From NCBI GenBank assembly GCA_902826155.1, contig CADEDU010000017.1, forward strand, positions 1 to 64,000: a stretch of DNA of 64,000 nt, read 5' to 3'. Position 1 is the first letter of the stretch; each line of letters begins with the position of its first letter. Both the position numbers and the translations under genes were made by a program. Source of the stretch: an uncultured beta proteobacterium (lineage in GTDB: Bacteria > Pseudomonadota > Gammaproteobacteria > Burkholderiales > SG8-39). The notes beneath the pieces were generated by a model. That model was not told where the DNA came from, did no database searches, and worked only from the letters and a program-made list of their open reading frames with translations. Below are positions 1-64,000 of this stretch, piece by piece.

Positions 1-622
1 TGTCCTGCGCGGTGCAGGCGATGCCGGTGAGTCGGCAGTACTCCTGAAGTCGAACATTCGCGAGGCTTGCCGTGGACCACCCTACAAGCTCGCTGTCGCC
101 ATGCTCGCCGAGCACGTACGCGTGCACGTTTCTCGGATCGACGCGATAGTGCGCCGCCAGTTCCGCGCGCAGCCTCGCCGTATCGAGCACCGTTCCCGAT
201 CCGAAGATCCGCCTCGGTGGCAATCCCGTGATCCGCAAGGCCGCGTAGGTGAGCGCATCGACTGGGTTCGTAGCAATGACGATGACCCCTTCTGGATTAA
301 CCTTCACCAGCTCGGGGAGGACTTCGCGCAGCACCCCTGCATTACGCTGCGCGAGTTGGGGCCGGGACTCGCCCTCGCGCTGTGCCGCACCCGCGGCGAT
401 CACGGTCACGGCCGAGCCTGCGGCGTCGGTCAAGCTCCCGGCGCTCACCCGTACAGGAGCGAAGAACGGCACCGCGTGCGCGATGTCCATAGCTTCACCT
501 TGCGCCCGGTCCCGGTTCGCATCGATGAGCACTACCTCGTGGATCAGACGGGAGGCGGCAAGGGTGTACGCGCAGGTGCTGCCGACGCGGCCCGCGCCCA
601 CGACCGCTATCTTGACCGTCAC
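1..622 (-). CDS. L-lactate dehydrogenase, 5' part only (runs off left edge)
   Basis: Cytoplasmic NAD-dependent interconversion of pyruvate and L-lactate. The first 207 codons are visible, starting at GTG 622. The Rossmann loop GAGRVGS is at residues 9-15, with an acidic residue (VLID, D34) that favours NAD over NADP. The mobile loop reads GAAQREGESR; the Gln at the substrate-specificity position is typical of lactate rather than malate dehydrogenases (malate enzymes have Arg). Substrate Arg R150 (DTARLR) and catalytic His H174 (GEHGDS) are present. The GTG overlaps the stop of the upstream GAPDH gene, so the two are probably translationally coupled. The C-terminal third lies outside the window. 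Family assignment is firm; substrate is inferred from the Gln. Confidence 0.9.
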   Translation of the reverse strand, partial: MTVKIAVVGAGRVGSTCAYTLAASRLIHEVVLIDANRDRAQGEAMDIAHAVPFFAPVRVSAGSLTDAAGSAVTVIAAGAAQREGESRPQLAQRNAGVLREVLPELVKVNPEGVIVIATNPVDALTYAALRITGLPPRRIFGSGTVLDTARLRAELAAHYRVDPRNVHAYVLGEHGDSELVGWSTASLANVRLQEYCRLTGIACTAQD

Positions 623-1659
623 TTGAACACGGCACCGATTCCAAGGGCCGCGTCGGTTCGAGAAATTGAGCCGATCGGCCGAGTTTCCGCTTGCGTCAGC
701 GCACGGATGGCGTCGATTGTCTCCGGCACCACAATGGCTTGGTTATCCACCATGTAGGCGTAGTACAGCGCTTCGCCCTGCACCTTGAGCATGTCCTCCC
801 AGAGGGCGACTTCGTAAAGGTCGGCGCGCGGCCGGCCAGCGTCGGACATCATCTCCTTGACCGAATTGAGCGCCCCCAGCCCATCCCCAAAGCGCATCAG
901 GGCAATGCGCGTGGAGCTGCGGAACGCCGCCAGGACCTCGTCCTTCGACGCTGCCCGGGTCATGTCTACAACCCAGTAGTGCAGGTGCGCGAGGGTCTCT
1001 GGGACTTTCACCGCCATGGTCACGACATCGAGATCGGGATCGACCGTCTGAGCGTCGGGGCCCTGATGGCTGGGAATCTCCGATTCGGGCACCAGCGTGT
1101 TCATGATGCCACCCTCGTGGCTTTCCCATGGATCCGTGGCGCGGCGGAGGAGCGTGCCGCGCGCCCGGCGCAGAAGACCAGCGCGCTTGAGGGCAGAGAG
1201 AGTTCGCACCACCGAAGTGGTGTTGCAGGAGACGACCCGCGTCGCCTCCCGGCCGACTGCGCTGGCATAGTTGACTTCGGCTACGAACGAATGCCCGGTC
1301 ACCGAATGCTTTTCCCCGCCCTGCACAATGAACTTCACCCCGCGGCGTCGATACACTTCGAGATTCCTCGCCGCCACCTTCTTCGGCGTGCAATCCACCA
1401 CGATGTCGATTCGGCCGAGCAGATCGTCCAGGACCCCCGCTACCCGCAGCCCGTACCTGCGCATCGCCTCCGCGTGTTCGCTCGCAGCACCGTAGAGCGC
1501 GACGGCACGTGCGTCGGCGACGCGAGTTCGCCAATCGGCCACGACATCCACTACACCTACGAGCTCCATGTCGTCCTGCTGCGCGACCGCATCGGCGACA
1601 CGCTTCCCGATCACGCCATACCCATTGACCCCAACACGAATGCCTTTCTCGCCCGCCAT
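619..1659 (-). CDS. gap2: Type II (archaeal-type) glyceraldehyde-3-phosphate dehydrogenase
   Basis: 346 residues, the usual length of the class II GAPDH family best known from archaea and only sporadic in bacteria. It would oxidise glyceraldehyde 3-phosphate to 1,3-bisphosphoglycerate with NAD(P). The N-terminal nucleotide loop is NGYGVIGKRV (12-21). The family signature IDIVVDCTPKK (84-94) and the catalytic cysteine C145 in SCNTT are intact, followed by RRATDP (172-177). An AGAGG-like ribosome site lies upstream of ATG 1659. The stop overlaps the GTG of the lactate dehydrogenase, so one transcript would couple triose oxidation to NADH reoxidation by pyruvate reduction. The coupling is inference. 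Bacterial class I GAPDH has a different sequence, so the class call is confident. Confidence 0.9.
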   Translation of the reverse strand: MAGEKGIRVGVNGYGVIGKRVADAVAQQDDMELVGVVDVVADWRTRVADARAVALYGAASEHAEAMRRYGLRVAGVLDDLLGRIDIVVDCTPKKVAARNLEVYRRRGVKFIVQGGEKHSVTGHSFVAEVNYASAVGREATRVVSCNTTSVVRTLSALKRAGLLRRARGTLLRRATDPWESHEGGIMNTLVPESEIPSHQGPDAQTVDPDLDVVTMAVKVPETLAHLHYWVVDMTRAASKDEVLAAFRSSTRIALMRFGDGLGALNSVKEMMSDAGRPRADLYEVALWEDMLKVQGEALYYAYMVDNQAIVVPETIDAIRALTQAETRPIGSISRTDAALGIGAVFK

Positions 1660-1887
1660 CGCTTGCCTCTAGCGTGGTTGTGCGGCGCTGGCCGCTGACT
1701 GGAAATGGTTGGACGGTCTGCCTCGACGCGCGTTCCAACGCGACGAGTCTGAACCTGCGCTCCGCTCGCAGGTCAAGCGGCGATTGGGAGACGAACGTAT
1801 CGTCGATTGTGCGGTCACTCCCGATCTCAGCACGCGTTGCACTGTGATGGGGTGGGAGTGCACCGGGTGCGAATCATCGGGCCCGCG

Positions 1888-2148
1888 CTATCGCGGCGCC
1901 CATAACCGTTGAAAAGAGTTGTAGATCGGGACATACACGACACCGGCAAATGCGCCGTAGAGAAAGCTTTCCACAAACCCAATTGCGAATCCCGTCCAGG
2001 TAAGCCACTTGAAACCAAGCAGGACCTGCTCGAGGAACGCGTGCATGTGCTAGCTCTTTGGCGTACCTAGCCCGTATGCCACGCAGAACAGGAACATGGC
2101 GACCGCCCAAGCGGCGAGGCTCTACAAGACAACACGTATATCGAGCAT
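1888..2148 (-). pseudogene. DUF5676-like small membrane protein, broken by two amber codons
   Basis: Reading one minus-strand frame from ATG 2148 gives a continuous small membrane protein interrupted by TAG at 2122-2124 (codon 9) and TAG at 2050-2052 (codon 33). The middle part (AWAVAMFLFCVAYGL) is hydrophobic. The last part (GFKWLTWTGFAIGFVES followed by FLYGAFAG and PIYNSF) resembles the DUF5676 family of two-helix membrane proteins found near metal-resistance genes. TAG ends several intact genes here (for example the pilin-like and TraK-like genes), so readthrough is unlikely and these are nonsense mutations. A 52-residue C-terminal piece could still start at ATG 2046. It is 9 bp downstream of the His/Gly-rich gene and probably formed an operon with it. 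Confidence 0.6.
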
Positions 2149-2157
2149 GGTCCGCCC

Positions 2158-2358
2158 TCAATGCCGGTGCTGTGGGGCGTCGCTGGACCTCCCCGCGTCC
2201 GTCGGGGGCTCGACCCTGCCATGCCGGTACCGGCCGCCCGAGCCGCCGCGCGCATGCCCGCCGTGGCCGCCGTGTCCGAACATGTGCGCGGCAATGAAGG
2301 CGACCGCGAACAACAGCCAGACCCACAGCCAGACCCAGTTTTCGCTCAACCACTTCAC
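2158..2358 (-). CDS. Small His/Gly-rich single-helix membrane protein
   Basis: 66 residues from GTG 2358, with a GGGGGA ribosome site just upstream. Residues 8-26 form one Trp-rich transmembrane helix (WVWLWVWLLFAVAF). The tail is cytoplasmic or periplasmic and contains HMFGHGGHGGHA, then Arg and Pro, ending in His residues. It resembles DUF2933-type small proteins that accompany DUF5676 proteins in heavy-metal islands. Metal binding by the His/Gly tract is inference; nothing proves a function. It precedes the broken DUF5676-like gene by 9 bp and follows the GlgC gene by about 50 bp on the same strand. Confidence 0.6.
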   Translation of the reverse strand: MKWLSENWVWLWVWLLFAVAFIAAHMFGHGGHGGHARGGSGGRYRHGRVEPPTDAGRSSDAPQHRH

Positions 2359-2411
2359 TGTGTCCCCCGGTCAATGTCCATCCTCGTATCCGCCGATCGC
2401 TCTGCGGAGCC

Positions 2412-3368
2412 TCAGGCCACCGTGGAGAGGGCAAGCTCCGATAGCTCGTCCGGCGCGAAGCCGGTGATGGCCTCGGCTTGCGAGCCCTGGCCTACACCGC
2501 GCAGCGGCCACTCTCGGTTGTACAGCCTGAAGCGCGGCACGGGCGCCAACACCTCGCGCCGCGCGCTCAAGTAGGCATCGAGCGTTCCGACGTCGCGCCA
2601 GTAGCCGGGCTCCTCGTTGGGCTGTATCCCCGGGACGCGGTTCGAATGGAAGTTGTACGCCATGATGCGCCGCGAGCTGAGCAAGCGCGGGAGCAGATGG
2701 TGGCCGAAGTCCGTTTCCGCTCGGCGCCGACCCTCCAACAGGGCCTGGACGAGTACCTGCGGTTTGAACAGGTAGTTGCCCATGGATACATAGGCGCGCG
2801 TCGGATCCTCCGGCAGCGCTGCAGGATGGCAGGGCTTTTCCTCGAAGCTGGTCACCCGTCCGCCCGCCTCGGTCGCCATCACCCCGAACGACGAGGCGCG
2901 AGCGAGGGGGACGGTGACCGCGGCTACAGTCACGTCCGCGTCGCACCGCTGGTGAAAGCTCAGCATCTGCCGAACATCCATGCGGTAGATGTGATCGGCG
3001 GCGAACACCGCAACGGCATCGGGCGCGTGCTGCTCGACCAGGGACAGATTCTGGAACACCGCATCGGCGGTCCCCTGAAAGCCCTGCGAGCCAGAAGCGG
3101 CGCCCGGCAGGACGATGTCGATGTGAGGACTCGAGCACTTCATGTCCCAGGCCGACCGCACGTGTTCTACCAGCGATTGCGGCTTGTATTGCGCAAGGAC
3201 GTAGATGTGCCGGATGCCCGAGTTCACCAGATTGCTGAGGACGAAATCCACGATGCGAAAGCCACCAGCGAATGGCAGTGCGGGTTTGGCATGTTCGGCC
3301 GTCAAGGGATGCAGGCGGGTGCCCTTGCCACCCGCCAGCACGAGCGCAACTGTCCTTCCCGATCTCAT
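2412..3368 (-). CDS. glgC: Glucose-1-phosphate adenylyltransferase (GlgC), lacking C-terminal beta-helix
   Basis: Catalytic domain of ADP-glucose pyrophosphorylase, which makes ADP-glucose for glycogen. Start ATG 3368 is set by AAGGAG eight bases upstream; a GTG 27 bases earlier has no such site. The nucleotide signature LAGGKGTRL is at residues 11-19, followed by KPALPFAGGFRIVDF and the active-site region FEEKP. The GlgC hallmark YWRDVGTLDAY is present near residue 260. The protein ends at 318 residues after RLYNREWPL, where ordinary GlgC (about 420 residues) continues into a left-handed beta-helix used for tetramer formation and allostery. No remnant of that domain is seen downstream, so this looks like a genuine truncation with a short new tail. 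Activity and regulation are uncertain. Confidence 0.85.
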   Translation of the reverse strand: MRSGRTVALVLAGGKGTRLHPLTAEHAKPALPFAGGFRIVDFVLSNLVNSGIRHIYVLAQYKPQSLVEHVRSAWDMKCSSPHIDIVLPGAASGSQGFQGTADAVFQNLSLVEQHAPDAVAVFAADHIYRMDVRQMLSFHQRCDADVTVAAVTVPLARASSFGVMATEAGGRVTSFEEKPCHPAALPEDPTRAYVSMGNYLFKPQVLVQALLEGRRRAETDFGHHLLPRLLSSRRIMAYNFHSNRVPGIQPNEEPGYWRDVGTLDAYLSARREVLAPVPRFRLYNREWPLRGVGQGSQAEAITGFAPDELSELALSTVA

Positions 3369-4106
3369 CAGACGTTCTCCTTCTCTTTGGTACACGAGGC
3401 GCCGTCGGTCTTAGACGCAGACCTCGCCGGCAGCATCGGGCAACCGGCATGACGATGACGTGCCCCTGCAACAATTCTCGGAGTAGCCTAGACCTATGAG
3501 CGACGCTCAGATCAATCCCCCGCCGGGGATAAACCCAGTAGAGGGCACAAACCGCGATAGCGTGAGGGTGCGGGACCGCTCAAGCCCTTACCTTCAGCGA
3601 AGCAGCGGGAGCCAAACGAAGGCACTTCTCGGCCATGGACCTTGATGTTAGAGGCCCAGGTCTCGTTGGCTGCCGCGACCCTGCGGTCTGTCTTGGCCTT
3701 CGATCGTCGTGATGCAGTCATCCATCAACGCGTCCCCGAGGCCGCCTGGCGATGAAGCTCCGCGAGCGCATCGTGTTCCTGTGCAGCGTGTTGGTAGATG
3801 GACGTGAAATTCCGGCAGTGTTCCGGGGTCTGCCGCGATGAGGTCGACATCCGGACCCCTCGTCGTGCTGCCTCTCTGCCCGCCGACCTGCTCGATGGAC
3901 TGCATGCCGGTCTGAACCTGCCGTCCCGCTGCAGCGAATAGGGGGTGGATTTTCCTTTCCCCCCTTTCCCTTCGGATTGACGTGCATTACACGAGTAGGT
4001 TGAGGGGGCGGAATCGATCCCATCTCCTTCAGCGGTCGGGAATAAATGGCAGAGCGGAGAAGAAACAACGCCGCACGCCTCACGCCCAGCCTGTGAAAGG
4101 ACCTCC
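3369..4106. other. Non-coding stretch before the conjugation operon
   Basis: About 740 bases with no reading frame that looks like a protein family and no tRNA-like 3' end. It contains a run of C (3957-3966) and mixed GC content. It separates the chromosomal-looking metabolic genes from the conjugation operon, so an element boundary could lie here, but no attachment-site repeat was recognised. The final bases hold the ribosome site of the first conjugation gene (GAAAGGA at 4095-4101). Confidence 0.5.
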
Positions 4107-4544
4107 TTGAATTCGTCTCCCGTTTTCCGTCCGGACGCGACCCGATCGCGTTGGGAGACCGCCCGAGCTGCGATCGTCGCATCAGTACAGACGATCAACG
4201 CGCTGGTCGCAGACATCGGATCAGGCAGTTCGCGCCGTCAGGCTGACCGCATTAGACCGGGTGCATGGCGTTGCGCGATCCCTTGCCTCGCCCTCGTCGC
4301 CCTTCTTGCGGTCAGTCCCGCCCACGCCGCCATGGACGGCCCCACCATCTGGGCCGAAGTGAAGAAGCTGTTCTTCGGCGAATGGGGCCTGATCCTCGGG
4401 GTCATCATCTGCGTCATCGCGATCTTCGGCATTCCGAAGTGGGGCATCGGCTGGGCTGCCGGCATCTGCGCCGCCGCGATCGCGTTCTTCATGATTCCCG
4501 GCGTGCTCACGGTCTTGCAGACCTGGGGCAAGGCGCTCGCGTAG
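4107..4544 (+). CDS. Conjugative pilin-like inner-membrane protein (TraA/VirB2 type)
   Basis: 145 residues from a TTG start at 4107, chosen because GAAAGGA sits five bases upstream. The long N-terminal leader ends with a signal-like segment (CLALVALLAVSPAHA), and the mature part of about 70 residues carries two hydrophobic helices (LILGVIICVIAIFGI and AAGICAAAIAFFMIPG). That plan matches TraA/VirB2 pilins and the pilin-position membrane protein of genomic-island-type conjugative elements. It is the first gene of a plus-strand operon with TraL, TraE, TraK, TraB, TraV and TraC homologues in that order. Role as pilus subunit is inferred from size, topology and position. Confidence 0.7.
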   Translation: MNSSPVFRPDATRSRWETARAAIVASVQTINALVADIGSGSSRRQADRIRPGAWRCAIPCLALVALLAVSPAHAAMDGPTIWAEVKKLFFGEWGLILGVIICVIAIFGIPKWGIGWAAGICAAAIAFFMIPGVLTVLQTWGKALA

Positions 4545-4550
4545 ATCGCC

Positions 4551-4811
4551 ATGCCGACGCCCCGCCCGGTCCCGCAGCACATCGACCGATCGACCCGCGC
4601 GATCGAATGCCTGGTGCTCTTCATGCTGTGCGCGTTCATCGTTCGGCCGATCGCTCCCGCGCTTGGCCTCGTGCTCGCGGTCGTGTTGCCGCTTGCGTAC
4701 CTGAAACTCACCGTCGGCAAGCCCGACGGGTACCTGATGCACTTGACGTATCGGCTCGGTGTGCCGGTCCCAGGACTGCTCAGCCCGCGCATCAAGCGGT
4801 TCCGGCGGTAG
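4551..4811 (+). CDS. traL: TraL/VirB3-like conjugation membrane protein
   Basis: 86 residues, six bases after the pilin-like gene. One strongly hydrophobic hairpin lies in the middle (CLVLFMLCAFIV, then ALGLVLAVVLPLAYL), followed by the conserved-looking tail KPDGYLMHLTYRLGVPVPG that is typical of TraL-type proteins of F-like and genomic-island systems. It would act in the inner-membrane part of the type IV secretion apparatus, assembling the pilus. The stop is directly followed by the next gene. Assignment rests on size, topology, tail motif and gene order. Confidence 0.75.
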   Translation: MPTPRPVPQHIDRSTRAIECLVLFMLCAFIVRPIAPALGLVLAVVLPLAYLKLTVGKPDGYLMHLTYRLGVPVPGLLSPRIKRFRR

Positions 4812-5525
4812 GTGCACGCGATGTCGCTCGCCTCCCGTGACTACGCGCCGCGCCCTGCGATGACAGACGAACTCGCCCTGATCAAATGGCGCCTAGGTGT
4901 GCAGACCGCACTCATTGCCGGACTGGCGGCCGCGCTCGTGCTTGCGGTGTTCATCACCAGTCGACTCGGTTTCGCTTTTCTCGGCCTCTCGCAGCGCTTC
5001 GAGCACTTGGCCGAGCACCAGCCCATCCGTGTGGTGCCCGGAGCCGCCGCGGGTGTCTACGCACCGGGAATCACCGAGCACAACGTACTGAACGCGATTC
5101 GTTACGTGGCCGGACTCGGCGCCAACCTCACGAGTTCGACCGCAAGAACCCGCCTGGACGAGCTCGAGCGCTATTGCGCCCCCACGTTTCTGCCGACATT
5201 CCAGCGCGAAAAAGCCAAGCGCCTAGAAGAGATCGGCACCCAAGCGCAGAGCCGTTCGTTCGTGCGCGACGGCGCCGAGTCGCTCGCCCGGGACGATCAG
5301 CAGATCTACGAGTACTCGGTGGCGGGGACCTGGGAGTTTCGCAGCGGCGGGGTGGTGATGTCCGAGCTCCGCCATGCGTTCCGCCTGCGCTTCACCATCG
5401 GCACACCCGACAAAGGCAATCCCTATGGCATTCAACTACTCGCCTACGACGTCACCCGACTCGACTCCGCTGCTCCGCGCCTCGACCCTGCTGCTGCGCC
5501 CAAGCTCGGAACGCCTGCTCATTAA
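4812..5525 (+). CDS. traE: TraE-like conjugation protein (type IV secretion inner-membrane component)
   Basis: 237 residues from GTG 4812, immediately after the TraL stop; ATG 4821 is an alternative start. A short cytoplasmic N-terminus leads into one transmembrane helix (TALIAGLAAALVLAVFI, about residues 33-50), then a periplasmic VirB8/TraE-type domain of about 170 residues. It belongs to the TraE family of F-type systems, where the protein bridges the inner-membrane complex and the core channel. Its position between TraL and TraK homologues supports the call. The last 15 residues are Pro/Ala-rich and probably disordered. Confidence 0.75.
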   Translation: MHAMSLASRDYAPRPAMTDELALIKWRLGVQTALIAGLAAALVLAVFITSRLGFAFLGLSQRFEHLAEHQPIRVVPGAAAGVYAPGITEHNVLNAIRYVAGLGANLTSSTARTRLDELERYCAPTFLPTFQREKAKRLEEIGTQAQSRSFVRDGAESLARDDQQIYEYSVAGTWEFRSGGVVMSELRHAFRLRFTIGTPDKGNPYGIQLLAYDVTRLDSAAPRLDPAAAPKLGTPAH

Positions 5526-5535
5526 AGCGCACAGC

Positions 5536-6321
5536 ATGACGCTCACCCGACGCGCCACTCGGCAGCTGCAAAGGAAGCCCGTGCTCGATGCCGAGGACGG
5601 CGACACCCGCGCCTGGCGCACCGCGTTGTTCCTCGCGCTGTTCGGCTATGCCTCGACCAGCGCCGCGGCGAGCTTCGCCTGGGACGGTACCACTGCGATT
5701 CCGGTGGGATTGCAAGCCCGCTCGGAGACGGTGCTGCGCATGCCCGAGCGAATCGCCAAGTACTGGAGCGAGGATGCGCCGGCGATCAGCGTCTCGCCGG
5801 TTGATACGCGTACGTTCTCGATCAAACCGATCGCAGTGGAAACCGAGCAGCGCCTATTCATGCGCGGGGAGAGCGGCAAGATCTTCGTCGCCAAAGTGAG
5901 CACCGCGCTCAGCCACTATCCGGTGATCGAAGTGAGGGACGTAACGCCAACCGACCCCGCCACCAAGGACGGATCGCCGCCGCGCTCGCTGTCTGCGCTC
6001 TCGCCCACGAGCTTGCTCGTCAAGATGATGCGCAGTGAAACCGCGGCGGGGTTTTCGGTGGCACGATCGGAACGGCGCATTCTCACCAGCGATCAGTTCG
6101 TCGTCGATGCGCGCGAAGTGTGGTCTTCACCCGTGATGACCGGCATCGTCACACGCATCACGCGTGTCGCCCCTGCCGGCACGCGCGTCGAGCTCAAGCC
6201 TGCGGCGATGGAGATATTCAGTCCGGAGTTGGGGCAGTTCCGGCTGATCGGGGCCGATCGCTGGGTGCTGGACGACGAGACGCCCGAGACCGTCGGCTAT
6301 CTGGTGTTCACCAAGGGCTAG
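5536..6321 (+). CDS. traK: TraK-like secretin/core-complex protein (VirB9 type)
   Basis: 261 residues from ATG 5536. A signal peptide (TALFLALFGYASTSAAA, about residues 29-45) exports it. The mature domain begins with beta-rich sequence (FAWDGTTAIP) typical of TraK/VirB9 proteins of the outer-membrane core complex. It contains the usual short motifs of this family but no catalytic residues. In F-like systems TraK binds TraV and TraB to form the channel, and those two homologues follow directly. No clear ribosome site is seen, so an upstream start inside the TraE end cannot be excluded. Confidence 0.75.
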   Translation: MTLTRRATRQLQRKPVLDAEDGDTRAWRTALFLALFGYASTSAAASFAWDGTTAIPVGLQARSETVLRMPERIAKYWSEDAPAISVSPVDTRTFSIKPIAVETEQRLFMRGESGKIFVAKVSTALSHYPVIEVRDVTPTDPATKDGSPPRSLSALSPTSLLVKMMRSETAAGFSVARSERRILTSDQFVVDAREVWSSPVMTGIVTRITRVAPAGTRVELKPAAMEIFSPELGQFRLIGADRWVLDDETPETVGYLVFTKG

Positions 6322-6327
6322 CGCGGC

Positions 6328-7596
6328 GTGATTCACCTGGCGCAAGTGGGCGCGCGCCGGCCGCTCGCGATCCTCACCGCGGTGCTCGTTGCATTCATCG
6401 CGCTCGGTATAACGATTGCGGTGTTTCGCGCCGCGGACAAAGAGGACGCCAGTCCATCGAAGAGTGCGAGCGCCAGCCGATCGATTGCACCGGCGACGGG
6501 TGCGGCCAACCTTGGTGAAGCGCCGCACTCCGCCGCGTATCCGCAACACTACCAGCAGCGTATCGAAGAGCGGGTGCGGACCCTTGCCGAGGAGCTGCGC
6601 AAGGACCGCGACAAATACCAGCAAGCCTTGGACGAGCAGCAGCGCGCCGCACAGGCACGACTGGATCAGATGACCAACGAGGCCCTTCAGCAGCTTCGGG
6701 CGTCGCAGCGAACTTCACCAGCCGAATCGCAGGCTAGTCCGGGTGCATCGAACGCTGCGCAAGAGGTTCCCAACGATGTGCGACGCGCCACCCCTACGCC
6801 GATCCATTCGATGGAGGAGAGCGATCCATCCGCGAGCGGGCCGTTCCTGGGCTCATCCGCTGAAGCAAGGCGGGGAGCAGGACAATCGACCCGTCTCGAC
6901 GAGTCTGAGCGTCCGCAAGCGAAAGCCAACGAGCCCTTCGTCATCCCCGAAAGCGGCTTCGTGCAAGGGCGCCTGCTGAATGGCGTGGTGGCCAAGCACA
7001 CGGGTGAATTCGTCTACACCCACATCAAGCTCGCCGGGCGCTACACCTCAGCGAATCACCACACGCAAGACCTCGACAGTTGCATCGTGCTGGGCGAAGC
7101 CTACGCGGCGATCGCCGAGGGGCGCATCAAGGTGAAGCCGATCAAGCTCGTCTGTACCCTGCCCAGCGGTCGCACTCGCACCTGGAAGACTTCCGGTTAC
7201 GTGGTGGATGCGACCGACGGCATCGAAGGCATCGCCGCGACCTTGGTCAACAACCAGGAGCGCCGGGTGCTGGCGGTCGCGGGCGCCGCCGCGCTCGAGC
7301 GGATCGGCACGGTCGTCACCCAGCGCGAGACCACGCAGGCCTACTCGCCCACCACCGGTCAAGCCACTAGCGTGTTGACCGGACAAGCCGCGCGCGCTTT
7401 CGGCGGCGGGGCGCTCGACGGGCTCGGCCGTGGGCTCCAGCAGGAGGTGCGCGAGTATTTCGATCTGTTCAAGCCCACGGCGCAGATCGGCGGCGGCGGA
7501 CTGCTCACCGTGTTCCTGCATACCGAATCGGAGTTGCCCGAGGGCGGTGAGGTGCTCTCCACCGTGCGCTCGACCAACAAGGGCGCGAGCAAGTGA
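6328..7596 (+). CDS. traB: TraB-like conjugation channel protein (VirB10 type)
   Basis: 422 residues from GTG 6328. One N-terminal membrane helix (LAILTAVLVAFIALGITIAV, about residues 13-32) is followed by a charged coiled-coil stretch (about 72-130), a Ser/Pro-rich linker, and the C-terminal VirB10-like beta-barrel domain. That domain includes IPESGFVQGRLLNGVV and a Gly-rich antenna-like segment (ALDGLGRGLQQEV). VirB10/TraB proteins span both membranes and sense energy from the ATPases. The stop overlaps the next start by four bases (GTGA), consistent with coupling. Confident by architecture and gene order. Confidence 0.85.
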   Translation: MIHLAQVGARRPLAILTAVLVAFIALGITIAVFRAADKEDASPSKSASASRSIAPATGAANLGEAPHSAAYPQHYQQRIEERVRTLAEELRKDRDKYQQALDEQQRAAQARLDQMTNEALQQLRASQRTSPAESQASPGASNAAQEVPNDVRRATPTPIHSMEESDPSASGPFLGSSAEARRGAGQSTRLDESERPQAKANEPFVIPESGFVQGRLLNGVVAKHTGEFVYTHIKLAGRYTSANHHTQDLDSCIVLGEAYAAIAEGRIKVKPIKLVCTLPSGRTRTWKTSGYVVDATDGIEGIAATLVNNQERRVLAVAGAAALERIGTVVTQRETTQAYSPTTGQATSVLTGQAARAFGGGALDGLGRGLQQEVREYFDLFKPTAQIGGGGLLTVFLHTESELPEGGEVLSTVRSTNKGASK

Positions 7597-7961
7597 AGGG
7601 CGTGGTGTTCGGACTTTCGGTGATCGCTACGTTGGCCGGCTGCGCTACCCCCGCGACGACGGTGAAGGTACCAACTATGAGCGTGCAAGACGCTTGGCGG
7701 GCAGGGGAGGCGCGCGATGTCGCTTCGCTCAACGGGCGCGTGGTGTCCCCAGCGATGAAGGCACCCGCACCGTATCCGGTGATCAGCCCACCCGAGATCC
7801 GGTTGGCGTACGTGAAGCCGTGGAAGGACGCGGAGGGCAACCTGCACTACGGCAACTGGATCGCGATTCAGCTCTATCCGGCGCGATGGCAACTGCCCGA
7901 TGGGAGCGTCGAAGCGGTCGATCGCCGTGGAACGTCGAATGCACCGGCGAGGCGACCGTGA
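7593..7961 (+). CDS. traV: TraV-like conjugation lipoprotein
   Basis: 122 residues from GTG 7593, overlapping the TraB stop. The N-terminus is a lipoprotein signal peptide with lipobox LAGC (cysteine at about residue 17). The rest is a short hydrophilic domain. In F-type systems TraV is the small lipoprotein that anchors the TraK/TraB core to the outer membrane, and the position here, between traB and traC, is the standard one. Sequence alone is weakly diagnostic, so the call leans on lipobox, size and gene order. The stop TGA shares its A with the ATG of traC. Confidence 0.75.
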   Translation: MKGVVFGLSVIATLAGCATPATTVKVPTMSVQDAWRAGEARDVASLNGRVVSPAMKAPAPYPVISPPEIRLAYVKPWKDAEGNLHYGNWIAIQLYPARWQLPDGSVEAVDRRGTSNAPARRP

Positions 7962-10486
7962 TGTCTGGGCTCGCATTCGGTCCGGTGCAGGATGTGCGCG
8001 GCGCGCGCGGTGCGGACGTGCGACTGGCCGAGTTCATCCCGTCGCGGCGCATCGGCACGCTCGCCGAGCTGTCCGGTGTGCACTTCCTCGCCGATGGGAG
8101 CCTGGGCTTCGGCTGGCAGATGGGGGTGCCGGCCGCCGAGTCGATCGATGGTGCCGAGGAGACCCTCGCCAACGCCTACGACAAGCTGCTGCGCGCGCTT
8201 TCTGAGGGTTACTCGCTCGATCTGTTCATCGGCCGTGATCGCAACGTCGAGCGGTATATCGCCGCGTACGACATCAAAGCGAGCGAGCACCCGCTGTGTC
8301 GCGAGCTGATGGCGCAGGCCGTTTCGCGCTGGCGCGCCGCGCAGGAGCGGGGCTTCTTTCCTGACGTGCCGGAGGTGAACTTCTTCCCGCGCCGGCAGAC
8401 CATCACCCTATTCCTCAAATCGCCCCCGCAGCCCGCCCTCACTCGAAACTCGGCGCGCGCGTTGTTCGCGTGGATCAAGCACGGTGCCGCGCACGCCATC
8501 GACGAGGACATTCACCGCGTTGGGGTGGATTTCCGGCGGCGGGTGGCGCAGATTGCCCAAACGGCGGCAAGCAGCGGGCTCGACCTGCGGCCTCTCACGG
8601 GTAACGACTACATCGCGGTCGTCGCGAGTCTGCTGTTTCCACAAAACCTGCAAGCCGCGAGCATCGATCTCACCGAGCGAGATGCGGCTGGTGATGCGGT
8701 CGCCGCGCTGGGCGATGTGCCGCACATCGGCTTCGAGGGCTTCGTGACCGCGCATCGCGGCCGGCGCGTGTGGCACCAGGCGGTCTCGATGATGTGGCAA
8801 CCCGGTGCGGTGTTCCCCGGGATGCTAGGGGCCCTGGTGAACGATGAATCCGATATCACGGTGTGCCTCTCCTACACCGCCAAAGGGCGCAATGCCACCT
8901 TGCTTCGCATCAAGACGGCGCGCCACATGAACGAGAAGCTCACCGTCGGCTTCAACCAGATCGAGATGGATAAGCGCGCCGAGGCGCTCGATGCGGTGCA
9001 GTCGCGCATGCACGACGGCGAGACGATGGGTGCGACCCGGTTGATGGTCTGGGTGCGCGGCGAAAGCGTGGACGACACGGCCGACCGCGCCGTGCGCGTG
9101 ATCGGTCACCTCGATCAGCACATGCCCGCCGACCTTGAAACGACCATCGGCTCCTCGGCGTTGTTGAGCGCACTCCCGATGGCGCGCAGTGACGTCGCCG
9201 ATCGCGCCACCAGCCGCGCGCGGCGCATGCTGAGCAGTGACGTGGCCGCGATGGCGCCGCTGTCTGGTTACTGGGAAGGCACCGACCCGCAGCGTTCGAT
9301 CGCGCTCTACGCCAGCCGTTGGGGCACGCCGTTCTTTCTCGACCCGCGCGCCTGCGACACCAATCCGCATCTGCTCGTCGTAGGGGGCTCCGGCTCGGGC
9401 AAGACCTTCTGGGTGCAAGACTTCCTCACCCAGCTCTACTGCGTGCCCGACCTGCGGGTGTTCCTGCTCTCGATCAAACCCGACTACGAGCGCCTCGCCC
9501 GGCTGCTCGGCAAGTACGTCGAGATCCAGCTCGACGGCGACGATGCGATCAACGGTTTTCGCGGCGCACCTACCTACGACAATCTGAGCGGGTGGCTCGC
9601 GATCCTGGTCAACATGCTGACCGACACCGATCCGCGCCTGGTGGTGGACAAGGAAGCGCAGGGCTGCTTATCAGAAAGCGCACTGCGCGCCTCGCGACGC
9701 AACTGGGACGACGCGCGCAACCAGCCGATGCGCGAGACGGTGCTGGGCGACATCGTCCAGCAGCTCGAGCACACCAGCCTCGGCCGCGATCTGGCCAAGC
9801 GCTTGCAGCCCTACACCCGCGGCGCCTACGCGCGTCTATTCAATCGCCCGAACACGGTCGAGATCGACGATCGGTTCGTGTTCTTCAATCTGTCCAAGGT
9901 GGTGGACTACCCGTGCGCAGGGGTGCTGTCCCTATGCGTATTCAACTTCATCAACAACATCATGTACGACCCGCAGCATCTCGGTTCGCTCAAAGTGCTC
10001 GGCCTGGATGAAGGCTGGGCGCTCATGCGCGACGACGGCTCGGCGATGCTGGTGCAAAAGGCGTTCCGCGCCTATCGCAGCTTGAACGGCATGGCGTTCG
10101 CGATCTCGCAATTGATGTCGGACTTCGACACGCCGATGGGCAAGGCGATTCTCGGTAACACCGCGACCAAGATCGTGCTGCGCCAGGATCGTGTGGCCTT
10201 ACAGGCGCTGCCCAAGTATGTGGCGCTGAGCGAGAAAGAACACGAGCTGGTGAGCAGCTTGAACGTTCGCAAGGGGCTGTTCAGCGAGTTCTTCGCGAAG
10301 ATGGAAGGGCGTCCTTCCACCGTCGCGCGCGTGATTCCGGATCCACTCAAGTACGCCATCGCCACCACCGATCCGGCCGATTCCGCGCTCTACCAGAAGC
10401 TGCTCGCCGACTGCGGCGGTGATCACGCGATGGCGGTCGGGCGTTTCGCGAAAGAATTTCCGTACGGCGGAAGGAGAGCGCTATGA
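7961..10486 (+). CDS. traC: TraC/VirB4-family conjugation ATPase
   Basis: 841 residues from ATG 7961, which overlaps the TraV stop (TGATG). The frame is open further upstream, but that sequence lies in the traV coding region. The N-terminal half is the TraC-type domain (AYDKLLRALSEGYSLDLFI and similar). Walker A is GGSGSGKTF near residues 474-482 and Walker B is LGLDEGW near 679-685, followed by a QLMSDFDTP segment that matches the arginine/glutamine sensor region of VirB4 proteins. It powers pilus assembly and substrate transfer at the inner membrane. The end overlaps the next gene (ATGA). Confidence 0.92.
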   Translation: MSGLAFGPVQDVRGARGADVRLAEFIPSRRIGTLAELSGVHFLADGSLGFGWQMGVPAAESIDGAEETLANAYDKLLRALSEGYSLDLFIGRDRNVERYIAAYDIKASEHPLCRELMAQAVSRWRAAQERGFFPDVPEVNFFPRRQTITLFLKSPPQPALTRNSARALFAWIKHGAAHAIDEDIHRVGVDFRRRVAQIAQTAASSGLDLRPLTGNDYIAVVASLLFPQNLQAASIDLTERDAAGDAVAALGDVPHIGFEGFVTAHRGRRVWHQAVSMMWQPGAVFPGMLGALVNDESDITVCLSYTAKGRNATLLRIKTARHMNEKLTVGFNQIEMDKRAEALDAVQSRMHDGETMGATRLMVWVRGESVDDTADRAVRVIGHLDQHMPADLETTIGSSALLSALPMARSDVADRATSRARRMLSSDVAAMAPLSGYWEGTDPQRSIALYASRWGTPFFLDPRACDTNPHLLVVGGSGSGKTFWVQDFLTQLYCVPDLRVFLLSIKPDYERLARLLGKYVEIQLDGDDAINGFRGAPTYDNLSGWLAILVNMLTDTDPRLVVDKEAQGCLSESALRASRRNWDDARNQPMRETVLGDIVQQLEHTSLGRDLAKRLQPYTRGAYARLFNRPNTVEIDDRFVFFNLSKVVDYPCAGVLSLCVFNFINNIMYDPQHLGSLKVLGLDEGWALMRDDGSAMLVQKAFRAYRSLNGMAFAISQLMSDFDTPMGKAILGNTATKIVLRQDRVALQALPKYVALSEKEHELVSSLNVRKGLFSEFFAKMEGRPSTVARVIPDPLKYAIATTDPADSALYQKLLADCGGDHAMAVGRFAKEFPYGGRRAL

Positions 10487-11715
10487 GTCGAGCCACCGAT
10501 CCGTTTGCCGTGCTGCGTCAGGCGGCGAGCAAGCAGCGGGTGGAAGCGCGCGTGCCGGATGCGACACAGTCGGTGTTGCAACTCGAATCAGCTGCGTCCG
10601 TCGTCGACGCTGAGCGGAGGGAAGACTCTGCTGCCGTATCGGGTGAGATCGACGATGCTCGCACGTCGGATCGGGAATCGAAGCCTGGCGGAGTCGTCGC
10701 CGCAAGCGCGTCGGTCGCGCTCGAAGAAGCACCAATCGATCTGCGCGGGGACCGACCTTGGTGGGCGGCCAAGGACCCGAGACTGTCGAGGGGCGGCTTT
10801 CATCCGCCGGTCACGATCGTGGTGCAACAGGAATCTGATGTCGCGGTGAATCAAACGCGCGCACGCGGTGCAACCACGCCGTCACGGACCGACGGATTCT
10901 CGCTGAACCGGTCATTGCGACCGCGTGTATTGCTGATTGCCATCGCCATGATCGTCATCTTCACGGTGAGCTGGAATATCGCCTCGCGGGTGCGCAGTGC
11001 CGAACAGGCGCGCGCGCATGAGGCGCGCGTAGCGAGTGTGAAAGAGACACTCGATCTGATGCACACGCCTACGCAGCGAGGCCACGCACCAATGCAGGCT
11101 GCCGTGCCGGATTCGGGTGCAAGAGTTGGAGCGCCAAAATCATCGATACTCGCCGCGGCCGGCGTGACGCCCAGGACGATCGAGCAGTACGTGAATCAGA
11201 AGTTGCCGGTGCTTGCGCCGGCGCGTGCCGGAAGCGGCGTCGTCGGTGAATTGCCGCGCGACGTTGCGCAGCGCGGTTTGCCGGCGGTTCCGGCAGCGAG
11301 CACTTCATCTGCGGCGCAGATCGTCCCATCGCAACGGGTGCCATCGCGCAAAGCACCCGTAGGCGATCGGCTCGATGAGCCCTCACCGACGGTTGCGTCG
11401 CGTAACGGTGCGCTTCAGGCGAACGTGCGAGCCGCCCCACCGATGCCGTCCCCAACGAAAACACCCGACGGCGACCCGCTGCGCGGCGTCTTCATCGAAT
11501 CGAAGTTGGTCGAGCCATCCGTGCCGTTCGCAATTCAGCACATCGTGTCGCACGAGAGCGGGCGCGAGGCGCATGTGATCGCCGAGCGCGTTGGCGGCGT
11601 GCTGCGCGAAGGGGAGGCTTTTCCGAACGGATGGGAAGTCGTGCGGATCGAAGACACCCACGTCGTGTTCCTCTCACCGGAAGGGCGGGTGGAACGACTA
11701 CCGGTTTCGCGCTGA
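10483..11715 (+). CDS. Conjugation-operon inner-membrane protein with GspC/PilP-like end
   Basis: 410 residues, not recognised as a named family. The start overlaps the TraC stop (ATGA), so it belongs to the transfer operon. The first 145 residues are charged and low-complexity. One helix (VLLIAIAMIVIFTVSW, about 149-166) anchors it, followed by an Ala/Pro-rich linker of about 180 residues. The last 65 residues form a compact segment (GVLREGEAFPNGWEVVRI, VFLSPEGRVERL) that reads like the small beta domain of GspC/PilP proteins, which link inner- and outer-membrane complexes. That comparison is my inference. A periplasm-spanning linker role fits its topology and position. Confidence 0.6.
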   Translation: MSRATDPFAVLRQAASKQRVEARVPDATQSVLQLESAASVVDAERREDSAAVSGEIDDARTSDRESKPGGVVAASASVALEEAPIDLRGDRPWWAAKDPRLSRGGFHPPVTIVVQQESDVAVNQTRARGATTPSRTDGFSLNRSLRPRVLLIAIAMIVIFTVSWNIASRVRSAEQARAHEARVASVKETLDLMHTPTQRGHAPMQAAVPDSGARVGAPKSSILAAAGVTPRTIEQYVNQKLPVLAPARAGSGVVGELPRDVAQRGLPAVPAASTSSAAQIVPSQRVPSRKAPVGDRLDEPSPTVASRNGALQANVRAAPPMPSPTKTPDGDPLRGVFIESKLVEPSVPFAIQHIVSHESGREAHVIAERVGGVLREGEAFPNGWEVVRIEDTHVVFLSPEGRVERLPVSR

Positions 11716-11722
11716 TGGGCTG

Positions 11723-12664
11723 ATGCGCTGGGGCATGATGAAGTGGAAACGCCGTACGCGAGCGTCGATGCACTTCTACTGGAGCTGGCGCGTGCGCCGA
11801 GTTGCGGTCGCTAGCTTGATACTCCTCGTGCTCGGGTCAGGGCAGGTTGCAGCCAGTGCGCTCACACCGGGTTCGGATGCGCCGGCGTGCCGCAACAAGC
11901 TCACGCCGGGCGAGATGCAGGCATGCAGCGGGCGCGCCGAAGAGCCAGCCACGGCAGATCAGTCTGACCGATCCGCTACTCCAGCCGCTAACGCTCCTGC
12001 TCGAGGTTCAGGTCACCAGAGTCCTTCGCCACCATCTCTCAGCGCCGCCAAGCCGATGATCGGCGGCGTGTCTGACGACGACATCCAAGCCTTTCTCGCC
12101 AACCACGGCAAGCCGCCGATCGAGGCGGTGCGCGCACTCCTCAATCCCACCGACGAGAACATTCGCGCGCTCGTTGCGCAGAAGAAGCGCCAGCTGCTGA
12201 TCGCCGCCTACGTCGCCGAGCGTACCGTCGCCCTCGAACAAGAGGCCGCGCAAGCCACCGCGTTGCTGCCACGCGACGCCTACACCGTGATGCCGCATTT
12301 CATCGGCATGCAGCTCGCGGTGTATGTCACGTCCGACTGTCGCGGATGCCCGCAGGCGATCGACACGGCGCAACGACTTGTCGAGCAGTTCCCGGTGCTG
12401 GACGTCAAAGTCATATTCGTCGGTGATGCCGAGCGTGATGTGGTCGACTCGGTCATCCGTTGGGCGATCGCCATGCCCGTTGCGCCGATCACGATCGAGG
12501 AGGCGCGCGCCAAGCGCATCCGGCGCCTGCCCACCATCGAGCTGCGCGATGCGCGCTCTGGCGTGCAGCGTCGCTTCGAATCGATCCCTGAGGTCGAGGC
12601 GCTGCGCGAGGCGGTCCTGCAGCTGCGTCAACCCCAACTCGCCGCCAGGGAAGAAGGCTCATGA
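11723..12664 (+). CDS. trbC: TrbC-like thioredoxin-fold conjugation protein
   Basis: 313 residues from ATG 11723, seven bases after the previous stop; two later ATGs are also possible. A signal peptide (VAVASLILLVLGSGQVAASA) exports it. Residues about 195-310 form a thioredoxin-like domain, LAVYVTSDCRGCPQA, with a CxxC pair at C206/C209, followed by the cis-proline region RRLPTIELRD. F-type TrbC proteins have this fold and help pilus assembly; others in genomic-island systems act as disulphide enzymes. The CxxC implies possible redox activity. The end overlaps the following gene by four bases. Confidence 0.75.
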   Translation: MRWGMMKWKRRTRASMHFYWSWRVRRVAVASLILLVLGSGQVAASALTPGSDAPACRNKLTPGEMQACSGRAEEPATADQSDRSATPAANAPARGSGHQSPSPPSLSAAKPMIGGVSDDDIQAFLANHGKPPIEAVRALLNPTDENIRALVAQKKRQLLIAAYVAERTVALEQEAAQATALLPRDAYTVMPHFIGMQLAVYVTSDCRGCPQAIDTAQRLVEQFPVLDVKVIFVGDAERDVVDSVIRWAIAMPVAPITIEEARAKRIRRLPTIELRDARSGVQRRFESIPEVEALREAVLQLRQPQLAAREEGS

Positions 12665-13974
12665 TCGAGACACCGGGGCTCGTGCTACTGCGCTGGGCAG
12701 TGCTCACCGTTCTGGCCCTCGCATTGATAGATCGTCCGCGCCCGGCGCTTGCGCAGGCGCCGCTTTACGCCGAGCGCGCGAATGCCCAGGAGCTGCGGTT
12801 CGGTGCCACCATCGGTAGCGGCGTGCGCTGGATGCCGCACACACCGCAGACGAGCGCGAGCGTGTCCTTCGGCGGGCGCGCGGCGCTCACCTGCTCGGGC
12901 CTGGACTACAGCGGGTTCCTGCGCACCTTCGATGCCAAGGCGTTCCTGAACGACATGAAGAACCAACTCGTCGCGGGGGCGCAAGGCGCGGTGGCGACGT
13001 ATCTCATCACGCTCGCCTACTCCAATCCGACGTTGGCCTCGGTGTTGGACATGATGAACCAGAGCTACAACGAAAAGTTCGCGATGTTCCAGAGCGCCTG
13101 CAACGCCCAGGAAGCGCGGCAACGAGGGATGGAGCGGGGCGCCAGACGCATGGCCGAAGCGCAGGACCAATGCTACGAAGAGCAGGTCAATCGCGGCGTC
13201 TCGCCGAGCGAGGCGTATCAGAGCTGCGCCAACCAATCCACGTTCGGGTCGGTCGCGGCAGCGCTGCCTGCGGGCAAGGAGACGCTGGAGTTCCTGCGCA
13301 GCTATACGACGCTCAATGTCACGCGCGAGATCGAGGCGCTGCTCGGGCTCTTGCCCGACGAACGAGTGAGCGCGAGCGGGCACGAGGTCCGGCCGCCACG
13401 CATCAGCTTGCATGCGTTCAACGCCAACATCGAAGCGCGCACCGCCAACGCGCTCGGACAGGTGCTCGCGGGTGCATCTCCGGTGGCGCTGCGCGATTGC
13501 ACGATCGACGACTACCTGAATGCGCCGATCAGTCCCGCCGACGCGTGCGTGGCGCCGACTGCCGCCAACCTCCTTCAGACCCAGGCGTTCCTCGCCGCTC
13601 GGCAACTCTCCGCCGAAGCACGCCGGTTGTACGTCGATGCGCTGGCTTCGCAGATCGCGATCACCGCCATTCGGGGAGCCGTGCTCGATCTCATGAGCCA
13701 GGTGAAGAAGATGGACGTGAAAGCCGGCGCTGGCGCGCAGGCGACCGAAGTCGTGAATCGCAAGGCGCAGCTGGAAGAACAGATCGCGCTGCTTCGCACC
13801 GAAGCGGACGCCTTGCAAAAGCACCAAGAAGCCAAAGCGGGCGCGGCGCGCACGCAGATCCTGGCACTCGAGATGGTGTCGCGCCAGATCAACCGCGTCG
13901 AGCAGTCGGCCACACCGAAGAAGAGCGGATCGTTCTCGTTCGATGCCTTCAAGAGCTTGTTCGCTTCCGAATAA
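12661..13974 (+). CDS. TraH-like pilus assembly protein (PFL_4711-like)
   Basis: 437 residues from ATG 12661 (ATGA overlap). A signal peptide ends near residue 31 (ALALIDRPRPALAQA). The mature protein has the pattern of the TraH/PFL_4711 group of integrating conjugative element proteins: an early Cys-containing segment (TCSGLDYSGFL), several further cysteines likely forming disulphides, and a long C-terminal helical/coiled-coil region (about 330-420). These proteins stabilise the pilus base in the periplasm. It is followed by the TraG-like gene, as TraH is in F. Identity to a specific family is moderate. Confidence 0.65.
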   Translation: MIETPGLVLLRWAVLTVLALALIDRPRPALAQAPLYAERANAQELRFGATIGSGVRWMPHTPQTSASVSFGGRAALTCSGLDYSGFLRTFDAKAFLNDMKNQLVAGAQGAVATYLITLAYSNPTLASVLDMMNQSYNEKFAMFQSACNAQEARQRGMERGARRMAEAQDQCYEEQVNRGVSPSEAYQSCANQSTFGSVAAALPAGKETLEFLRSYTTLNVTREIEALLGLLPDERVSASGHEVRPPRISLHAFNANIEARTANALGQVLAGASPVALRDCTIDDYLNAPISPADACVAPTAANLLQTQAFLAARQLSAEARRLYVDALASQIAITAIRGAVLDLMSQVKKMDVKAGAGAQATEVVNRKAQLEEQIALLRTEADALQKHQEAKAGAARTQILALEMVSRQINRVEQSATPKKSGSFSFDAFKSLFASE

Positions 13975-13992
13975 GTCTGCACGGCACAGGCG

Positions 13993-15918
13993 ATGGACTA
14001 CACCGGCTCGGCGACGATCAATGCGATGGGCGCGATGGGCTATGCGCTCGTCCATATCCTCTACCGCGGGCTGCAAACCGAAGGCTGGTGGATCTTCTTG
14101 GTATTGGCGACGTTGGGCCTGGGCTGGACGGCGGTGCGGCCTGCCTCCAGAGATGCCGGCCCGGGTGCGCTGTTGATGCACTTTCTCGCCGTGTGCGCGG
14201 CCGCGGTGCTGCTGTACGGTCCGCAGCCGGTGAACCTCGCCACCGTCATCGGCGCGCGCTTCGGTACGGCGACGTTGGGCACTGGGCCGGCGACACAAGG
14301 TGCCGCGCCGCTTCCCACCTATTGGATCGATGCGATCGGGCAGGCGATCAATCAGACCGCCAAGCGCATCGTTGCGACCGATACGGCTTTCCTGGTGCCG
14401 ATGCTGTCGCAGACGCTGCGCGAGGCGGCATCGAACCCGGCGAACTTCGCCGACAAGAACGTGCTCGCGAACTTGAGCGCGTGGCGGTACGTTGTAGCGG
14501 CGGCGATGATGAGCGATGCCGCGTTTGCCAATGCGATTCGCCGGCAGAACCTCGAGCATCGGTTGCAGAATCCGGTCTCGCCGAATGCGAAGTACTCGAG
14601 CGGCGAAACCGCTGCCGAGCTTGCGAAGGTCGTCGCGGCACTCGATGCCGTCAATCCATTAGTTAGCCTGGGGTCGCTGGTCTGCGACAACCGTGCGAAG
14701 CTGAACGAGATCACCGATGGATACAGTGGCGCGCGCTGGGAGCCGGCAGGTGGGTGCACCACCGCATCACCTTCCGTCGCCATCAACATCGTCGGTCACA
14801 CGACGATCGCGGCCATTCCCGAAGCGCGTGCTGCGGGCACTTCGATCGATCCGAATCTCGCGAACAAAGCTGCACGCGGAGCGGTGATGGTCGGTCAACT
14901 CGTCGATGATCACGCCGCGCTCGTCAATCGAACGGCGTTCACGCGAATCTCGGATCTCTACCAGTCCATCGGTGCTGCGACCTTGGTAAGCGCAGCGGTG
15001 CAGGCGGCGCAGGACAAGGCGTTCAATGCATTGCTGGGCGAGCAGTGCGCGCAATCTGGAGAGGCTTCGTGTACCCGCGCCTTCGCGCCGGTCTACGCGG
15101 AGTTCGATCGCATCGTGCAGGCGGTGGACATCGACGCCAAGGAGCGTGGGCCGAGTTGGATCGAGCGGTTCAAAGGCGCGTTCTGGAAGAACCTAGCCGG
15201 CACTCTCTCCTACATCGTCGGCGTCTTCATGACTTTGTTCGCCAAGCTCGTCGCCGCACTCACGCCGTTCGGCGTAGCGATGGCCCGCGCGATCGCGCTG
15301 GTGCTCTCGCTGCTAGGTATCTACTTGCTGCTATTACCTGATCGCGCGCGTGACGGCGTGGTCTTGCTGATCGGTCCGATCGCATTCGCGAATCTGTGGG
15401 GAACGCTCTACATTTTCTGGTGGAAGATCAGCGAGATCTTCAACGAGTGGGCGTCGACGTTGTTCTTCAACGCGACGTGGTTTTCTGGCGACGGGATCTC
15501 CGGCGCTGCGGTCATCCAGTTCGCCACGGCGATTGGCTACACCGCGCTGCCGTTCATTGCCTGGAGCATCGTGTTCTCCATGACGGAGCGGCTGGTGCCG
15601 CGTGGCGGGGTGGCGAGTCAACTAGCCCCAGTAGCGCACGGGATCGGTCGGGCGGTTCAGGGTGCAGTGCTCGGGTCGGTGGTGCGGAGAGGGTCGGGGG
15701 GTGGCCAAGGCGGGCCGACTGCGGGAGGAGGTGGCCCGTCACGTCCGTTGGGACCGACTGTTCCGGCGAATCCCTTTCCGGGCGCCACTTTGAATCGAGT
15801 GGCATCCAACTCAGGGCCCTCGATCAGTCCATCCGCGAATTCATCGGCGGACGCGGCGAGACCAGGAGCCTGTCCATCGCGACGTGATCGCGAGAGGACC
15901 AATCCAAAAGGGGATTAG
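13993..15918 (+). CDS. TraG-like mating-pair stabilisation membrane protein
   Basis: 641 residues. It has N-terminal helices (WWIFLVLATLGLGW, LMHFLAVCAAAVLLYG), a large periplasmic domain (about 100-390), then a cluster of four to five helices (about 395-560) and a Gly/Pro/Ser-rich cytoplasmic tail. This matches the N-terminal membrane domain of F-type TraG, which drives pilus assembly and stabilises mating pairs. It is shorter than F TraG (about 940 residues), as in genomic-island systems. It is the last gene of the transfer operon; TraU- and TraN-like genes are absent here. Confidence 0.75.
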   Translation: MDYTGSATINAMGAMGYALVHILYRGLQTEGWWIFLVLATLGLGWTAVRPASRDAGPGALLMHFLAVCAAAVLLYGPQPVNLATVIGARFGTATLGTGPATQGAAPLPTYWIDAIGQAINQTAKRIVATDTAFLVPMLSQTLREAASNPANFADKNVLANLSAWRYVVAAAMMSDAAFANAIRRQNLEHRLQNPVSPNAKYSSGETAAELAKVVAALDAVNPLVSLGSLVCDNRAKLNEITDGYSGARWEPAGGCTTASPSVAINIVGHTTIAAIPEARAAGTSIDPNLANKAARGAVMVGQLVDDHAALVNRTAFTRISDLYQSIGAATLVSAAVQAAQDKAFNALLGEQCAQSGEASCTRAFAPVYAEFDRIVQAVDIDAKERGPSWIERFKGAFWKNLAGTLSYIVGVFMTLFAKLVAALTPFGVAMARAIALVLSLLGIYLLLLPDRARDGVVLLIGPIAFANLWGTLYIFWWKISEIFNEWASTLFFNATWFSGDGISGAAVIQFATAIGYTALPFIAWSIVFSMTERLVPRGGVASQLAPVAHGIGRAVQGAVLGSVVRRGSGGGQGGPTAGGGGPSRPLGPTVPANPFPGATLNRVASNSGPSISPSANSSADAARPGACPSRRDRERTNPKGD

Positions 15919-16080
15919 TCATGTGTGATCGCGCGGAGGTTTCCGCCGAGGCAGCCGGGCTCTGTTGATGACTTTTTTTCTGCTGATGCAGAACCTATTG
16001 GTTCGGCGCAAGCGTTGCTGGCGAGTTGACCCCGCACAATGACTGACCGGAATCGAGCGAGGACACGCGTCGGGAAGTCG

Positions 16081-16520
16081 GTTCGCTGACCGGCTGAAAT
16101 CGACCCATTGCGGTACTTCGATCTACCAGATCGACCGACCGCTTTTGCAGCGGTGCTGTCGGACGCGGCCACACCGTGAACTCGCGGTCTGGGCCAAATT
16201 GCCGTTTTTGAATCGCCACGCCAGCACCGGTACCAACGACCGGTGTTCAAGCTATTGCTGACAGCGCCGGCGTCTGCGCTGCACCAGCGCCGCCTCGGAC
16301 TGTTCAATGACTGCTGCTCGCGGCGCCGAACTCACGCACCCGACCCCCAGCGGAAGTAGCCGGTGGCGCTTTCGATGCCCGCTGTGCGGCGGGTGCTGTC
16401 GTCGGCTACCGCGCCCTCAATTCACGGTCTCTGCAAGATTTCGGTCATCCAGAATGCCCCGGAGGGGCGCTCCCCATGACCGGTGTCGAAGGTACTGCTG
16501 ACGTTGCCAGCGTCTGAGAC
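16081..16520. repeat. Diverged tandem duplication, period 240 bp
   Basis: The segment beginning 16101 reappears at 16341, and CCGGTGTTCAAGCTATTGCT at 16240 reappears in diverged form at 16480. The offset is exactly 240 bases along about 180 bases, with no insertion or deletion between the units. On the minus strand both units give related peptides (SNSLNTGRW versus SSTFDTGHG, and ASDSTAAKAV versus ADDSTRRTAG), with stops in the second. This looks like the remains of a gene with an 80-residue repeated domain that I do not recognise. The whole 15919-16670 interval has no intact gene. Confidence 0.5.
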
Positions 16521-16670
16521 GGTTTCACGATCTGCGCGAAAAGCTGCTCGAGAATCAGGTGCCGAAAACCGCGACTCAGACCGTGCAGCAGCTGGCCGGC
16601 TAGGTGTCGCGGTTACTGCGCCCGCTGCACCTCTATCTGCGCCTGCGCGACTACGTGTTCTCCGGAGCGG

Positions 16671-16900
16671 TTATTGTCCTAGGAGATCTTTGCGGGACTT
16701 CCTTGGTGCCGCATCTTCACGCTGCTCGAACGTTTGACGTCGAACTTCGTCCTGAAGATTGGCGACCAAGTCGGCTTCCAAGAAAACCCACGCGCGGCCG
16801 ATCTTCGCCTCGGTAGTTCTCCCGTCCTGGCGAGATCGAGAGCGGTGGAGCGATCGACCTTTAAGAGATCAACCGCTTCGTGGATGTCGTAGGCTCTCAC
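16671..16900 (-). pseudogene. Excisionase-like helix-turn-helix gene, one-base frameshift
   Basis: From ATG 16900 the protein begins as a helix-turn-helix DNA-binding domain of the excisionase/MerR-like type (MRAYDIHEAVDLLKVDRST, then ALDLARTGELP). Near 16806-16812 the frame breaks: the correct continuation AKIGRAWVFLEADLV lies in the next frame, and restoring one base gives about 77 residues ending at 16671 with a basic tail (RKSRKDLLGQ). Such small proteins act as recombination directionality factors or element regulators, consistent with a mobile element. Either the gene is dead or the read has a one-base error. Confidence 0.65.
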
Positions 16901-17026
16901 TGCATCGAGCTCGGCAGCAGACTGCCCCCTCGTGACAGCTGCGTGAAAGCGCAGGGTAGCTATTGATAACTATATTCCCGCGCGTGGGGTTCTGCAAAGC
17001 TGGGCGGGTGAACGAAACGGGACTAA

Positions 17027-18832
17027 TCAATGCAGGTAGATCCACTTGGCGACAGATGGAACGCCATTGATATTCAATGCAAACATCATGTAGTAGCCTT
17101 GCTGCGCCAACGAGTGCGGGTGTCCGCCGTGAGGAGCTGTCAGCGTAAGTCTGCTTGGGTTTGCATGATCGTGGACATACGGCATCTCCAAAACTTTCTG
17201 TTCAGTGTCCGTTTGGTGGGTCACGGCCATCGGCCTCACCAGCACCACCTTGACAATCGAGGCAGCATCCGGTGACTCGATCACGAAGCTTTGCCCGTGA
17301 TGCACGAGAGCCGGTGCGGCGGAGATCACGGGTCTTGCCCCGCGGAACAGATAGGGCGGACTGAATATTTCGATCGCCGCATTGTTCCATCCGGCCATCA
17401 TGACCTGCCCGGTTGGTAGCAGCAGTGCGACCGAATGGTAGTCACGAATGGATGGCAAGGTTGCCATGCCTGCCCATGAATTCGTTTGAGGGTCGAACAG
17501 AGCGCATGGAGAGTTGGTTCGTTGGATGCCACCGCACACGAAAGCAGTCCCATCGGGCAACAAGACTGCGCTGCAAAGGCTGCGGTGTTCGCCGTCAGGA
17601 AACGGTATCGAAGGGCTCCAGTTCGCGGCCGGCGACAACGATGTGGCGTCGAAGATCTCGTAGCTATTGTTGGTGGAAGAGTCCGCGCCCCCTAATACGA
17701 GCACACGCACATACGGAGGGGTGCTGCTCAGGACCATTACTGACATTGCTTTAGTGCGGTCGGGCTTAGTCGGCGTTACTGGAGCAATATCGTTCCAAAC
17801 TCCCGTGGTCGATCCGGTGAATGAGAAGTACGAAGATTGGTCATCACCCGGAAAGGGCCCACCGCCTGCCCCGGCCGTGCCCCACCCAGTGCGCGAATAG
17901 AAAATGCTGTTGTTAGGGAGCAGATGAAGGCCGGGATACAAGCTCGGGAATGGCTTGTCGTCCCCGGATGTCACCTCCCGAAAGCTATCGGAAGCTTCGT
18001 CATAGATTTCCATGTCGCCACTACCATGGCCACAGACCACCAAGACCTCGTGGCTGTTGCCAATTCGCTGATCGCCCAGCGTCAGAACCGTCGGATACCA
18101 ACGATCGTGGACCATGCTGCCCGCGGTTCGCGTCCAGGTTCTGCTCATCGGATCGAATTTGTAACCCCATTTCGCTTTGGAGTGCGGTCCGTATCCACCG
18201 CCGCCGACGACCAACAGACGCCCATCGGACAAGAACGAGTGCCCGCCACAAAGCACGGAATACCCCGACGCGGCATCTGGGGTCAGGTGGGGCTGGTTGA
18301 CCGGATCTTCAAACGCGGCCGGCGTGGCATCCTCCGGATTCCATAGCAATGTCGTCTCGTCCGCCGTTATGAACAGCACCTTGCCAGTGTGTAGCAGCGC
18401 TGCGTGAATGACACCATCGTAACCGCCTGGCCCTCTGCGCGGAATACCGTGCGGAAACACAGACCAGGCGCCGTAGAACATATTGCTGAAATGGCGCATC
18501 AGGTCGTCCAAGCGCCTCCGATCAAACACACGAAGTCCGAGCACCTCTCGGATAGTTCGGAAGCCAAACGGGTATTCGGTTTCTCTGAACTCAATGATTG
18601 CTTTCGCTACCTCCGGATCGAGAATTTTCTTTCGCCGTTGCTGAAGCGCTTCCGGATGGTCTTCATGAATCGGATCGACTTCCGGATTTGGTAGACGCGG
18701 TTTTTCGTAAACCAAATCCTCCGGTTGAACGGCGGCGTTCAAGAAGCTCAGAATTCGCCGATGAAGCGGCGCGTCGAGCTTGATATCGCTTGGGTCGAAT
18801 TTGCTCTGATGAAGTACTTGCTCGGTACTCAT
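17027..18832 (-). CDS. Galactose-oxidase-like copper radical oxidase
   Basis: 601 residues from ATG 18832, with GGAGG five bases upstream. Kelch-type beta-propeller repeats (for example SFLSDGRLLVVGGGGYG) are followed by a C-terminal immunoglobulin-like DUF1929 domain (from about 495). All candidate active-site residues of the galactose/glyoxal oxidase family are present: C195 (VLCGGHS) and Y246 (DRWYPT) for the Cys-Tyr cofactor, Y465-H466 (RDYHSV) and H539 (VTHQTD) as copper ligands. It should oxidise a primary alcohol or aldehyde with oxygen, giving hydrogen peroxide. Unusually, no signal peptide is visible; about 115 N-terminal residues precede the propeller. Substrate unknown. Confidence 0.85.
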   Translation of the reverse strand: MSTEQVLHQSKFDPSDIKLDAPLHRRILSFLNAAVQPEDLVYEKPRLPNPEVDPIHEDHPEALQQRRKKILDPEVAKAIIEFRETEYPFGFRTIREVLGLRVFDRRRLDDLMRHFSNMFYGAWSVFPHGIPRRGPGGYDGVIHAALLHTGKVLFITADETTLLWNPEDATPAAFEDPVNQPHLTPDAASGYSVLCGGHSFLSDGRLLVVGGGGYGPHSKAKWGYKFDPMSRTWTRTAGSMVHDRWYPTVLTLGDQRIGNSHEVLVVCGHGSGDMEIYDEASDSFREVTSGDDKPFPSLYPGLHLLPNNSIFYSRTGWGTAGAGGGPFPGDDQSSYFSFTGSTTGVWNDIAPVTPTKPDRTKAMSVMVLSSTPPYVRVLVLGGADSSTNNSYEIFDATSLSPAANWSPSIPFPDGEHRSLCSAVLLPDGTAFVCGGIQRTNSPCALFDPQTNSWAGMATLPSIRDYHSVALLLPTGQVMMAGWNNAAIEIFSPPYLFRGARPVISAAPALVHHGQSFVIESPDAASIVKVVLVRPMAVTHQTDTEQKVLEMPYVHDHANPSRLTLTAPHGGHPHSLAQQGYYMMFALNINGVPSVAKWIYLH

Positions 18833-19018
18833 GCACGCCTCCGTTGGTATGGACGATCGTAAGAGCCTTGCGTTCCTAGCACTTCAGATAAAGTGCGCAT
18901 CGATGCCCCTGTTTGAGATGCAGGGGAGAGCGCCTAGGCGCCACGATGATTTCACAAGGGCAACGACGCACAAATCCCACCGAGGTCGTAGCTAGGAGGA
19001 CGTAAGATGCCGCGTTAG

Positions 19019-19363
19019 CGTGGACCGGCAACCGGACCGTTACGGTTGCGCAAGCGCTTCCCCAAAGTCGCCGCGCTCATGGACGAATCCGAGGTCGATG
19101 TGCTGGCCTTCATGAGCTTCCCCAAGGCGCACGACACCCAGATTCACTCGACCAATCCACTGGAGCGATTCAACGGCGGGATCAAGCGGCGCACCAACGT
19201 AGTCGGCATCTTCCCCAACGAGGCGGCGATCACGCGCTTGGTCGGCGATTAGATGCTCGAGCAGAACGACGAGTTGCAGATCCAGCGCCGCTACATGCAG
19301 CTTGAGGGCGCGGTTGCCCTCAACGACAATCGCACCGCTCGGCTCTCGGCAGTGATGAGCTGA
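19019..19363 (+). pseudogene. IS256-family transposase, C-terminal relic
   Basis: Only the C-terminal part of the transposase remains. It reads RKRFPKVAALMDESEVDVL, then QIHSTNPLERFNGGIKRRTN and VVGIFPNEAAITRLVGD, all hallmark sequence of IS256-family (mutator type) transposases. It stops at TAG (19250-19252) and resumes in the same frame with MLEQNDELQIQRRYMQLE. The catalytic DDE core upstream is gone, and a stop at 19016 closes the frame on the left. The relic marks an old insertion at the edge of the cadmium module and is not mobile by itself. Confidence 0.85.
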
Positions 19364-19620
19364 GCGACATTCCCGGTCGGGAGTGCCAGTTGGTGGCCCG
19401 TTGAAGCTGACGCTGACCGACTACCCGCGTTGGGGCACGTTCAAGTCGCTGGTCGGATCGCCGACGTCCGGCTGGTTCCGAGGTACAGCGGCCACCTGCC
19501 TGGGCGAACGACGAACGTCAGGTTCCGGCGGCGGCTGCCGTTCAACCGCCAAACCTGAGTGGCAGCACCCAGTCTGGCGCAGTCGTCCATCCCGCGACCT
19601 TGTCAGCAGATGGCCGCCAC

Positions 19621-19719
19621 TGTGCGTTCCCGAGCTCCGCTGACAGCCGACTTTCGCTGCCACGGCCTGCGCATCGAAGGTCAGATTCGAGGCGCGGCCA
19701 CTTCCTCACACTGACGGCC
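19621..19719 (+). repeat. Left copy of 99-bp inverted repeat flanking the cadmium module
   Basis: The reverse complement of 30711-30809 matches this segment at about 94 of 99 positions without gaps (counted by eye; five mismatches seen). It begins TGTGCGTTCCCGAGCT and ends CTGACGGCC. Weaker similarity continues outward to about 19555. The two copies enclose an 11-kb metal-resistance block whose codon use differs from its surroundings. It could be a transposon end or a dispersed repeat. Confidence 0.85.
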
Positions 19720-19869
19720 ACAGGCAGTCGGACACGTCAGTTCCAGAAACCACCCGTTCAAGGCCAGGTTGGTCTCACCTGCAGATCCGGGATCGGGGTG
19801 AACGTGTCAGGCGTCTTTTTCCTTCGGCCAGGCAACCTGTCGAAATTTTTGACTATCCCCCGGGAACGC

Positions 19870-20310
19870 TCAGTGGGCGCCGCGTACATGGCGCTTGGAC
19901 GCTGCCGCAGGCTTCGCCCCCGCGTGATCGATGCCCTGCAAGATGCCGCAGTCGGCTGCGGTATGCGGCACGGGGCAGGCCGATCGCAGCGCCCTCAGTT
20001 CCTTCTCCAGAGCGCGCAGGGCCTGGATCCGCTCGGCCACGTGGCTGATGTGCTCGTCGAGCAGGCAGTTCACCTCGCCGCAGTCGGCCAACGGTTGGTC
20101 CTTGAAACGCAACAGCACCCGCACCTCGTCGAGCGTCATGTCCAGGCTGCGGCACTGCCGGATGAAGGCCAGCCGGTTCGCATGCTGCGGGGCGTAGATG
20201 CGGTACTTGCCTTCCGTGCGCGCAGCGGCCGGCAGCAGGCCCTCCCGCTCGTAGAAGCGGATTGTCTCGATGGGCGTTCCGCTGGCTTGGGCCAGTTCGC
20301 CGATGCGCAT
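19870..20310 (-). CDS. cadR: CadR/PbrR cadmium-lead-responsive MerR regulator
   Basis: 146 residues. It has an N-terminal MerR winged helix-turn-helix (MRIGELAQASGTPIETIRFY), a dimerisation helix, and a metal site formed by C77 (ADCGEV), C112 (SACPVP) and C121 (ADCGIL), with an extra C82. This cysteine spacing and the PVPHTAADCGIL loop are characteristic of CadR/PbrR. It should bind the dyad in the intergenic region and activate cadA when Cd(II), Pb(II) or Zn(II) bind. It is divergent from cadA with 77 bases between starts. The short His-containing tail (KRHVRGAH) also fits CadR. Confidence 0.92.
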   Translation of the reverse strand: MRIGELAQASGTPIETIRFYEREGLLPAAARTEGKYRIYAPQHANRLAFIRQCRSLDMTLDEVRVLLRFKDQPLADCGEVNCLLDEHISHVAERIQALRALEKELRALRSACPVPHTAADCGILQGIDHAGAKPAAASKRHVRGAH

Positions 20311-20350
20311 GTGCGATTCCCCTCGTGCCAGTGACAGTTCACGACGCGCC

Positions 20351-20387
20351 TTGACTCTATACCCACTTCAGGGTTTTCAATGGCGGT
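20351..20387 (+). promoter_or_regulatory. MerR-type cadA promoter with long spacer
   Basis: TTGACT at 20351-20356 is a -35 box. A 19-bp spacer carries the imperfect dyad ACCC...GGGT, and TTCAAT at 20376-20381 is a weak -10. The 19-base spacer is the MerR-family signature, in which the activator untwists DNA. The predicted transcription start falls at or within a few bases of the cadA ATG (20388), so the mRNA may have almost no leader. Confidence 0.65.
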
Positions 20388-22655
20388 ATGGCTCACGCTC
20401 ACCCCCACGACATCCAACCGAATCCGGCTGACTCTGCGCCAGCGCCCGATTGCGGCGCCTGCTGTGGCGCCGCGGAGCACGTGTCCGTCGCTTCCGCGCC
20501 CGCACCGCTAGGTGGCGGCCAGCGCTTCCGCATCCCGGCGATGGACTGTGCCAGCGAAGAGTCCGAGATCCGTCGCGCTGTAGAGGGCATCCCTGGCGTC
20601 CTGGGCCTACGCTTCCAGTTGGGCGAGCGCAGCCTGCGCATAGCCGGCGAGCCGCAGGCTGCGCTGGCAGCGGTGGAAGCCATCCGGAACTCCGGATTCG
20701 AAGTTCACGCGTGGCCCGACGCGACGGTGTCGTCCAACGCCGGTGATAGATCGGATCACGACCACAAGGACGATGCCGCCACCGGCTCCGGCTTGGCCCG
20801 ACTGCTGGCTGCACTTGCACTTGCGACGACAGCCGAGGGCCTGACCTTCCTGGTGCCGGACGCGCCCTGGTCCAAGTGGGTTGGTATGGCCGTCGCTGCC
20901 GCGGCCATCGCGCTGGCCGGCTTCAGCACCTTCCGCAAGGGCCTGTCGGCCTTGCGGAACGGCCGCCTTAACATTAATTCGCTGATGACCGTGGCGGTTG
21001 CCGGCGCCTTCGTCATCGGTCAGTGGCCCGAGGCGGCGATGGTCATGGCCCTGTACGCCATCGCCGAGTTGATCGAGGCGCACGCGGTCGACCGCGCACG
21101 CAATGCGATCAGTGGTCTGCTGGCACTGTCCCCAGAGACAGCCGACCTGAGGCAGCCGGACGGCAGCTGGGCTTCTGTGCCCGTCGGTAATGTGTCCGTT
21201 GGCGCCACGGTGCGGGTCAAGCCGGGTGAGCGGGTCGCCATGGATGCCGTGGTCATGGCCGGCAGCACCAGCGTGGACCAGGCGCCCGTCACTGGCGAGA
21301 GCCTGCCGGTTGACAAGGGGCCCGGCGATGCGGTCTTCGCCGGCACCATCAACCAGACCGGCACCATCGAGTGCCGCGTCACCGCCGCCGCCTCGCAATC
21401 GACGCTGGTCCGCATCATCCACGCGGTCGAGCAGGCCCAGGGCAGCCGCGCGCCGACCCAGCGCTTCGTCGATCGCTTTGCGGCCGTGTACACACCGGCC
21501 GTATTCGTCCTGGCGCTGGCCGTCGCCATCGCCGGCCCCTGGCTCTTCGGCTGGACGGCGCTCGCCGCGGTCTACAAGGCGCTGGTGCTGCTGGTCATCG
21601 CCTGCCCCTGCGCACTCGTCATCTCGACGCCCGTCACCGTCGTCAGCGGGCTGGCGTCGGCGGCCCGGCGCGGCATCCTGGTCAAGGGCGGCGTCCACCT
21701 GGAACAGGCGCGGCTGCTGAAGGCAGTCGCACTCGACAAGACCGGCACCATCACCGAAGGGAAGCCGCGCCTCGTCGAGTGGCAGATGCTGTCCACCCGC
21801 CTGCCCAAACTGCAGGCCGAACACATCGCCGCCGCGCTGGCGGCGCACTCGGACCACCCGGTGTCGCGCGCCATCGCCGCAGGGCTGACGCCGAACAGCG
21901 TCGAGGCCCGCAACTTTGCGGCGCTATCCGGTCGCGGCATCGAGGCCGACATCGACGGCCAGCGCTATGTGCTGGGCAACCACCGCCTGATCGAGGAGCG
22001 CGGCCAGTGCTCCGTCGAGATCGAGGCCGTGCTTCACTGGCACGAACAAGCCGGCCGCACGGTCAGCCTGCTGGCGACCGCGTCCGGGGTGCTGGCACTC
22101 TTCGCGGTCGCCGACACGATCAAGCCCTCGTCGGCCGCCGCCATCGGCGAACTGAAGGCGATGGGCATCACGCCGGTGATGCTGACCGGCGACAACCAGG
22201 CCACCGCCGAGGCCATCGGGCGCCAAGCCGGTCTGACGGACATCCGCGGGAACCTGCTGCCCGAGGACAAGCTCGCCGCGATCCAGGCCATGCAGAAGCA
22301 GTACGGCGCGACGGCGATGACCGGCGACGGTATCAACGACGCGCCCGCGTTGGCCCAGGCCGACATCGGCATGGCGATGGGCGCGGCCGGGACCGACATT
22401 GCGATGGAAGCCGCCGATGTTGTCGTCATGAACGACGACCTGCGGCGTATCGCCGAGACCGTGCGTCTGTCGCAGCGCACGCACGCGGTGCTGTGGCAGA
22501 ACATCACGCTGGCCCTGGGCATCAAGGCCTTGTTCCTGGTGCTGGCGCTGTTCGACAACGCCAGCATGTGGATGGCCGTGTTCGCCGACATGGGCGCCAG
22601 CCTGCTGGTGGTCTTCAACGGGCTGCGCCTGCTGCGCAATCCGGAGCGAAGCTGA
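20388..22655 (+). CDS. cadA: Cd/Zn/Pb-exporting P-type ATPase
   Basis: 755 residues. The N-terminal metal domain has IPAMDCASEES (C54), where a single Cys plus acidic residues replaces CxxC, typical of Zn/Cd/Pb pumps. A His/Cys-rich leader (MAHAHPHD, DCGACCGA) precedes it. The membrane metal motif is CPC (IACPCALV, about 405-407). The phosphorylation site is DKTGT (about 450), the TGE loop is VTGESLP and the ATP hinge is GDGINDAP (about 644). It exports divalent soft metals from cytoplasm to periplasm, under cadR control. No ribosome site is seen upstream of the start. Confidence 0.93.
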   Translation: MAHAHPHDIQPNPADSAPAPDCGACCGAAEHVSVASAPAPLGGGQRFRIPAMDCASEESEIRRAVEGIPGVLGLRFQLGERSLRIAGEPQAALAAVEAIRNSGFEVHAWPDATVSSNAGDRSDHDHKDDAATGSGLARLLAALALATTAEGLTFLVPDAPWSKWVGMAVAAAAIALAGFSTFRKGLSALRNGRLNINSLMTVAVAGAFVIGQWPEAAMVMALYAIAELIEAHAVDRARNAISGLLALSPETADLRQPDGSWASVPVGNVSVGATVRVKPGERVAMDAVVMAGSTSVDQAPVTGESLPVDKGPGDAVFAGTINQTGTIECRVTAAASQSTLVRIIHAVEQAQGSRAPTQRFVDRFAAVYTPAVFVLALAVAIAGPWLFGWTALAAVYKALVLLVIACPCALVISTPVTVVSGLASAARRGILVKGGVHLEQARLLKAVALDKTGTITEGKPRLVEWQMLSTRLPKLQAEHIAAALAAHSDHPVSRAIAAGLTPNSVEARNFAALSGRGIEADIDGQRYVLGNHRLIEERGQCSVEIEAVLHWHEQAGRTVSLLATASGVLALFAVADTIKPSSAAAIGELKAMGITPVMLTGDNQATAEAIGRQAGLTDIRGNLLPEDKLAAIQAMQKQYGATAMTGDGINDAPALAQADIGMAMGAAGTDIAMEAADVVVMNDDLRRIAETVRLSQRTHAVLWQNITLALGIKALFLVLALFDNASMWMAVFADMGASLLVVFNGLRLLRNPERS

Positions 22656-22662
22656 GGCAAGC

Positions 22663-23373
22663 ATGGATGCCGAACCGCGCCTGTTGCAGCCCACGCGGCT
22701 GCTCGACTTCACGCACCCTGCCATCGAAGCGCTGGTCGAGGCGCGCGGCTGGCGGCAGTTACCGATGTATGAACGCATCGGCGTCGCCTACGACTTCGTC
22801 CGCAACGAAATCGCCTTCGGCTACAACGAGGGCGACGAGCTGCCGGCATCTCGGGTGTTGGCCGACGGCATCGGCCAGTGCAACACCAAGAGCACGCTGC
22901 TAATGGCCTTGCTGCGCGCGGTGGGCATTCCCTGCCGCTTCCACGGCTTCACCATCGACAAGCCGCTACAGAAGGGTGCGATCACGGGGCTCGCCTATGT
23001 GCTGGCACCGCAACGCATCATCCACAGCTGGGTCCAAGTGGCCTTCGAGGGCCGGTGGGTGAACCTGGAAGGCTTCATCCTTGACGCACCCTACCTGGCC
23101 AGCCTGCAGCGCCGCTTTCCGGGCCGACGTCGGTTCTGCGGCTACGGTGCAGCCACGCCCGACCTGTCCGCGCCCGGAGTCGAGTGGCGCGGCCAGGACA
23201 CGTACATCCAGAAGGACGGGATCGCCGATGACTTCGGTGTCTTCGACAGCCCGGACGAGTTCTATGCCCGCCACGGATCGAATCTGTCGGGGGTCAAGCG
23301 CTGGCTCTACGCGCAGGTCATCCGGCACCGCATGAATGCTCAGGTCCGGCGCATTCGCGCCGAAAAGTGGTGA
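22663..23373 (+). CDS. Transglutaminase-like cysteine protein in the cadmium operon
   Basis: 236 residues, seven bases after cadA. Residues about 35-145 form a transglutaminase-like (papain fold) core with the triad C73 (GIGQCNTKS), H121 (IIHSWVQV) and an acidic residue in NLEGFILD (E136/D141). Such proteins act as peptidases or cross-linkers, or have unknown roles. Genes of this type occur near CadR/CadA in other proteobacteria, to my knowledge without assigned function. No signal peptide is seen, so it is probably cytoplasmic. A direct role in metal resistance is inference from operon position. Confidence 0.8.
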   Translation: MDAEPRLLQPTRLLDFTHPAIEALVEARGWRQLPMYERIGVAYDFVRNEIAFGYNEGDELPASRVLADGIGQCNTKSTLLMALLRAVGIPCRFHGFTIDKPLQKGAITGLAYVLAPQRIIHSWVQVAFEGRWVNLEGFILDAPYLASLQRRFPGRRRFCGYGAATPDLSAPGVEWRGQDTYIQKDGIADDFGVFDSPDEFYARHGSNLSGVKRWLYAQVIRHRMNAQVRRIRAEKW

Positions 23374-23436
23374 TGCCGGTCGCGGCGATCAGCTCCGCGA
23401 ACTCGTCTCAAACGCTCTAGCTGCTAAACTTTGCAA

Positions 23437-23799
23437 ATGCGCCGTTGGCTCGCGATCCTCATGCTCGCCTTGCTACCGCTCCAGTTCAGCTGGGCGGCTG
23501 GGGCGGCGTATTGCGGGCACGAAGCCGGCCATCACGCCGAGCATCTGGGCCATCACGAGCACCGGCATGCGGACCAGGCCAAGGCCGACCAGGACAGCGT
23601 CCCGGCGGACCAGAATGCCCAGGCCGGCTTGGATTACTACTGCGGCCATTGCCACGGCACCGGTGCCAGCATGCCCACGCCCGTGGGCGACATGTCGCCG
23701 CTGGCCCTGGCGTCCCACCCGGTGACGCTCGTCGAAGGCACCGTGCGCACCCTCGCGCCAAGCCCGCCCGAACGCCCTCAGTGGCTGCCCCTCGCCTGA
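23437..23799 (+). CDS. czcI: CzcI-like periplasmic His-rich protein
   Basis: About 120 residues from ATG 23437; a TTG lies six bases earlier. The signal peptide is MRRWLAILMLALLPLQFSWA. The mature part is rich in His and Asp (HHAEHLGHHEHRHAD) with Cys pairs (YCGH, YYCGHCHG), then a Pro-rich tail. CzcI of Cupriavidus, which precedes czcCBA, has the same leader pattern and size and influences czc regulation. Here too it lies immediately upstream of czcC. Metal binding by the His tract is likely but inferred. Confidence 0.7.
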   Translation: MRRWLAILMLALLPLQFSWAAGAAYCGHEAGHHAEHLGHHEHRHADQAKADQDSVPADQNAQAGLDYYCGHCHGTGASMPTPVGDMSPLALASHPVTLVEGTVRTLAPSPPERPQWLPLA

Positions 23800-23963
23800 T
23801 CGGCGAGGCGGGTCTCTTCCCTTTCTGAAGCCCGTTCGCGCCTGAGTGCGCGCCAGTTGACGTTCGTGTCAGTGGCGCCGTGCCAGGCCCGATCCGACTC
23901 TGAGTTGCTCAGCGTCGCCCCTTGCCGATCTCCCGTGGGTTGTTTTCAACACTGGAGCATCGG

Positions 23964-25277
23964 ATGCACCGAAGAAGATTCCTGGCTGCCGGGCGGTGGC
24001 AACACCCCGCCCGCGCCACCCTGACCCTGGCACTCGCCGCTGCACTGACCGGCGCTCTGATCGAGGCGCACGCGCAAACTGCGGCAACGCCCACCGTTCA
24101 GGACCGGCCCACGCTGCGTGCGGCCTTCGAAGCCGCCTGGGCGCGGCAGCCCGAAGCCCAAGCGTTGACGGCGCGACGCGACGCGGCACGCGCGCAGCAG
24201 CAGGCGGCCCGATCGTTAACGCCCGAACCGGTGGCGATGGAGCTGTCCACCAAGACGGACCGCCTGAACCGCAACCTCGGCACCCGCGAGTACGAGATCG
24301 GCGTGGCGATCCCGTTGTGGCTGCCGGGCGAACGCGGCCGCAGCCAGGCCCTGGCCGATGCCGAAGGGCGTGCCATCGAGAGCCGCACCACGGCGGCCCA
24401 ACTGCGCGTGGCAGCCACCGTCCGCGAGGGCTGGTGGACGTGGCAGCGCGCCCGCGTGGAACTCGATGCCGCGCGCGGCCAGCTCGACAACGTTCGCCGC
24501 ATCGCGGCCGATGTCGGCAAGCGTCTGAAGGCCGGTGACTTGGCCCGTGCCGACCAGCATCAGGCCGACGGCGCCGTGGCAGCGGCCGAAGCCGCCGTGG
24601 CGCAAGCTGAAGGTTCGCTCTCGGCCGCCTGGCAGCAGCTTCGTCCACTCGTCGACATGCCAGGCGCTGCCGCACCCAGCCATTCGCCCAGCGCCGACGC
24701 CGAACCCGAGCCGTCCACGATGCCCAGTGCTCCGGACGGCTTGGACACGCATGCCGAACTGCTCTCGTTGAAGGACCGCTCCGCAGTCGCAGACGGTGTG
24801 GCTGCACTCGCGGCCACGCAGTCTCGCGCCAGCCCGGAACTCACCATCGCTGCGACCCGCGATCGTGGCACCTACGGGGAGTCCTACCAGCAGACCTTCA
24901 CGGTCGGTGTGCGCATCCCCTTCGGCGCCGGTCCTCGACACGATGCACGCGTGGCTTCGGCGCGCGCCGAAGCGGTCGAACTGCAGGCACAGTTGGTCTT
25001 GGAGCGTGCCCGCCTGGCAGGCGAACGCGAGGCCGCACGCGCGCGCACGGACGCGGCGCGGACCCAGCTGGCCGCTGCTGAACGCCGCGCCCAGCTGGCG
25101 CGCGAGTCGCGCGGCTTCTTCGACAAGTCCTTCCGCTTGGGCGAGTCCGACCTGCCCACCCGCTTGCGCATCGAGGCCGAGGCCGCCGACGCCGAGCGAC
25201 AGGCCGCGCGCGCCCTCATCGAACTCGGCGCAGCGATCTCCGCGTGGCGGCAGGCCCTGGGCCTTCTGCCGCAGTGA
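23964..25277 (+). CDS. czcC: CzcC-type outer-membrane efflux protein
   Basis: 437 residues from ATG 23964, with GGAG nine bases upstream; an open frame to 23922 lacks a good site. The signal peptide (ARATLTLALAAALTGALIEA, then HAQ) directs export. The rest is two outer-membrane-efflux repeats of long alpha-helices rich in Ala, Arg and Glu (about 55-215 and 245-430). It forms the trimeric outer-membrane channel of the CzcCBA tripartite pump. The gene order czcI-czcC-(accessory)-czcB-czcA is standard. Confidence 0.88.
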   Translation: MHRRRFLAAGRWQHPARATLTLALAAALTGALIEAHAQTAATPTVQDRPTLRAAFEAAWARQPEAQALTARRDAARAQQQAARSLTPEPVAMELSTKTDRLNRNLGTREYEIGVAIPLWLPGERGRSQALADAEGRAIESRTTAAQLRVAATVREGWWTWQRARVELDAARGQLDNVRRIAADVGKRLKAGDLARADQHQADGAVAAAEAAVAQAEGSLSAAWQQLRPLVDMPGAAAPSHSPSADAEPEPSTMPSAPDGLDTHAELLSLKDRSAVADGVAALAATQSRASPELTIAATRDRGTYGESYQQTFTVGVRIPFGAGPRHDARVASARAEAVELQAQLVLERARLAGEREAARARTDAARTQLAAAERRAQLARESRGFFDKSFRLGESDLPTRLRIEAEAADAERQAARALIELGAAISAWRQALGLLPQ

Positions 25278-25348
25278 GCCGACGGGACACGCCCTCAGCA
25301 CACGCACCCACGCACACGCTCAGCGAACCCATTCAGGAATCCGATCCC

Positions 25349-25909
25349 ATGAAGTCCTCCCACTCCTTGGCCGCACTCAGCCTCGCGGCCATGCTGCTCG
25401 CTACCGTCCTGCCGGCCATCGCCGGCGAGGGCCATGACCACGGTGACGCGGCCTCCGCCGCCACCGGCACGGCGCTGCCGCGCTTCGCCGCGGTGTCCGA
25501 GACCTTCGAGCTCGTCGGCGTGCTCGACGGCAAGCAGATCACGCTCTACCTCGACCGCTTTGCCGACAACGCCCCCGTACGCGGCGCGCAGATCGAGCTC
25601 GAGATCACTGGGGCCCAGTTCAAGGCCGAGGCCCACGGCGACGACGCCTATAAGGTGGTGCTCAAGGAAGCACCCAAGCCCGGCGTGCTGCCGATCACCG
25701 CGACCGTGACCGCTGGGGCGGAGGTCGATCTACTGGCCGGCGAACTCGACCTGCACGAGGCCGCCCATACCGACGAGTCCGCGCATAAACATTCGTGGAA
25801 GGAGGTCGGCGGATGGGCCGCTGGCGGCCTGACAGTCCTTGCCGTCCTCGTGTTCGGCGGGAGACGCCTGATGGCCGCCCGCCAGATCCGCGCCGGAGGT
25901 GCAGCATGA
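25349..25909 (+). CDS. Periplasmic/membrane accessory protein between czcC and czcB
   Basis: 186 residues from ATG 25349. Signal peptide MKSSHSLAALSLAAMLLATV, then a metal-binding-like GEGHDHGD at the mature N-terminus, shared with the following CzcB (GEGHNHGE). A beta-rich domain of about 100 residues follows, then a His-containing stretch (HTDESAHKHSWKEV), one C-terminal helix (AAGGLTVLAVLVFGG) and a basic end. I do not recognise a named family. The duplicated GEGH.HG start suggests descent from or partnership with CzcB, perhaps delivering metal. The stop overlaps the czcB start (ATGA). Confidence 0.7.
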   Translation: MKSSHSLAALSLAAMLLATVLPAIAGEGHDHGDAASAATGTALPRFAAVSETFELVGVLDGKQITLYLDRFADNAPVRGAQIELEITGAQFKAEAHGDDAYKVVLKEAPKPGVLPITATVTAGAEVDLLAGELDLHEAAHTDESAHKHSWKEVGGWAAGGLTVLAVLVFGGRRLMAARQIRAGGAA

Positions 25910-27024
25910 AGCGCGCTTCGACGCATCGCCTGGCTTCGATCGGCGTGGTGCTGGCACTCGTCGGCCCACTGAACACGCAGGCCGGTGAAGGCCATAACCA
26001 CGGCGAGGCGCCCGCTGGGCCCAGCGCGAACGGCCCACAGCGCCAGCCTGGCGGCAGCGTCTTCCTACCCAAGCCGGCACAGCGCCAGCTGGTTGTGCGC
26101 ACGATGGTGGCTGCGGAGGCCGAGCTGCCGCGCTCGTTCGAATTAAACGGCAAGGTGCTGATGGACCCGAATGCGGGTGGCAAGGTGCAGCCGCTGAACG
26201 CCGGGCGCATCGAGCCCGGTCCGCGGGGCCTGCCGAATCCCGGGCAAGCGGTGCGCAAAGGCGAGGTGCTGGCCTATGTGGTGCCGTCAACCGCGCCCCT
26301 CGAGCGCTCGAACCAGTCGGCGCAACTGGCCGAGTTGCGCGCGGCCAAGTCGCTCGCCGAGAAGCGCGTGGCGCGGCTGAAGGAACTCTCGGATACCGTG
26401 CCTCGCAAGGACATCGAGGCGGCCGAAAGTGAGGCGGCCAGTTTGGCCGAGCGCATCGCGGCGGTCGGTGGAGGTCTCGCGACGCGCGAGGCCCTGGTCG
26501 CCCCAGTGTCGGGTGTGATCGCCTCAGCCCATGTGGTCGCCGGCCAGGTGGTAGACGCCCGCGAACTGCTGTTCGAGATCATCGACCCGGGCCGTTTGCG
26601 CATCGAGGCGCTGGCCTTCGAACCGGCGCTGGCAGCCGACGTCGGCAGTGCCTCGCTGGCGGTGGGTGACCAGCGTGTGCCGCTGGAGTATCTGGGCGCA
26701 GCGCGCAGCCTGAGAGAGCAGGCCCTGCCGCTGAGTTTCCGCGCCCAGGGAGCGGCCCTGAACAGCCTTGCCGTCGGACAGCCCGTGCGCGTCTTCGTGC
26801 AGACGAAGCAGAAGGTCAAGGGCATCGCAGTCCCGGTCGCGTCGCTGATGAAGAACCCGGCCAACCAGACCGTTGTCTGGGTCAAGACCGCGCCCGAACG
26901 CTTCGAGCCTCGCAGCATCACGACCGAGGCCCTCGATGGTGTGAACGTCGCCGTCACATCGGGCCTGAAGGCCGGAGACCGCATCGCCACGCAAGGCGCC
27001 ACCCTGATCAACCAGGTGCGCTGA
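25906..27024 (+). CDS. czcB: CzcB-type periplasmic adaptor (membrane fusion protein)
   Basis: 372 residues from ATG 25906, chosen because it overlaps the previous stop and begins a signal peptide (RLASIGVVLALVGPLNTQAG). The mature start GEGHNHGEAP is His-rich. The barrel-sandwich/lipoyl domain (KVQPLNAGRIEPG and LVAPVSGVIASAHV) flanks a coiled coil (about 125-195), followed by a beta-barrel domain. It links CzcA in the inner membrane with CzcC in the outer membrane. Two bases separate it from czcA. Confidence 0.9.
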   Translation: MKRASTHRLASIGVVLALVGPLNTQAGEGHNHGEAPAGPSANGPQRQPGGSVFLPKPAQRQLVVRTMVAAEAELPRSFELNGKVLMDPNAGGKVQPLNAGRIEPGPRGLPNPGQAVRKGEVLAYVVPSTAPLERSNQSAQLAELRAAKSLAEKRVARLKELSDTVPRKDIEAAESEAASLAERIAAVGGGLATREALVAPVSGVIASAHVVAGQVVDARELLFEIIDPGRLRIEALAFEPALAADVGSASLAVGDQRVPLEYLGAARSLREQALPLSFRAQGAALNSLAVGQPVRVFVQTKQKVKGIAVPVASLMKNPANQTVVWVKTAPERFEPRSITTEALDGVNVAVTSGLKAGDRIATQGATLINQVR

Positions 27025-27025
27025 C

Positions 27026-30000
27026 ATGTTCAAGTGGCTACTCGATAACAGCCTGACGAACCGGCTGCTGGTGATCATCGCCAGCGTCGTTCTGATGGCC
27101 TACGGCGCGTTCACGCTGTCGCGCACGCCGGTGGACGTGTTCCCCGACCTGAACAAGCCGACCGTCACCATCATGACCGAGGCCGGCGGCATGGCCGCCG
27201 AGGAGGTGGAGCAGCTCATCACCTTCCCGCTGGAGACGACCATGAACGGTCTGCCCGGCGTGGAGAGCGTGCGCTCAACCTCGTCAGCCGGCCTGTCCTT
27301 CCTCTACGTCACCTTCGACTGGAGCACCGACATCTTCCGCGCCCGGCAACTGGTGTCGGAGCGGCTGTCCTCGATGGAAGAAGGCATCGCCGAAGGCGTG
27401 GTGCCGCGCATGGGCCCGATCAGCTCGATCATGGGCGAGATCATGCAGATCGCCATTCCGGTCGATCCGAGCAAGATCAGCGCGATGGCCGTGCGCGAGT
27501 ACGCCGACTGGGTGCTTCGACCGCGCCTGCTCTCGGTGCCAGGCGTCGCGCAGGTCATCCCGATCGGCGGCGAGGTGCGGCAGTTCCAGGTGCAGCCGAA
27601 CACCACGCGCATGGCCGAGCTGGGCATCACGCATGACCAGCTGGAAGGCGCGCTGAAGGGCTACTCGTCCAACACCTCGGGCGGATTCCTGGAGCTGAAC
27701 GGCCGCGAGTACCTGATCCGCAACCTCGGTCGCACTTCGCGCCTCGATGACCTGAAGAACCTGGCGCTGACCTCGAAGAATGGCCAGCCCATCCTGATGC
27801 GGCAGATCGCCGAGGTCACGTTTGCAGCCGCACTCAAGCGCGGCGACGCCGGTTATGAAGGCAAGCCGGCGGTGATCCTGGGCATCCAGAAGCAGCCCAC
27901 CGCCGACACCATTGCGCTGACGAAGGCCATCGAGGACGCGCTGGTGGGGCTCAAAGCCTCGCTGCCGGCTGGCATGGAGGCACCGCGCGTGACCTTCCGC
28001 CAGGCCAGCTTCATCGAGGCCTCGATCACCACGCTGCAGGGCAAGCTGATCGGCGCCTCGGTTTTCGTGGCGGTGATCCTGTTCTTCTTCCTCGGCACTG
28101 TGCGGCCAACCGTCATCGCGCTGACGGCCATTCCGGTGTCGATCCTCATCACCGCGCTGGTCTTCAAATACTTCGGGCTGTCGATCAACACGATGACGCT
28201 GGGCGGCCTGGCCATCGCCATCGGCGGTCTGGTCGATGACGCCGTGGTGGGCGTCGAGAACGTGTTGCGGCGGCTGAAGGCCGACCGGGCCAACCATCCG
28301 AACAGCCGGTTGAACCCCATCGAGATCGTCGCGCACGCGACGATGGAGGTGCGATCAGCCATCCTCTACGCGACGGTCATCATCGTGCTCGTCTTCATCC
28401 CGCTGTTCGCGCTGCCGGGGCTGGAGGGCAGGCTGTTCGTGCCGCTGGGCATCGCCTTCATCGTCTCGACGCTGGCCTCGCTGATCGTCTCGGTGACGGT
28501 GACGCCGGTGCTCAGCTTTTACCTGCTGCCGCGGATGAAGAACCTGGACCACGGTGACACCAAAGTCCTGGCCTGGCTGAAGGCGCGTTATCGCAGCAGC
28601 CTGCAGAACGTGCTGGATCGGCCGAAGGCCGCCATGGCGGCGGCCGGTGTGGCCGTGCTGGTGGCCGCAGTGGCGGTGCCCTTCTTCCCGACGACCTTCC
28701 TGCCGCCGTTCAACGAGGGCTCGCTGCTGATCGGCCTGCGGTTGAACCCGGGCGTCACGTTGACGGAGTCCTCGGCCTTGGCACGCCAAGCCGAGGTATT
28801 GGTCAAGCAGGTGCCCGAGGTCACGCACGTCGGCCGTCGCAGTGGCCGGGCCGAACTGGACGAACACGCCGAAGGTGTGCACGTCAGCGAACTCGATGTC
28901 GGCCTCAAGCCCACTGCCGAGCTGACACGCAGCATGGACGAGATCAAGGCCGACATCCGCAAGCGCTTGGTGAACCTGCCCGCCGCGCTGGAGATCGGCC
29001 AGCCGATCTCGCACCGCATTGACCACATGCTCTCGGGTGTGCGCTCGCAGATTGCGATCAAGATCTTCGGCGAGGACCTCGATGCACTGCGCGGCCAGGC
29101 GGATGCGTTGCGCGCCAGACTGGCCAAGATACCCGGCATCGCCGACCTGCAAATCGAGAAGCAGGTGCTGGCGCCGCAGATCAAGGTGCGCATCGACTAC
29201 GCCGCGGCGGCGCAGTACGGCGTGCCGGCGCCGCAGGTGCTGTCGGCGCTGCAGGCACTGGTCGAGGGCGAGAAGGTCACCCAGATCGTCGAGGGCAGCC
29301 GGCGCTTCGCACTGGTCGTGAAGCTGCCCGAGTCGGCGCGCTCGGTCGAAGGCCTGGGCCAGATCCTGATCGAGACGCCGAACGGCCGCATCCCGCTATC
29401 GAAGATCGCCACCGTCGAGGACGGTGACGGCCCCAACCAAATCAGCCGGGACGACGGCAAGCGGCGCATCGTGCTGTCGGCCAATGCGTCCGGGCGCGCG
29501 CTGTCGGAGATCGTGGCCGACATCCGCAAGGTGGTTGCCGAAACCAAACTACCCGAGGGTTACTTCATCACCTTGGGCGGCCAGTTCCAGGCGCAGGAGG
29601 AAGCCTCACGCCGAGTCGGCCTGCTGTCGATCGTGTCGCTGACGCTGATGTTCGCGGTGCTCTACAGCCGCTACAAGTCGGCGGCGCTGTCGGCGCTGAT
29701 CATGGTGAACATCCCACTGGCTCTCGTCGGCGCGGTGATCGGCCTATGGCTGTCGGGCCAGCCACTGTCGGTGGCGGCCCTGGTCGGCTTCATCACGCTG
29801 GCCGGCATCTCGGTGCGCAACGGCATTCTGAAGGTCAGCCACTACATCAACCTGATGCGCTTCGAAGGTGAGTCCTTCGACCAGAAGATGATCGTGCGCG
29901 GCTCGCTGGAGCGGCTGAGCCCAGTGCTGATGACCGCGCTGGTGACGGCCTTCGCTCTCGCGCCGCTGCTGTTCGAGGCCGAGCAGCCCGGCACCGAGGT

Positions 30001-30145
30001 ACTTCACCCGGTGGCCGTAGTGATCTTCTCCGGCCTCATCAGCTCGACCCTGCTCGACACCTTCCTCACGCCCGCGATGTTCTGGCTCTTCGGTCGCAAG
30101 CCGGCCGAAGCGCTGATGGACGGCAAGGACGCCGAGGCGCTGTGA
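27026..30145 (+). CDS. czcA: CzcA-type heavy-metal RND efflux pump
   Basis: 1039 residues, twelve transmembrane helices in two halves, each followed by a large periplasmic loop. The proton-relay helix reads GGLVDDAVVGVEN, keeping the Asp-Asp-Glu pattern of heavy-metal RND (HME) pumps. The N-terminus LLDNSLTNRLLVIIASVVL and the segment PVDVFPDLNKPTV are typical of the family. It exports divalent cations (Co, Zn, Cd by context) using proton motive force. It lies in one operon with czcI, czcC and czcB. Confidence 0.93.
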   Translation: MFKWLLDNSLTNRLLVIIASVVLMAYGAFTLSRTPVDVFPDLNKPTVTIMTEAGGMAAEEVEQLITFPLETTMNGLPGVESVRSTSSAGLSFLYVTFDWSTDIFRARQLVSERLSSMEEGIAEGVVPRMGPISSIMGEIMQIAIPVDPSKISAMAVREYADWVLRPRLLSVPGVAQVIPIGGEVRQFQVQPNTTRMAELGITHDQLEGALKGYSSNTSGGFLELNGREYLIRNLGRTSRLDDLKNLALTSKNGQPILMRQIAEVTFAAALKRGDAGYEGKPAVILGIQKQPTADTIALTKAIEDALVGLKASLPAGMEAPRVTFRQASFIEASITTLQGKLIGASVFVAVILFFFLGTVRPTVIALTAIPVSILITALVFKYFGLSINTMTLGGLAIAIGGLVDDAVVGVENVLRRLKADRANHPNSRLNPIEIVAHATMEVRSAILYATVIIVLVFIPLFALPGLEGRLFVPLGIAFIVSTLASLIVSVTVTPVLSFYLLPRMKNLDHGDTKVLAWLKARYRSSLQNVLDRPKAAMAAAGVAVLVAAVAVPFFPTTFLPPFNEGSLLIGLRLNPGVTLTESSALARQAEVLVKQVPEVTHVGRRSGRAELDEHAEGVHVSELDVGLKPTAELTRSMDEIKADIRKRLVNLPAALEIGQPISHRIDHMLSGVRSQIAIKIFGEDLDALRGQADALRARLAKIPGIADLQIEKQVLAPQIKVRIDYAAAAQYGVPAPQVLSALQALVEGEKVTQIVEGSRRFALVVKLPESARSVEGLGQILIETPNGRIPLSKIATVEDGDGPNQISRDDGKRRIVLSANASGRALSEIVADIRKVVAETKLPEGYFITLGGQFQAQEEASRRVGLLSIVSLTLMFAVLYSRYKSAALSALIMVNIPLALVGAVIGLWLSGQPLSVAALVGFITLAGISVRNGILKVSHYINLMRFEGESFDQKMIVRGSLERLSPVLMTALVTAFALAPLLFEAEQPGTEVLHPVAVVIFSGLISSTLLDTFLTPAMFWLFGRKPAEALMDGKDAEAL

Positions 30146-30185
30146 TCTTTCCTGCGTTTCCACCCACCAACCTGAAAGGATCTCC

Positions 30186-30557
30186 ATGAAGACGCAAGCC
30201 CTTCTCGCCTCCCTCACCCTCGCCCTGGCCGGCGCGGCCTTCGCCGCAGGCAAGCACGATCACAAGCCACTGCACGGCGGCGTGGTGGTCGAGGTCAAGG
30301 ACATCGACTACGAACTGGTCGCCAAGCCGACCGTCATCCAGCTTCACCTGCGCGACCACGGCAAGGCAGTCGACGTGTCCAAGGCCAGCGCGAAGGTCAC
30401 GCTGTTGACCGGTACCGAAAAACAGGAGGTTGAGCTGAAGCCGGCTGGCGACAAGCTCGAAGCCACCGGCAGCTTCAAAGTCGGCCCTGGGACCAAGGCT
30501 GTCGCGGTCGTGACCGTGGCGGGCAAACCGGCCACCGCACGCTTCACCATCAAGTGA
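30186..30557 (+). CDS. Small periplasmic protein at end of czc operon
   Basis: 123 residues from ATG 30186, with AAAGGA at 30176-30181 upstream. Signal peptide MKTQALLASLTLALAGAAFA is followed by AGKHDHKPLHGGVVVEV, a His-rich start suited to metal binding, and then an all-beta domain of about 90 residues. It resembles periplasmic domains that accompany Czc/Cus pumps. I do not recognise a named family. The likely role is a metal chaperone or sensor, by context only. Confidence 0.7.
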   Translation: MKTQALLASLTLALAGAAFAAGKHDHKPLHGGVVVEVKDIDYELVAKPTVIQLHLRDHGKAVDVSKASAKVTLLTGTEKQEVELKPAGDKLEATGSFKVGPGTKAVAVVTVAGKPATARFTIK

Positions 30558-30710
30558 CACACAGCCGCTGCATGAACAGCGCGAACATTGAACGCGCGGA
30601 CCTGTGCCAACCCCGTCGAGCACCGGGTTGGCCTGGCTGTCGGCCGCCTGGCTCGACCTTCACCGCACTGTTCATCGGCGAGTAGCCCGGCGCTCTGACC
30701 GACTGTTCCA

Positions 30711-30809
30711 GGCCGTCAGCGTGAGGAAGTGGCCGCGCCTCGAATCTGACCTTCGATGAGCAGGCCGTGGCAGCGAAAGTCAGCTGTCATCGAAGCTCGG
30801 GAACGCACA
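30711..30809 (-). repeat. Right copy of 99-bp inverted repeat flanking the cadmium module
   Basis: Inverted partner of 19621-19719, about 94 of 99 identical, no gaps. It lies between the last czc gene and the ATPase gene at 30949. Partial similarity to the left copy continues outward to about 30890. Together the two copies bound an 11.2-kb segment. No transposase is intact at either end. Confidence 0.85.
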
Positions 30810-30948
30810 GAGACGGCCATGAGCCGCCGGACAGTGCGCGGCGCCCAAAGCGGTCGCTTCGACAAACTGGCTGGTTGCCGATACCATCGCTGCCACATGT
30901 AGATTGCATCTTCAGGTCTAGTGCTATTCGCGCAGCCGGGATCCACAA

Positions 30949-31986
30949 GTGGCCAGTTCTGATCAGCTAAAAGCGCTAATAAAGTCGCACATTGCCCGCG
31001 ATGAAGGGCAGTTCCTGTCCGTCGCCATGCAGGTCGCTGCGCACGAGGCGAAACTCGGCCATGGCAAGCTGGCGGAGGAGTTGCGCGAAATGATCGACGC
31101 GGCCAAGACGCGTCTGAGCCAAGACAATTCAGGCAAGCTAGTTGCGATTGCCGGTTCCGCCAAGCCACGCAGCGAACTCGCCGGCTTATTGACGGTTTCA
31201 CATCCGCCGAACCGCCTCAGCGATCTCATCCTGGACAACGTCTCGGCGGGCCAACTGCGCCGGGTCGTTAGAGAGCAGCGCCAACTTGCCAGAATCAAGG
31301 AACATGGGCTCGCGGCGCGCCGCAAGCTCCTCCTCGTAGGGCCACCAGGAACTGGAAAGACAATATCGGCCGCTGCACTGGCCGGCGAACTGGGCCTGCC
31401 GTTGTTTCTGGTCCGGCTCGATTCCCTGATCACAAAGTTCATGGGCGAGACCGCGGCCAAGCTTCGGCAAGTATTCGATGCAGTGGCCGACATGCGCGGG
31501 GTCTACTTCTTCGACGAGTTTGATGCCATCGGGTCTCAGCGTGGCCTGGGCAACGACGTGGGTGAGATCCGACGTGTGCTGAACAGCTTTCTGCAGATGA
31601 TCGAGCAGGACCACTCGAACAGCCTCATCATCGCCGCAACCAATCACCCTGAAGTGCTCGACTACGCCTTGTTCCGACGGTTCGATGACGTGGTGGAGTA
31701 CCGGCTACCCACGCTCGAACAAGCCTGCGATCTAATTCGTTCTCGGCTTGGTTCATTCGCTCCCCGTCAGTTCAAAAAAGGCAAGTGGGTCGAGCAGGCC
31801 GAAGGCCTGAGCCATGCCGAGATCAGTCGCGCGGTTGACGCGGCCGTCAAGGATACGATCTTGCATGACCAGACGATAGTGCAACCAGCCGAACTGGGGC
31901 GAGCGTTAGAGGAGCGCCGACTCATCACTGCAAGGCTGGCGCAGAACAAGCACTCGTCCAGCCATGCCGGAACAGCCACAAGATAG
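30949..31986 (+). CDS. ietA: AAA ATPase of an IetAS-like system
   Basis: 345 residues from GTG 30949. An N-terminal helical region (1-110) precedes a single AAA domain: Walker A GPPGTGKT (131-138), Walker B GVYFFDEFD (D189, E190), sensor IIAATNHPE (about 227-235) and arginine fingers R243-R244 (LFRRFDD). It overlaps the subtilase gene by 23 bases. An AAA ATPase directly followed by a subtilisin-like protease is the IetA-IetS architecture, described first as a plasmid stability/toxin-antitoxin pair on Agrobacterium Ti plasmids and later as an anti-phage system. In the Ti system the ATPase acts as antitoxin. The assignment follows from domain pairing and order. Confidence 0.85.
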   Translation: MASSDQLKALIKSHIARDEGQFLSVAMQVAAHEAKLGHGKLAEELREMIDAAKTRLSQDNSGKLVAIAGSAKPRSELAGLLTVSHPPNRLSDLILDNVSAGQLRRVVREQRQLARIKEHGLAARRKLLLVGPPGTGKTISAAALAGELGLPLFLVRLDSLITKFMGETAAKLRQVFDAVADMRGVYFFDEFDAIGSQRGLGNDVGEIRRVLNSFLQMIEQDHSNSLIIAATNHPEVLDYALFRRFDDVVEYRLPTLEQACDLIRSRLGSFAPRQFKKGKWVEQAEGLSHAEISRAVDAAVKDTILHDQTIVQPAELGRALEERRLITARLAQNKHSSSHAGTATR

Positions 31987-34507
31987 GCGCCCGCACCTTG
32001 TTCTGACGAACACGTCAGCGGCGCGGTCCTTCACCGCCCCGTCGCGTGGTGGCGGCACTAACGCCGATGTGCCTGCTCGAGATCGTGCGCAGCACGGGGC
32101 GGCGTTGAAGGCACAGATCGACGCCCTCAAGCCCGTGGCCGAGCAGGCGGTGACCACGCAGCGAGAACAGGGGCTCCAAAGCGGTCTTGGGCTCCAAGTC
32201 CAGTTCGTCAGCGTGCCTGATGTAGAGCTGGCGTTCGAGAGTCTCGGCAGCGAAGTGGGCAGGGATCCGAAGAGGAAGATCGAGGTCCTGAGCGTATGGG
32301 ACGAGGCTGGCACGACATACGCCAACGTCTTTGTTCCTGACGGGAAGCTAGACCACTTTGAGCGGTACGTTGCTGATTACGTCACCGAGCGCAAGAAGGC
32401 CAACGGCCACGCTCTCGATCACCGAGAACTACTCGACGCCATCTCGTCGATCCGGAAAGCAGAGCTTCGCGCTCTTTGGACTGATGACGCAGCGCTGTTC
32501 CCACAAGACTCTAACGAGTCGTTCTGGTGGGAGGTCTGGCTTCCCGTTCGCGGGAGCCGCGATGTCGTAGTCGCCGACTTCCGCAAGCTCGCCGCGCTTT
32601 CAGGCTGCGAGGTCAGCGAGCGCAAGATCAACTTTCCAGAACGGACGGTCCTCGTCATGTACGGCTCCCAAGAGCAACTTGGTGCCTCGGTCATGACGCT
32701 GAACTGCGTGGCCGAGCTGCGCCGCGCAAAGGAGACCGCCGACTTCTTCGACGGCATGACGCCGCTAGAGCAGCAGGGGTGGGTTGACGACGCTCTTGCG
32801 CGAATGCGCGTTGCGCCCGCACACGACTCGACACCACGTGTGTGCCTGCTGGACTCGGGTGTCAATCGCGCGCACCCGATGCTCAAGCCTCTCATCGCCG
32901 ACACCGACCTCCACACCGTGAATCCGGCATGGGGCGTTGACGACACGGCCAATCACGGAACGGGCATCGCCGGCCTGGTCGCGCTGGGGGACTTCACGGA
33001 CGCGCTCGAGTCCGCAGATCCGTTGGTCGTCCAGCATCGGATCGAATCCGTAAAGCTTACCCCTGAGCAAGGCGCCAACGCTGGTGATTCGCGACAGCAC
33101 GGCTACCTGTTCGGCGAGGCGGTATCAAGGCCAGAGATCGCCGCACCCGAGCGCCCACGCGTCTTCACGTCGGCCGTGACGTCCAGTGATGATCGCGATC
33201 GTGGCCGCCCCTCGGCGTGGTCCGCTACGGTGGATCGCCTGGCATCGGACTACGACGGCAACGGCCAGTTTCCTCGCCTGTTTGTCTTGTGTGCCGGAAA
33301 CACGGAGGATCCGCAATCTTGGGGCACATACCCTGCAAGCTTGGACACGAGCGGTATTCGTGACCCGGGCCAAGCTTGGAATGCTCTAACGGTCGGCGCG
33401 TACACGGACAAGGTGCACATCACCGAGATGGACGCCCAAGAATACGCGCCGGTCGCATCGAAAGGCGGCCTTAGCCCCTACACGCGCACGTCGCTCACTT
33501 GGGACAAGGCGTGGCCGTTCAAGCCCGACGTGGTGTTCGAGGGAGGGAACGCGGGCAAGGACGCTCTCGGCGCGATAGGAATCACCAGCCTCCACTTGCT
33601 CACCTCCAACAACCAACCGCTCCAGCGACTTCTGACGACGAGCAACGCCACGAGTGCAGCATCAGCGCTGGGCGCTCGGATGGCCGCGCAACTGATGACA
33701 GCCTATCCCGCGCTGCGGCCAGAGACGATCCGCGCCCTGATCGCACACTCCGCGGACTGGACCGAGGCCATGCGAGCGGCTTACCTGCCAGCGCCAGGGC
33801 AGCCGACCAAGACCGACTACGTCAACCTAATCCGCCGCTGCGGCTGGGGCGTTCCCAGTCTCGAACGTGCTCTTTGGAGCGCAGGCAATTCACTGACCCT
33901 CGTGGTCGAGGACCAGTTGCACCCCTACAAGAAAGAGAAGGGGAAAGCGGTCGCTACACGCGACATGAACCTCCACTCGTTACCCTGGCCCAAGGAGCAA
34001 CTGCTGGAACTGCCTCCCGACACCCAGGTGGAGATGCGCGTCACGCTGTCGTACTTCATCGAACCGAACCCTTCAGCACGTGGCACCTCGTCCAAGTTCC
34101 ATTACCCATCACACCGCCTGCGCTTCGACGTTCAGCGGCCGCTCGACGAGACGACCGAGGCCTTCGTCGCTCGACTCAACGCCGCAGCACTGCGCGAGGA
34201 TGAAGGTGACCCCATCAATCCGAAGGACCCTGAGTGGATCCTGGGATGCACGAAGCGACACCGTGGTTCGCTGCATCAGGACATCTGGCGTGGAACCGCT
34301 GCCGCGCTTGCTAACCGCGGGTTCATGGCTGTGTACCCTGCCAGTGGTTGGTGGCGTACTCGTCCAGCCTTAGAGCGATATGACCTGGCTGCACGCTACA
34401 GCCTTATCGTTTCAATCCGGACGCCGGAAACGGATGTGGACATCTATGCCCCAGTCACCAACCTGGTGGCGGCGCAGGCCGGGGTCACTGTACTCGTGAA
34501 TACCTGA
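31964..34507 (+). CDS. ietS: Subtilisin-like serine protease of an IetAS-like system
   Basis: 847 residues. A long N-terminal region (1-285) precedes the S8 catalytic domain with D297 (LLDSGVN), H331 (NHGTGIAG), oxyanion Asn (LCAGNTED, about 446) and S564 (NATSAAS in place of the usual GTSxAAP). The C-terminal 230 residues contain beta-rich sequence and FHYPSHRLRFDV. There is no signal peptide, so it acts in the cytoplasm, as expected for a toxin or defence effector kept in check by the AAA partner. Length fits IetS-type proteases (about 800 residues). Targets are unknown. Confidence 0.85.
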   Translation: MPEQPQDRRPHLVLTNTSAARSFTAPSRGGGTNADVPARDRAQHGAALKAQIDALKPVAEQAVTTQREQGLQSGLGLQVQFVSVPDVELAFESLGSEVGRDPKRKIEVLSVWDEAGTTYANVFVPDGKLDHFERYVADYVTERKKANGHALDHRELLDAISSIRKAELRALWTDDAALFPQDSNESFWWEVWLPVRGSRDVVVADFRKLAALSGCEVSERKINFPERTVLVMYGSQEQLGASVMTLNCVAELRRAKETADFFDGMTPLEQQGWVDDALARMRVAPAHDSTPRVCLLDSGVNRAHPMLKPLIADTDLHTVNPAWGVDDTANHGTGIAGLVALGDFTDALESADPLVVQHRIESVKLTPEQGANAGDSRQHGYLFGEAVSRPEIAAPERPRVFTSAVTSSDDRDRGRPSAWSATVDRLASDYDGNGQFPRLFVLCAGNTEDPQSWGTYPASLDTSGIRDPGQAWNALTVGAYTDKVHITEMDAQEYAPVASKGGLSPYTRTSLTWDKAWPFKPDVVFEGGNAGKDALGAIGITSLHLLTSNNQPLQRLLTTSNATSAASALGARMAAQLMTAYPALRPETIRALIAHSADWTEAMRAAYLPAPGQPTKTDYVNLIRRCGWGVPSLERALWSAGNSLTLVVEDQLHPYKKEKGKAVATRDMNLHSLPWPKEQLLELPPDTQVEMRVTLSYFIEPNPSARGTSSKFHYPSHRLRFDVQRPLDETTEAFVARLNAAALREDEGDPINPKDPEWILGCTKRHRGSLHQDIWRGTAAALANRGFMAVYPASGWWRTRPALERYDLAARYSLIVSIRTPETDVDIYAPVTNLVAAQAGVTVLVNT

Positions 34508-35193
34508 GATCAAGGTGCGAGGGGCAGTACTACGCCGCGAACGCTTTGCGCGTTTGCGCGCCGAGTGTCTGGTTTCGTCCTGACTCAAATGGCTGCTTCG
34601 GGTCGCGTACAGCCGATCACCGCAGGCGCAAGGAGTCGTTCGCGAATCGCCACCCGGCCGGCCACGGTCGAGTGACCGGTGATGAAGGCGGAGCGGTCGA
34701 TCGAGGCTGTGGTCTTCGAGCGACGGGTGATCGCGGCAGCCGCCGTTGAGGCCGCGGACGGCGATTGACCGTGTTCAGTCTGAAACGGTTGTCTGGCAGT
34801 GCGACAGGGGCGGTTCTTGACCGGTGAGGCTAGTTGACGAAGTCGCATGTCGACCACGGAACAAGTGCAGCGAACCATTCCGAGGCGGCCCTTCGCTTCC
34901 CGCCTGATCGCCGCGATGCCGTTCCGGTGTGGCGCGACTGGCGAGATCGACAACAGCCATACGCCGCACGGATTTCTTTCGAGCTGCCCGTCGGGGGGGG
35001 ATGGCGACCGGTTCAAGATGCTACGCGTCGGCATCCGCTTTCTGTTGGCGGAGTCTGCCGAGATCGTCTGATAGCGTCTTGCCAACCACGACCGCGCTCT
35101 GCAGTACGCTCGAGAAAACTACGCTCGCTAGGAAGAGCGTAGCCCTCAAGACGCCGAGGCTTGCGCGAAACACGACAGCGCAGAAAGTGCGGA
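34508..35193. other. Gap without recognisable gene
   Basis: About 690 bases between the protease and the coupling ATPase. The only frame of note is ATG 34847 to 35071 on the plus strand (74 codons, starting MSTTEQVQRTIPRRPFA), which has no recognised relatives and no clear ribosome site. It contains a run of eight G near 34991, a frameshift-prone site. I see no RNA gene or repeat that I can name here. Confidence 0.4.
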
Positions 35194-36618
35194 TCAAGTC
35201 GGGCCTCGCGCTTCTTGTTCGAACGAAGAAAAGTGCGTCTCGAATTTGTCGGCGAGATCGAGTCCAGCTCGCCTGCGCGCCTCGTAGCGAACAATCTCGA
35301 AGCGTTGGTCTCGCACCGGCTCAACCCGCGGAAACTTGACCTTGTATCCGGCATGCGCGCCTTTGATCAACACAAACGCTTCGCCGATATCGAGCCCTGA
35401 AAACTCATCGGGCCGCACGCGATAGTCGTACTGCTCTCGGGTCGTGACTGATTCAGAGTTGGATTGCCCCGTGTTGTGGAACAGTTCCAGGTTCAGATTG
35501 ACGTTGCCTGAAGACCGACTCTGTCCGCGCGATTCCATGCGGAACTGCCGCAGAACCTCGCCCGTGACGCGCGCTGCCCACTCGCAGGTATTCACGTCCC
35601 CCAGTTGCAGAAAAGTCTGGATCTCGGTGTTGCCGATAACTTGGTCGGCGAAATCGTCGCTGACGTTCTTCAGGTTCGCATAGGTTTGGAACATCGGGAT
35701 CAGCGCTACCCGCGCCCCGCGCGCCATCTCGAACAGTTGCGCGACGAGCTTGTTCGCGTAGGCGCCGAACTCGTCCATCCACACTTGATGCGGCACCAGC
35801 GGTAGCTTCCAGCTCGGCCGCCGATACAGCTGCGCGAGCGTACTGCGCAGATCGCTCAGGAACAGCTTGGCGAAAGCAATCGCCGCCTCGCTCTTGTCGA
35901 GCGAAGGGATCATGAAATAGACGATCTGGTAGTTATCGATCGCCTGCAGCAGATCGACCTCGGGGTTGTAGCTGTTGAGTACCTTGCCCATCTCGCCGAC
36001 CGAATAGATGAACAGCCGCGACACCACCCCGCCCACCTGCTGGCGTAACGCCTGGGTGTTGATGCGCATGCGCTTGTGCACCGGGTCGTACACCCGATAC
36101 GACTCGAGCCAGATCTCGAAGCTCTGCCGCGCTTCGTTGGGTGGCAAGCGCCGCAGGAACCAGTCCATCGCTTCGGGGTTAGTGAGCAGGATGAACAGGT
36201 CCTTGGCGTTGTAGGCCAGGCCGGTGGACTTGATCGCCGTGAGCACCGCGGTGAGCCCGAGATTGGACTGCGATCGAAAGTGCTCGGCGGTCGGGTTGTT
36301 GCCGACATCGACCGTATCGGTGAAGCGCGACGCAACGGCGACGGCGTCACCTCGCAACAGGGGGCTATAAGTGTGGCTCTCGCTGGCGTTGTCGATGTTG
36401 ACCACTCGAAAGTCCGCCTGCCGGCCATAGGTGTGGCACAGCGACACCAGCTTGTCGCGAAACTCGAAGTCATTCTTCGAATCGAGAATGAACGCGCCGC
36501 CCCCACGCTTGAGCTGCTGGGCGAGCCGATGCAGGAGGTAGTTCGATTTGCCCGATCCTGAGCGTCCGGTGACCGACTCGTGGCGCAGCGCGCCTTCGTC
36601 GGTCAAGTACAGGTTCAC
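35194..36618 (-). CDS. traD: VirD4/TraD-type coupling ATPase lacking a membrane anchor
   Basis: 474 residues from GTG 36618, which overlaps the stop of the preceding small membrane protein. Walker A GRSGSGKS (18-25) starts almost at the N-terminus, then AFILDSKNDFE, Walker B VWMDEFGAY (about 279-287) and QVIGNTEIQTFLQ, all typical of TraD/TraG coupling proteins that bring the relaxosome to the channel. Usual members have two N-terminal transmembrane helices; none is present. The adjacent gene supplies two hydrophobic segments, so the anchor may be separate. The orientation is opposite to the transfer operon 19 kb away. Confidence 0.85.
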   Translation of the reverse strand: MNLYLTDEGALRHESVTGRSGSGKSNYLLHRLAQQLKRGGGAFILDSKNDFEFRDKLVSLCHTYGRQADFRVVNIDNASESHTYSPLLRGDAVAVASRFTDTVDVGNNPTAEHFRSQSNLGLTAVLTAIKSTGLAYNAKDLFILLTNPEAMDWFLRRLPPNEARQSFEIWLESYRVYDPVHKRMRINTQALRQQVGGVVSRLFIYSVGEMGKVLNSYNPEVDLLQAIDNYQIVYFMIPSLDKSEAAIAFAKLFLSDLRSTLAQLYRRPSWKLPLVPHQVWMDEFGAYANKLVAQLFEMARGARVALIPMFQTYANLKNVSDDFADQVIGNTEIQTFLQLGDVNTCEWAARVTGEVLRQFRMESRGQSRSSGNVNLNLELFHNTGQSNSESVTTREQYDYRVRPDEFSGLDIGEAFVLIKGAHAGYKVKFPRVEPVRDQRFEIVRYEARRRAGLDLADKFETHFSSFEQEARGPT

Positions 36619-36899
36619 TAGCGCCGTTCCTTAATCGTTCCGAGCAGGTGCCAGTGGGCGGGTTCGCGTTTGAGCGACGGTGTCGCGATCGCGCAGGTTC
36701 GGTACTCGCGGATCGGGCGAAGAGACTCGCTGGCCCAGAGGAAAAAAGCGTGGATGCGATCGACCGGGAACGAGGCGAGGATGCCGCTTGCGAGGAAGAA
36801 GAGGGCGCTCAGCCCGGGGACATCGAGGGCGGGATGCAAGGTGGCGAGTGTCCCGGCATACAGAACGATAAAGAACGCGACGCTGCGGAGGGTCGCCAT
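36618..36899 (-). CDS. Small two-helix membrane protein upstream of the coupling ATPase
   Basis: 93 residues from ATG 36899; a GTG at 36950 is possible. Two hydrophobic segments (SVAFFIVLYAGTLATL and LSALFFLASGILASF) are followed by a basic tail (REYRTCAIATPSLKRE) ending KERR. Its stop TAG overlaps the GTG of the coupling ATPase, so they are co-translated. I do not recognise a family. Position and topology suggest it substitutes for the missing N-terminal membrane anchor of the coupling protein. This is inference. Confidence 0.6.
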   Translation of the reverse strand: MATLRSVAFFIVLYAGTLATLHPALDVPGLSALFFLASGILASFPVDRIHAFFLWASESLRPIREYRTCAIATPSLKREPAHWHLLGTIKERR

Positions 36900-37121
36900 G
36901 GCTGAGCTGTTTGGAACCTTTTCATTTGTTCCGGCCGAGCGAAACGCCACCGGGTCATTTCACCGCGCACGCGGAGCGCGCGATTCCCGCGATGCGTGAA
37001 ATGCTGATTCGCGCTCAAGCGCACGGGATCGATTCCGAACGCAACGCGACAGATCGGAACACGGCGCTACACGACGGGACAAAACGCGACACATTGCTAC
37101 AGGACGATCGGCGACCGCGAG

Positions 37122-38285
37122 GTGGAAGGTTCATTCCAGATCGATCGGTCGCAGCGGTTGAACCGTGCCGATTCGCTTCACTGCCGAGGAACAAATGGAA
37201 GACATCCCTCCCCGCGGCACTTCGTGCGAACTGACCGGCAGTTCTATTCGCATCTCGATCGACATCTTGCTGAGCGCGATCGGCGGATCGCTCGGTTTCG
37301 ACTCGCGGGCCATCCGCTGTACGTTCGCTTCGCCCGTCGACCGGCAAACTGTCTCAATCTGTCCTTCACGTACTTCCAGGTTGGGCGCTCGACCCTGCGA
37401 CATCCCACGTCGCAACTTCTTCGTCACCACGGCGTTGCGCCCACGCGCGAAATGCTGCGCGACATTCGGTCGATCTGGAACGTCGATTCTGCAATCGAGA
37501 GGATGTTGAGCATTGCCGCTCAGGCCGTGCGCGATTCGAGCGACGTATGTCATGCCCTGCTCGGACCGAAAGCTTTGCCCTATCGGGTGGAGGTGATCGA
37601 CATTGCAAGGTCGCCGATCCTGCTCGAACGCGGGGAGAGCGTGTACTCGCCGCTGCCCTACGCATCCCGGGCGCTCGCCTTATCGGCGGTGAACGGCACG
37701 CTGCTCGCACTGGCCAACGCCGTGAAGACCTACGTCGACACGCACGTCACGGCCGCGATCCGACAGCAAGCCGGCTACAACGTGCGCGCGAGCCTGATGA
37801 TCTACATCGAGCCCTCGCAAGGTGTCATGCCGGACAACGCCCACTGGCGTGCCTGGGTGCGTGATCTGCGTGCCAAGCGCTGGATCGCCCGCACGCGCGT
37901 GTTCGGCCGCAACAGTGAGCGGCCGGTCCAGATCCCGACTCCGCTCACGCTCCAGACCATTCGACTCCTTCACCTCGAAAACCACGCGCCGTTCTTTCTT
38001 GCCGCCTCGCGTGAGCTCGAACGGCTGCGCGGGATTCGCGCGCAAGCACGGCCGCTTTTCGAGCTGGTTCGTCGATTTTGGGCCGTGCCGAGTTCCGGTA
38101 ATACGGGGCCCTCTGGCGCCGATCGTACGCACGGTGGCGTTGGTCATCCGCAAGGCATTGATTCCACGGCGGCACCGGCTAGGACCCGACCAAGACGCTT
38201 GTCCGAATCGAGTTACTGCAATACGGCGCCACAAAGAGCGAGACGACAAAGACACACGAAGACGCACGAACGGGTTGGGACGTAA
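37122..38285 (+). CDS. Unknown conjugative-element protein (387 aa)
   Basis: Not recognised. The reading frame from GTG 37122 gives 387 residues, rich in Arg and aromatic residues (RTDRQFYSHLDRHLAERDRRI). A well-composed core is seen at about 100-320, including WNVDSAIERMLSIAAQAV and ALANAVKTYVDTHVTAAI, with TPLTLQTIRLLHLENHAPFF near 275-295. No signal peptide, membrane helix or motif is seen. The last 70 residues are low-complexity. The start is uncertain: the first 50 residues are atypical, and the real start may lie further in. It sits 12 bases upstream of the ParM-like gene, probably in the same operon. Confidence 0.5.
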   Translation: MEGSFQIDRSQRLNRADSLHCRGTNGRHPSPRHFVRTDRQFYSHLDRHLAERDRRIARFRLAGHPLYVRFARRPANCLNLSFTYFQVGRSTLRHPTSQLLRHHGVAPTREMLRDIRSIWNVDSAIERMLSIAAQAVRDSSDVCHALLGPKALPYRVEVIDIARSPILLERGESVYSPLPYASRALALSAVNGTLLALANAVKTYVDTHVTAAIRQQAGYNVRASLMIYIEPSQGVMPDNAHWRAWVRDLRAKRWIARTRVFGRNSERPVQIPTPLTLQTIRLLHLENHAPFFLAASRELERLRGIRAQARPLFELVRRFWAVPSSGNTGPSGADRTHGGVGHPQGIDSTAAPARTRPRRLSESSYCNTAPQRARRQRHTKTHERVGT

Positions 38286-38297
38286 AGGGCACCGAAG

Positions 38298-39341
38298 ATG
38301 GAATCAAACACAGTCGAAACGCGCGTCATGGACTTCGCCGGGATCAACGTAGGCCACGGCCACGTCAAGGTCCAAACCGATCGCACGTACGTCCAGTACG
38401 CATCGCTGGTGCAACGGGCGAACGATCGGCTTGCGATGGGCGCGTTGCGGGGAAGCGCACAGCGTGTCGTCGTGGAGGGGAGCGCCTACGACGTCGGCGA
38501 CGATGTGGCGCTCTCAGGCGATCTCAGCCTGGGTCGAACCGTCTTTGGCCACTGGGGCGACTCCGACATCTATCGCGTGCTCCGCCAGTCGGTGGTGGAG
38601 CGCTTGGCCGGCGAATCGCTCGGGCCCTGGGTCGTGATGCTCGGCATCCCGGTCGCTCAGTTCAAGGATCTCGCGTACCGGCGAGCGTTGGTGGCCGGGT
38701 GGCGCGGGACCCATGACACCACGCGCGGCGAGCTTCGCATCTTGCACGCAGGCGCGACACCGGAGCCGCTCGGGTCGTTCTGGGAGTACGCCAGCCGCGG
38801 GCCCGCGCAACGCCAACAGCTCGCCTCCGGGGACGTGGTGATCGTCGATTTCGGCTACTTCACCACCGACATCAACGCGGTGCGGCGCATGGTGCTCAAC
38901 ACGCACATCGCCGATTCGATCGACAAGGGGATGCGCGAGGTCTATCGCGCGCTGGGTGACCTGCTTCTGTCGCGGCACGGCGTCAACTGCTCCGATGTCG
39001 AGGTCGAGATGGCACTCTTGGGCCAGTGGCCGATTCTGGTTTCCGGCCAACCCATCGAACCGGCCGGACTCGTGGACGAGGTGCTCGTGCAGGTCGGTGC
39101 CGATCTCCTCCACTGGATGCGCGCCATCATGGGTCGCGCCTCCGGCGTGGTCCTCACCACCGGTGGTGGCGCGCACCTGATGACCCCGCTCGTGCGCAAT
39201 GCGTTTCCGCGCGTGGAGGTGATCATGGTGCCCGATCCGCAGGCGGCTAATGCGCGGGGCTATCACCGTATGGCCACCAGCATTCCGAAGGCACTTACCA
39301 CTGAGGCGAACCATCGTGACGAGCCAAGAGCGTTCCGGTGA
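38298..39341 (+). CDS. parM: ParM/StbA-like actin-fold segregation ATPase
   Basis: 347 residues from ATG 38298, with AAAGGG nine bases upstream. Actin-family motifs: phosphate-1 loop DFAGINVGHGHVK (12-24), phosphate-2 loop VDFGYFTTDIN (183-193) and adenosine loop LTTGGGAHL (about 278-286). ParM-type filaments push replicated plasmids or excised elements apart. The next gene overlaps it and looks like its DNA-binding adaptor. This implies that the element can exist as a circular or plasmid-like form that must be partitioned; that is inference. Confidence 0.85.
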   Translation: MESNTVETRVMDFAGINVGHGHVKVQTDRTYVQYASLVQRANDRLAMGALRGSAQRVVVEGSAYDVGDDVALSGDLSLGRTVFGHWGDSDIYRVLRQSVVERLAGESLGPWVVMLGIPVAQFKDLAYRRALVAGWRGTHDTTRGELRILHAGATPEPLGSFWEYASRGPAQRQQLASGDVVIVDFGYFTTDINAVRRMVLNTHIADSIDKGMREVYRALGDLLLSRHGVNCSDVEVEMALLGQWPILVSGQPIEPAGLVDEVLVQVGADLLHWMRAIMGRASGVVLTTGGGAHLMTPLVRNAFPRVEVIMVPDPQAANARGYHRMATSIPKALTTEANHRDEPRAFR

Positions 39342-39879
39342 TAACCCTCGTCGACCACGCCGATTGTCGGTGCGGCTCGATGCGCGCGCCGATGCCCCAC
39401 TCATGATCGAGCTCGAGCGCACCTTGAAAGGCAGACGGGGCGCGCGATTGCTCGAGCTCATGCACCTGGGTTCGGATAGTGAACGTCGGGCCATCGCCAG
39501 CCCTGTAAGCCCTCTATTCGGGACTCTCGAGGACAGAGCACGCCCCAATTGCAGTCACATGCAAGTCGCGATGACGTTCGGTGCCGCGTCCTCGGAGTTA
39601 CTACTCGATCTGATGTCCGCCCCGAAGCGCACCACACGAATGCGTGCGCTCGCGCTGAAGGGATTGCAGCTCGGCACCGCCCGTTCGGAAAATGTTGCGA
39701 CGGTGCGCTGCGCGCGAGTACCCGAGGAGCGCGGGCCCGACCTGTTCGACGAGCAGTCACTCCCTACGATCGCCTCCGGCCCTCCCAACTCGATCGGCGC
39801 GACCACGATCGCCCGAGCCGACGCGGCTGAACTCGCCCAGGAAGCGATGGTTGCCGAATTCTTGAAGGAAAGCTGGTGA
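39316..39879 (+). CDS. Probable ParR-like adaptor of the ParM-like filament
   Basis: 187 residues from GTG 39316, overlapping the ParM-like gene by 26 bases. The N-terminal segment PRRLSVRLDARADAPLMIE followed by LERTLKGRRGARLLELMHLG has the pattern of a ribbon-helix-helix DNA-binding domain (short strand, basic turn, helix). The remainder is helical and ends with an acidic C-terminal helix (ELAQEAMVAEFLKESW), the kind of tail by which ParR contacts ParM. No centromere-like repeat array was recognised next to it. The call is based on order and pattern. Confidence 0.6.
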   Translation: MTSQERSGDNPRRPRRLSVRLDARADAPLMIELERTLKGRRGARLLELMHLGSDSERRAIASPVSPLFGTLEDRARPNCSHMQVAMTFGAASSELLLDLMSAPKRTTRMRALALKGLQLGTARSENVATVRCARVPEERGPDLFDEQSLPTIASGPPNSIGATTIARADAAELAQEAMVAEFLKESW

Positions 39880-40700
39880 GCGCAGCTCGCTACTGCTTCG
39901 CCGCTTGCGCCATCATTTGGGCAGCGCTTGCCTTCGGCGCGACGACCATCAGCATCGATCGGATCATGCTCGCGATCCGCGCAGTGGAATCCGGCGGTCA
40001 CCCGTACGCGATTCGCGACAACACCGCCAATCGGTCGTACTTCCTGGGGTCCCGCGACGAAGCTATCGCCAAAGTGCGCGAGCTGGTCGCCCGCAACCAC
40101 AACATCGACATGGGGCCGATGCAGATCAACTCGATCCATCTGCGCCGTCCCGGCATCTCGATCGACACCATCTTCGACGCGGGCATCCAATCATCACTCG
40201 CGCGCACGATCTTCGATGAGTTTCATACCCAGTCGAAGGCGATCCACGGCGATTCCGACTTGGCGTTGTGGCGTGCGGTGGGTGCCTACAACATGGGCGT
40301 GGCCGGCCTACGTTTCGACAACACCGCCTACATCAGCAAGGTCATGGCGCAGGTGGGCATCGCACGCGTAGCGCCTGGAGCGGAAGTCAGCCACGGATCA
40401 GGTGCGTTGCAAGGAGTTGTCAATCTTGCCGAGCAGCTGACGCGATTCGCGACGCCGTTCCAGTGGCGGATCGGCGAGCGGATCGAGCTTGGCGAAAGCA
40501 TCGAGAGGCTTTCTGCCGACGCGGAACTCTGGGAGGGCACCGACATCGCTGGCGGATTGCTGCTGCTGATCATTGCGATCGCGGTGCTCTTCCTGATCGC
40601 GAAGCTGGGATTGATCTATGCGACCGCGAAGGTGATCACGAAGCTCACTGCGAGCCAGGCGATCGCGCAGATGACCAGACGCCGGCAAACACCAACTTAG
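39876..40700 (+). CDS. Lytic transglycosylase of conjugation (VirB1-like)
   Basis: 274 residues from GTG 39876, which overlaps the previous stop. A signal-like N-terminus (CFAACAIIWAALAFG) exports it. The lysozyme-like SLT domain has the catalytic Glu E38 (AVESGGHPYAI), NIDMGPMQINS and GAYNMG, all family motifs. A C-terminal helix (GGLLLLIIAIAVLFLIAKLGL) would tether it to the membrane. It opens local gaps in peptidoglycan so that the transfer channel can assemble. It lies with the ParM/ParR-like pair rather than in the main transfer operon. Confidence 0.85.
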   Translation: MSAARYCFAACAIIWAALAFGATTISIDRIMLAIRAVESGGHPYAIRDNTANRSYFLGSRDEAIAKVRELVARNHNIDMGPMQINSIHLRRPGISIDTIFDAGIQSSLARTIFDEFHTQSKAIHGDSDLALWRAVGAYNMGVAGLRFDNTAYISKVMAQVGIARVAPGAEVSHGSGALQGVVNLAEQLTRFATPFQWRIGERIELGESIERLSADAELWEGTDIAGGLLLLIIAIAVLFLIAKLGLIYATAKVITKLTASQAIAQMTRRRQTPT

Positions 40701-41071
40701 CAAGGGCATCGGCGCCGAGGAACATTCCTGGTGAGTGTTGACTGAAGGTACGCATCACGTTTTGTAGCCCATTGACGGCGCCGCTGGGCTGGCGCGACCT
40801 GTACACCTTGAATTGCCGACTTGGCTGGCGCGTTCGCTGGATCAAGTCCAACGCGACCATCGTAGTTCGATTGCGATGGTCTGCGAACGAATCGCTATCG
40901 AATTGGCGTGAGGCCCTCCCGTTCTTCGATGAACTATGCCCTCGCGTCGCCCCTCGGAGCCAGTGTTGCCCAATCGCTGCGCACGGCCATCGATCAATTC
41001 CGCATGAGCAACGAACGGTAGGGCCTTCAGCCCACCGTCGTGCTCCAAACGATATCCAAAGGAGTCATCCC
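40701..41071. other. Gap with possible 30-residue reading frame
   Basis: 370 bases between the transglycosylase and the RadC-like gene. A possible micro-gene, ATG 40929 to TAG 41021, would encode 30 residues (starting MNYALASPLGASVAQ); no good ribosome site is seen. The last bases carry AAAGGAG (41058-41064), the ribosome site of the RadC-like gene. Confidence 0.35.
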
Positions 41072-41668
41072 ATGCATCTTGCTTTTGGTGCACCGATCGA
41101 CACGCTGTCCAACTGCGACCTGGTACGCCTGGTCGGAGGTGCGCGTGCCGTGTCCATGCTTCAACAAACCGGGAGCCTTCGCTGCCTTATGAACGAAGCG
41201 CTTCCGCGTGGTCGAGTCGACGGCATCGTGCACGCCAAGCTGTACGGATCGTACGTGCTTGCGCGTCGCATCGTCATGGAGGATCTACAGCGAGTTCCGC
41301 TGACGAATCCCGCAAGCGTGCGCGAGTACTTGAGCTTGGCATTGGCAACCAAGCCGTGCGAGGTGTTCATGTCGCTGTACTTGGACTCGCAGTCGCGACT
41401 GATCGTCGCCGAGGAAAGCTTTCGGGGGACGCTAGGCCAGACGAGTGTCTATCCGCGCGAAATCGTGAAGCGGGCTCTCGAGCTCAACGCCGGTGCTGTG
41501 ATCTTCGCGCACTCGCACCCATCGGGCGTCGCCGAACCAAGCGACGCGGATCGCCAGCTGACCGATCGCCTCCAACGCGCGCTTGCGCTCGTCGATGTTC
41601 GCGTTCTCGATCACTTCATCGTCGCCGGCTCATCCACGACTTCATTCTCCGAACGTGGACTCCTGTGA
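41072..41668 (+). CDS. RadC-like JAMM-domain protein
   Basis: 198 residues from ATG 41072, set by AAAGGAG seven bases upstream; an open frame to 40772 lacks coding character. The JAMM metal motif is intact: HSHPSG (H147, H149) with the following PSDAD acid and an upstream Glu (VAEESFRGT). The usual chromosomal RadC sequence is HNHPSG, so HS is a small variation. Mobile elements often carry RadC-like genes of this size that lack the helix-hairpin-helix part. Its biochemical role remains undefined; a DNA-related or peptidase role is inferred from the fold. Confidence 0.85.
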   Translation: MHLAFGAPIDTLSNCDLVRLVGGARAVSMLQQTGSLRCLMNEALPRGRVDGIVHAKLYGSYVLARRIVMEDLQRVPLTNPASVREYLSLALATKPCEVFMSLYLDSQSRLIVAEESFRGTLGQTSVYPREIVKRALELNAGAVIFAHSHPSGVAEPSDADRQLTDRLQRALALVDVRVLDHFIVAGSSTTSFSERGLL

Positions 41669-41707
41669 GCTCCTCGTTCTTCACTTCCAGCACCTCCGAG
41701 AAATCTC

Positions 41708-42211
41708 ATGAACGAATTCATCAGCATCGGCTCGGCACCTGCACGCGAGCAGGGCACCAGCATCGGCCGGCCAAACTATGACGAGCGATCGCGCCATGAG
41801 TGTCGGGTTTTCCGGCGCATGCTCCTTCGCCTGATACCAATACCACTCGGATGTTCCGCGACGATCGAGGTGCGTAGCGCCCCGAACAAGCGCGGGACTT
41901 ACCGCGAAGTCGGTGTCAGGTACAAGACCGATGATTCGGTCGCGATCCGATACGCGCTGCAAGTCGAGCGAGCCGCGCCGCAGCATTGGGACGACATCGC
42001 GCGCAACGAGTTGCTCTGGTATGAACGCAAGGCGGCGTTCACGCGACTGTTGCTGCGCGGCGACGTGAAGCCGAGGGAGATTCCGAAGATCTTTCAGCGG
42101 CTAGAACCGCCGTTGCCAGAGGAGCTTGTCGCGATGTTCGGCGCTTCCGCTGCCTTGCATTCTTCGGACGCGGACACGGTAGTCGGTCCGACACGTCAAC
42201 TGAACATCTGA
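41708..42211 (+). CDS. Unknown conjugative-element protein (167 aa)
   Basis: Not recognised. 167 residues from ATG 41708, 40 bases after the RadC-like gene on the same strand. It is hydrophilic, with a middle part carrying strands (CSATIEVRSAPNKRG, EVGVRYKTDDSVAIRY) and a helical C-terminal part (ARNELLWYERKAAFTRLLLRG). There is no signal peptide or membrane helix. It is probably part of the element backbone. Codon use resembles the neighbouring transfer genes, which supports a real gene. Confidence 0.55.
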   Translation: MNEFISIGSAPAREQGTSIGRPNYDERSRHECRVFRRMLLRLIPIPLGCSATIEVRSAPNKRGTYREVGVRYKTDDSVAIRYALQVERAAPQHWDDIARNELLWYERKAAFTRLLLRGDVKPREIPKIFQRLEPPLPEELVAMFGASAALHSSDADTVVGPTRQLNI

Positions 42212-42337
42212 ACTACTGCTTCAGAGCCCTCGCGCCGCGGTTGCGCGAGGAGTCTTCGGTTTTCTTGTAACCGGCGTGTTCGCGTGTAGAGGTACGGGGG
42301 CGCGCGCGTCGGAACGTCGGTTCGCGTCAGTTCCATT

Positions 42338-43401
42338 CTACGTTTCACTCAATCGGAAATCAGCGGTAGCGTCTAACGCCTCACGATAGAACCCCACGAG
42401 GACCGCGTGACGCGGTTCGTCTTGCGAGGTCGGACGTACCAGCGTTTCGTGGTCGTAACACACACGTTCGTCGCCGCGCCGCTCGTCGAGCGCGAGACTC
42501 GCAAGCCCCGTGATGGGATCGTCACTCCGGAAGTGGAATATCGCTTTGTCGGGCTCGACGATGTGCGTCATGCCGAGAAACCCGCGCCCAGCACAAGCGC
42601 TCGTACCATAGGGTGCGGACTCGGCGACTTCGCGGGCGAGCAGCTCAAAGCCCCGCGATGTCTCATCCAGATCTGGCACGTGGCGAAAGCAGGCATCGAG
42701 TCGGCTCAGGAACTCCGAGCCGGTTTGAAACTGCCCGCCAAGTCGGTGAAGAAGCATCGTGACGACGGCTGCATAGTCGTCGACCAACTTCGTCCCGCCG
42801 CCACCGGATACCATTAGCAACAGTCCGATTCGCTTGCCGGCGAACGAGGATCGGTACTTTGCGAGCACGTAGCGCGCGACGATGCCCCCGGCGCTGTGCG
42901 CGACGATGAGAATGTCGCGACGATCCATCACTGCACGGCCGGTCGCCGGATTGGGGTGCGTAGATAGGTGAACCATTCTTCGGCCGCGGCATCCACGCCA
43001 TACGGGCCGGTAAAGAGGCCGGTGAAGTAACCCACCACCGCAATCGAAGCGGCTTCGAGCCGCGCGTCGTGCGCCGCAATCCAAGGCAGTAGAGTGTGCG
43101 CTCAGTGGGCGGCGAGCGTACGAAGAAGGACTTCTGCCGCCACCGCCCACCCCAGAAACCCAGGGCCTTGGTGTTCTGCCATGCTTCCAAACTATCGGGA
43201 CACGCCGCCATGCACGAACACCGGCACCGTATCGGAGTCGCGACAGCGGGACCAGAAGAGGAGGTTGTTCTTGCTTGGATGGACCAGACCCGGATTGCAG
43301 GCGTCGTCCCCTTTGGACGCACCTTGCGTGGTGCACCCCGCTGCGCCCCAAACCAAGAGTGCCCTCACCATCGCGCGGACTCCAGGCTTGAATCGGTTCA
43401 C
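42338..43401 (-). pseudogene. Alpha/beta-hydrolase lipoprotein, several frameshifts
   Basis: Pieces of one protein lie in different minus-strand frames. From GTG 43401: a lipoprotein-like start (VRALLVWGAAGCTT) and the strand before the oxyanion hole (TVPVFVHGGVS). A shift follows to PDSLEAWQN. The next piece in another frame is AASIAVVGYFTGLFTGPYG with DAAAEEWFTYLRTP. After a further shift comes the nucleophile elbow VAHSAGGIVARYVLAKY, continuing open to 42338. This is the plan of GPI-deacylase-like lipases. At least three frame breaks and stops make it non-functional. The 200-residue C-terminal part (start near 42921) remains open. Confidence 0.65.
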
Positions 43402-43629
43402 GCGATCACTTCCCAAGGACTTTCAGACGAAGTGCCGGACCGAGATCCCTCAGGGCCTGGTCACCGTGCCCCGCATCATCGGTGTTCGAATGCCGTCCAC
43501 TTTCTGGAACCAATCGGCAATTTGCGAAACCATCGCGGTTCGATCGCGACGAATCGTGGAATTGAGGCGGATCACGCATGCGTCCATCGTGCAGTGCGCG
43601 AAGGCGATCGTGCGCTGCGAGCGCTGACC

Positions 43630-44592
43630 GTGCGTAGTGCTCACGCGGCGGCGCTCGTATTAGCAACCCTGATCGCGGCAGGTTGCGCAACCGCCCCTTC
43701 AGTCACGCCCGAACTCGATCCGCCTGGGGCGATAGACCTGAAGCAACCGATTTTCCCCGCGCCACGACTGGCTTTGGTGCTGGGCGGCGGCGCGGTGCGC
43801 GGGTTCGCTCACATCGGAGTGCTCAAGGCACTCGAGGCGAACGGCCTGCAGCCCGATCTCATAGTCGGTTCGAGCGCGGGCGGCATTGCCGGCGCGATCT
43901 ATGCGGCGGGCCAGTCTGCCGAAGAACTTGCGCGGCGCGTGCCCGACGCCGACTGGCGTGACATCCTCGATCTCGACTATACGTTCTTCGACGTGCTGCG
44001 CGGGCGTACGCGCTTCGGGCTGGTCCGCGGTGAGGCGCTGGAGACGCTTGTCAATCGCGAGGTCGGTGCAAGGCGGCTCGAAACGCTTCCCATCCCGTTC
44101 ATCGCGATCGCGGCAGACCTGCAGACCGGTGCGCTCGTCGCTTTCGGGCGGGGCAACGTCGGCCGCGCAGTGCGTGCGTCGAGCAGCATTCCCTTTCTGA
44201 TGCGGCCGGCGCGAATCGACGGGCGCGACTATATCGACGGTAGCGCAGTGAGCCCGCTGCCCGTAAGGGTCGCGCGCACACTTGGCGCCCAGACTGTCGT
44301 CGCGGTGGACGTAGGATATCCGCCCGAGGAAACCAATCTCGCCAATCCGTTCAATCTGTTCCTTCAGACGTTCCAGATCATGAGTCGGACACTGGCCCGC
44401 TGCGAGGCGGTAGCCGCCGATGTGCTGATCCAGCCAGAGCTCGGCCTCGCGGGTTCCGCAAACTGGGGAAACCGCGAGGCGCTCGTGATAGCCGGGGAGA
44501 AAGCAGGCGCAGCAGCCGTGCCGCACATCCGCGCGGCGCTGCAGCGGGAATCGCCCCACGCCGAGACATCGCGCGGCGACCATTGCCGTTGA
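43630..44592 (+). CDS. Patatin-like phospholipase lipoprotein (first of two)
   Basis: 320 residues from GTG 43630. Lipobox IAAGC puts a lipidated cysteine at residue 19. The patatin fold shows the oxyanion loop LGGGAVRGFAHIG (51-63), nucleophile S82 (VGSSAGG) and catalytic Asp in YIDGSAVSP (about 204). These enzymes hydrolyse phospholipid acyl esters; lipidation suggests it works on the inner face of the outer membrane. It begins a plus-strand unit facing the MlaA-cusABC operon. A second patatin-like lipoprotein lies 8 kb away on the minus strand. Target lipids are unknown. Confidence 0.85.
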   Translation: MRSAHAAALVLATLIAAGCATAPSVTPELDPPGAIDLKQPIFPAPRLALVLGGGAVRGFAHIGVLKALEANGLQPDLIVGSSAGGIAGAIYAAGQSAEELARRVPDADWRDILDLDYTFFDVLRGRTRFGLVRGEALETLVNREVGARRLETLPIPFIAIAADLQTGALVAFGRGNVGRAVRASSSIPFLMRPARIDGRDYIDGSAVSPLPVRVARTLGAQTVVAVDVGYPPEETNLANPFNLFLQTFQIMSRTLARCEAVAADVLIQPELGLAGSANWGNREALVIAGEKAGAAAVPHIRAALQRESPHAETSRGDHCR

Positions 44593-44915
44593 GCGGAGAG
44601 CGGCGCGCAGCCATTGCCTAGCGGTTCATCAGCGCCATGCAGTGTCTCGTCTCTCATGCATGGCGTCCATGCCGGGCATTGCCTCCATGTGGCACATCGA
44701 GCCCACGTCGGCCGAGAACGCGTGCGCACCGTGTCCTCACGGCGCAGTCGCTCGGCGAGCGTACGGTGAGCGAGCCTGAGATTCAATTGTCACGGTCGGT
44801 CGGTTCAGGCTCGACACAGGATGCGCGCTAGGGCGAGTACTTGCTGCTGCGGAAAGGATCGTCGAACGCGGTGGCAGCGGCGGCCTTCGGGTGCGTCGCT
44901 ACACATTGGACCTGC
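44593..44915. other. Convergent intergenic region with inverted repeat
   Basis: 320 bases between the convergent patatin and mlaA genes. CGAGCCTGA at 44771-44779 pairs with TCAGGCTCG at 44805-44813 (nine-base arms, 25-base loop), possibly a terminator for either side, though no T-run follows. A 22-codon minus-strand frame (44629-44697, starting MCHMEAMPGMDAMH) is Met/His-rich but has no ribosome site. Confidence 0.4.
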
Positions 44916-45716
44916 TCATTTCGTCTTCACGGTGACGTCTGGCGCGGGCGAATCCGCACTTGGCGCCGAAAGCCCCGACTTTTCGTCTGGATCCGATTCG
45001 CGTGGCGGTGTGCCGTCGTGAATCAGATGGCGCCGGCGCTGCATGAACGCTTCGCGCGCGAACACATAGCGATCAAGCGCCGCCCGCTCGAGAAGATCGA
45101 CCGAGTCGAGCGCGCTCGCCCGGAAACTAATGTTCGACGTCGCCGCCAGCGTGTTACGTAGCGCAATTTCGTGCGCGTTCGTCACCGCGTCGGCAAACAA
45201 TGGCAATGGTCCGGCGCGCGAGTCGATGGTGAGATACGCCGAGCCGTCGCGCACGGTACTGGGCCCGAACAGGGGAAGCACGAGATACGGACCGCTCGCC
45301 AGGCCCCAGCGGGCGAGCGTCTGACCAAAGTCTTCGTTGTGTTTCTCCAAGCCCGCCTCGGTTGCGGTATCGAACAGACCGCCGATGCCGAACGATGTGT
45401 TGATGACCACGCGCATCCAATCATTCAGCGAATCACCGACCTTTCCCTGTAGCAAATTGTTCGCACCGATCCACACGTCATCCAGATTCGCGAAGAAGTT
45501 GCGGATGCCGGTGCGAATCGGTCCAGGTAGGTAGTCGCGATAGGCTTTCGCAACCGGCGTGAGCGCGTAGGTGTCGAGCGTGTCGTTCACCGAAAAAACC
45601 GCTCGATTGACGCGTTCCAGGGGGTCCCCTCGTGAAACGACTTCGTTCCCGGAACAGCCTGCTAACGCGCCGGCCAGCATCAGCGTGCGGACTCGTGAAG
45701 TAAGGTTCCACCGCAT
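44916..45716 (-). CDS. mlaA: MlaA-family outer-membrane lipoprotein
   Basis: 266 residues from ATG 45716, fixed by AAAGGAGG eight bases upstream (an earlier ATG at 45749 has no such site). Lipobox LAGC near residue 20. The core DPLERVNRAVFSVNDTLD, then YRDYLPGPIRTGIRNFFANL and VINTSFGIGGLFDTATEAGL, matches the MlaA/VacJ signature. MlaA extracts phospholipids from the outer leaflet of the outer membrane and passes them inward. It lies 44 bases downstream of cusA on the same strand. The usual mlaBCDEF genes are not nearby, so it is an extra copy in a copper-resistance context. Confidence 0.9.
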   Translation of the reverse strand: MRWNLTSRVRTLMLAGALAGCSGNEVVSRGDPLERVNRAVFSVNDTLDTYALTPVAKAYRDYLPGPIRTGIRNFFANLDDVWIGANNLLQGKVGDSLNDWMRVVINTSFGIGGLFDTATEAGLEKHNEDFGQTLARWGLASGPYLVLPLFGPSTVRDGSAYLTIDSRAGPLPLFADAVTNAHEIALRNTLAATSNISFRASALDSVDLLERAALDRYVFAREAFMQRRRHLIHDGTPPRESDPDEKSGLSAPSADSPAPDVTVKTK

Positions 45717-45760
45717 GTTTAGCCTCCTTTTTGTGTTTTGAATGTTCATCGCGTGCTGCC

Positions 45761-48700
45761 TTATACAGCCGGGCCACTCGCGCGCGACATCGCGGCCTCC
45801 TCACGCACTCTTGCTCTCGTCGCATGGCGAATTGCCGCCCGATTCATCAAGTAGTACGCCCCTGGGATCACGATCATCGACAACAGCGGCGCGCTCACCA
45901 TGCCGCCGATCATCGGCGCGGCGATGCGCTGCATGACTTCGGCGCCGGTTCCGTCCGACCACATGAGCGGCGCAAGGCCGGCGAGGATCACGGCGACCGT
46001 CATCGCTTTGGGTCGCACGCGCAGCACCGCCCCCTCGTGAATCGCTTCTAGCAGCGCCTCGCGCGTGAGCACTGCGCCGTCCGCGGTACGCCGATCGATC
46101 GCCTGGCGGAGATAGATCAGCATGATCACGCCGAACTCGGCAGCCACGCCGGCAAGCGCGATGAAGCCGACGGCAGTTGCCACCGACAGGTTGTGACCTA
46201 ACCACCACATCAGCCAAAACCCACCCACCAGCGAGAACGGTAATGTCGCCATGATGAGCAGCGCTTCGGACAGTCGATTGAAGGTGAGATATAGCAACAT
46301 GAAGATGATCAGCAACGTGAAGGGCACCACGACGGTCAGCCGCGCTTTCGCGCGTTCGAGATACTCGAACTGACCGGACCAGCTCACCGACGTGCCGGGC
46401 GGGAGCTTCACGTTCTGCTCCACTGCGCGCTTGGCATCCTCGACCACCGATGCGAGGTCGCGCCCGCGGATGTCGACGTAGATCCAACCCGACAGTCGCG
46501 CGTTCTCGCTTTTCAGCATCGGCGGTCCATCGACGATCGACAGATGGGCCACCGCCTGCAACGGAATCTGCGCGCCGCGCTCGGTCACAATCGGAAGATT
46601 GCGCAGCTTCGCGAGCGAGTCGCGCAACTCGCGCGGATAGCGCACGCTAATTGGGAAGCGTTGCAGGCCCTCGATCGTCTCGCCGATGTTCTCCCCGCCG
46701 ATCGCCGCCGTCACGACCGATTGCACGTCGGACACGGTCATGCCGAAGCGCGCCGCCTCCTCGCGCAGCACCTTCACGTCGATGTAGCGCCCACCGGTGA
46801 TTCGCTCGGCCAGTGCGGAGGTGACGTTAGGCACGTCCTTCACCACGCGCTCGATCTCGCCCGCGACGCGCTCGATCACCGCCAGATCGGTGCCGGCGAC
46901 CTTGATGCCAAGCGGGCTCTTGATGCCGGTCGCGAGCATGTCGATACGATTGCGAATGGGCGGGATCCAGATGTTCGCCAAGCCCGGCAGCTTGACGATG
47001 CTGTCCAGCTCCTCGATAAGCTTCTCGACTGTCATGCCCGGCCGCCACTCATTTTTCGGCTTCAGCTGCACGGTGGTCTCGACCATTTCGAGCGGTGCGG
47101 GGTCGGTCGCTGTCTCGGCGCGCCCGATCTTGCCGAACACGCGCTTGACCTCCGGTACGGTCGCAATCAAGCGATCAGTCTGCTGCAAGATCTCCGCGGC
47201 CTTGCCGGGCGAGAGGCCCGGCAGCGCGGAGGGCATGTAGAGCAGATCGCCCTCGTCGAGCGGGGGCATGAACTCCCCGCCGACCCTACTCGCGGGAAAC
47301 CACGTCGCCGCGAGCGCAACGATCGCCAGGGCCAGTACCAACCAGGGTGCACGCAACACGCCGCGCAACACCGGCTCGTAGAGTGCGATCAGCAGTCGAT
47401 TGAGCGGGTTCTTGCGTTCGTCGGGGATACGCCCCCGAATCAGATAACCCATCAGGATCGGAATCAGCGTGACCGCCAGACCGGCGGAGGCGGCCATCGC
47501 ATAGGTCTTCGTATACGCGAGCGGCGAGAATAGTCGCCCTTCCTGGGCTTCGAGGGCAAAGACCGGGACGAACGACAGCGTAATGATGAGCAGGCTGAAG
47601 AACAGCGCCGGTCCCACTTCGCTCGCCGCCTCGCCGATCACGCGCCAGTGCTCAGGCCCCTGCAATGATTCGCTGGGATGCGCGTGGCGCCACGCCTCGA
47701 CGTGCTTGTGCGCGTTCTCGATCATCACCACCGCTGCATCGACCATCGCGCCGATAGCGATCGCGATGCCGCCTAGGGACATGATGTTGGCGTTCACCCC
47801 TTGGTAAAACATGACGATGAACGCGGCCAGGATGCCGAGCGGCAGACTGACGATCGCCACCAGCGAGGAGCGCAGGTGGAACAAGAACACGAAGCATACC
47901 AGCGCGACGACGATGAACTCTTCGATCAGCTTGTCGGTAAGGTGGGACACCGCACGCTTGATGAGGTCCGAACGATCGTAGGTCTCGATGATCTCGACCC
48001 CAGGCGGCATGCTCGACTTCAGCGAGGCGATCTTCGCCTTCACCGCGGCGATCGTCTCGAGCGCATTCTTGCCCGAGCGCATCACGATGATGCCGCCGGT
48101 GGCCTCGCCTTCGCCATCGAGCTCGGAGATGCCGCGGCGCATCTCCGGTCCGATCTGAATCCGCGCGACGTCACTGAGCCGCACCGGCACGCCGCGATCG
48201 GTGGTCTTGAGCGGAATCGAGCGGAAGTCGTCCAAAGTGCGCAGATAACCGCTCGCGCGCACCATGTACTCGGCTTCACCCAGCTCGACGATCGAGCCAC
48301 CGGTTTCCCGGTTGGAGTTTCTGACTGCCTCGATCACCCGGTTGTGCGTAATTCCGTACGCGCGCAGCCGATCGGGGTCGAGCACGATCTGGTATTGGCG
48401 CACCATACCGCCGACGCTGGCGACCTCGGCGACGTTCGGCACCGCTTTGAGCTCGTACTTCAGAAACCAGTCCTGCAGCGCGCGCAGTTGCCCCAGATCG
48501 TGGCGACCGCTCCGATCGATGAGTGCGTACTGATAGATCCAGCCGACTCCAGTCGCATCAGGGCCGAGTGCAGGCTTCGCGCTCGCGGGCAGTCGCGACT
48601 GCACCTGATTCAAATATTCGAGCACGCGCGAGCGCGCCCAGTACGGGTCGGTGCCGTCTTCGAACAGCACGTACACGAACGAATCGCCGAACATCGAATA

Positions 48701-48952
48701 CCCGCGCACCGTCTTCGCGCCGGGCACCGACACCATCGTCGTGGCGAGCGGATAGGTCACCTGATCCTCGACGATGCGCGGCGCCTGACCCGGGAATGGC
48801 GTACGGATGATCACTTGCACATCCGATAAGTCAGGAATCGCATCGAGCGGCGTGCGCAGCACCGCCCACCCCCCCCAGGCGGCGACCAGGAAAGTCCCGA
48901 TCAATACCAGGAGGCGATTCGTGATCGACCAGCGAATCAATCCGGCGATCAT
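45761..48952 (-). CDS. cusA: CusA-type copper/silver RND efflux pump
   Basis: 1063 residues, close to E. coli CusA in length and sequence. The methionine relay residues of CusA are conserved as LLYMPS, WRPGMT and NRIDML, which carry Cu(I)/Ag(I) through the pump. The proton-relay helix reads [16 protein letters not shown]. The C-terminal half contains [14 protein letters not shown], a family hallmark. It takes metal from the periplasm or membrane and exports it through CusC. The start (ATG 48952) overlaps the cusB stop by four bases, so cusCBA is one transcript. Confidence 0.95.
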
Positions 48953-50514
48953 TTCTTCGCTCCCTTCGGTGCGATGCGAACGATGACGTAGTTGCCATCT
49001 TTGTCCGGCTCGCCGCGCATGTCGAACTCGACGAAGTCGCCTTTCTTGAGCCCGGCAAGCGCCTTCTCATCCTCGACCCGAAATCCCATCGTCATTGCCG
49101 GCCACTTGATCGAAGGCATCGGGTCGTGGCTAAGGTTGATCTCGCCGGTCTTCCTGTTGATTTCGTTCACCTTGCCCAGGCCGCGATGTAGGCCGTTGAC
49201 AGTGCGACCGGAGGACGGGTTCTCGGCTGGAGCACCCGGCATCTCCTGCAATCGCGTGAGTGTGCCCTTCAGGCTCGCTTCCGAATCGACTAGGAATTGA
49301 CCCGACACGACGACGGTGTCACCGGCCTTTACGCCCTTGCGAATCTCGGTCTTGCCGTCCATCTCGAAGCCGACTTCGACATCGACCGGGCGGAACTTGC
49401 CTTCACCCTCGGCGAGGATGACGACTTTGCGCATGCCGGTTTCGATCACCGCCTCGGAGGGGACGATTGCGAGCTTCTCACCGCGGTGGGACGAAAAGGC
49501 AAGCGTCGCGAACATGCCCGGTTTGAGGCGCGCGTCAGGGTTCGCAAGCTCGATGCGCGCGCGCAGCGTACGCGTGGCCGCGTTTACCTCGGGCAGGAGG
49601 GCGCTGACCACTCCACGAAAGACTTGACCGGGCCATGCCGCGACTCTCACCTCGGCGCGATCCCCGGGACGCACCCACGCGGTCTGCGCTTCGGAAACCT
49701 CCGCATTGACCCACACCGTAGAGAGATCGACCAGGCGATAGAGCATCGCCCCCGCCATCACAGTCATGCCTTCGCGCACCCCGAGCTCAGCGATCACCCC
49801 ATCGATCGGCGAGACAATGGCGATGCGCGAGCGAGGAATGCCTTCGCGCTCGACCGCGGCGATCTCACCCTCGCTCATACCGAGTAGGCGCAGGCGCTCG
49901 CGACTTGCGACAACCAGATCGCGGTTGGCGGGCGCGTCACTCTTGAGTAAGAAGAGGAACTCATGCTGCGCGGCAGCCCAGTCTGGAACGAGCAACTCGA
50001 CCAGCGGCCCGCCTTTGCGCACCGGATCGAGTGGTGCCCGCGCATGCACGCGCTCCACGAACCCGCCGGTCCGCGGCTGCACGACTACGACGCCGCGCTC
50101 GTTGTACTCGACGCTGCCTACTGCCTCGAGCTTCTGCTCGAGCACCCCCATCTCGGCGCGGGCCGTGCGAATGCCCAGATTCTGCACTACGCGCGGATTG
50201 ATCGACACCTTGCCTTCTTCGCCGCCCGACTCCGCGTGCACCGGCACCAGCATCATGTCCATAAAGGGCGACTTGCCCGGCTTCTGGAACTTCTGCTGCG
50301 GGAACATCGGATCGTGCCAGTAGAGGACGCGCTTGCCGGTCTTGTCCTGCACCACGCCGTCGATCTCAGTCGCGTTCTCTCCCGATGTCGAAGCCTGTTG
50401 GGAGGGGCTAGCCTCCGCCATCGAACCCATGTTGCGCACGGCAAGCCAGTAGCCGGTTGCGCCAGCGCCCGCCATGGCGAGGAGCACGATCGAAGCAATA
50501 GCGACTCGTTTCAT
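48949..50514 (-). CDS. cusB: CusB adaptor with fused CusF copper-chaperone domain
   Basis: 521 residues. N-terminal membrane/signal helix, a heavy-metal-binding segment [20 protein letters not shown] ending in MDMMLVPV, then barrel-sandwich, hairpin and beta-barrel domains of an adaptor (about 100-420). After a linker (about 425-440), residues about 445-521 form a CusF-like domain: [30 protein letters not shown]. The Cu(I) ligands His, Trp, Met, Met of CusF are all present. In E. coli CusF is a separate periplasmic chaperone; here it is fused to the adaptor, which would feed metal directly to the pump. The stop overlaps the cusA start. Confidence 0.93.
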
Positions 50515-50517
50515 TGT

Positions 50518-51822
50518 TCAGTCCTCTCGTTCCACGTTGGTGCGCTCGTCTTCATCGAGCAACGCATAGCGCAGGTTCGCCCACGCGAGCGCGCGCTCGC
50601 GCTCGGCGCCAAGCGTGTCGATCGCGATCTCGTTTTCCGCACGGCGCGCTTCCAGCACCGCGGTAAGCGCTCCCTTGCCGCCTCGATAAGCGGCCGTGGC
50701 CGCGGCGGTGCGCTGGCGCGCTGTAGGAAGCAGAGCGTGCTGGTGGTGTTGTGCGCGTCGCTGCGCTGACTCGTGATCGGTGAGATAGAGCAGCAGCTCG
50801 GCCTCGGCGCTCCGACGCGCTTCTGCCACTAGCGTTCGTGCCCGCTCGAGACTCGCCAAGCGCGCCGCGACATCGCGGTCCTGCCGGCGCTCGGCCCACA
50901 GCGGCAGATCCATCTGGACCATCAGCGAGACCATGTTCGAGAAGGCAGGCTCACGGCGGGCGAAAGAGAGCTCTACCGCCCAGTCAGGTGCTCTTGTGGC
51001 GCGCGCCTTTTGCACATCCGCCTGCGCCATGCGTGTTTGCGCGAGCGCGGTGAGAAGCGCCGGATGGCGCTCGAGCCGCTGCGGGATCTGTGCTGTCGAA
51101 TAGGGTGGTGCGGTGGTATCCGGAACGGGGCCGGGCAAGACTGACGCGGATGCACCGGTCAAGCGCACGAGATCAACACGAGCACGCTGCACCATGCGAT
51201 CCTGCGTAATCGCGCGATCGCGCAGCGCCTCGCGCACCCCACGCAGCGTGAAGATTTCCGCCGCTGTCGCACGTCCAACTGCCAGCGCCGGCACGCTTGC
51301 TTCCACCTCGAAGCCGACTTGCTGGTCCAGCTCGTCGAGCTGGGCGCGTACCGCCTGCGCGTAGGCGTACTCCATCCACGCGATAGCCGTTTCACGTCGC
51401 ACCGCCGCGCGTTCGCGCGCGAGGCCGGCGCGCTCCGCGACAACCTCACTTTGCGCTCTCGATCGCGCGGCAGCGCGCTTGTCACCGTGTGGGAACTCCT
51501 GCATCACGCCGATGCGTTGCATCGTCATGAAATCGCGGTCGTAGCGAAATCGGTCGTTGTCAGTCACCGGCAGGTTCTCCAGCCCGAAGCGCAGCTTCGG
51601 ATCGGGCAGCTCGCTCGCGCGGCCAACGACCTCGGCCGCTCCTTGCACCGCCTGCGATTGCGAGGCCACTTTGAAGGATCGTGCAACGCCGAGCGCAACA
51701 GCCTCATCCAGCGTGAGCGGCGCGGACACGCTGATTTGTCCGAGCGCGATAAATGGGACGAGCATTACGAGAGCAAGTACGTATCGACCCGCACTTGCAC
51801 CAGAGAACTGCGTCGATTGCAT
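50518..51822 (-). CDS. cusC: CusC-like outer-membrane efflux protein
   Basis: 434 residues from ATG 51822, with GGAG about seven bases upstream; an open frame extends 35 codons further without a ribosome site. Signal peptide GRYVLALVMLVPFIALGQ. Two outer-membrane-efflux repeats of long Ala/Arg/Glu-rich helices follow; the first includes LTLDEAVALGV and ASELPDPKLRFGLENLPV, a pattern typical of metal-type OMF proteins. No lipobox is present, unlike E. coli CusC. Three bases separate its stop from the cusB start, so it leads the operon. Confidence 0.88.
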   Translation of the reverse strand: MQSTQFSGASAGRYVLALVMLVPFIALGQISVSAPLTLDEAVALGVARSFKVASQSQAVQGAAEVVGRASELPDPKLRFGLENLPVTDNDRFRYDRDFMTMQRIGVMQEFPHGDKRAAARSRAQSEVVAERAGLARERAAVRRETAIAWMEYAYAQAVRAQLDELDQQVGFEVEASVPALAVGRATAAEIFTLRGVREALRDRAITQDRMVQRARVDLVRLTGASASVLPGPVPDTTAPPYSTAQIPQRLERHPALLTALAQTRMAQADVQKARATRAPDWAVELSFARREPAFSNMVSLMVQMDLPLWAERRQDRDVAARLASLERARTLVAEARRSAEAELLLYLTDHESAQRRAQHHQHALLPTARQRTAAATAAYRGGKGALTAVLEARRAENEIAIDTLGAERERALAWANLRYALLDEDERTNVERED

Positions 51823-51871
51823 GGACTGCTCCTGTTGTTGATCGTTCAAACCGGCGACGCGTGCACGATGC

Positions 51872-52369
51872 TCATCGCGCTCCATTGCGCGACAGCACCA
51901 GTCCGCCCCACAGGTAACGGCGCGCAAGCCAGAGCGTCGCGACGGGGAGCGTCAGCCATTGCAAGACCGGAACAAGCCCGGTCCCTAGTCCCGGCAGGCG
52001 GGGCATGATGTCGGCGTACTCCCAGCGCGCAAGCGGGCCGGTGGCGAGGAACTCGTAGATCATCGTGAGCGCGAGCCCGACGATCATGTAGATCGCCGTC
52101 GGCGCTGGTTTAGGGATCAGCAGCCACGCGCGTGATCGCGCCGCAAGGGCCCCGATCCAGAACGCAACCAGTGCGATCAGCACATCACCAAGTGTTGCTA
52201 CGGTGCACGTGCGCACGCCCTCCCAATGCTGGAGTTCCGCCATTCCTACCCAAAACGGCGCCTGTATGAACTCCCACACGAAGTGCAGAAGAAACGCGAA
52301 TAGCCCGATCGGCAGCTCCGGCCATCCACGAAGTGTAGCGAGCGGCTTTTCGTTGGATATTGAATTCAT
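51872..52369 (-). CDS. Unknown integral membrane protein (about four helices)
   Basis: 165 residues from ATG 52369, which overlaps the stop of the patatin-like gene (TGATG). About four to five hydrophobic helices: IGLFAFLLHFVWEFIQAPFW, LGDVLIALVAFWIGALAA, AIYMIVGLALTMIYEFL and LVPVLQWLTLPVATLWLARR. The segment HFVWEFIQAP and Glu-containing helices recall small membrane proteins with buried acidic residues. I do not recognise a named family. Co-translation with the phospholipase and position before cusC suggest a role at the membrane during copper stress. Confidence 0.75.
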   Translation of the reverse strand: MNSISNEKPLATLRGWPELPIGLFAFLLHFVWEFIQAPFWVGMAELQHWEGVRTCTVATLGDVLIALVAFWIGALAARSRAWLLIPKPAPTAIYMIVGLALTMIYEFLATGPLARWEYADIMPRLPGLGTGLVPVLQWLTLPVATLWLARRYLWGGLVLSRNGAR

Positions 52370-53262
52370 CAGAGCGACTCCAATAGCTGTCTCAATCGCG
52401 GCAATGCCGCGTGCGCCGCGCGCTCGCCCGACTCGATAATGGCGGTGCGATTGGCGAGCGTGATTTCCGATTCAGGCGGCAGCTGTGGGGCGATGAGGAC
52501 GTGCGCCCACGTCGACTGGAGCTTCGCGAGGCGGTGGATCATGATCAACAGACTCTTGTTGACCACCGACAACGGATTGCCGGGCGTCATCTCGGCTGGG
52601 TCGTAGATCACATTCACGCCAACGACGAATTGCGCACCCGCCTCTAGTGCAGTCTCCGCCGGAAGCGGTCGTGACAAACCGCCGTCGACATAGGGAGCGC
52701 CGGCGATCCAAGTCGGTTGCAACAGGCCTGGAATGCTGCAGGAGGCGCGTACTGCGCGGCCGACGTTGCCGCGGACGAAGCCGATCGGCTCCCCATCGCG
52801 CAGATCAGTCGCGACGATGCAGAGGCGCCGCGGCAGCGACTCGATTGGACGATGCCCAACGCGTTCGTTGATGAAGTCTTCGAGGCCGAATGCATCGAAC
52901 AGCCCCAGGATCGGCCAGCCGAGACCGGCGAGTTGGTCCAGGCGCAGCCGCGGACTCTCGCCCTCGATCGCCTCCGCAGACCAGCCCGCGGCATACAGCG
53001 TCCCGACGATGCTGCCGGCGCTCGTACCCACTACCAGATCTGGTTCGATACCAGCGCGCTCCAACACCCGCAGGACACCAATGTGGGCAAAACCGCGTCG
53101 CGATCCGCCGCTCAAAACCAACGCGAGGCGTGGCGCTATGCCCGAGTGCGCGCTAGCAGGTGCGGTCGCAGGTTCGGGTAAATCGATTCGCGATCCCGGA
53201 CGCAACGCACAGCTGGCTTGAAGCGCCGCGAATGACCCGAGCAAAAAGACTCTTCGCTTCAT
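52369..53262 (-). CDS. Patatin-like phospholipase lipoprotein (second of two)
   Basis: 297 residues from ATG 53262. Lipoprotein-like signal MKRRVFLLGSFAALQASC, with cysteine 18. Oxyanion loop LSGGSRRGFAHIG, nucleophile Ser in VVGTSAGSIVG and catalytic Asp in YVDGGLSRP give the full patatin dyad. The fold matches the RssA/NTE-like group. It is distinct in sequence from the patatin at 43630 but has the same layout, suggesting divergent paralogues. It is translationally linked to the following membrane protein and may be transcribed with cusCBA. Confidence 0.85.
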   Translation of the reverse strand: MKRRVFLLGSFAALQASCALRPGSRIDLPEPATAPASAHSGIAPRLALVLSGGSRRGFAHIGVLRVLERAGIEPDLVVGTSAGSIVGTLYAAGWSAEAIEGESPRLRLDQLAGLGWPILGLFDAFGLEDFINERVGHRPIESLPRRLCIVATDLRDGEPIGFVRGNVGRAVRASCSIPGLLQPTWIAGAPYVDGGLSRPLPAETALEAGAQFVVGVNVIYDPAEMTPGNPLSVVNKSLLIMIHRLAKLQSTWAHVLIAPQLPPESEITLANRTAIIESGERAAHAALPRLRQLLESL

Positions 53263-53265
53263 CGC

Positions 53266-53373
53266 TTAGTGCATCTGGGGAGTGAGGTGCTGCGATTGAT
53301 CGCGAGCTGCCAAGACCGGCAGTGAGATTGCGGTCAGCGCAATGCGCATAGCTGAACGAATCGAGCGTTTCAT
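53266..53373 (-). CDS. Possible 35-residue exported peptide before the patatin gene
   Basis: Start ATG 53373 with GGGAG eight bases upstream. It encodes 35 residues: basic start MKRSIRSAMR, hydrophobic IALTAISLPVLAA (signal-like), then a short polar tail RDQSQHLTPQMH. The stop lies three bases before the patatin ATG, so translation may be coupled. It could be a tiny secreted peptide or a leader that sets ribosome flow into the operon. Short length makes the call tentative. Confidence 0.4.
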   Translation of the reverse strand: MKRSIRSAMRIALTAISLPVLAARDQSQHLTPQMH

Positions 53374-53598
53374 CGCGAACTCCCGACACCGGTAGATTGG
53401 AGTTACAGCTGCCTTCGCGACTGTCCCTGTTCGGGAGAGTTCACGAGCGCTGCCGTTCTAGGTGCGTGCCACGCCGGACGCGAGATCCGGAGCGCCAGCC
53501 GCGGGTGACTGAAGCAACTCCGCCGCCGGCATTCATGACGCCACCGATCGAACCAACACAGCAGCCGCGCTTTCGCGGGCCGCGCCATCGATCAGGGG

Positions 53599-53958
53599 CT
53601 AGTTGAGAAGACGCAGATTGACGCGAAAGGCAGGTGGGGGACGCGCTCGCTGGGATTCGCGCGTCGACGGTGTGCGGACCGTGTCGGCTGACAGCAGCCA
53701 GGTTACGGCGATCAATGCAAGCGGCGAAAAATCCGCCACATCGGGAATCGACAGATCGACACCACCGGATGCCTGTTCTTCCGCCTGACAGTGCGCGGAG
53801 CACAGCAAGCGCTCGAGCGTGCACCCCTCGTCGGAGACCGGCGCGGAGGTTCGCGAACCGAAGCACCCTTGCGCCGCAAACGCGAGCTGCGCGAACGCGA
53901 GCATCGCGAGACAGGTGATCGCGATAGTTCGGCGCGCGGAGGTGCGAATCCAGCTCAT
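53599..53958 (-). CDS. Small exported Cys-containing protein of the copper island
   Basis: 119 residues from ATG 53958; the open frame extends 34 codons upstream but overlaps the divergent promoter region. Signal peptide TIAITCLAMLAFAQLAFAA. The mature part has QGCFGS, EGCTLERLLCSAHCQAEEQ (four more Cys) and ends with an Arg/Pro-rich tail. Its design is like CzcI/DUF2946-type proteins near metal pumps: leader, Cys/His cluster, hydrophobic patch (PLALIAVTWLL). Copper binding by the cysteines is plausible but unproven. It is divergent from the broken gene at 54052. Confidence 0.6.
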   Translation of the reverse strand: MSWIRTSARRTIAITCLAMLAFAQLAFAAQGCFGSRTSAPVSDEGCTLERLLCSAHCQAEEQASGGVDLSIPDVADFSPLALIAVTWLLSADTVRTPSTRESQRARPPPAFRVNLRLLN

Positions 53959-54051
53959 AGGGTTTTTATGATACGCCGACGGGCTGGAAAGTTCCATGGC
54001 AATTCGTGATCTTCGCGGAGCGACGATCGCGTTGAGATCATGGAGACCAAT

Positions 54052-54306
54052 ATGAGACATCTTGCCTGAGCGCTCGTCGTGACTTTAACTGCTCTAACCT
54101 CTCTTTCCGCGCTCGCGGCACCGCTCGAGTCATGGGAACGTGCACTGGAAAATGCGATCGAACGAACTCGGCAAGAAGGGCAGGCACAAGCGGCCGCACA
54201 TGACGAGCTGGAGGCGTTTCACAAAATTTCGCGCGACGCTGCCCAACAGCGTTACCGCTCGAGCATCGACATCGCGCGATTTGTCCTATTGAAGGATTCG
54301 CCATGA
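54052..54306 (+). pseudogene. Small exported helical protein with TGA in its signal peptide
   Basis: ATG 54052 has GGAG about seven bases upstream and opens MRHLA, then TGA at 54067-54069, then ALVVTLTALTSLSALAA in the same frame, a complete signal peptide interrupted by one stop. The mature part (about 62 residues) is an amphipathic helix, SWERALENAIERTRQEGQAQ and beyond. The TGA most likely replaced TGG (Trp). Re-initiation at GTG 54079 would give a protein lacking the positive n-region. The stop overlaps the MerR start. Function unknown. Confidence 0.55.
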
Positions 54307-54797
54307 AGCGAACGATTGGAAGTGCAGCGCGTGTTCTCGGCATGAGTCCGAAGACGATTCGTTACTACGAGGAGGTCGGGGTCGTGCCGCCGCCTCCGCG
54401 CGAAAAAGGCGGCAGGTTTTCCTTAGGCCGTCGCTTATTCGAAGTCCGAGAAATCGAGCGCCTACGCTTTGTCAAGGAGGCACGCCGCCTGCAGTTCTCG
54501 CTTAATGACGTGCGGCAACTCCTCGAGCAATACGAGTCCGGTCCGCCTTGCGGGTGCGCGGCGCGCCCATTGCTCAAGCGTCTCGTGGCACGGAGGCTGA
54601 ACGAAGTGCACGAGGCCATTCGCTCGCTCGAAGCGTTGCGCGACGAGCTTGGCGCGCTTGAAGCTCGTGTGCTGGCGCTTGAAGGTAAGACCCCAGCGGA
54701 ATTGGGGTCGGTCATGGTTCCCACACCGGTCGAGGCCTTGCTGCGCGGTACCGCAAAGTTGCCGGACCACCGTCCAGCCCAGGAAAATGGTGGTTGA
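54303..54797 (+). CDS. MerR-family regulator of the copper island
   Basis: 164 residues from ATG 54303. MerR winged helix-turn-helix (TIGSAARVLGMSPKTIRYYE, residues 4-23), wing (EKGGRFSLGRR) and dimerisation helix (about 92-125). The only cysteines are C83 and C85 (PPCGCAARP) just before the dimer helix, so the metal site differs from CueR, which uses a C-terminal pair. Given its neighbours and the operator directly downstream, it likely senses Cu(I)/Ag(I) and controls the small peptide gene. It ends three bases into the -35 box of that promoter. Confidence 0.8.
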   Translation: MKRTIGSAARVLGMSPKTIRYYEEVGVVPPPPREKGGRFSLGRRLFEVREIERLRFVKEARRLQFSLNDVRQLLEQYESGPPCGCAARPLLKRLVARRLNEVHEAIRSLEALRDELGALEARVLALEGKTPAELGSVMVPTPVEALLRGTAKLPDHRPAQENGG

Positions 54798-54829
54798 TCT
54801 TCCAGTGGCTGGAACTTTAAAAATACAAT
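54794..54829 (+). promoter_or_regulatory. CueR-type operator-promoter for the GCPLCW peptide
   Basis: TTGATC (54794-54799) is a -35 box. It is followed at once by the perfect dyad TTCCAG-TGG-CTGGAA (54800-54814) and then AT-rich CTTTAAAAATACAAT. A dyad TTCC...GGAA directly after the -35, with an 18-19 base spacer to a TAAAAA/AAAAAT -10, is the arrangement of CueR/HmrR copper promoters (for example E. coli copA). It reads rightward into the peptide gene at 54898. Confidence 0.75.
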
Positions 54830-54897
54830 CCGGGAGCGCACGCCGTGCTTCCGAGGCGTCGCAGGGCGCCGTTACAACGGATGACATGGAGGTATCA

Positions 54898-54981
54898 ATG
54901 AAGCTTGTTAATGCGGTACTCGGAGCGGTGCTGTTGGCGGCGGCGACTTTTGCCTACGCGGGCTGCCCGCTCTGCTGGTAA
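54898..54981 (+). CDS. 27-residue secreted Cys peptide (mature end GCPLCW)
   Basis: Start ATG 54898 has GGAGG six bases upstream (54888-54892). The product is a textbook signal peptide (basic MKLVNAV, hydrophobic LGAVLLAAATFAYA) followed only by GCPLCW and TAA. Cleavage after AYA would release a hexapeptide with a CxxC pair; if YAGC works as a lipobox, it would be a lipidated CPLCW instead. It lies under the CueR-type operator and is followed by a hairpin. A copper-responsive micro-peptide that chelates Cu(I) in the periplasm is my inference. I know of no named family. Confidence 0.6.
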   Translation: MKLVNAVLGAVLLAAATFAYAGCPLCW

Positions 54982-54983
54982 TA

Positions 54984-55018
54984 AAGCTCGGCGCCCTGGG
55001 AGTTCCAAGACGCCGAGT
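54984..55018 (+). terminator. Hairpin after the peptide gene
   Basis: CTCGGCG pairs with CGCCGAG across a 17-base loop, three bases after the peptide stop. There is no T-run, so it may be a weak or factor-assisted terminator, or an mRNA-stabilising 3' hairpin. It limits the unit to operator, peptide gene and hairpin. Confidence 0.5.
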
Positions 55019-55022
55019 CGTC

Positions 55023-55919
55023 CTAACTTGATACGTTGGGTGCTGCTTCCAACAAAAACCGCCATGGGCCACATACGTCAAGCTCGCGAAGATCGCTCCG
55101 CAGTAGCGGCACCACTAGACGGCGCCAAGGTCGTATGCGACGGCTGAACAGAACGGGTCCGATACGGAGGGAGAGCGGACAGTCCGCGCTTGATGGCGCG
55201 CGATTGGCGCTGAACGGGATCGCTTCTTTGCGTGCAACCGCCAGCCCGGCCTTCCTGCACGCCGCCTCGAGCTTGCGTGTAGAGAGTCGGTTCAGATAGT
55301 CGGTCAGCGTGTTTTGACCGGCGAACGGATTGGCGCGCATGGCACCGTTCGCAGCGCGCAGAAACGTTACCCTCAGAGACGAACAAGTGCGCCCAGGGAA
55401 TGTTGATCAACGGGTAGAAGTGATGGCCGTGCGGATGTGCCCACGGCATCCATTTGATGAACACGCGTCCGTGCGGCGCCAACACACGGCGCCATTCCGG
55501 GACGATCGCTTCGTTTTTGATTACTGCTCCATCGCATCAAAGCATGAGATGGTATCGATCGAAGCATCGGACAGGGGAATAGACTTCGGCTGGCCTTCAA
55601 TGAACGTGACGCGGCCGCTGAGTTCGCCGCTATCGAGTCTCGCGCCTGCGTCCGTGATGCTCTCAGGGCTCAAAACGATCACGACGACGCTTCCCGCGCC
55701 CGATTGCGCGATCGCTTGCGCCAAGTCGCCGCGAGGCAACGGAAGTCGAGCACGCGGGGGCCTTGGATCGCGCGTTGATCGACGTAAGCAGAGAATTCTT
55801 TGAGGAGTCTGAGCGCGCCACGCCGAGTATGCCTCCGTCGTGACAGTCGCTCCCACTGGCTTGGCGTGGTCGTTTCGTAAGTGCCATTCGCAGGCCTTAG
55901 CCGGGACTGGCTCCATCAT
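55023..55919 (-). pseudogene. Class I SAM methyltransferase, multiple frameshifts
   Basis: Fragments in three minus-strand frames assemble into a methyltransferase. They are LKEFSAYVDQRAIQGPRVLD (motif I region), DLAQAIAQSGAGSVVVIVLS, GRVTFIEGQPKSIPLSDASI then DTISCFDAMEQ, RRVLAPHGRVFIKWMPWAHP (with HGHHFYPLINIPWAHLF) and LNRLSTRKLEAACRKAGLAV ending RELDVCGPWRFLLEAAP. Each transition needs a shift, and several stops intervene. It has been inactive for some time. It sits between the copper-responsive peptide and CopA and may mark an old insertion. Confidence 0.65.
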
Positions 55920-56212
55920 GGAGAACGACGGCGCAAGTGATGGATCGGCCCCCTCAACCCGTAACGAGGACAGGTGTCACGAAACACGCGACACGGAACG
56001 TCGACGTACGCGGTAGATCCGCCCCCAAATGGGAAACGGCGGGCGGTCGTGCGTCGTCTCGATCATCGAAACGAGCCCGTGATCGTGGGCATCTGAAGGT
56101 CCCGACTGTCGTGCCCAGGCCTTGACTTGCGTCCTGCACATACGCCTAGGGTGGTCGACAGGCTCCGCACCCCAGGTGGCCGGTAAGTTCTTCTACGAGC
56201 GAGGCAAGTTCA

Positions 56213-56467
56213 ATGATCCAACCATCGTCCAGATGCGTATGCGTCCTGGTCATCGCGTTGTCGGCGTGCGCGAGTCCGGGACCGACCGGTCGGCCGAGCG
56301 CGGAAGTGAGTTCGGAGGCCGCGCGGCGCGCCGAAGACTACGCGTGGCGTTGTGAGATGATGACCAGTCTCGATCGTGTGGCCTGCCTCGATCTGCTTCC
56401 GTGGCGTGTGCCGGGGTACTTTGGGGAGCGCGTAGATCCCTTCCGGGCACCCGCACCCAAACGGTGA
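56213..56467 (+). CDS. Small lipoprotein of unknown function
   Basis: 84 residues from ATG 56213, with GAGG about ten bases upstream. Signal peptide with lipobox LSAC (VCVLVIALSACAS). The mature 65 residues are hydrophilic with two further Cys (YAWRCEMM, VACLDLLP) and a Pro-rich end (YFGERVDPFRAPAPKR). I do not recognise a family. It lies alone on the plus strand, 110 bases from the end of the convergent copA gene. Regulation is not evident. Confidence 0.6.
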   Translation: MIQPSSRCVCVLVIALSACASPGPTGRPSAEVSSEAARRAEDYAWRCEMMTSLDRVACLDLLPWRVPGYFGERVDPFRAPAPKR

Positions 56468-56576
56468 CGCTTTAGGACGAAGCTAGGACGGGACATGCGA
56501 CTGACTGAATCCCTTGCTGCCTGGTGGGCGTGCACCGCGTTTGCCGGTGCCGGTTCGCGCGCTCAGATGGGTCGAT

Positions 56577-59009
56577 TCATTCCATCGCGGCGCGCTTCAG
56601 TCGCAGTGCATTGAGGACCACCGATATCGAACTGGCAGCCATCGCAATGCCGGCAATGATCGGCGAAAGCAAAACACCGAAGACGGGGTAAAGCACACCG
56701 GCCGCGATCGGAATGCCCGCCGCGTTGTAGAAGAACGCGAAGAACAAGTTCTGCTTGATATTGCGCATGGTGGCGCGCGAGAGCATCGCCGCACGGACGA
56801 TCCCGCGTAGATCGCCTTTGACCAATGTGATGCCGGCCGCTTCCATCGCGACATCCGTGCCGGTCCCCATGGCGATGCCGACATCGGCTTGTGCCAACGC
56901 CGGCGCATCGTTGATGCCGTCGCCGGCCATCGCAACCTTATGGCCCTTCGCCTGCAGCGCTTTCACGTGTGCGGCTTTGTGCTCGGGTAATACTTCGGCG
57001 AGGACCTCGTCGATGCCCAGTTGCTCGCCGACGGCTTCAGCCGTTGCGCGTGCATCACCGGTGAGCATGACCACTTGTACGCCCAGCTGCTTCAAGCCCG
57101 CGAGCGCCTGCGGAGTGCTTTCCTTGATCGGGTCCGCCACCGCGAGCAGTCCACCGGGCTTACCATCGACCGCGAAGAACACTACCGTCTTGGCTTCGGC
57201 TCGCCAACGTTGTGCCGTTGCTTCGAAGGGAGCCACATCGATGCCAAGGCTGGCCAGAAACGCCCGGCTGCCAATCAAGACGTTCCGCCCTTCGACTTGT
57301 GCCGTGACGCCTTTGCCGTTTTCGACGTTGAACGCGCTGGCGGGTTGAATGTTCGCGCCGCGCTCGCGCGCTCCGATTACGATGGCGCTCGCGATCGGGT
57401 GCTCGCTCGACTGCTCGACGCTCGCCACCCATCCGAGCGCCTGCTGCTCAGCCATCCCTGGCGCCGTTTCGAAGCCGACCAGGGCCGGTTTGCCCAGCGT
57501 AAGCGTTCCCGTCTTGTCGACGACCACGGTGTCGATGTCGCGCATGCGTTCGATGGCCTCGGCGTTGCGAAAGAGGATGCCCCCTTGCGCACCGCGGCCC
57601 ATCGCGACAGTCATGGAAATCGGTGTCGCGAGGCCCACCGCACACGGGCAAGCGATGATGAGCACGGCGACTGCGTTGATCAATCCGTAGACGAATCGCG
57701 GTTCTGGGCCGAAGAACCACCAGATCAGGCCGCTCACGACAGCGATGACGACGACGATTTGCACGAAGTAGGCCGCGATAAGATCGGCTAGGCGCTGGAT
57801 CGGAGCGCGTGTGCGCTGCGCCGCTTGCACCATGCCGATAATTCTTGCCAGCAGCGTCTCCGAACCGATCCGTTCCGCGCGCATCACAAGCGCTCCGTTA
57901 CCGTTGATCGTAGCCCCGGTAACGTGATCGCCGGTCGTCTTGGAAACCGGGATCGGCTCTCCAGTGATCATCGATTCATCGACGTGGCTCCTGCCGTCGA
58001 TGATGATCCCGTCGACTGGAACCTTCTCGCCGGGCTTGATCCGAAGGCGATCGCCGATCTGCACCGCTTCGAGCGCAATCTGTTCTTCGGAGTCGTCCGC
58101 GCGCAATCGCGAGGCCGTGCTCGGCGCGAGTTTCAGCAATTCCTTGATCGCCTGACTCGTTTGCCCCATCGCGCGCATCTGCAGCACATCGCCCAGGATC
58201 ACCAGCGTCACGATGACCGCTGCCGCTTCGAAATACTTGCCGACAGCGCCGTCGTGCTCGCGGAATTGAACCGGAAAGATCTCAGGGAAGAGTAGCGCGA
58301 CCAGGCTGAACACGTAGGCCAAGCCCACGCCCAGGCCAATCAGGGAGTACATATTTAGCGCCCAGGTTTCGAGCGACACCCAGAACTTGCGCAGGATCGG
58401 CGCACCGACCCAAAGCACGACCGGCGTACCCAAGACGAACTCCACCCAACCGCGCACTGTAGGGCGCAACCCGAACGGCTCCATGACACCGATCATGGGC
58501 GCCATTGCGAGCATGACGAGCGGAATCGACAACCCAATCCCGCTCCACATGCGACGGGTGAGATCAGCGAGTTCTTTCGCCTCGGCCGCTTCGTTCGAAG
58601 CACCCATTGGCACAAGGGCCATGCCACAGATCGGACAATCGCCTGGTCCTGGCTTGACCACCTCCGGATGCATCGGACAGGTATAGCCGGCATCGGCTGG
58701 TGCGCGGGCGTCGAGTCGTGAGGCGGCCCGCGCAGGCTTCTCGGGCGATCCGTGGGTGAACTTGACGGGATCGGCTATGAACTTCGCCTTGCATCCGACG
58801 CTGCAGAAGTAGTAACGCGCGCCACCGTGTTCGTGATGATGCACGCTCGAGGGCGCGACGCTCATGCCGCACACGGGATCGCGTTCCGCGCTGCCGGGGC
58901 GCGGCTCCGATGTATACGGCAGGTCTGTGTATTCGTGCTGACGCGCAGCATCCTGCGAGGGCAAGGCACCCGTGGGCGCTTTCACTCGCTGACGATGAGA
59001 ATCGTTCAC
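56577..59009 (-). CDS. copA: CopA-type copper-exporting P-type ATPase with YHS domain
   Basis: 810 residues from GTG 59009, with GGAG six bases upstream; a TTG start 57 bases earlier is possible. N-terminal YHS domain ([10 protein letters not shown] at 42-51 and [10 protein letters not shown] at 68-77), then a heavy-metal-binding segment CPMHPEV...[10 protein letters not shown] (about 111-134), instead of the usual HMA domains. Membrane motif CPC ([10 protein letters not shown]), phosphorylation DKTGT, TGEP, hinge GDGINDAP. It exports Cu(I) from cytoplasm to periplasm. Family members with YHS plus CPxHP segments occur in proteobacterial copper islands. Firm by motifs. Confidence 0.93.
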
Positions 59010-59379
59010 ATAGATCTCCAAGCTCAGGTCGCAAGCTCCTGGACAACGTTGGTTTTTGGAGGGCAACTATTCACTGCGATTCCTCGCCCCGCTGCAGCGT
59101 TGCCAAGGTCGATCGGAATAGGACTCTGGCGATCGTTCATCGTTCCACACGCTTCGTTTCGTCCGGGTAACGCGTCGGCTGTCGGGGAAACTGGCCCGAG
59201 TGCTGAACCGCTTGCGAAGGGGGCGCGGACGCTCGCGGCCCGACGTGAGAGGGCGTTTTGATCTGCAAATGGACTACATTAGTTTCGAATACTGGCACAA
59301 TTGGCTCCACCCTGATCGGCACGCTGGCCCTAGTTAATGTGCTCCTGCCGACGCAGAATGATCACTATTGAGGGACGAG
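59010..59379. other. Divergent promoter region between copA and pdxR
   Basis: 370 bases between the starts of copA (minus) and pdxR (plus). The half nearest pdxR (59240-59340) is AT-richer, with repeated TGG-CA/CTA words (TGGACTA, TGGCACAAT, TGGCCCTA) that could serve as MocR-type binding sites; this is speculative. No CueR-like dyad was recognised before copA. Confidence 0.4.
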
Positions 59380-60924
59380 ATGAGTTCATGCGTCGGCATT
59401 CGGCTCGATCCGAAGAACAAGCAGCAGCCATTGCATGGCCAGCTGTTCGATGCCGTTGTGGCGCGCATCGAGTCACGTGCGTTCCCCCCCCGCTACAAAC
59501 TGCCGTCGACGCGCATGCTCGCGGCTGAACTGCAACTTCATCGAAATACGGTGGCGCGAGCCTACGCGGAACTCGAGCAGGCGGGTTTCGTGAGTTCGAC
59601 GGTCGGTCGGGGAACGTTCGTCGAAGAAATTTCTCCGCCGAATCGTCCGCGTTCGACACTGTCTGGAACGACATCGAGAAACACGTTGGAGATCGCGTGG
59701 AACTCGCTGGTGTCGCGTGCGGCGCGAGGAGAAGCGCTGGGGCGGGCCGACCGGCACAAACGGCAGGGATTGCACACGAACGAGACCATCAATCTCGCGC
59801 GCATGCAGCCGAATGCGGATCTAATCCCCGGGACCTTGCTTCGGCGTTGCTTCATGCACGTGCTCGATGGACGACGGGCCGACGCGCTGGGCTATGCGCC
59901 GGCCGAAGGGGCGGCACGCTTGCGCGAACAAATCGCGCGTGACTTAGTGGAGCGTGGCGTGCCGGTACGAGCCGAGGAGATCATCGTGACTTCGGGCAGC
60001 CAGCAAGGCCTTGATCTCATCGCCCGTGCGTTACTCAACCCGGGCGATACCTTCATGGTGGAGCCTACTACGTATGCCGGCGCTATCGATCTGTTCGGCC
60101 TCGCCGGCGCCCGACTGCTGCCTGTTCCCATGGATGCGGAAGGACCGGACGTGTCGACCCTTCAGCGGCTCGTGCGGCCGGAGATAAAGGGGCTGTATCT
60201 AATGCCCAACGCGCACAACCCTACCGGGCGCACGCTGAGTACCGACCGGCGCCGCGCCCTCGTCGATTGGTCGCACGCCTGCGGCGTGCCGCTTATCGAA
60301 GACGATTACGCAGCGGGCATCGTCCTTGACGAGAGCGAGGGGCTGCCTCATTTGCGTACACTCGACGGAGATGTGATTCACATCTCGACATTCAGCAAAC
60401 GCCTTGCCCCAGCGCTTCGTTTGGGCTACGTTGTGGCGCCGCTTGCGCTGCGTCCGGTGCTAATGAGCATCAAACGCATCGTTGATCTTGGAACGTCGGC
60501 GAGCATGCAGCTGGTGCTAGCAGAATTCATGGAGCGCGGGTATCTGCGTGCGCACGAGAAACGCATGCGCGGAATCTACCGAGCCCAGCGCGATGCACTG
60601 TGCCAAGCGCTCTACGAGTCGCTCCCCGGCTCGCTCAGTTGGGATGTGCCAACGCACGGCGTGGCGATGTGGGTGAAGCTTCCGGCTGGGCTCGACCCAC
60701 AACGGGTAAGTGCGGAGGCCGAGCGACGTGGTGTACTCGTTAGCCCCAGCACTCTCTTCTCAGCGGCCGCGCACCCCGAGGTCGCGATCCGCCTCATATT
60801 CTCTGCCGAACCGGCGGAGCGCCTGGTCGAGGGTGCGCGCCGCCTCGGTAGCGCAATAAAGCAAGTCTTGTCCGAGCGCTCACGCAAGCCAGTGCCAGGA
60901 CTCGAACTCTCCGAGTTGATCTGA
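59380..60924 (+). CDS. pdxR: PdxR, MocR-family regulator of vitamin B6 synthesis
   Basis: 514 residues from ATG 59380 (GAGGGA four bases upstream). N-terminal GntR winged helix ([40 protein letters not shown]), then an aminotransferase fold with the PLP lysine K340 in [15 protein letters not shown]. MocR regulators sense PLP. Its immediate neighbours downstream are pdxS and pdxT, the PLP synthase genes, as in Gram-positive PdxR systems. It probably activates them when PLP is low and represses itself. Confidence 0.9.
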
Positions 60925-60953
60925 ACGCATGTCTCGTATGCGAAGGCGGCAAC

Positions 60954-61835
60954 ATGGAAAAAAGTAGCCCACGAACCAAGCTCGGCCTTGCAGAGATGCT
61001 CAAAGGCGGCGTGATTATGGACGTCGTCAATGCCGAGCAGGCGTGCATCGCGGAACAGGCAGGCGCTTGTGCTGTCATGGCACTTGAGCGTGTACCGGCA
61101 CAAATTCGTGCAGAGGGGGGTGTAGCGCGTGCGAGTGACCCGGCGATGATCCGCGCCATTCAACAGGCAGTGAGTATTCCGGTGATGGCCAAATGCCGGA
61201 TCGGCCATTTCATGGAAGCACGGATACTGGAGGCGCTCGAGGTCGATTTCGTCGACGAGAGCGAGGTGCTCACGCCCGCCGACGTGGAGTTCCACATCGA
61301 TAAGCGGGAGTTTCGAGTGCCGTTCGTATGCGGGTGCCGCGATCTGGGCGAGGCGCTGCGGCGCATCGCCGAGGGTGCTTCGCTATTGCGCACAAAAGGC
61401 GAGGCTGGCACAGGAGATGTCGCAGAAGCCGTTCGGCACCTGCGCAGGGTGAGGAGCCAGATTGCTCAGTTGCGTGGTCTCGGTGAGGATGAACTCGTGC
61501 ATGCTGCGAAGACACTTGGGGCTCCGCTCGAGCTCGTGGCCGAAGTGGCAGGTCGAGGCCGATTACCCGTGCCAAGTTTCGCGGCCGGTGGCATTGCGAC
61601 CCCCGCGGATGCAGCTCTTTGTATGGCACTCGGCGCCGAGTCCGTATTCGTGGGCAGCGGCATCTTCTTGAGTGCCGATCCACCGCGGCGGGCACGCGCG
61701 ATCGTTAGCGCGGTGAGCGCCTGGCAAGACCCGGGCAAGCTCGCCGAGGCGAGTTCGGGGCTTGGAGAGCCCATGCGATCGATCGCTGTCGCCGGGCTGG
61801 GCGATGCGGAGCGGTTCGCGGGGCGTGGCGTGTGA
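60954..61835 (+). CDS. pdxS: Pyridoxal 5'-phosphate synthase, synthase subunit
   Basis: 293 residues, standard length. It combines ribose 5-phosphate, glyceraldehyde 3-phosphate and ammonia into PLP. The TIM-barrel active site has D23 (GVIMDVV), K80 ([10 protein letters not shown]) and K148 ([12 protein letters not shown]), the two lysines that carry intermediates. Start ATG 60954 (MEKSSP). The stop overlaps the pdxT GTG. This is the deoxyxylulose-independent route; most proteobacteria use PdxA/PdxJ instead. Confidence 0.95.
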
Positions 61836-62452
61836 GTGCCGAAGCTCGATTTCGCGGCCCGCGACGCAAGCTTGGTGTGCTGGCAGTGCAAGGCGCGTTC
61901 GAACTCCACGCCACGATCCTCTCCGAGCGCGGACATGACGTGCGTCTTGTGCGGGCTGCGGATGATTTTGCCGGTCTCGAGGGGCTGGTTTTGCCCGGTG
62001 GTGAAAGCACGGTGCAGCTTGAACTGATCGAGCGATTCGATCTCGAAGCGCCTCTTGTACGCCTCTTGCGCTCAGGCCACCCCGTGCTCGCAACCTGCGC
62101 AGGGCTTATCCTAATTGCCCAAAACGTTTCTGGACCGGCGCAGCGCGGCTTCGGCGTGCTCGACGTCGATGTCGCTCGCAATGCGTTCGGCCGCCAGCTC
62201 GAAAGCTTCGAAGCCGTTTCCGATGAGCCTCCATCGTTGGCTCCCGAGACTTCGGGGCGAAGCGAGCTCGAGCAACACCTTCCGCTTGTCTTTATTCGCG
62301 CGCCGCGAATCACACGTGTTGGGCCGACTGTCGAGGTATTGGCGCGGTATCGCGGCGAGCCAGTGCTCGTTCGCGATGATCGCGTCACCGCGGGGAGCTT
62401 CCACCCGGAGCTTACATCCGACACGCGCGTGCACGCGGCGGTGTTTGGTTGA
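61832..62452 (+). CDS. pdxT: Pyridoxal 5'-phosphate synthase, glutaminase subunit
   Basis: 206 residues from GTG 61832, overlapping the pdxS stop. Class I glutaminase with [12 protein letters not shown] (15-26), LPGGEST, catalytic C89 (ATCAGLIL) and the His-Glu pair H191/E193 (GSFHPELT). It frees ammonia from glutamine and channels it to PdxS. The first 12 residues ([12 protein letters not shown]) are longer than usual. Firm identification. Confidence 0.95.
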
Positions 62453-62562
62453 GTCCGTCGCAACGAAGTTGCTTGCTAAACTATTGCGAGTCGCTTGCTA
62501 GTGTGTGCGGTCGAAGCCTGGTCAGGTTCATTCCTACAATCAACTCTGGGTCGCTGATCGCA

Positions 62563-63157
62563 TTAGTGTAGTGCGGGCGGGGTCCCGCATGCGTAGAGGC
62601 CTACTGCTGATGCATTGCGCTGCGCTTGGAAGATACGAATCACTTCGAGCAGCGTCGTGATCGAGATCGCCCGTACTCCGCGTACTTCGGCGAATCCAGT
62701 GTCCCGTATCAGTCTAGGTAGGAGTCTTGTTGCGTTGTCCGAGGTCGGTTTCGACGCCATCAACGATTAGTACTGGTAGGAACAACCAGCGCGTCACGAG
62801 CCCGTTCGAACGACCCCACTCGCCGACCAGCAATCGACCGCCGGGCTTCCTTACACGAAAAGCCTCCGACAATCCGCGAAGCGTTGTCGCGCAGTCAGAT
62901 TAGTGAGAGCGATCTCAATAGGACAAGATCGAAGCTCGAAGCTTCAAAGGGCAGGTGCTGAGCCGACCCGTGCTCGAGATTGTCTGCGCGCCGCGCGCTA
63001 TCGTGTTTCTCTGTGCCAGCACGAGTGCGTGCAGATCTGCGTCGAGTCCCGTTACCAGTGCGCCTCGATAGACCGTGGCAAGCGCAATGGCTAGTGCGCC
63101 GGTGCTGCAGCCGAGATCGAGCGCATCATCTCCGCGCCGAGGTTGCGCGCGGCGCAC
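62563..63157 (-). pseudogene. Methyltransferase copy B, decayed
   Basis: Paralogue of the gene running off the right edge. N-terminal part DALDLGCSTGALAIALATVY (motif I), TGLDADLHALVLAQRNTIAR. Then frame breaks and an internal deletion remove the region equivalent to SSLLFHHLD. The C-terminal part resumes as TRLLPRLIRDTGFAEVRGVR. Motif I is intact, but stops and a deletion make it inactive. Its 5' end collides with a YHS fragment in another frame. Confidence 0.65.
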
Positions 63158-63276
63158 GAACGCATCGTCGCCTTGCAGCTGGTGCTACAGACGCAGTAAG
63201 TCGCGTCCCCGAGCTCGTGGCGATGTGCGCTTGCGCGGGAGACTTCCGTGCCGCATACAGGATCGCGATCGCTCAT
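63091..63276 (-). CDS. YHS-domain fragment
   Basis: 61 residues from ATG 63276, overlapping the stop of the small membrane protein (ATGA). DRDPVCGTEVSRASAHRHEL then ATYCVCSTSCKA is a YHS metal-binding domain similar to the N-terminus of CopA. After SCKA the sequence becomes unrelated where methyltransferase copy B begins in a different frame. It may be a small intact metal-binding protein or the stump of one joined to the methyltransferase relic by a deletion. Confidence 0.6.
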   Translation of the reverse strand: MSDRDPVCGTEVSRASAHRHELGDATYCVCSTSCKATMRSCAARNLGAEMMRSISAAAPAH

Positions 63277-63485
63277 GGCTTCTTTCGCTTCGTTCTTGGA
63301 AGGGTTCGATTGGAGCGCCGGTTGGGACGGTTCTTGCCATGACTCGGCCCAACTTTATGGCGAAATCTAAGGAACAGCAAAAAGGCCACGAGGGTAAGCG
63401 CCGCAAGCCCGCCGGCGATCAACAGTGGCGTCAGTAATTGTGGCGAGGTCTCTGTGATCACCTTGATGTGCAAGATGGTCTCCAA
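63273..63485 (-). CDS. Small single-helix membrane protein
   Basis: 70 residues from TTG 63485 (a GTG at 63461 is possible). One transmembrane helix LLIAGGLAALTLVAFLLFL is followed by a highly basic tail (FRHKVGPSHGKNRPNRRSNR). The stop overlaps the YHS start, so the two were co-translated. I do not recognise a family. It lies between the two methyltransferase copies. Confidence 0.45.
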   Translation of the reverse strand: METILHIKVITETSPQLLTPLLIAGGLAALTLVAFLLFLRFRHKVGPSHGKNRPNRRSNRTLPRTKRKKP

Positions 63486-64000
63486 ACCGGCGCCCCAGCA
63501 CGTACGGTCGACATTTCACTCGCACATGGATCCGATGTTGATCCGGCGCGCAGCGCTTCTACGATATGGATCACCCCGAGGGCGGTTGAGATCGCTTGTA
63601 CTTCACGAACGTCGTCGAAGCCTGCTTGGCGAATCAAGGCAGGTAAGGCTCTGGTCACGTGGTCGCACGTCGTTTACAGTCCGTCCAAAGTCCGAAGTAG
63701 TCGAAGCAGCAATCGCGAGACCACACCTGTTGGTGCTCCCCAGTCGGCGATCAGGAGCCGCCCGCCTGGCTTCGTAACACGTCTGGCCTCGAACAATGCG
63801 CGGTACTTCTCCGTCTGATCGAGATGGTGGAATAACAAGCTCGAGACGACGAGATCGAAGGTTGAGGCTTCAAAGGGCAGGTGTTGGACCAACCCGTGTT
63901 CGAGGTTGACTAAAGCGCGGCACCCTTTCGCTTTCTTTTGTGCCAGTACTAGCGCGTGCAGGTCGGCGTCCAGCCCCGTTACGGCAGCGTCTCGATATGC
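63458..64000 (-). pseudogene. Methyltransferase copy A, partial at right edge, with internal TAA
   Basis: Enters from the right edge. One open minus-strand frame gives AAVTGLDADLHALVLAQ, QHLPFEASTFDLVVSSLLFH (motif with HHLD), VTKPGGRLLIADWGAPTG and RLLLRLLRTLDGL. TAA follows at 63674-63676, and the same frame then continues with HVTRALPALIRQAGFDDVRE to a stop at 63458. It belongs to the class I SAM methyltransferase fold. Whether the TAA ends a working shorter protein is unclear; the paralogue shows that the family extends past it. Confidence 0.65.

Follow-up and report, generated by a model that had tools for sequence, protein, structure and literature searches.

MerR-type regulators are known from operons for pumps, chaperones and enzymes. 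The locus described here resembles CueR/HmrR copper operons in combining a MerR-type regulator with an operator of the TTGAC-TTCCAG-N3-CTGGAA type, but the target of that operator is an exported-looking peptide of 27 residues and not an ATPase. Its regulator also differs from CueR, in that it carries a CGC motif at the start of a helix, has no loop cysteines and scores under the CueR cut-off.

Bufferins, as PMC12452194 presents them, share with this peptide cysteines and a Sec-type signal peptide (predicted in our case), and the extracytoplasmic metal buffering that is reported for them is what we propose here. Unlike bufferins, the peptide has a predicted mature part of only six residues, no linked MNIO partner and a MerR regulator of its own. 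CutF and CruR leader peptides (DUF2946) are similar in their signal peptide (CutF), paired cysteines and copper context, and their published descriptions give C-terminal proline-rich or RAPP arrest motifs for CutF (PMC9973294) and CruR (PMC9426467). Our peptide, in contrast, carries no arrest motif, and no recognised gene lies directly downstream of it in the window (the whole stretch of 64,000 nucleotides analysed) or in five of nine copies from Limnobacter. The Limnobacter copies also recall mercury loci with MerR, MerT and GDCCVxC genes, because the same five copies have a GDCCVxC gene facing that of the peptide, with MerT-like and MerR-like genes present in three. Unlike mercury loci, the pair comes with a regulator and an operator of its own and is oriented against the GDCCVxC gene, and no GDCCVxC, MerT-like or MerR-like neighbour was seen beside the window copy.

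Operator, peptide gene and regulator in the window

The -35 plus operator block, TTGATC-TTCCAGTGGCTGGAA (54794-54814), overlaps the 3' end of the MerR-type gene (Table 1). The earlier note had described a perfect TTCCAG-TGG-CTGGAA dyad right behind the -35, and direct reading and shuffle tests both confirm it. The dyad exceeds chance: with at most one mismatch it occurs once in the window, against 0.10 expected from shuffles, and the -35 and dyad together, with up to three mismatches, give two matches, which are one place read on both strands, against 0.03 expected. Together with a 19-base spacing and a TTGAC-like -35, which in the window reads TTGAT, the dyad makes this a CueR/HmrR-type operator. 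The AT-rich -10 that had been proposed is present as AAAAAT, but it is of only moderate strength. We looked for an ordinary promoter with 16-18 spacing at the window peptide gene and found none, as expected of a MerR-type promoter.

Table 1. Features of the regulator-peptide locus, in positions of the window
Feature	Position	Strand	Basis or remark
MerR-type regulator gene, 164 aa	54303..54797	+	Only cysteines C83 and C85 (GPPCGC); CGC is residues 83-85
-35-like hexamer TTGATC	54794..54799	+	Sequence; shares its TGA with the MerR stop codon
MerR-type operator, perfect dyad TTCCAG-TGG-CTGGAA	54800..54814	+	Sequence, shuffle tests, similar Limnobacter dyads 5' of the peptide
-10-like AAAAAT at 19-base spacing	54819..54824	+	Inferred from sequence
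Shine-Dalgarno GGAGGT	54888..54893	+	Sequence
27-residue peptide gene	54898..54981	+	Sequence; nine Limnobacter relatives; selection
Predicted signal peptide MKLVNAVLGAVLLAAATFAYA, A-x-A before the cut	54898..54960	+	Sequence; A-x-A in 10 of 10 copies
Predicted mature hexapeptide GCPLCW	54961..54978	+	Sequence; CPLC in 10 of 10 copies
Stem-loop 3' of the peptide stop	54986..55018	+	Folding energy, shuffles

The same type of dyad was surveyed in 108 other MerR loci (Limnobacter left out, L083 overlapping L002). The pattern TTGA-N2-TTCCA-N5-TGGAA matched 29 times in 25 of them, and, since these loci were picked as MerR relatives, the matches show the usual targets of the dyad and not its frequency. 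The longest ORF starting within 400 bases of the pattern was of ATPase size (684-958 aa) for 16 matches and a MerR gene, judged by its start, for eight; it was unclear for five (L022, L027 once, L035 twice, L040). Ten downstream products were compared with family models, and all four ATPases exceeded the copper ATPase cut-off (TIGR01511) while three of the six regulators exceeded that of CueR. This position before copper ATPase and CueR genes supports the earlier designation as a copper-type operator.

The peptide ORF starts at ATG 54898, behind what had been called a strong ribosome site and is indeed a GGAGGT, translates as MKLVNAVLGAVLLAAATFAYAGCPLCW and stops at TAA 54979-54981; its end reads AYA/GCPLCW, with the stroke at the predicted cut. 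The hairpin reported after the stop is a stem-loop of -18.2 kcal/mol, which none of 200 shuffles equalled in stability. It lacks a T-run on the + strand and has a T-rich tail on the - strand, and a role as terminator for the window peptide mRNA is therefore uncertain.

The regulator immediately upstream, whose CGC motif had been recognised correctly, exceeds the Pfam cut-offs for MerR_1, MerR and MerR-DNA-bind. It falls below those of the metal-specific subfamilies, with 62.3 bits for CueR (TIGR02044; curated cut-off 147.4), 58.1 of 150.85 bits for mercury MerR (TIGR02051) and 63.4 of 151.45 bits for CadR/PbrR (TIGR02047), and it is also far under the NCBIfam ZntR cut-off. One Limnobacter regulator likewise stays below all of the first three, at 58.5, 67.9 and 67.5 bits, respectively.

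A protein search with the window regulator returned 98 matches, of which the first 37 (P0001-P0037), one of them named Colwellia, form a separate group with an invariant CGC. GPxCGC occurs in none of the remaining 61 (P0038-P0098), the nearest being EPPCGC in P0045. When the 38 clade members, window included, were aligned, the CGC pair proved to be the sole cysteines in 34, and the other four have one extra cysteine each, at differing positions; none has the pair of CueR loop cysteines (Cys112, Cys120). In a profile alignment C85 falls on a CadR cysteine, C77 by count, where the long helix begins. An AlphaFold model of the regulator (mean pLDDT 85.5) places CGC in the loop preceding helix 88-126, and Foldseek ranks CadR first for this model, with CueR close behind. 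PMC7911910 gives Cys82/Cys117/Cys126 for mercury MerR and Cys112/Cys120 for CueR, and reports that a Ser77-to-Cys change broadened the GolS/CueR response to divalent metals; C85 falls in the region where this paper places MerR Cys82. The regulator, likely a metal sensor of the MerR type, thus has a helix-start CGC and no loop cysteines, and these features do not specify its metal.

At the start of the regulator gene, a 75-aa ORF (54079-54306) overlaps it by four bases. An ATG at 54052 is in the same frame as this ORF and is followed five codons on by a TGA, like an interrupted signal-peptide start.

Recurrence of the pair in Limnobacter

A contig scan found, among the matches listed, at least two Limnobacter loci (L001 and L003, in genomes G001 and G003), whose regulators are 35 and 33% identical to that of the window. 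Both have the same kind of dyad and encode the peptides MKVKLFAAAVGLFGLVSVAMAACPLCS and MKVKLFTAAVGVFGLVGVAMAVCPLCA. We then considered 16 genomes of G001's genus. The regulator is found at E <= 1e-28 in seven (eight hits), and a peptide profile detects nine copies in exactly these seven genomes; in profile searches, both are absent from the other nine. The regulator adjoins all nine copies, as the link to MerR genes proposed earlier would have it, although in one (the second copy of G381, L136) it is split by a frameshift that leaves an operator variant and the peptide intact. The Limnobacter peptides end in [AVE]CPLC[AS], and all ten copies, window included, keep 27 residues, A-x-A and CPLC. 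Each also stops one residue past CPLC, which rules out a truncated larger protein. The strict operator TTGACNTTCCAGNNNCTGGAA has five matches in the 16 genomes, every one before a peptide copy, and the four remaining copies have a one-base variant of it. From the dyad to the ATG there are 52-54 bases in every one of the nine Limnobacter copies and 83 in the window. Regulator, operator and peptide gene thus form a conserved two-gene module.

The pattern of mutation supports the reading frame. Change between distinct Limnobacter copies is mostly synonymous, in agreement with the conservation anticipated in the earlier note: G001 and G375a differ by 17.0 changes at 20.8 synonymous sites and by 4.0 at the 60.2 remaining sites, and G380 and G375a by seven synonymous changes and no nonsynonymous one. 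A third-position excess (p < 0.05) is seen in 13 of 15 pairs of six Limnobacter copies, pairs that are not independent of one another; the exceptions are G003-G380 and G003-G375a. Within CPLC the codons for Pro and Leu show synonymous variation, and both Cys codons are TGC throughout. Near-identical copies (G372, G376, G375b, G381b), with no synonymous and 0-2 nonsynonymous differences, are uninformative on selection. Ungapped comparisons of the window with Limnobacter give a dS of 1.2-2.1, which is near saturation, and a high dN of 0.66-0.89, so that support there comes only from the kept length, A-x-A and CPLC. On the strength of codon-position bias and the co-occurrence of regulator and peptide we reject a chance ORF.

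The two genes remain neighbours in at least three different settings. In the window it lies between an outer-membrane efflux protein gene (50518-51927, - strand) and a copper P-type ATPase gene (56577-59066, - strand) whose product exceeds the TIGR01511 cut-off. No recognised same-strand gene occurs within 1.5 kb 3' of the window peptide, where five + strand ORFs (54905-56467) have no family match. In five Limnobacter copies (L120, L121, L122, L126, L127) the GDCCVxC (seleno)protein gene and the peptide gene are arranged tail-to-tail with 39-67 bases between them, and same-strand ORFs 3' of the peptide overlap the GDCCVxC gene. Three of these five have an adjoining MerT-like gene, recognised by motif, and a MerR-like gene close by. 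In the other four copies the same strand carries, 55 bases downstream, a gene of AraC type that is truncated in one of them. A CDF gene is near the pair in Limnobacter sp. 130. One example each of GDCCVxC (NF041374), mercury MerR (TIGR02051), MerT and the CDF transporter was confirmed by family models.

At L123 and L125 the pair adjoins three genes, which encode a 697-aa protein, an AAA ATPase and a protein of 496 aa; at L124 two of these genes are in view and that of the 697-aa protein is out of view. By size and order this block resembles a transposition set, but only the AAA domain is recognised, and family searches did not bear out a TniA/B/Q identity. By eye, the stretch from promoter to ribosome site in L081, L082 and L113-L118 contains a short palindrome, GGGA-N3-TTCCC or a variant of it, which could be a second operator or a 5' hairpin.

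Proposed function and competing explanations

Our preferred reading, to which we give an even chance of being correct, is a metal-inducible module that exports a six-residue dithiol peptide and so buffers a soft metal. The CGC loop of the regulator, at the start of the dimerisation helix, would take up Cu(I) or another thiol-loving ion, for instance Hg(II), and the metal-bound regulator would then remodel the 19-base-spaced promoter to yield a short mRNA, on which the peptide would stand alone in the window. Sec export of the pre-peptide and its cleavage after A-x-A are predicted, and would release X-CPLC-X, that is, GCPLCW in the window and ACPLCA or close forms in Limnobacter. The two thiols of the hexapeptide, whose mass is by arithmetic about 0.6-0.7 kDa, with about 677 Da for GCPLCW and about 576 Da for ACPLCA, would chelate metal in the periplasm, and the hexapeptide could also exit through porins, lowering free metal around the cell. 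We infer the inducer, the metal binding and the protective effect of the peptide. Copper is the likely inducer in view of the operator type and the window neighbours; mercury is possible, and is a live alternative because of the GDCCVxC, MerT-like and MerR-like neighbours in Limnobacter and the helix-start cysteine. Against this reading, a hexapeptide is an unusual chelator, and it might be lost or degraded. Judged by the residues before the cysteine, a lipoprotein is possible for some copies (LAAC, in several) and unlikely for the window (YAGC) and G375b (LAEC).

More tentatively, and with distinctly less confidence than in buffering as such, the pair may be a mobile two-gene defence, in which a CGC-type MerR switches on an unmodified exported X-CPLC-X that would be the smallest dedicated bacterial metal ligand or a metal-triggered peptide signal. 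Its gene would have gone unnoticed because annotation passes over genes of 27 codons, and the finding suggests that exported genes of this length escape annotation. If the peptide binds metal, the cell would be defended by a cheap, diffusible, ribosome-made dithiol; if it signals, metal stress would be linked to neighbours.

Instead of protecting the cell, the hexapeptide might act in metal acquisition, in redox exchange or as a signal between cells. Its CPxC motif is of a redox type, the peptide is small enough for porins, and in five Limnobacter genomes the strict operator serves the peptide gene, with its predicted six-residue mature product, and nothing else. The operator type and window neighbours, however, indicate metal excess, and the contexts seen share no receptor or importer; we regard such a role as unlikely. 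We are similarly doubtful that the peptide stays uncleaved, as a one-helix membrane microprotein whose CPLC end would tune a transporter at the membrane face. Its 27 residues with one hydrophobic stretch would suit this, and metal transporters are near (the copper ATPase in the window, the CDF gene in Limnobacter sp. 130), but all ten copies have A-x-A right before X-CPLC-X, as a signal-peptidase site would, and no transporter is common to all contexts seen.

A signal-like start, two cysteines and an RNA stem-loop past the stop would also be consistent with a leader peptide that senses metal and, like CutF or CruR, controls the gene after it, and the four Limnobacter copies with an AraC-type gene have the corresponding arrangement in form. 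Such a role is very unlikely overall, if conceivable for these four copies, because a downstream gene is lacking in the window, where no recognised same-strand gene is close, and in the five copies where the opposing GDCCVxC gene occupies that position, and because there is no arrest motif, the single Pro being within CPLC. Sec-exported copper cysteine peptides known as bufferins (PMC12452194) make a modified peptide (RiPP) of bufferin/methanobactin type conceivable, but we think it highly improbable given the lack of an MNIO link: the MNIO enzyme (PF05114) occurs in one of seven peptide genomes, on another contig, versus one of nine others; none of eight window proteins scanned, peptide included, is MNIO; and the peptide has no bufferin model match, its sole MNIO-RiPP match (E 0.014, 16.1 of 40 bits) covering the signal part. 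Finally, the RNA of 54830-55030 folds better than shuffles (z -2.54), which could mean that the mRNA is the product and the peptide is not, or that the ORF arose by chance. The third-position bias, the invariant CPLC and the strict co-occurrence with the regulator make this the least credible of the explanations considered.

Distribution and wider surroundings

The regulator-peptide pair is rare. In a draw of 369 genomes, 48 passed a regulator threshold of 1e-20 and none besides the centre genome was a clade-level match, the best having an E-value of 1.3e-27 versus 4.2e-43 for the centre; a peptide profile in this class draw likewise found the centre only. At 1e-28, draws of 399, 320 (an overlapping draw) and 398 genomes gave no regulator besides the centre. 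The earlier note had suggested a search near MerR genes for small proteins with a signal peptide and a CPxC(W) end, and we scanned 113 sequences (112 MerR loci, of which L081, L082 and L083 overlap L001, L003 and L002, and the window) for small ORFs that end in C-x-x-C. A signal-like start with A-x-A before CPLC is found in the window and the Limnobacter loci, and nowhere else among the 113. ORFs in L109, L029, L031 and L037 and two others in the window passed the small-ORF filter, but by eye are not of this kind. The earlier interpretation is partly supported: the two-cysteine micropeptide is conserved, looks exported and belongs with a MerR regulator and a copper-type operator, while induction by copper, cleavage, and metal binding or signalling stay at the level of proposals. 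The refuting outcomes that the note had named for the reading frame and for the link to MerR genes did not occur.

The note had also stated that it knew of no described family. For nine aligned peptide sequences no Pfam or NCBIfam model exceeds its cut-off (best E 0.014), and we take the weak matches to be signal-sequence noise; a published description of the CPLC peptide was not found in the open-licence papers searched. Viral contigs gave no match, and no plasmid DNA match to the pair was found. With the window regulator, plasmids gave 43 records, all below 60% identity and none covering 80%; the Limnobacter regulator gave at least 5000, and those among the matches listed are all below 60%. 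Searches of 5.8 billion proteins with the peptide recovered six Limnobacter-like peptides, present as longer ORFs (P0099-P0104), and a longer ORF from the window itself; such short genes are probably under-represented in the collection.

By eye, the ORF list of the window includes another heavy-metal ATPase and two efflux sets of RND type (20388-22655, 25795-30145, 45761-50514), as well as conjugation-like genes at about 7430-15918 and 35194-36618, so that the whole has the look of a metal-resistance island. On the - strand at 55078-55919, pieces in different frames resemble a degraded methyltransferase gene, of which 55524-55919 has a weak Methyltransf match and 55081-55485 has none. The best plasmid matches to 42000-64000 are to an RND efflux gene.
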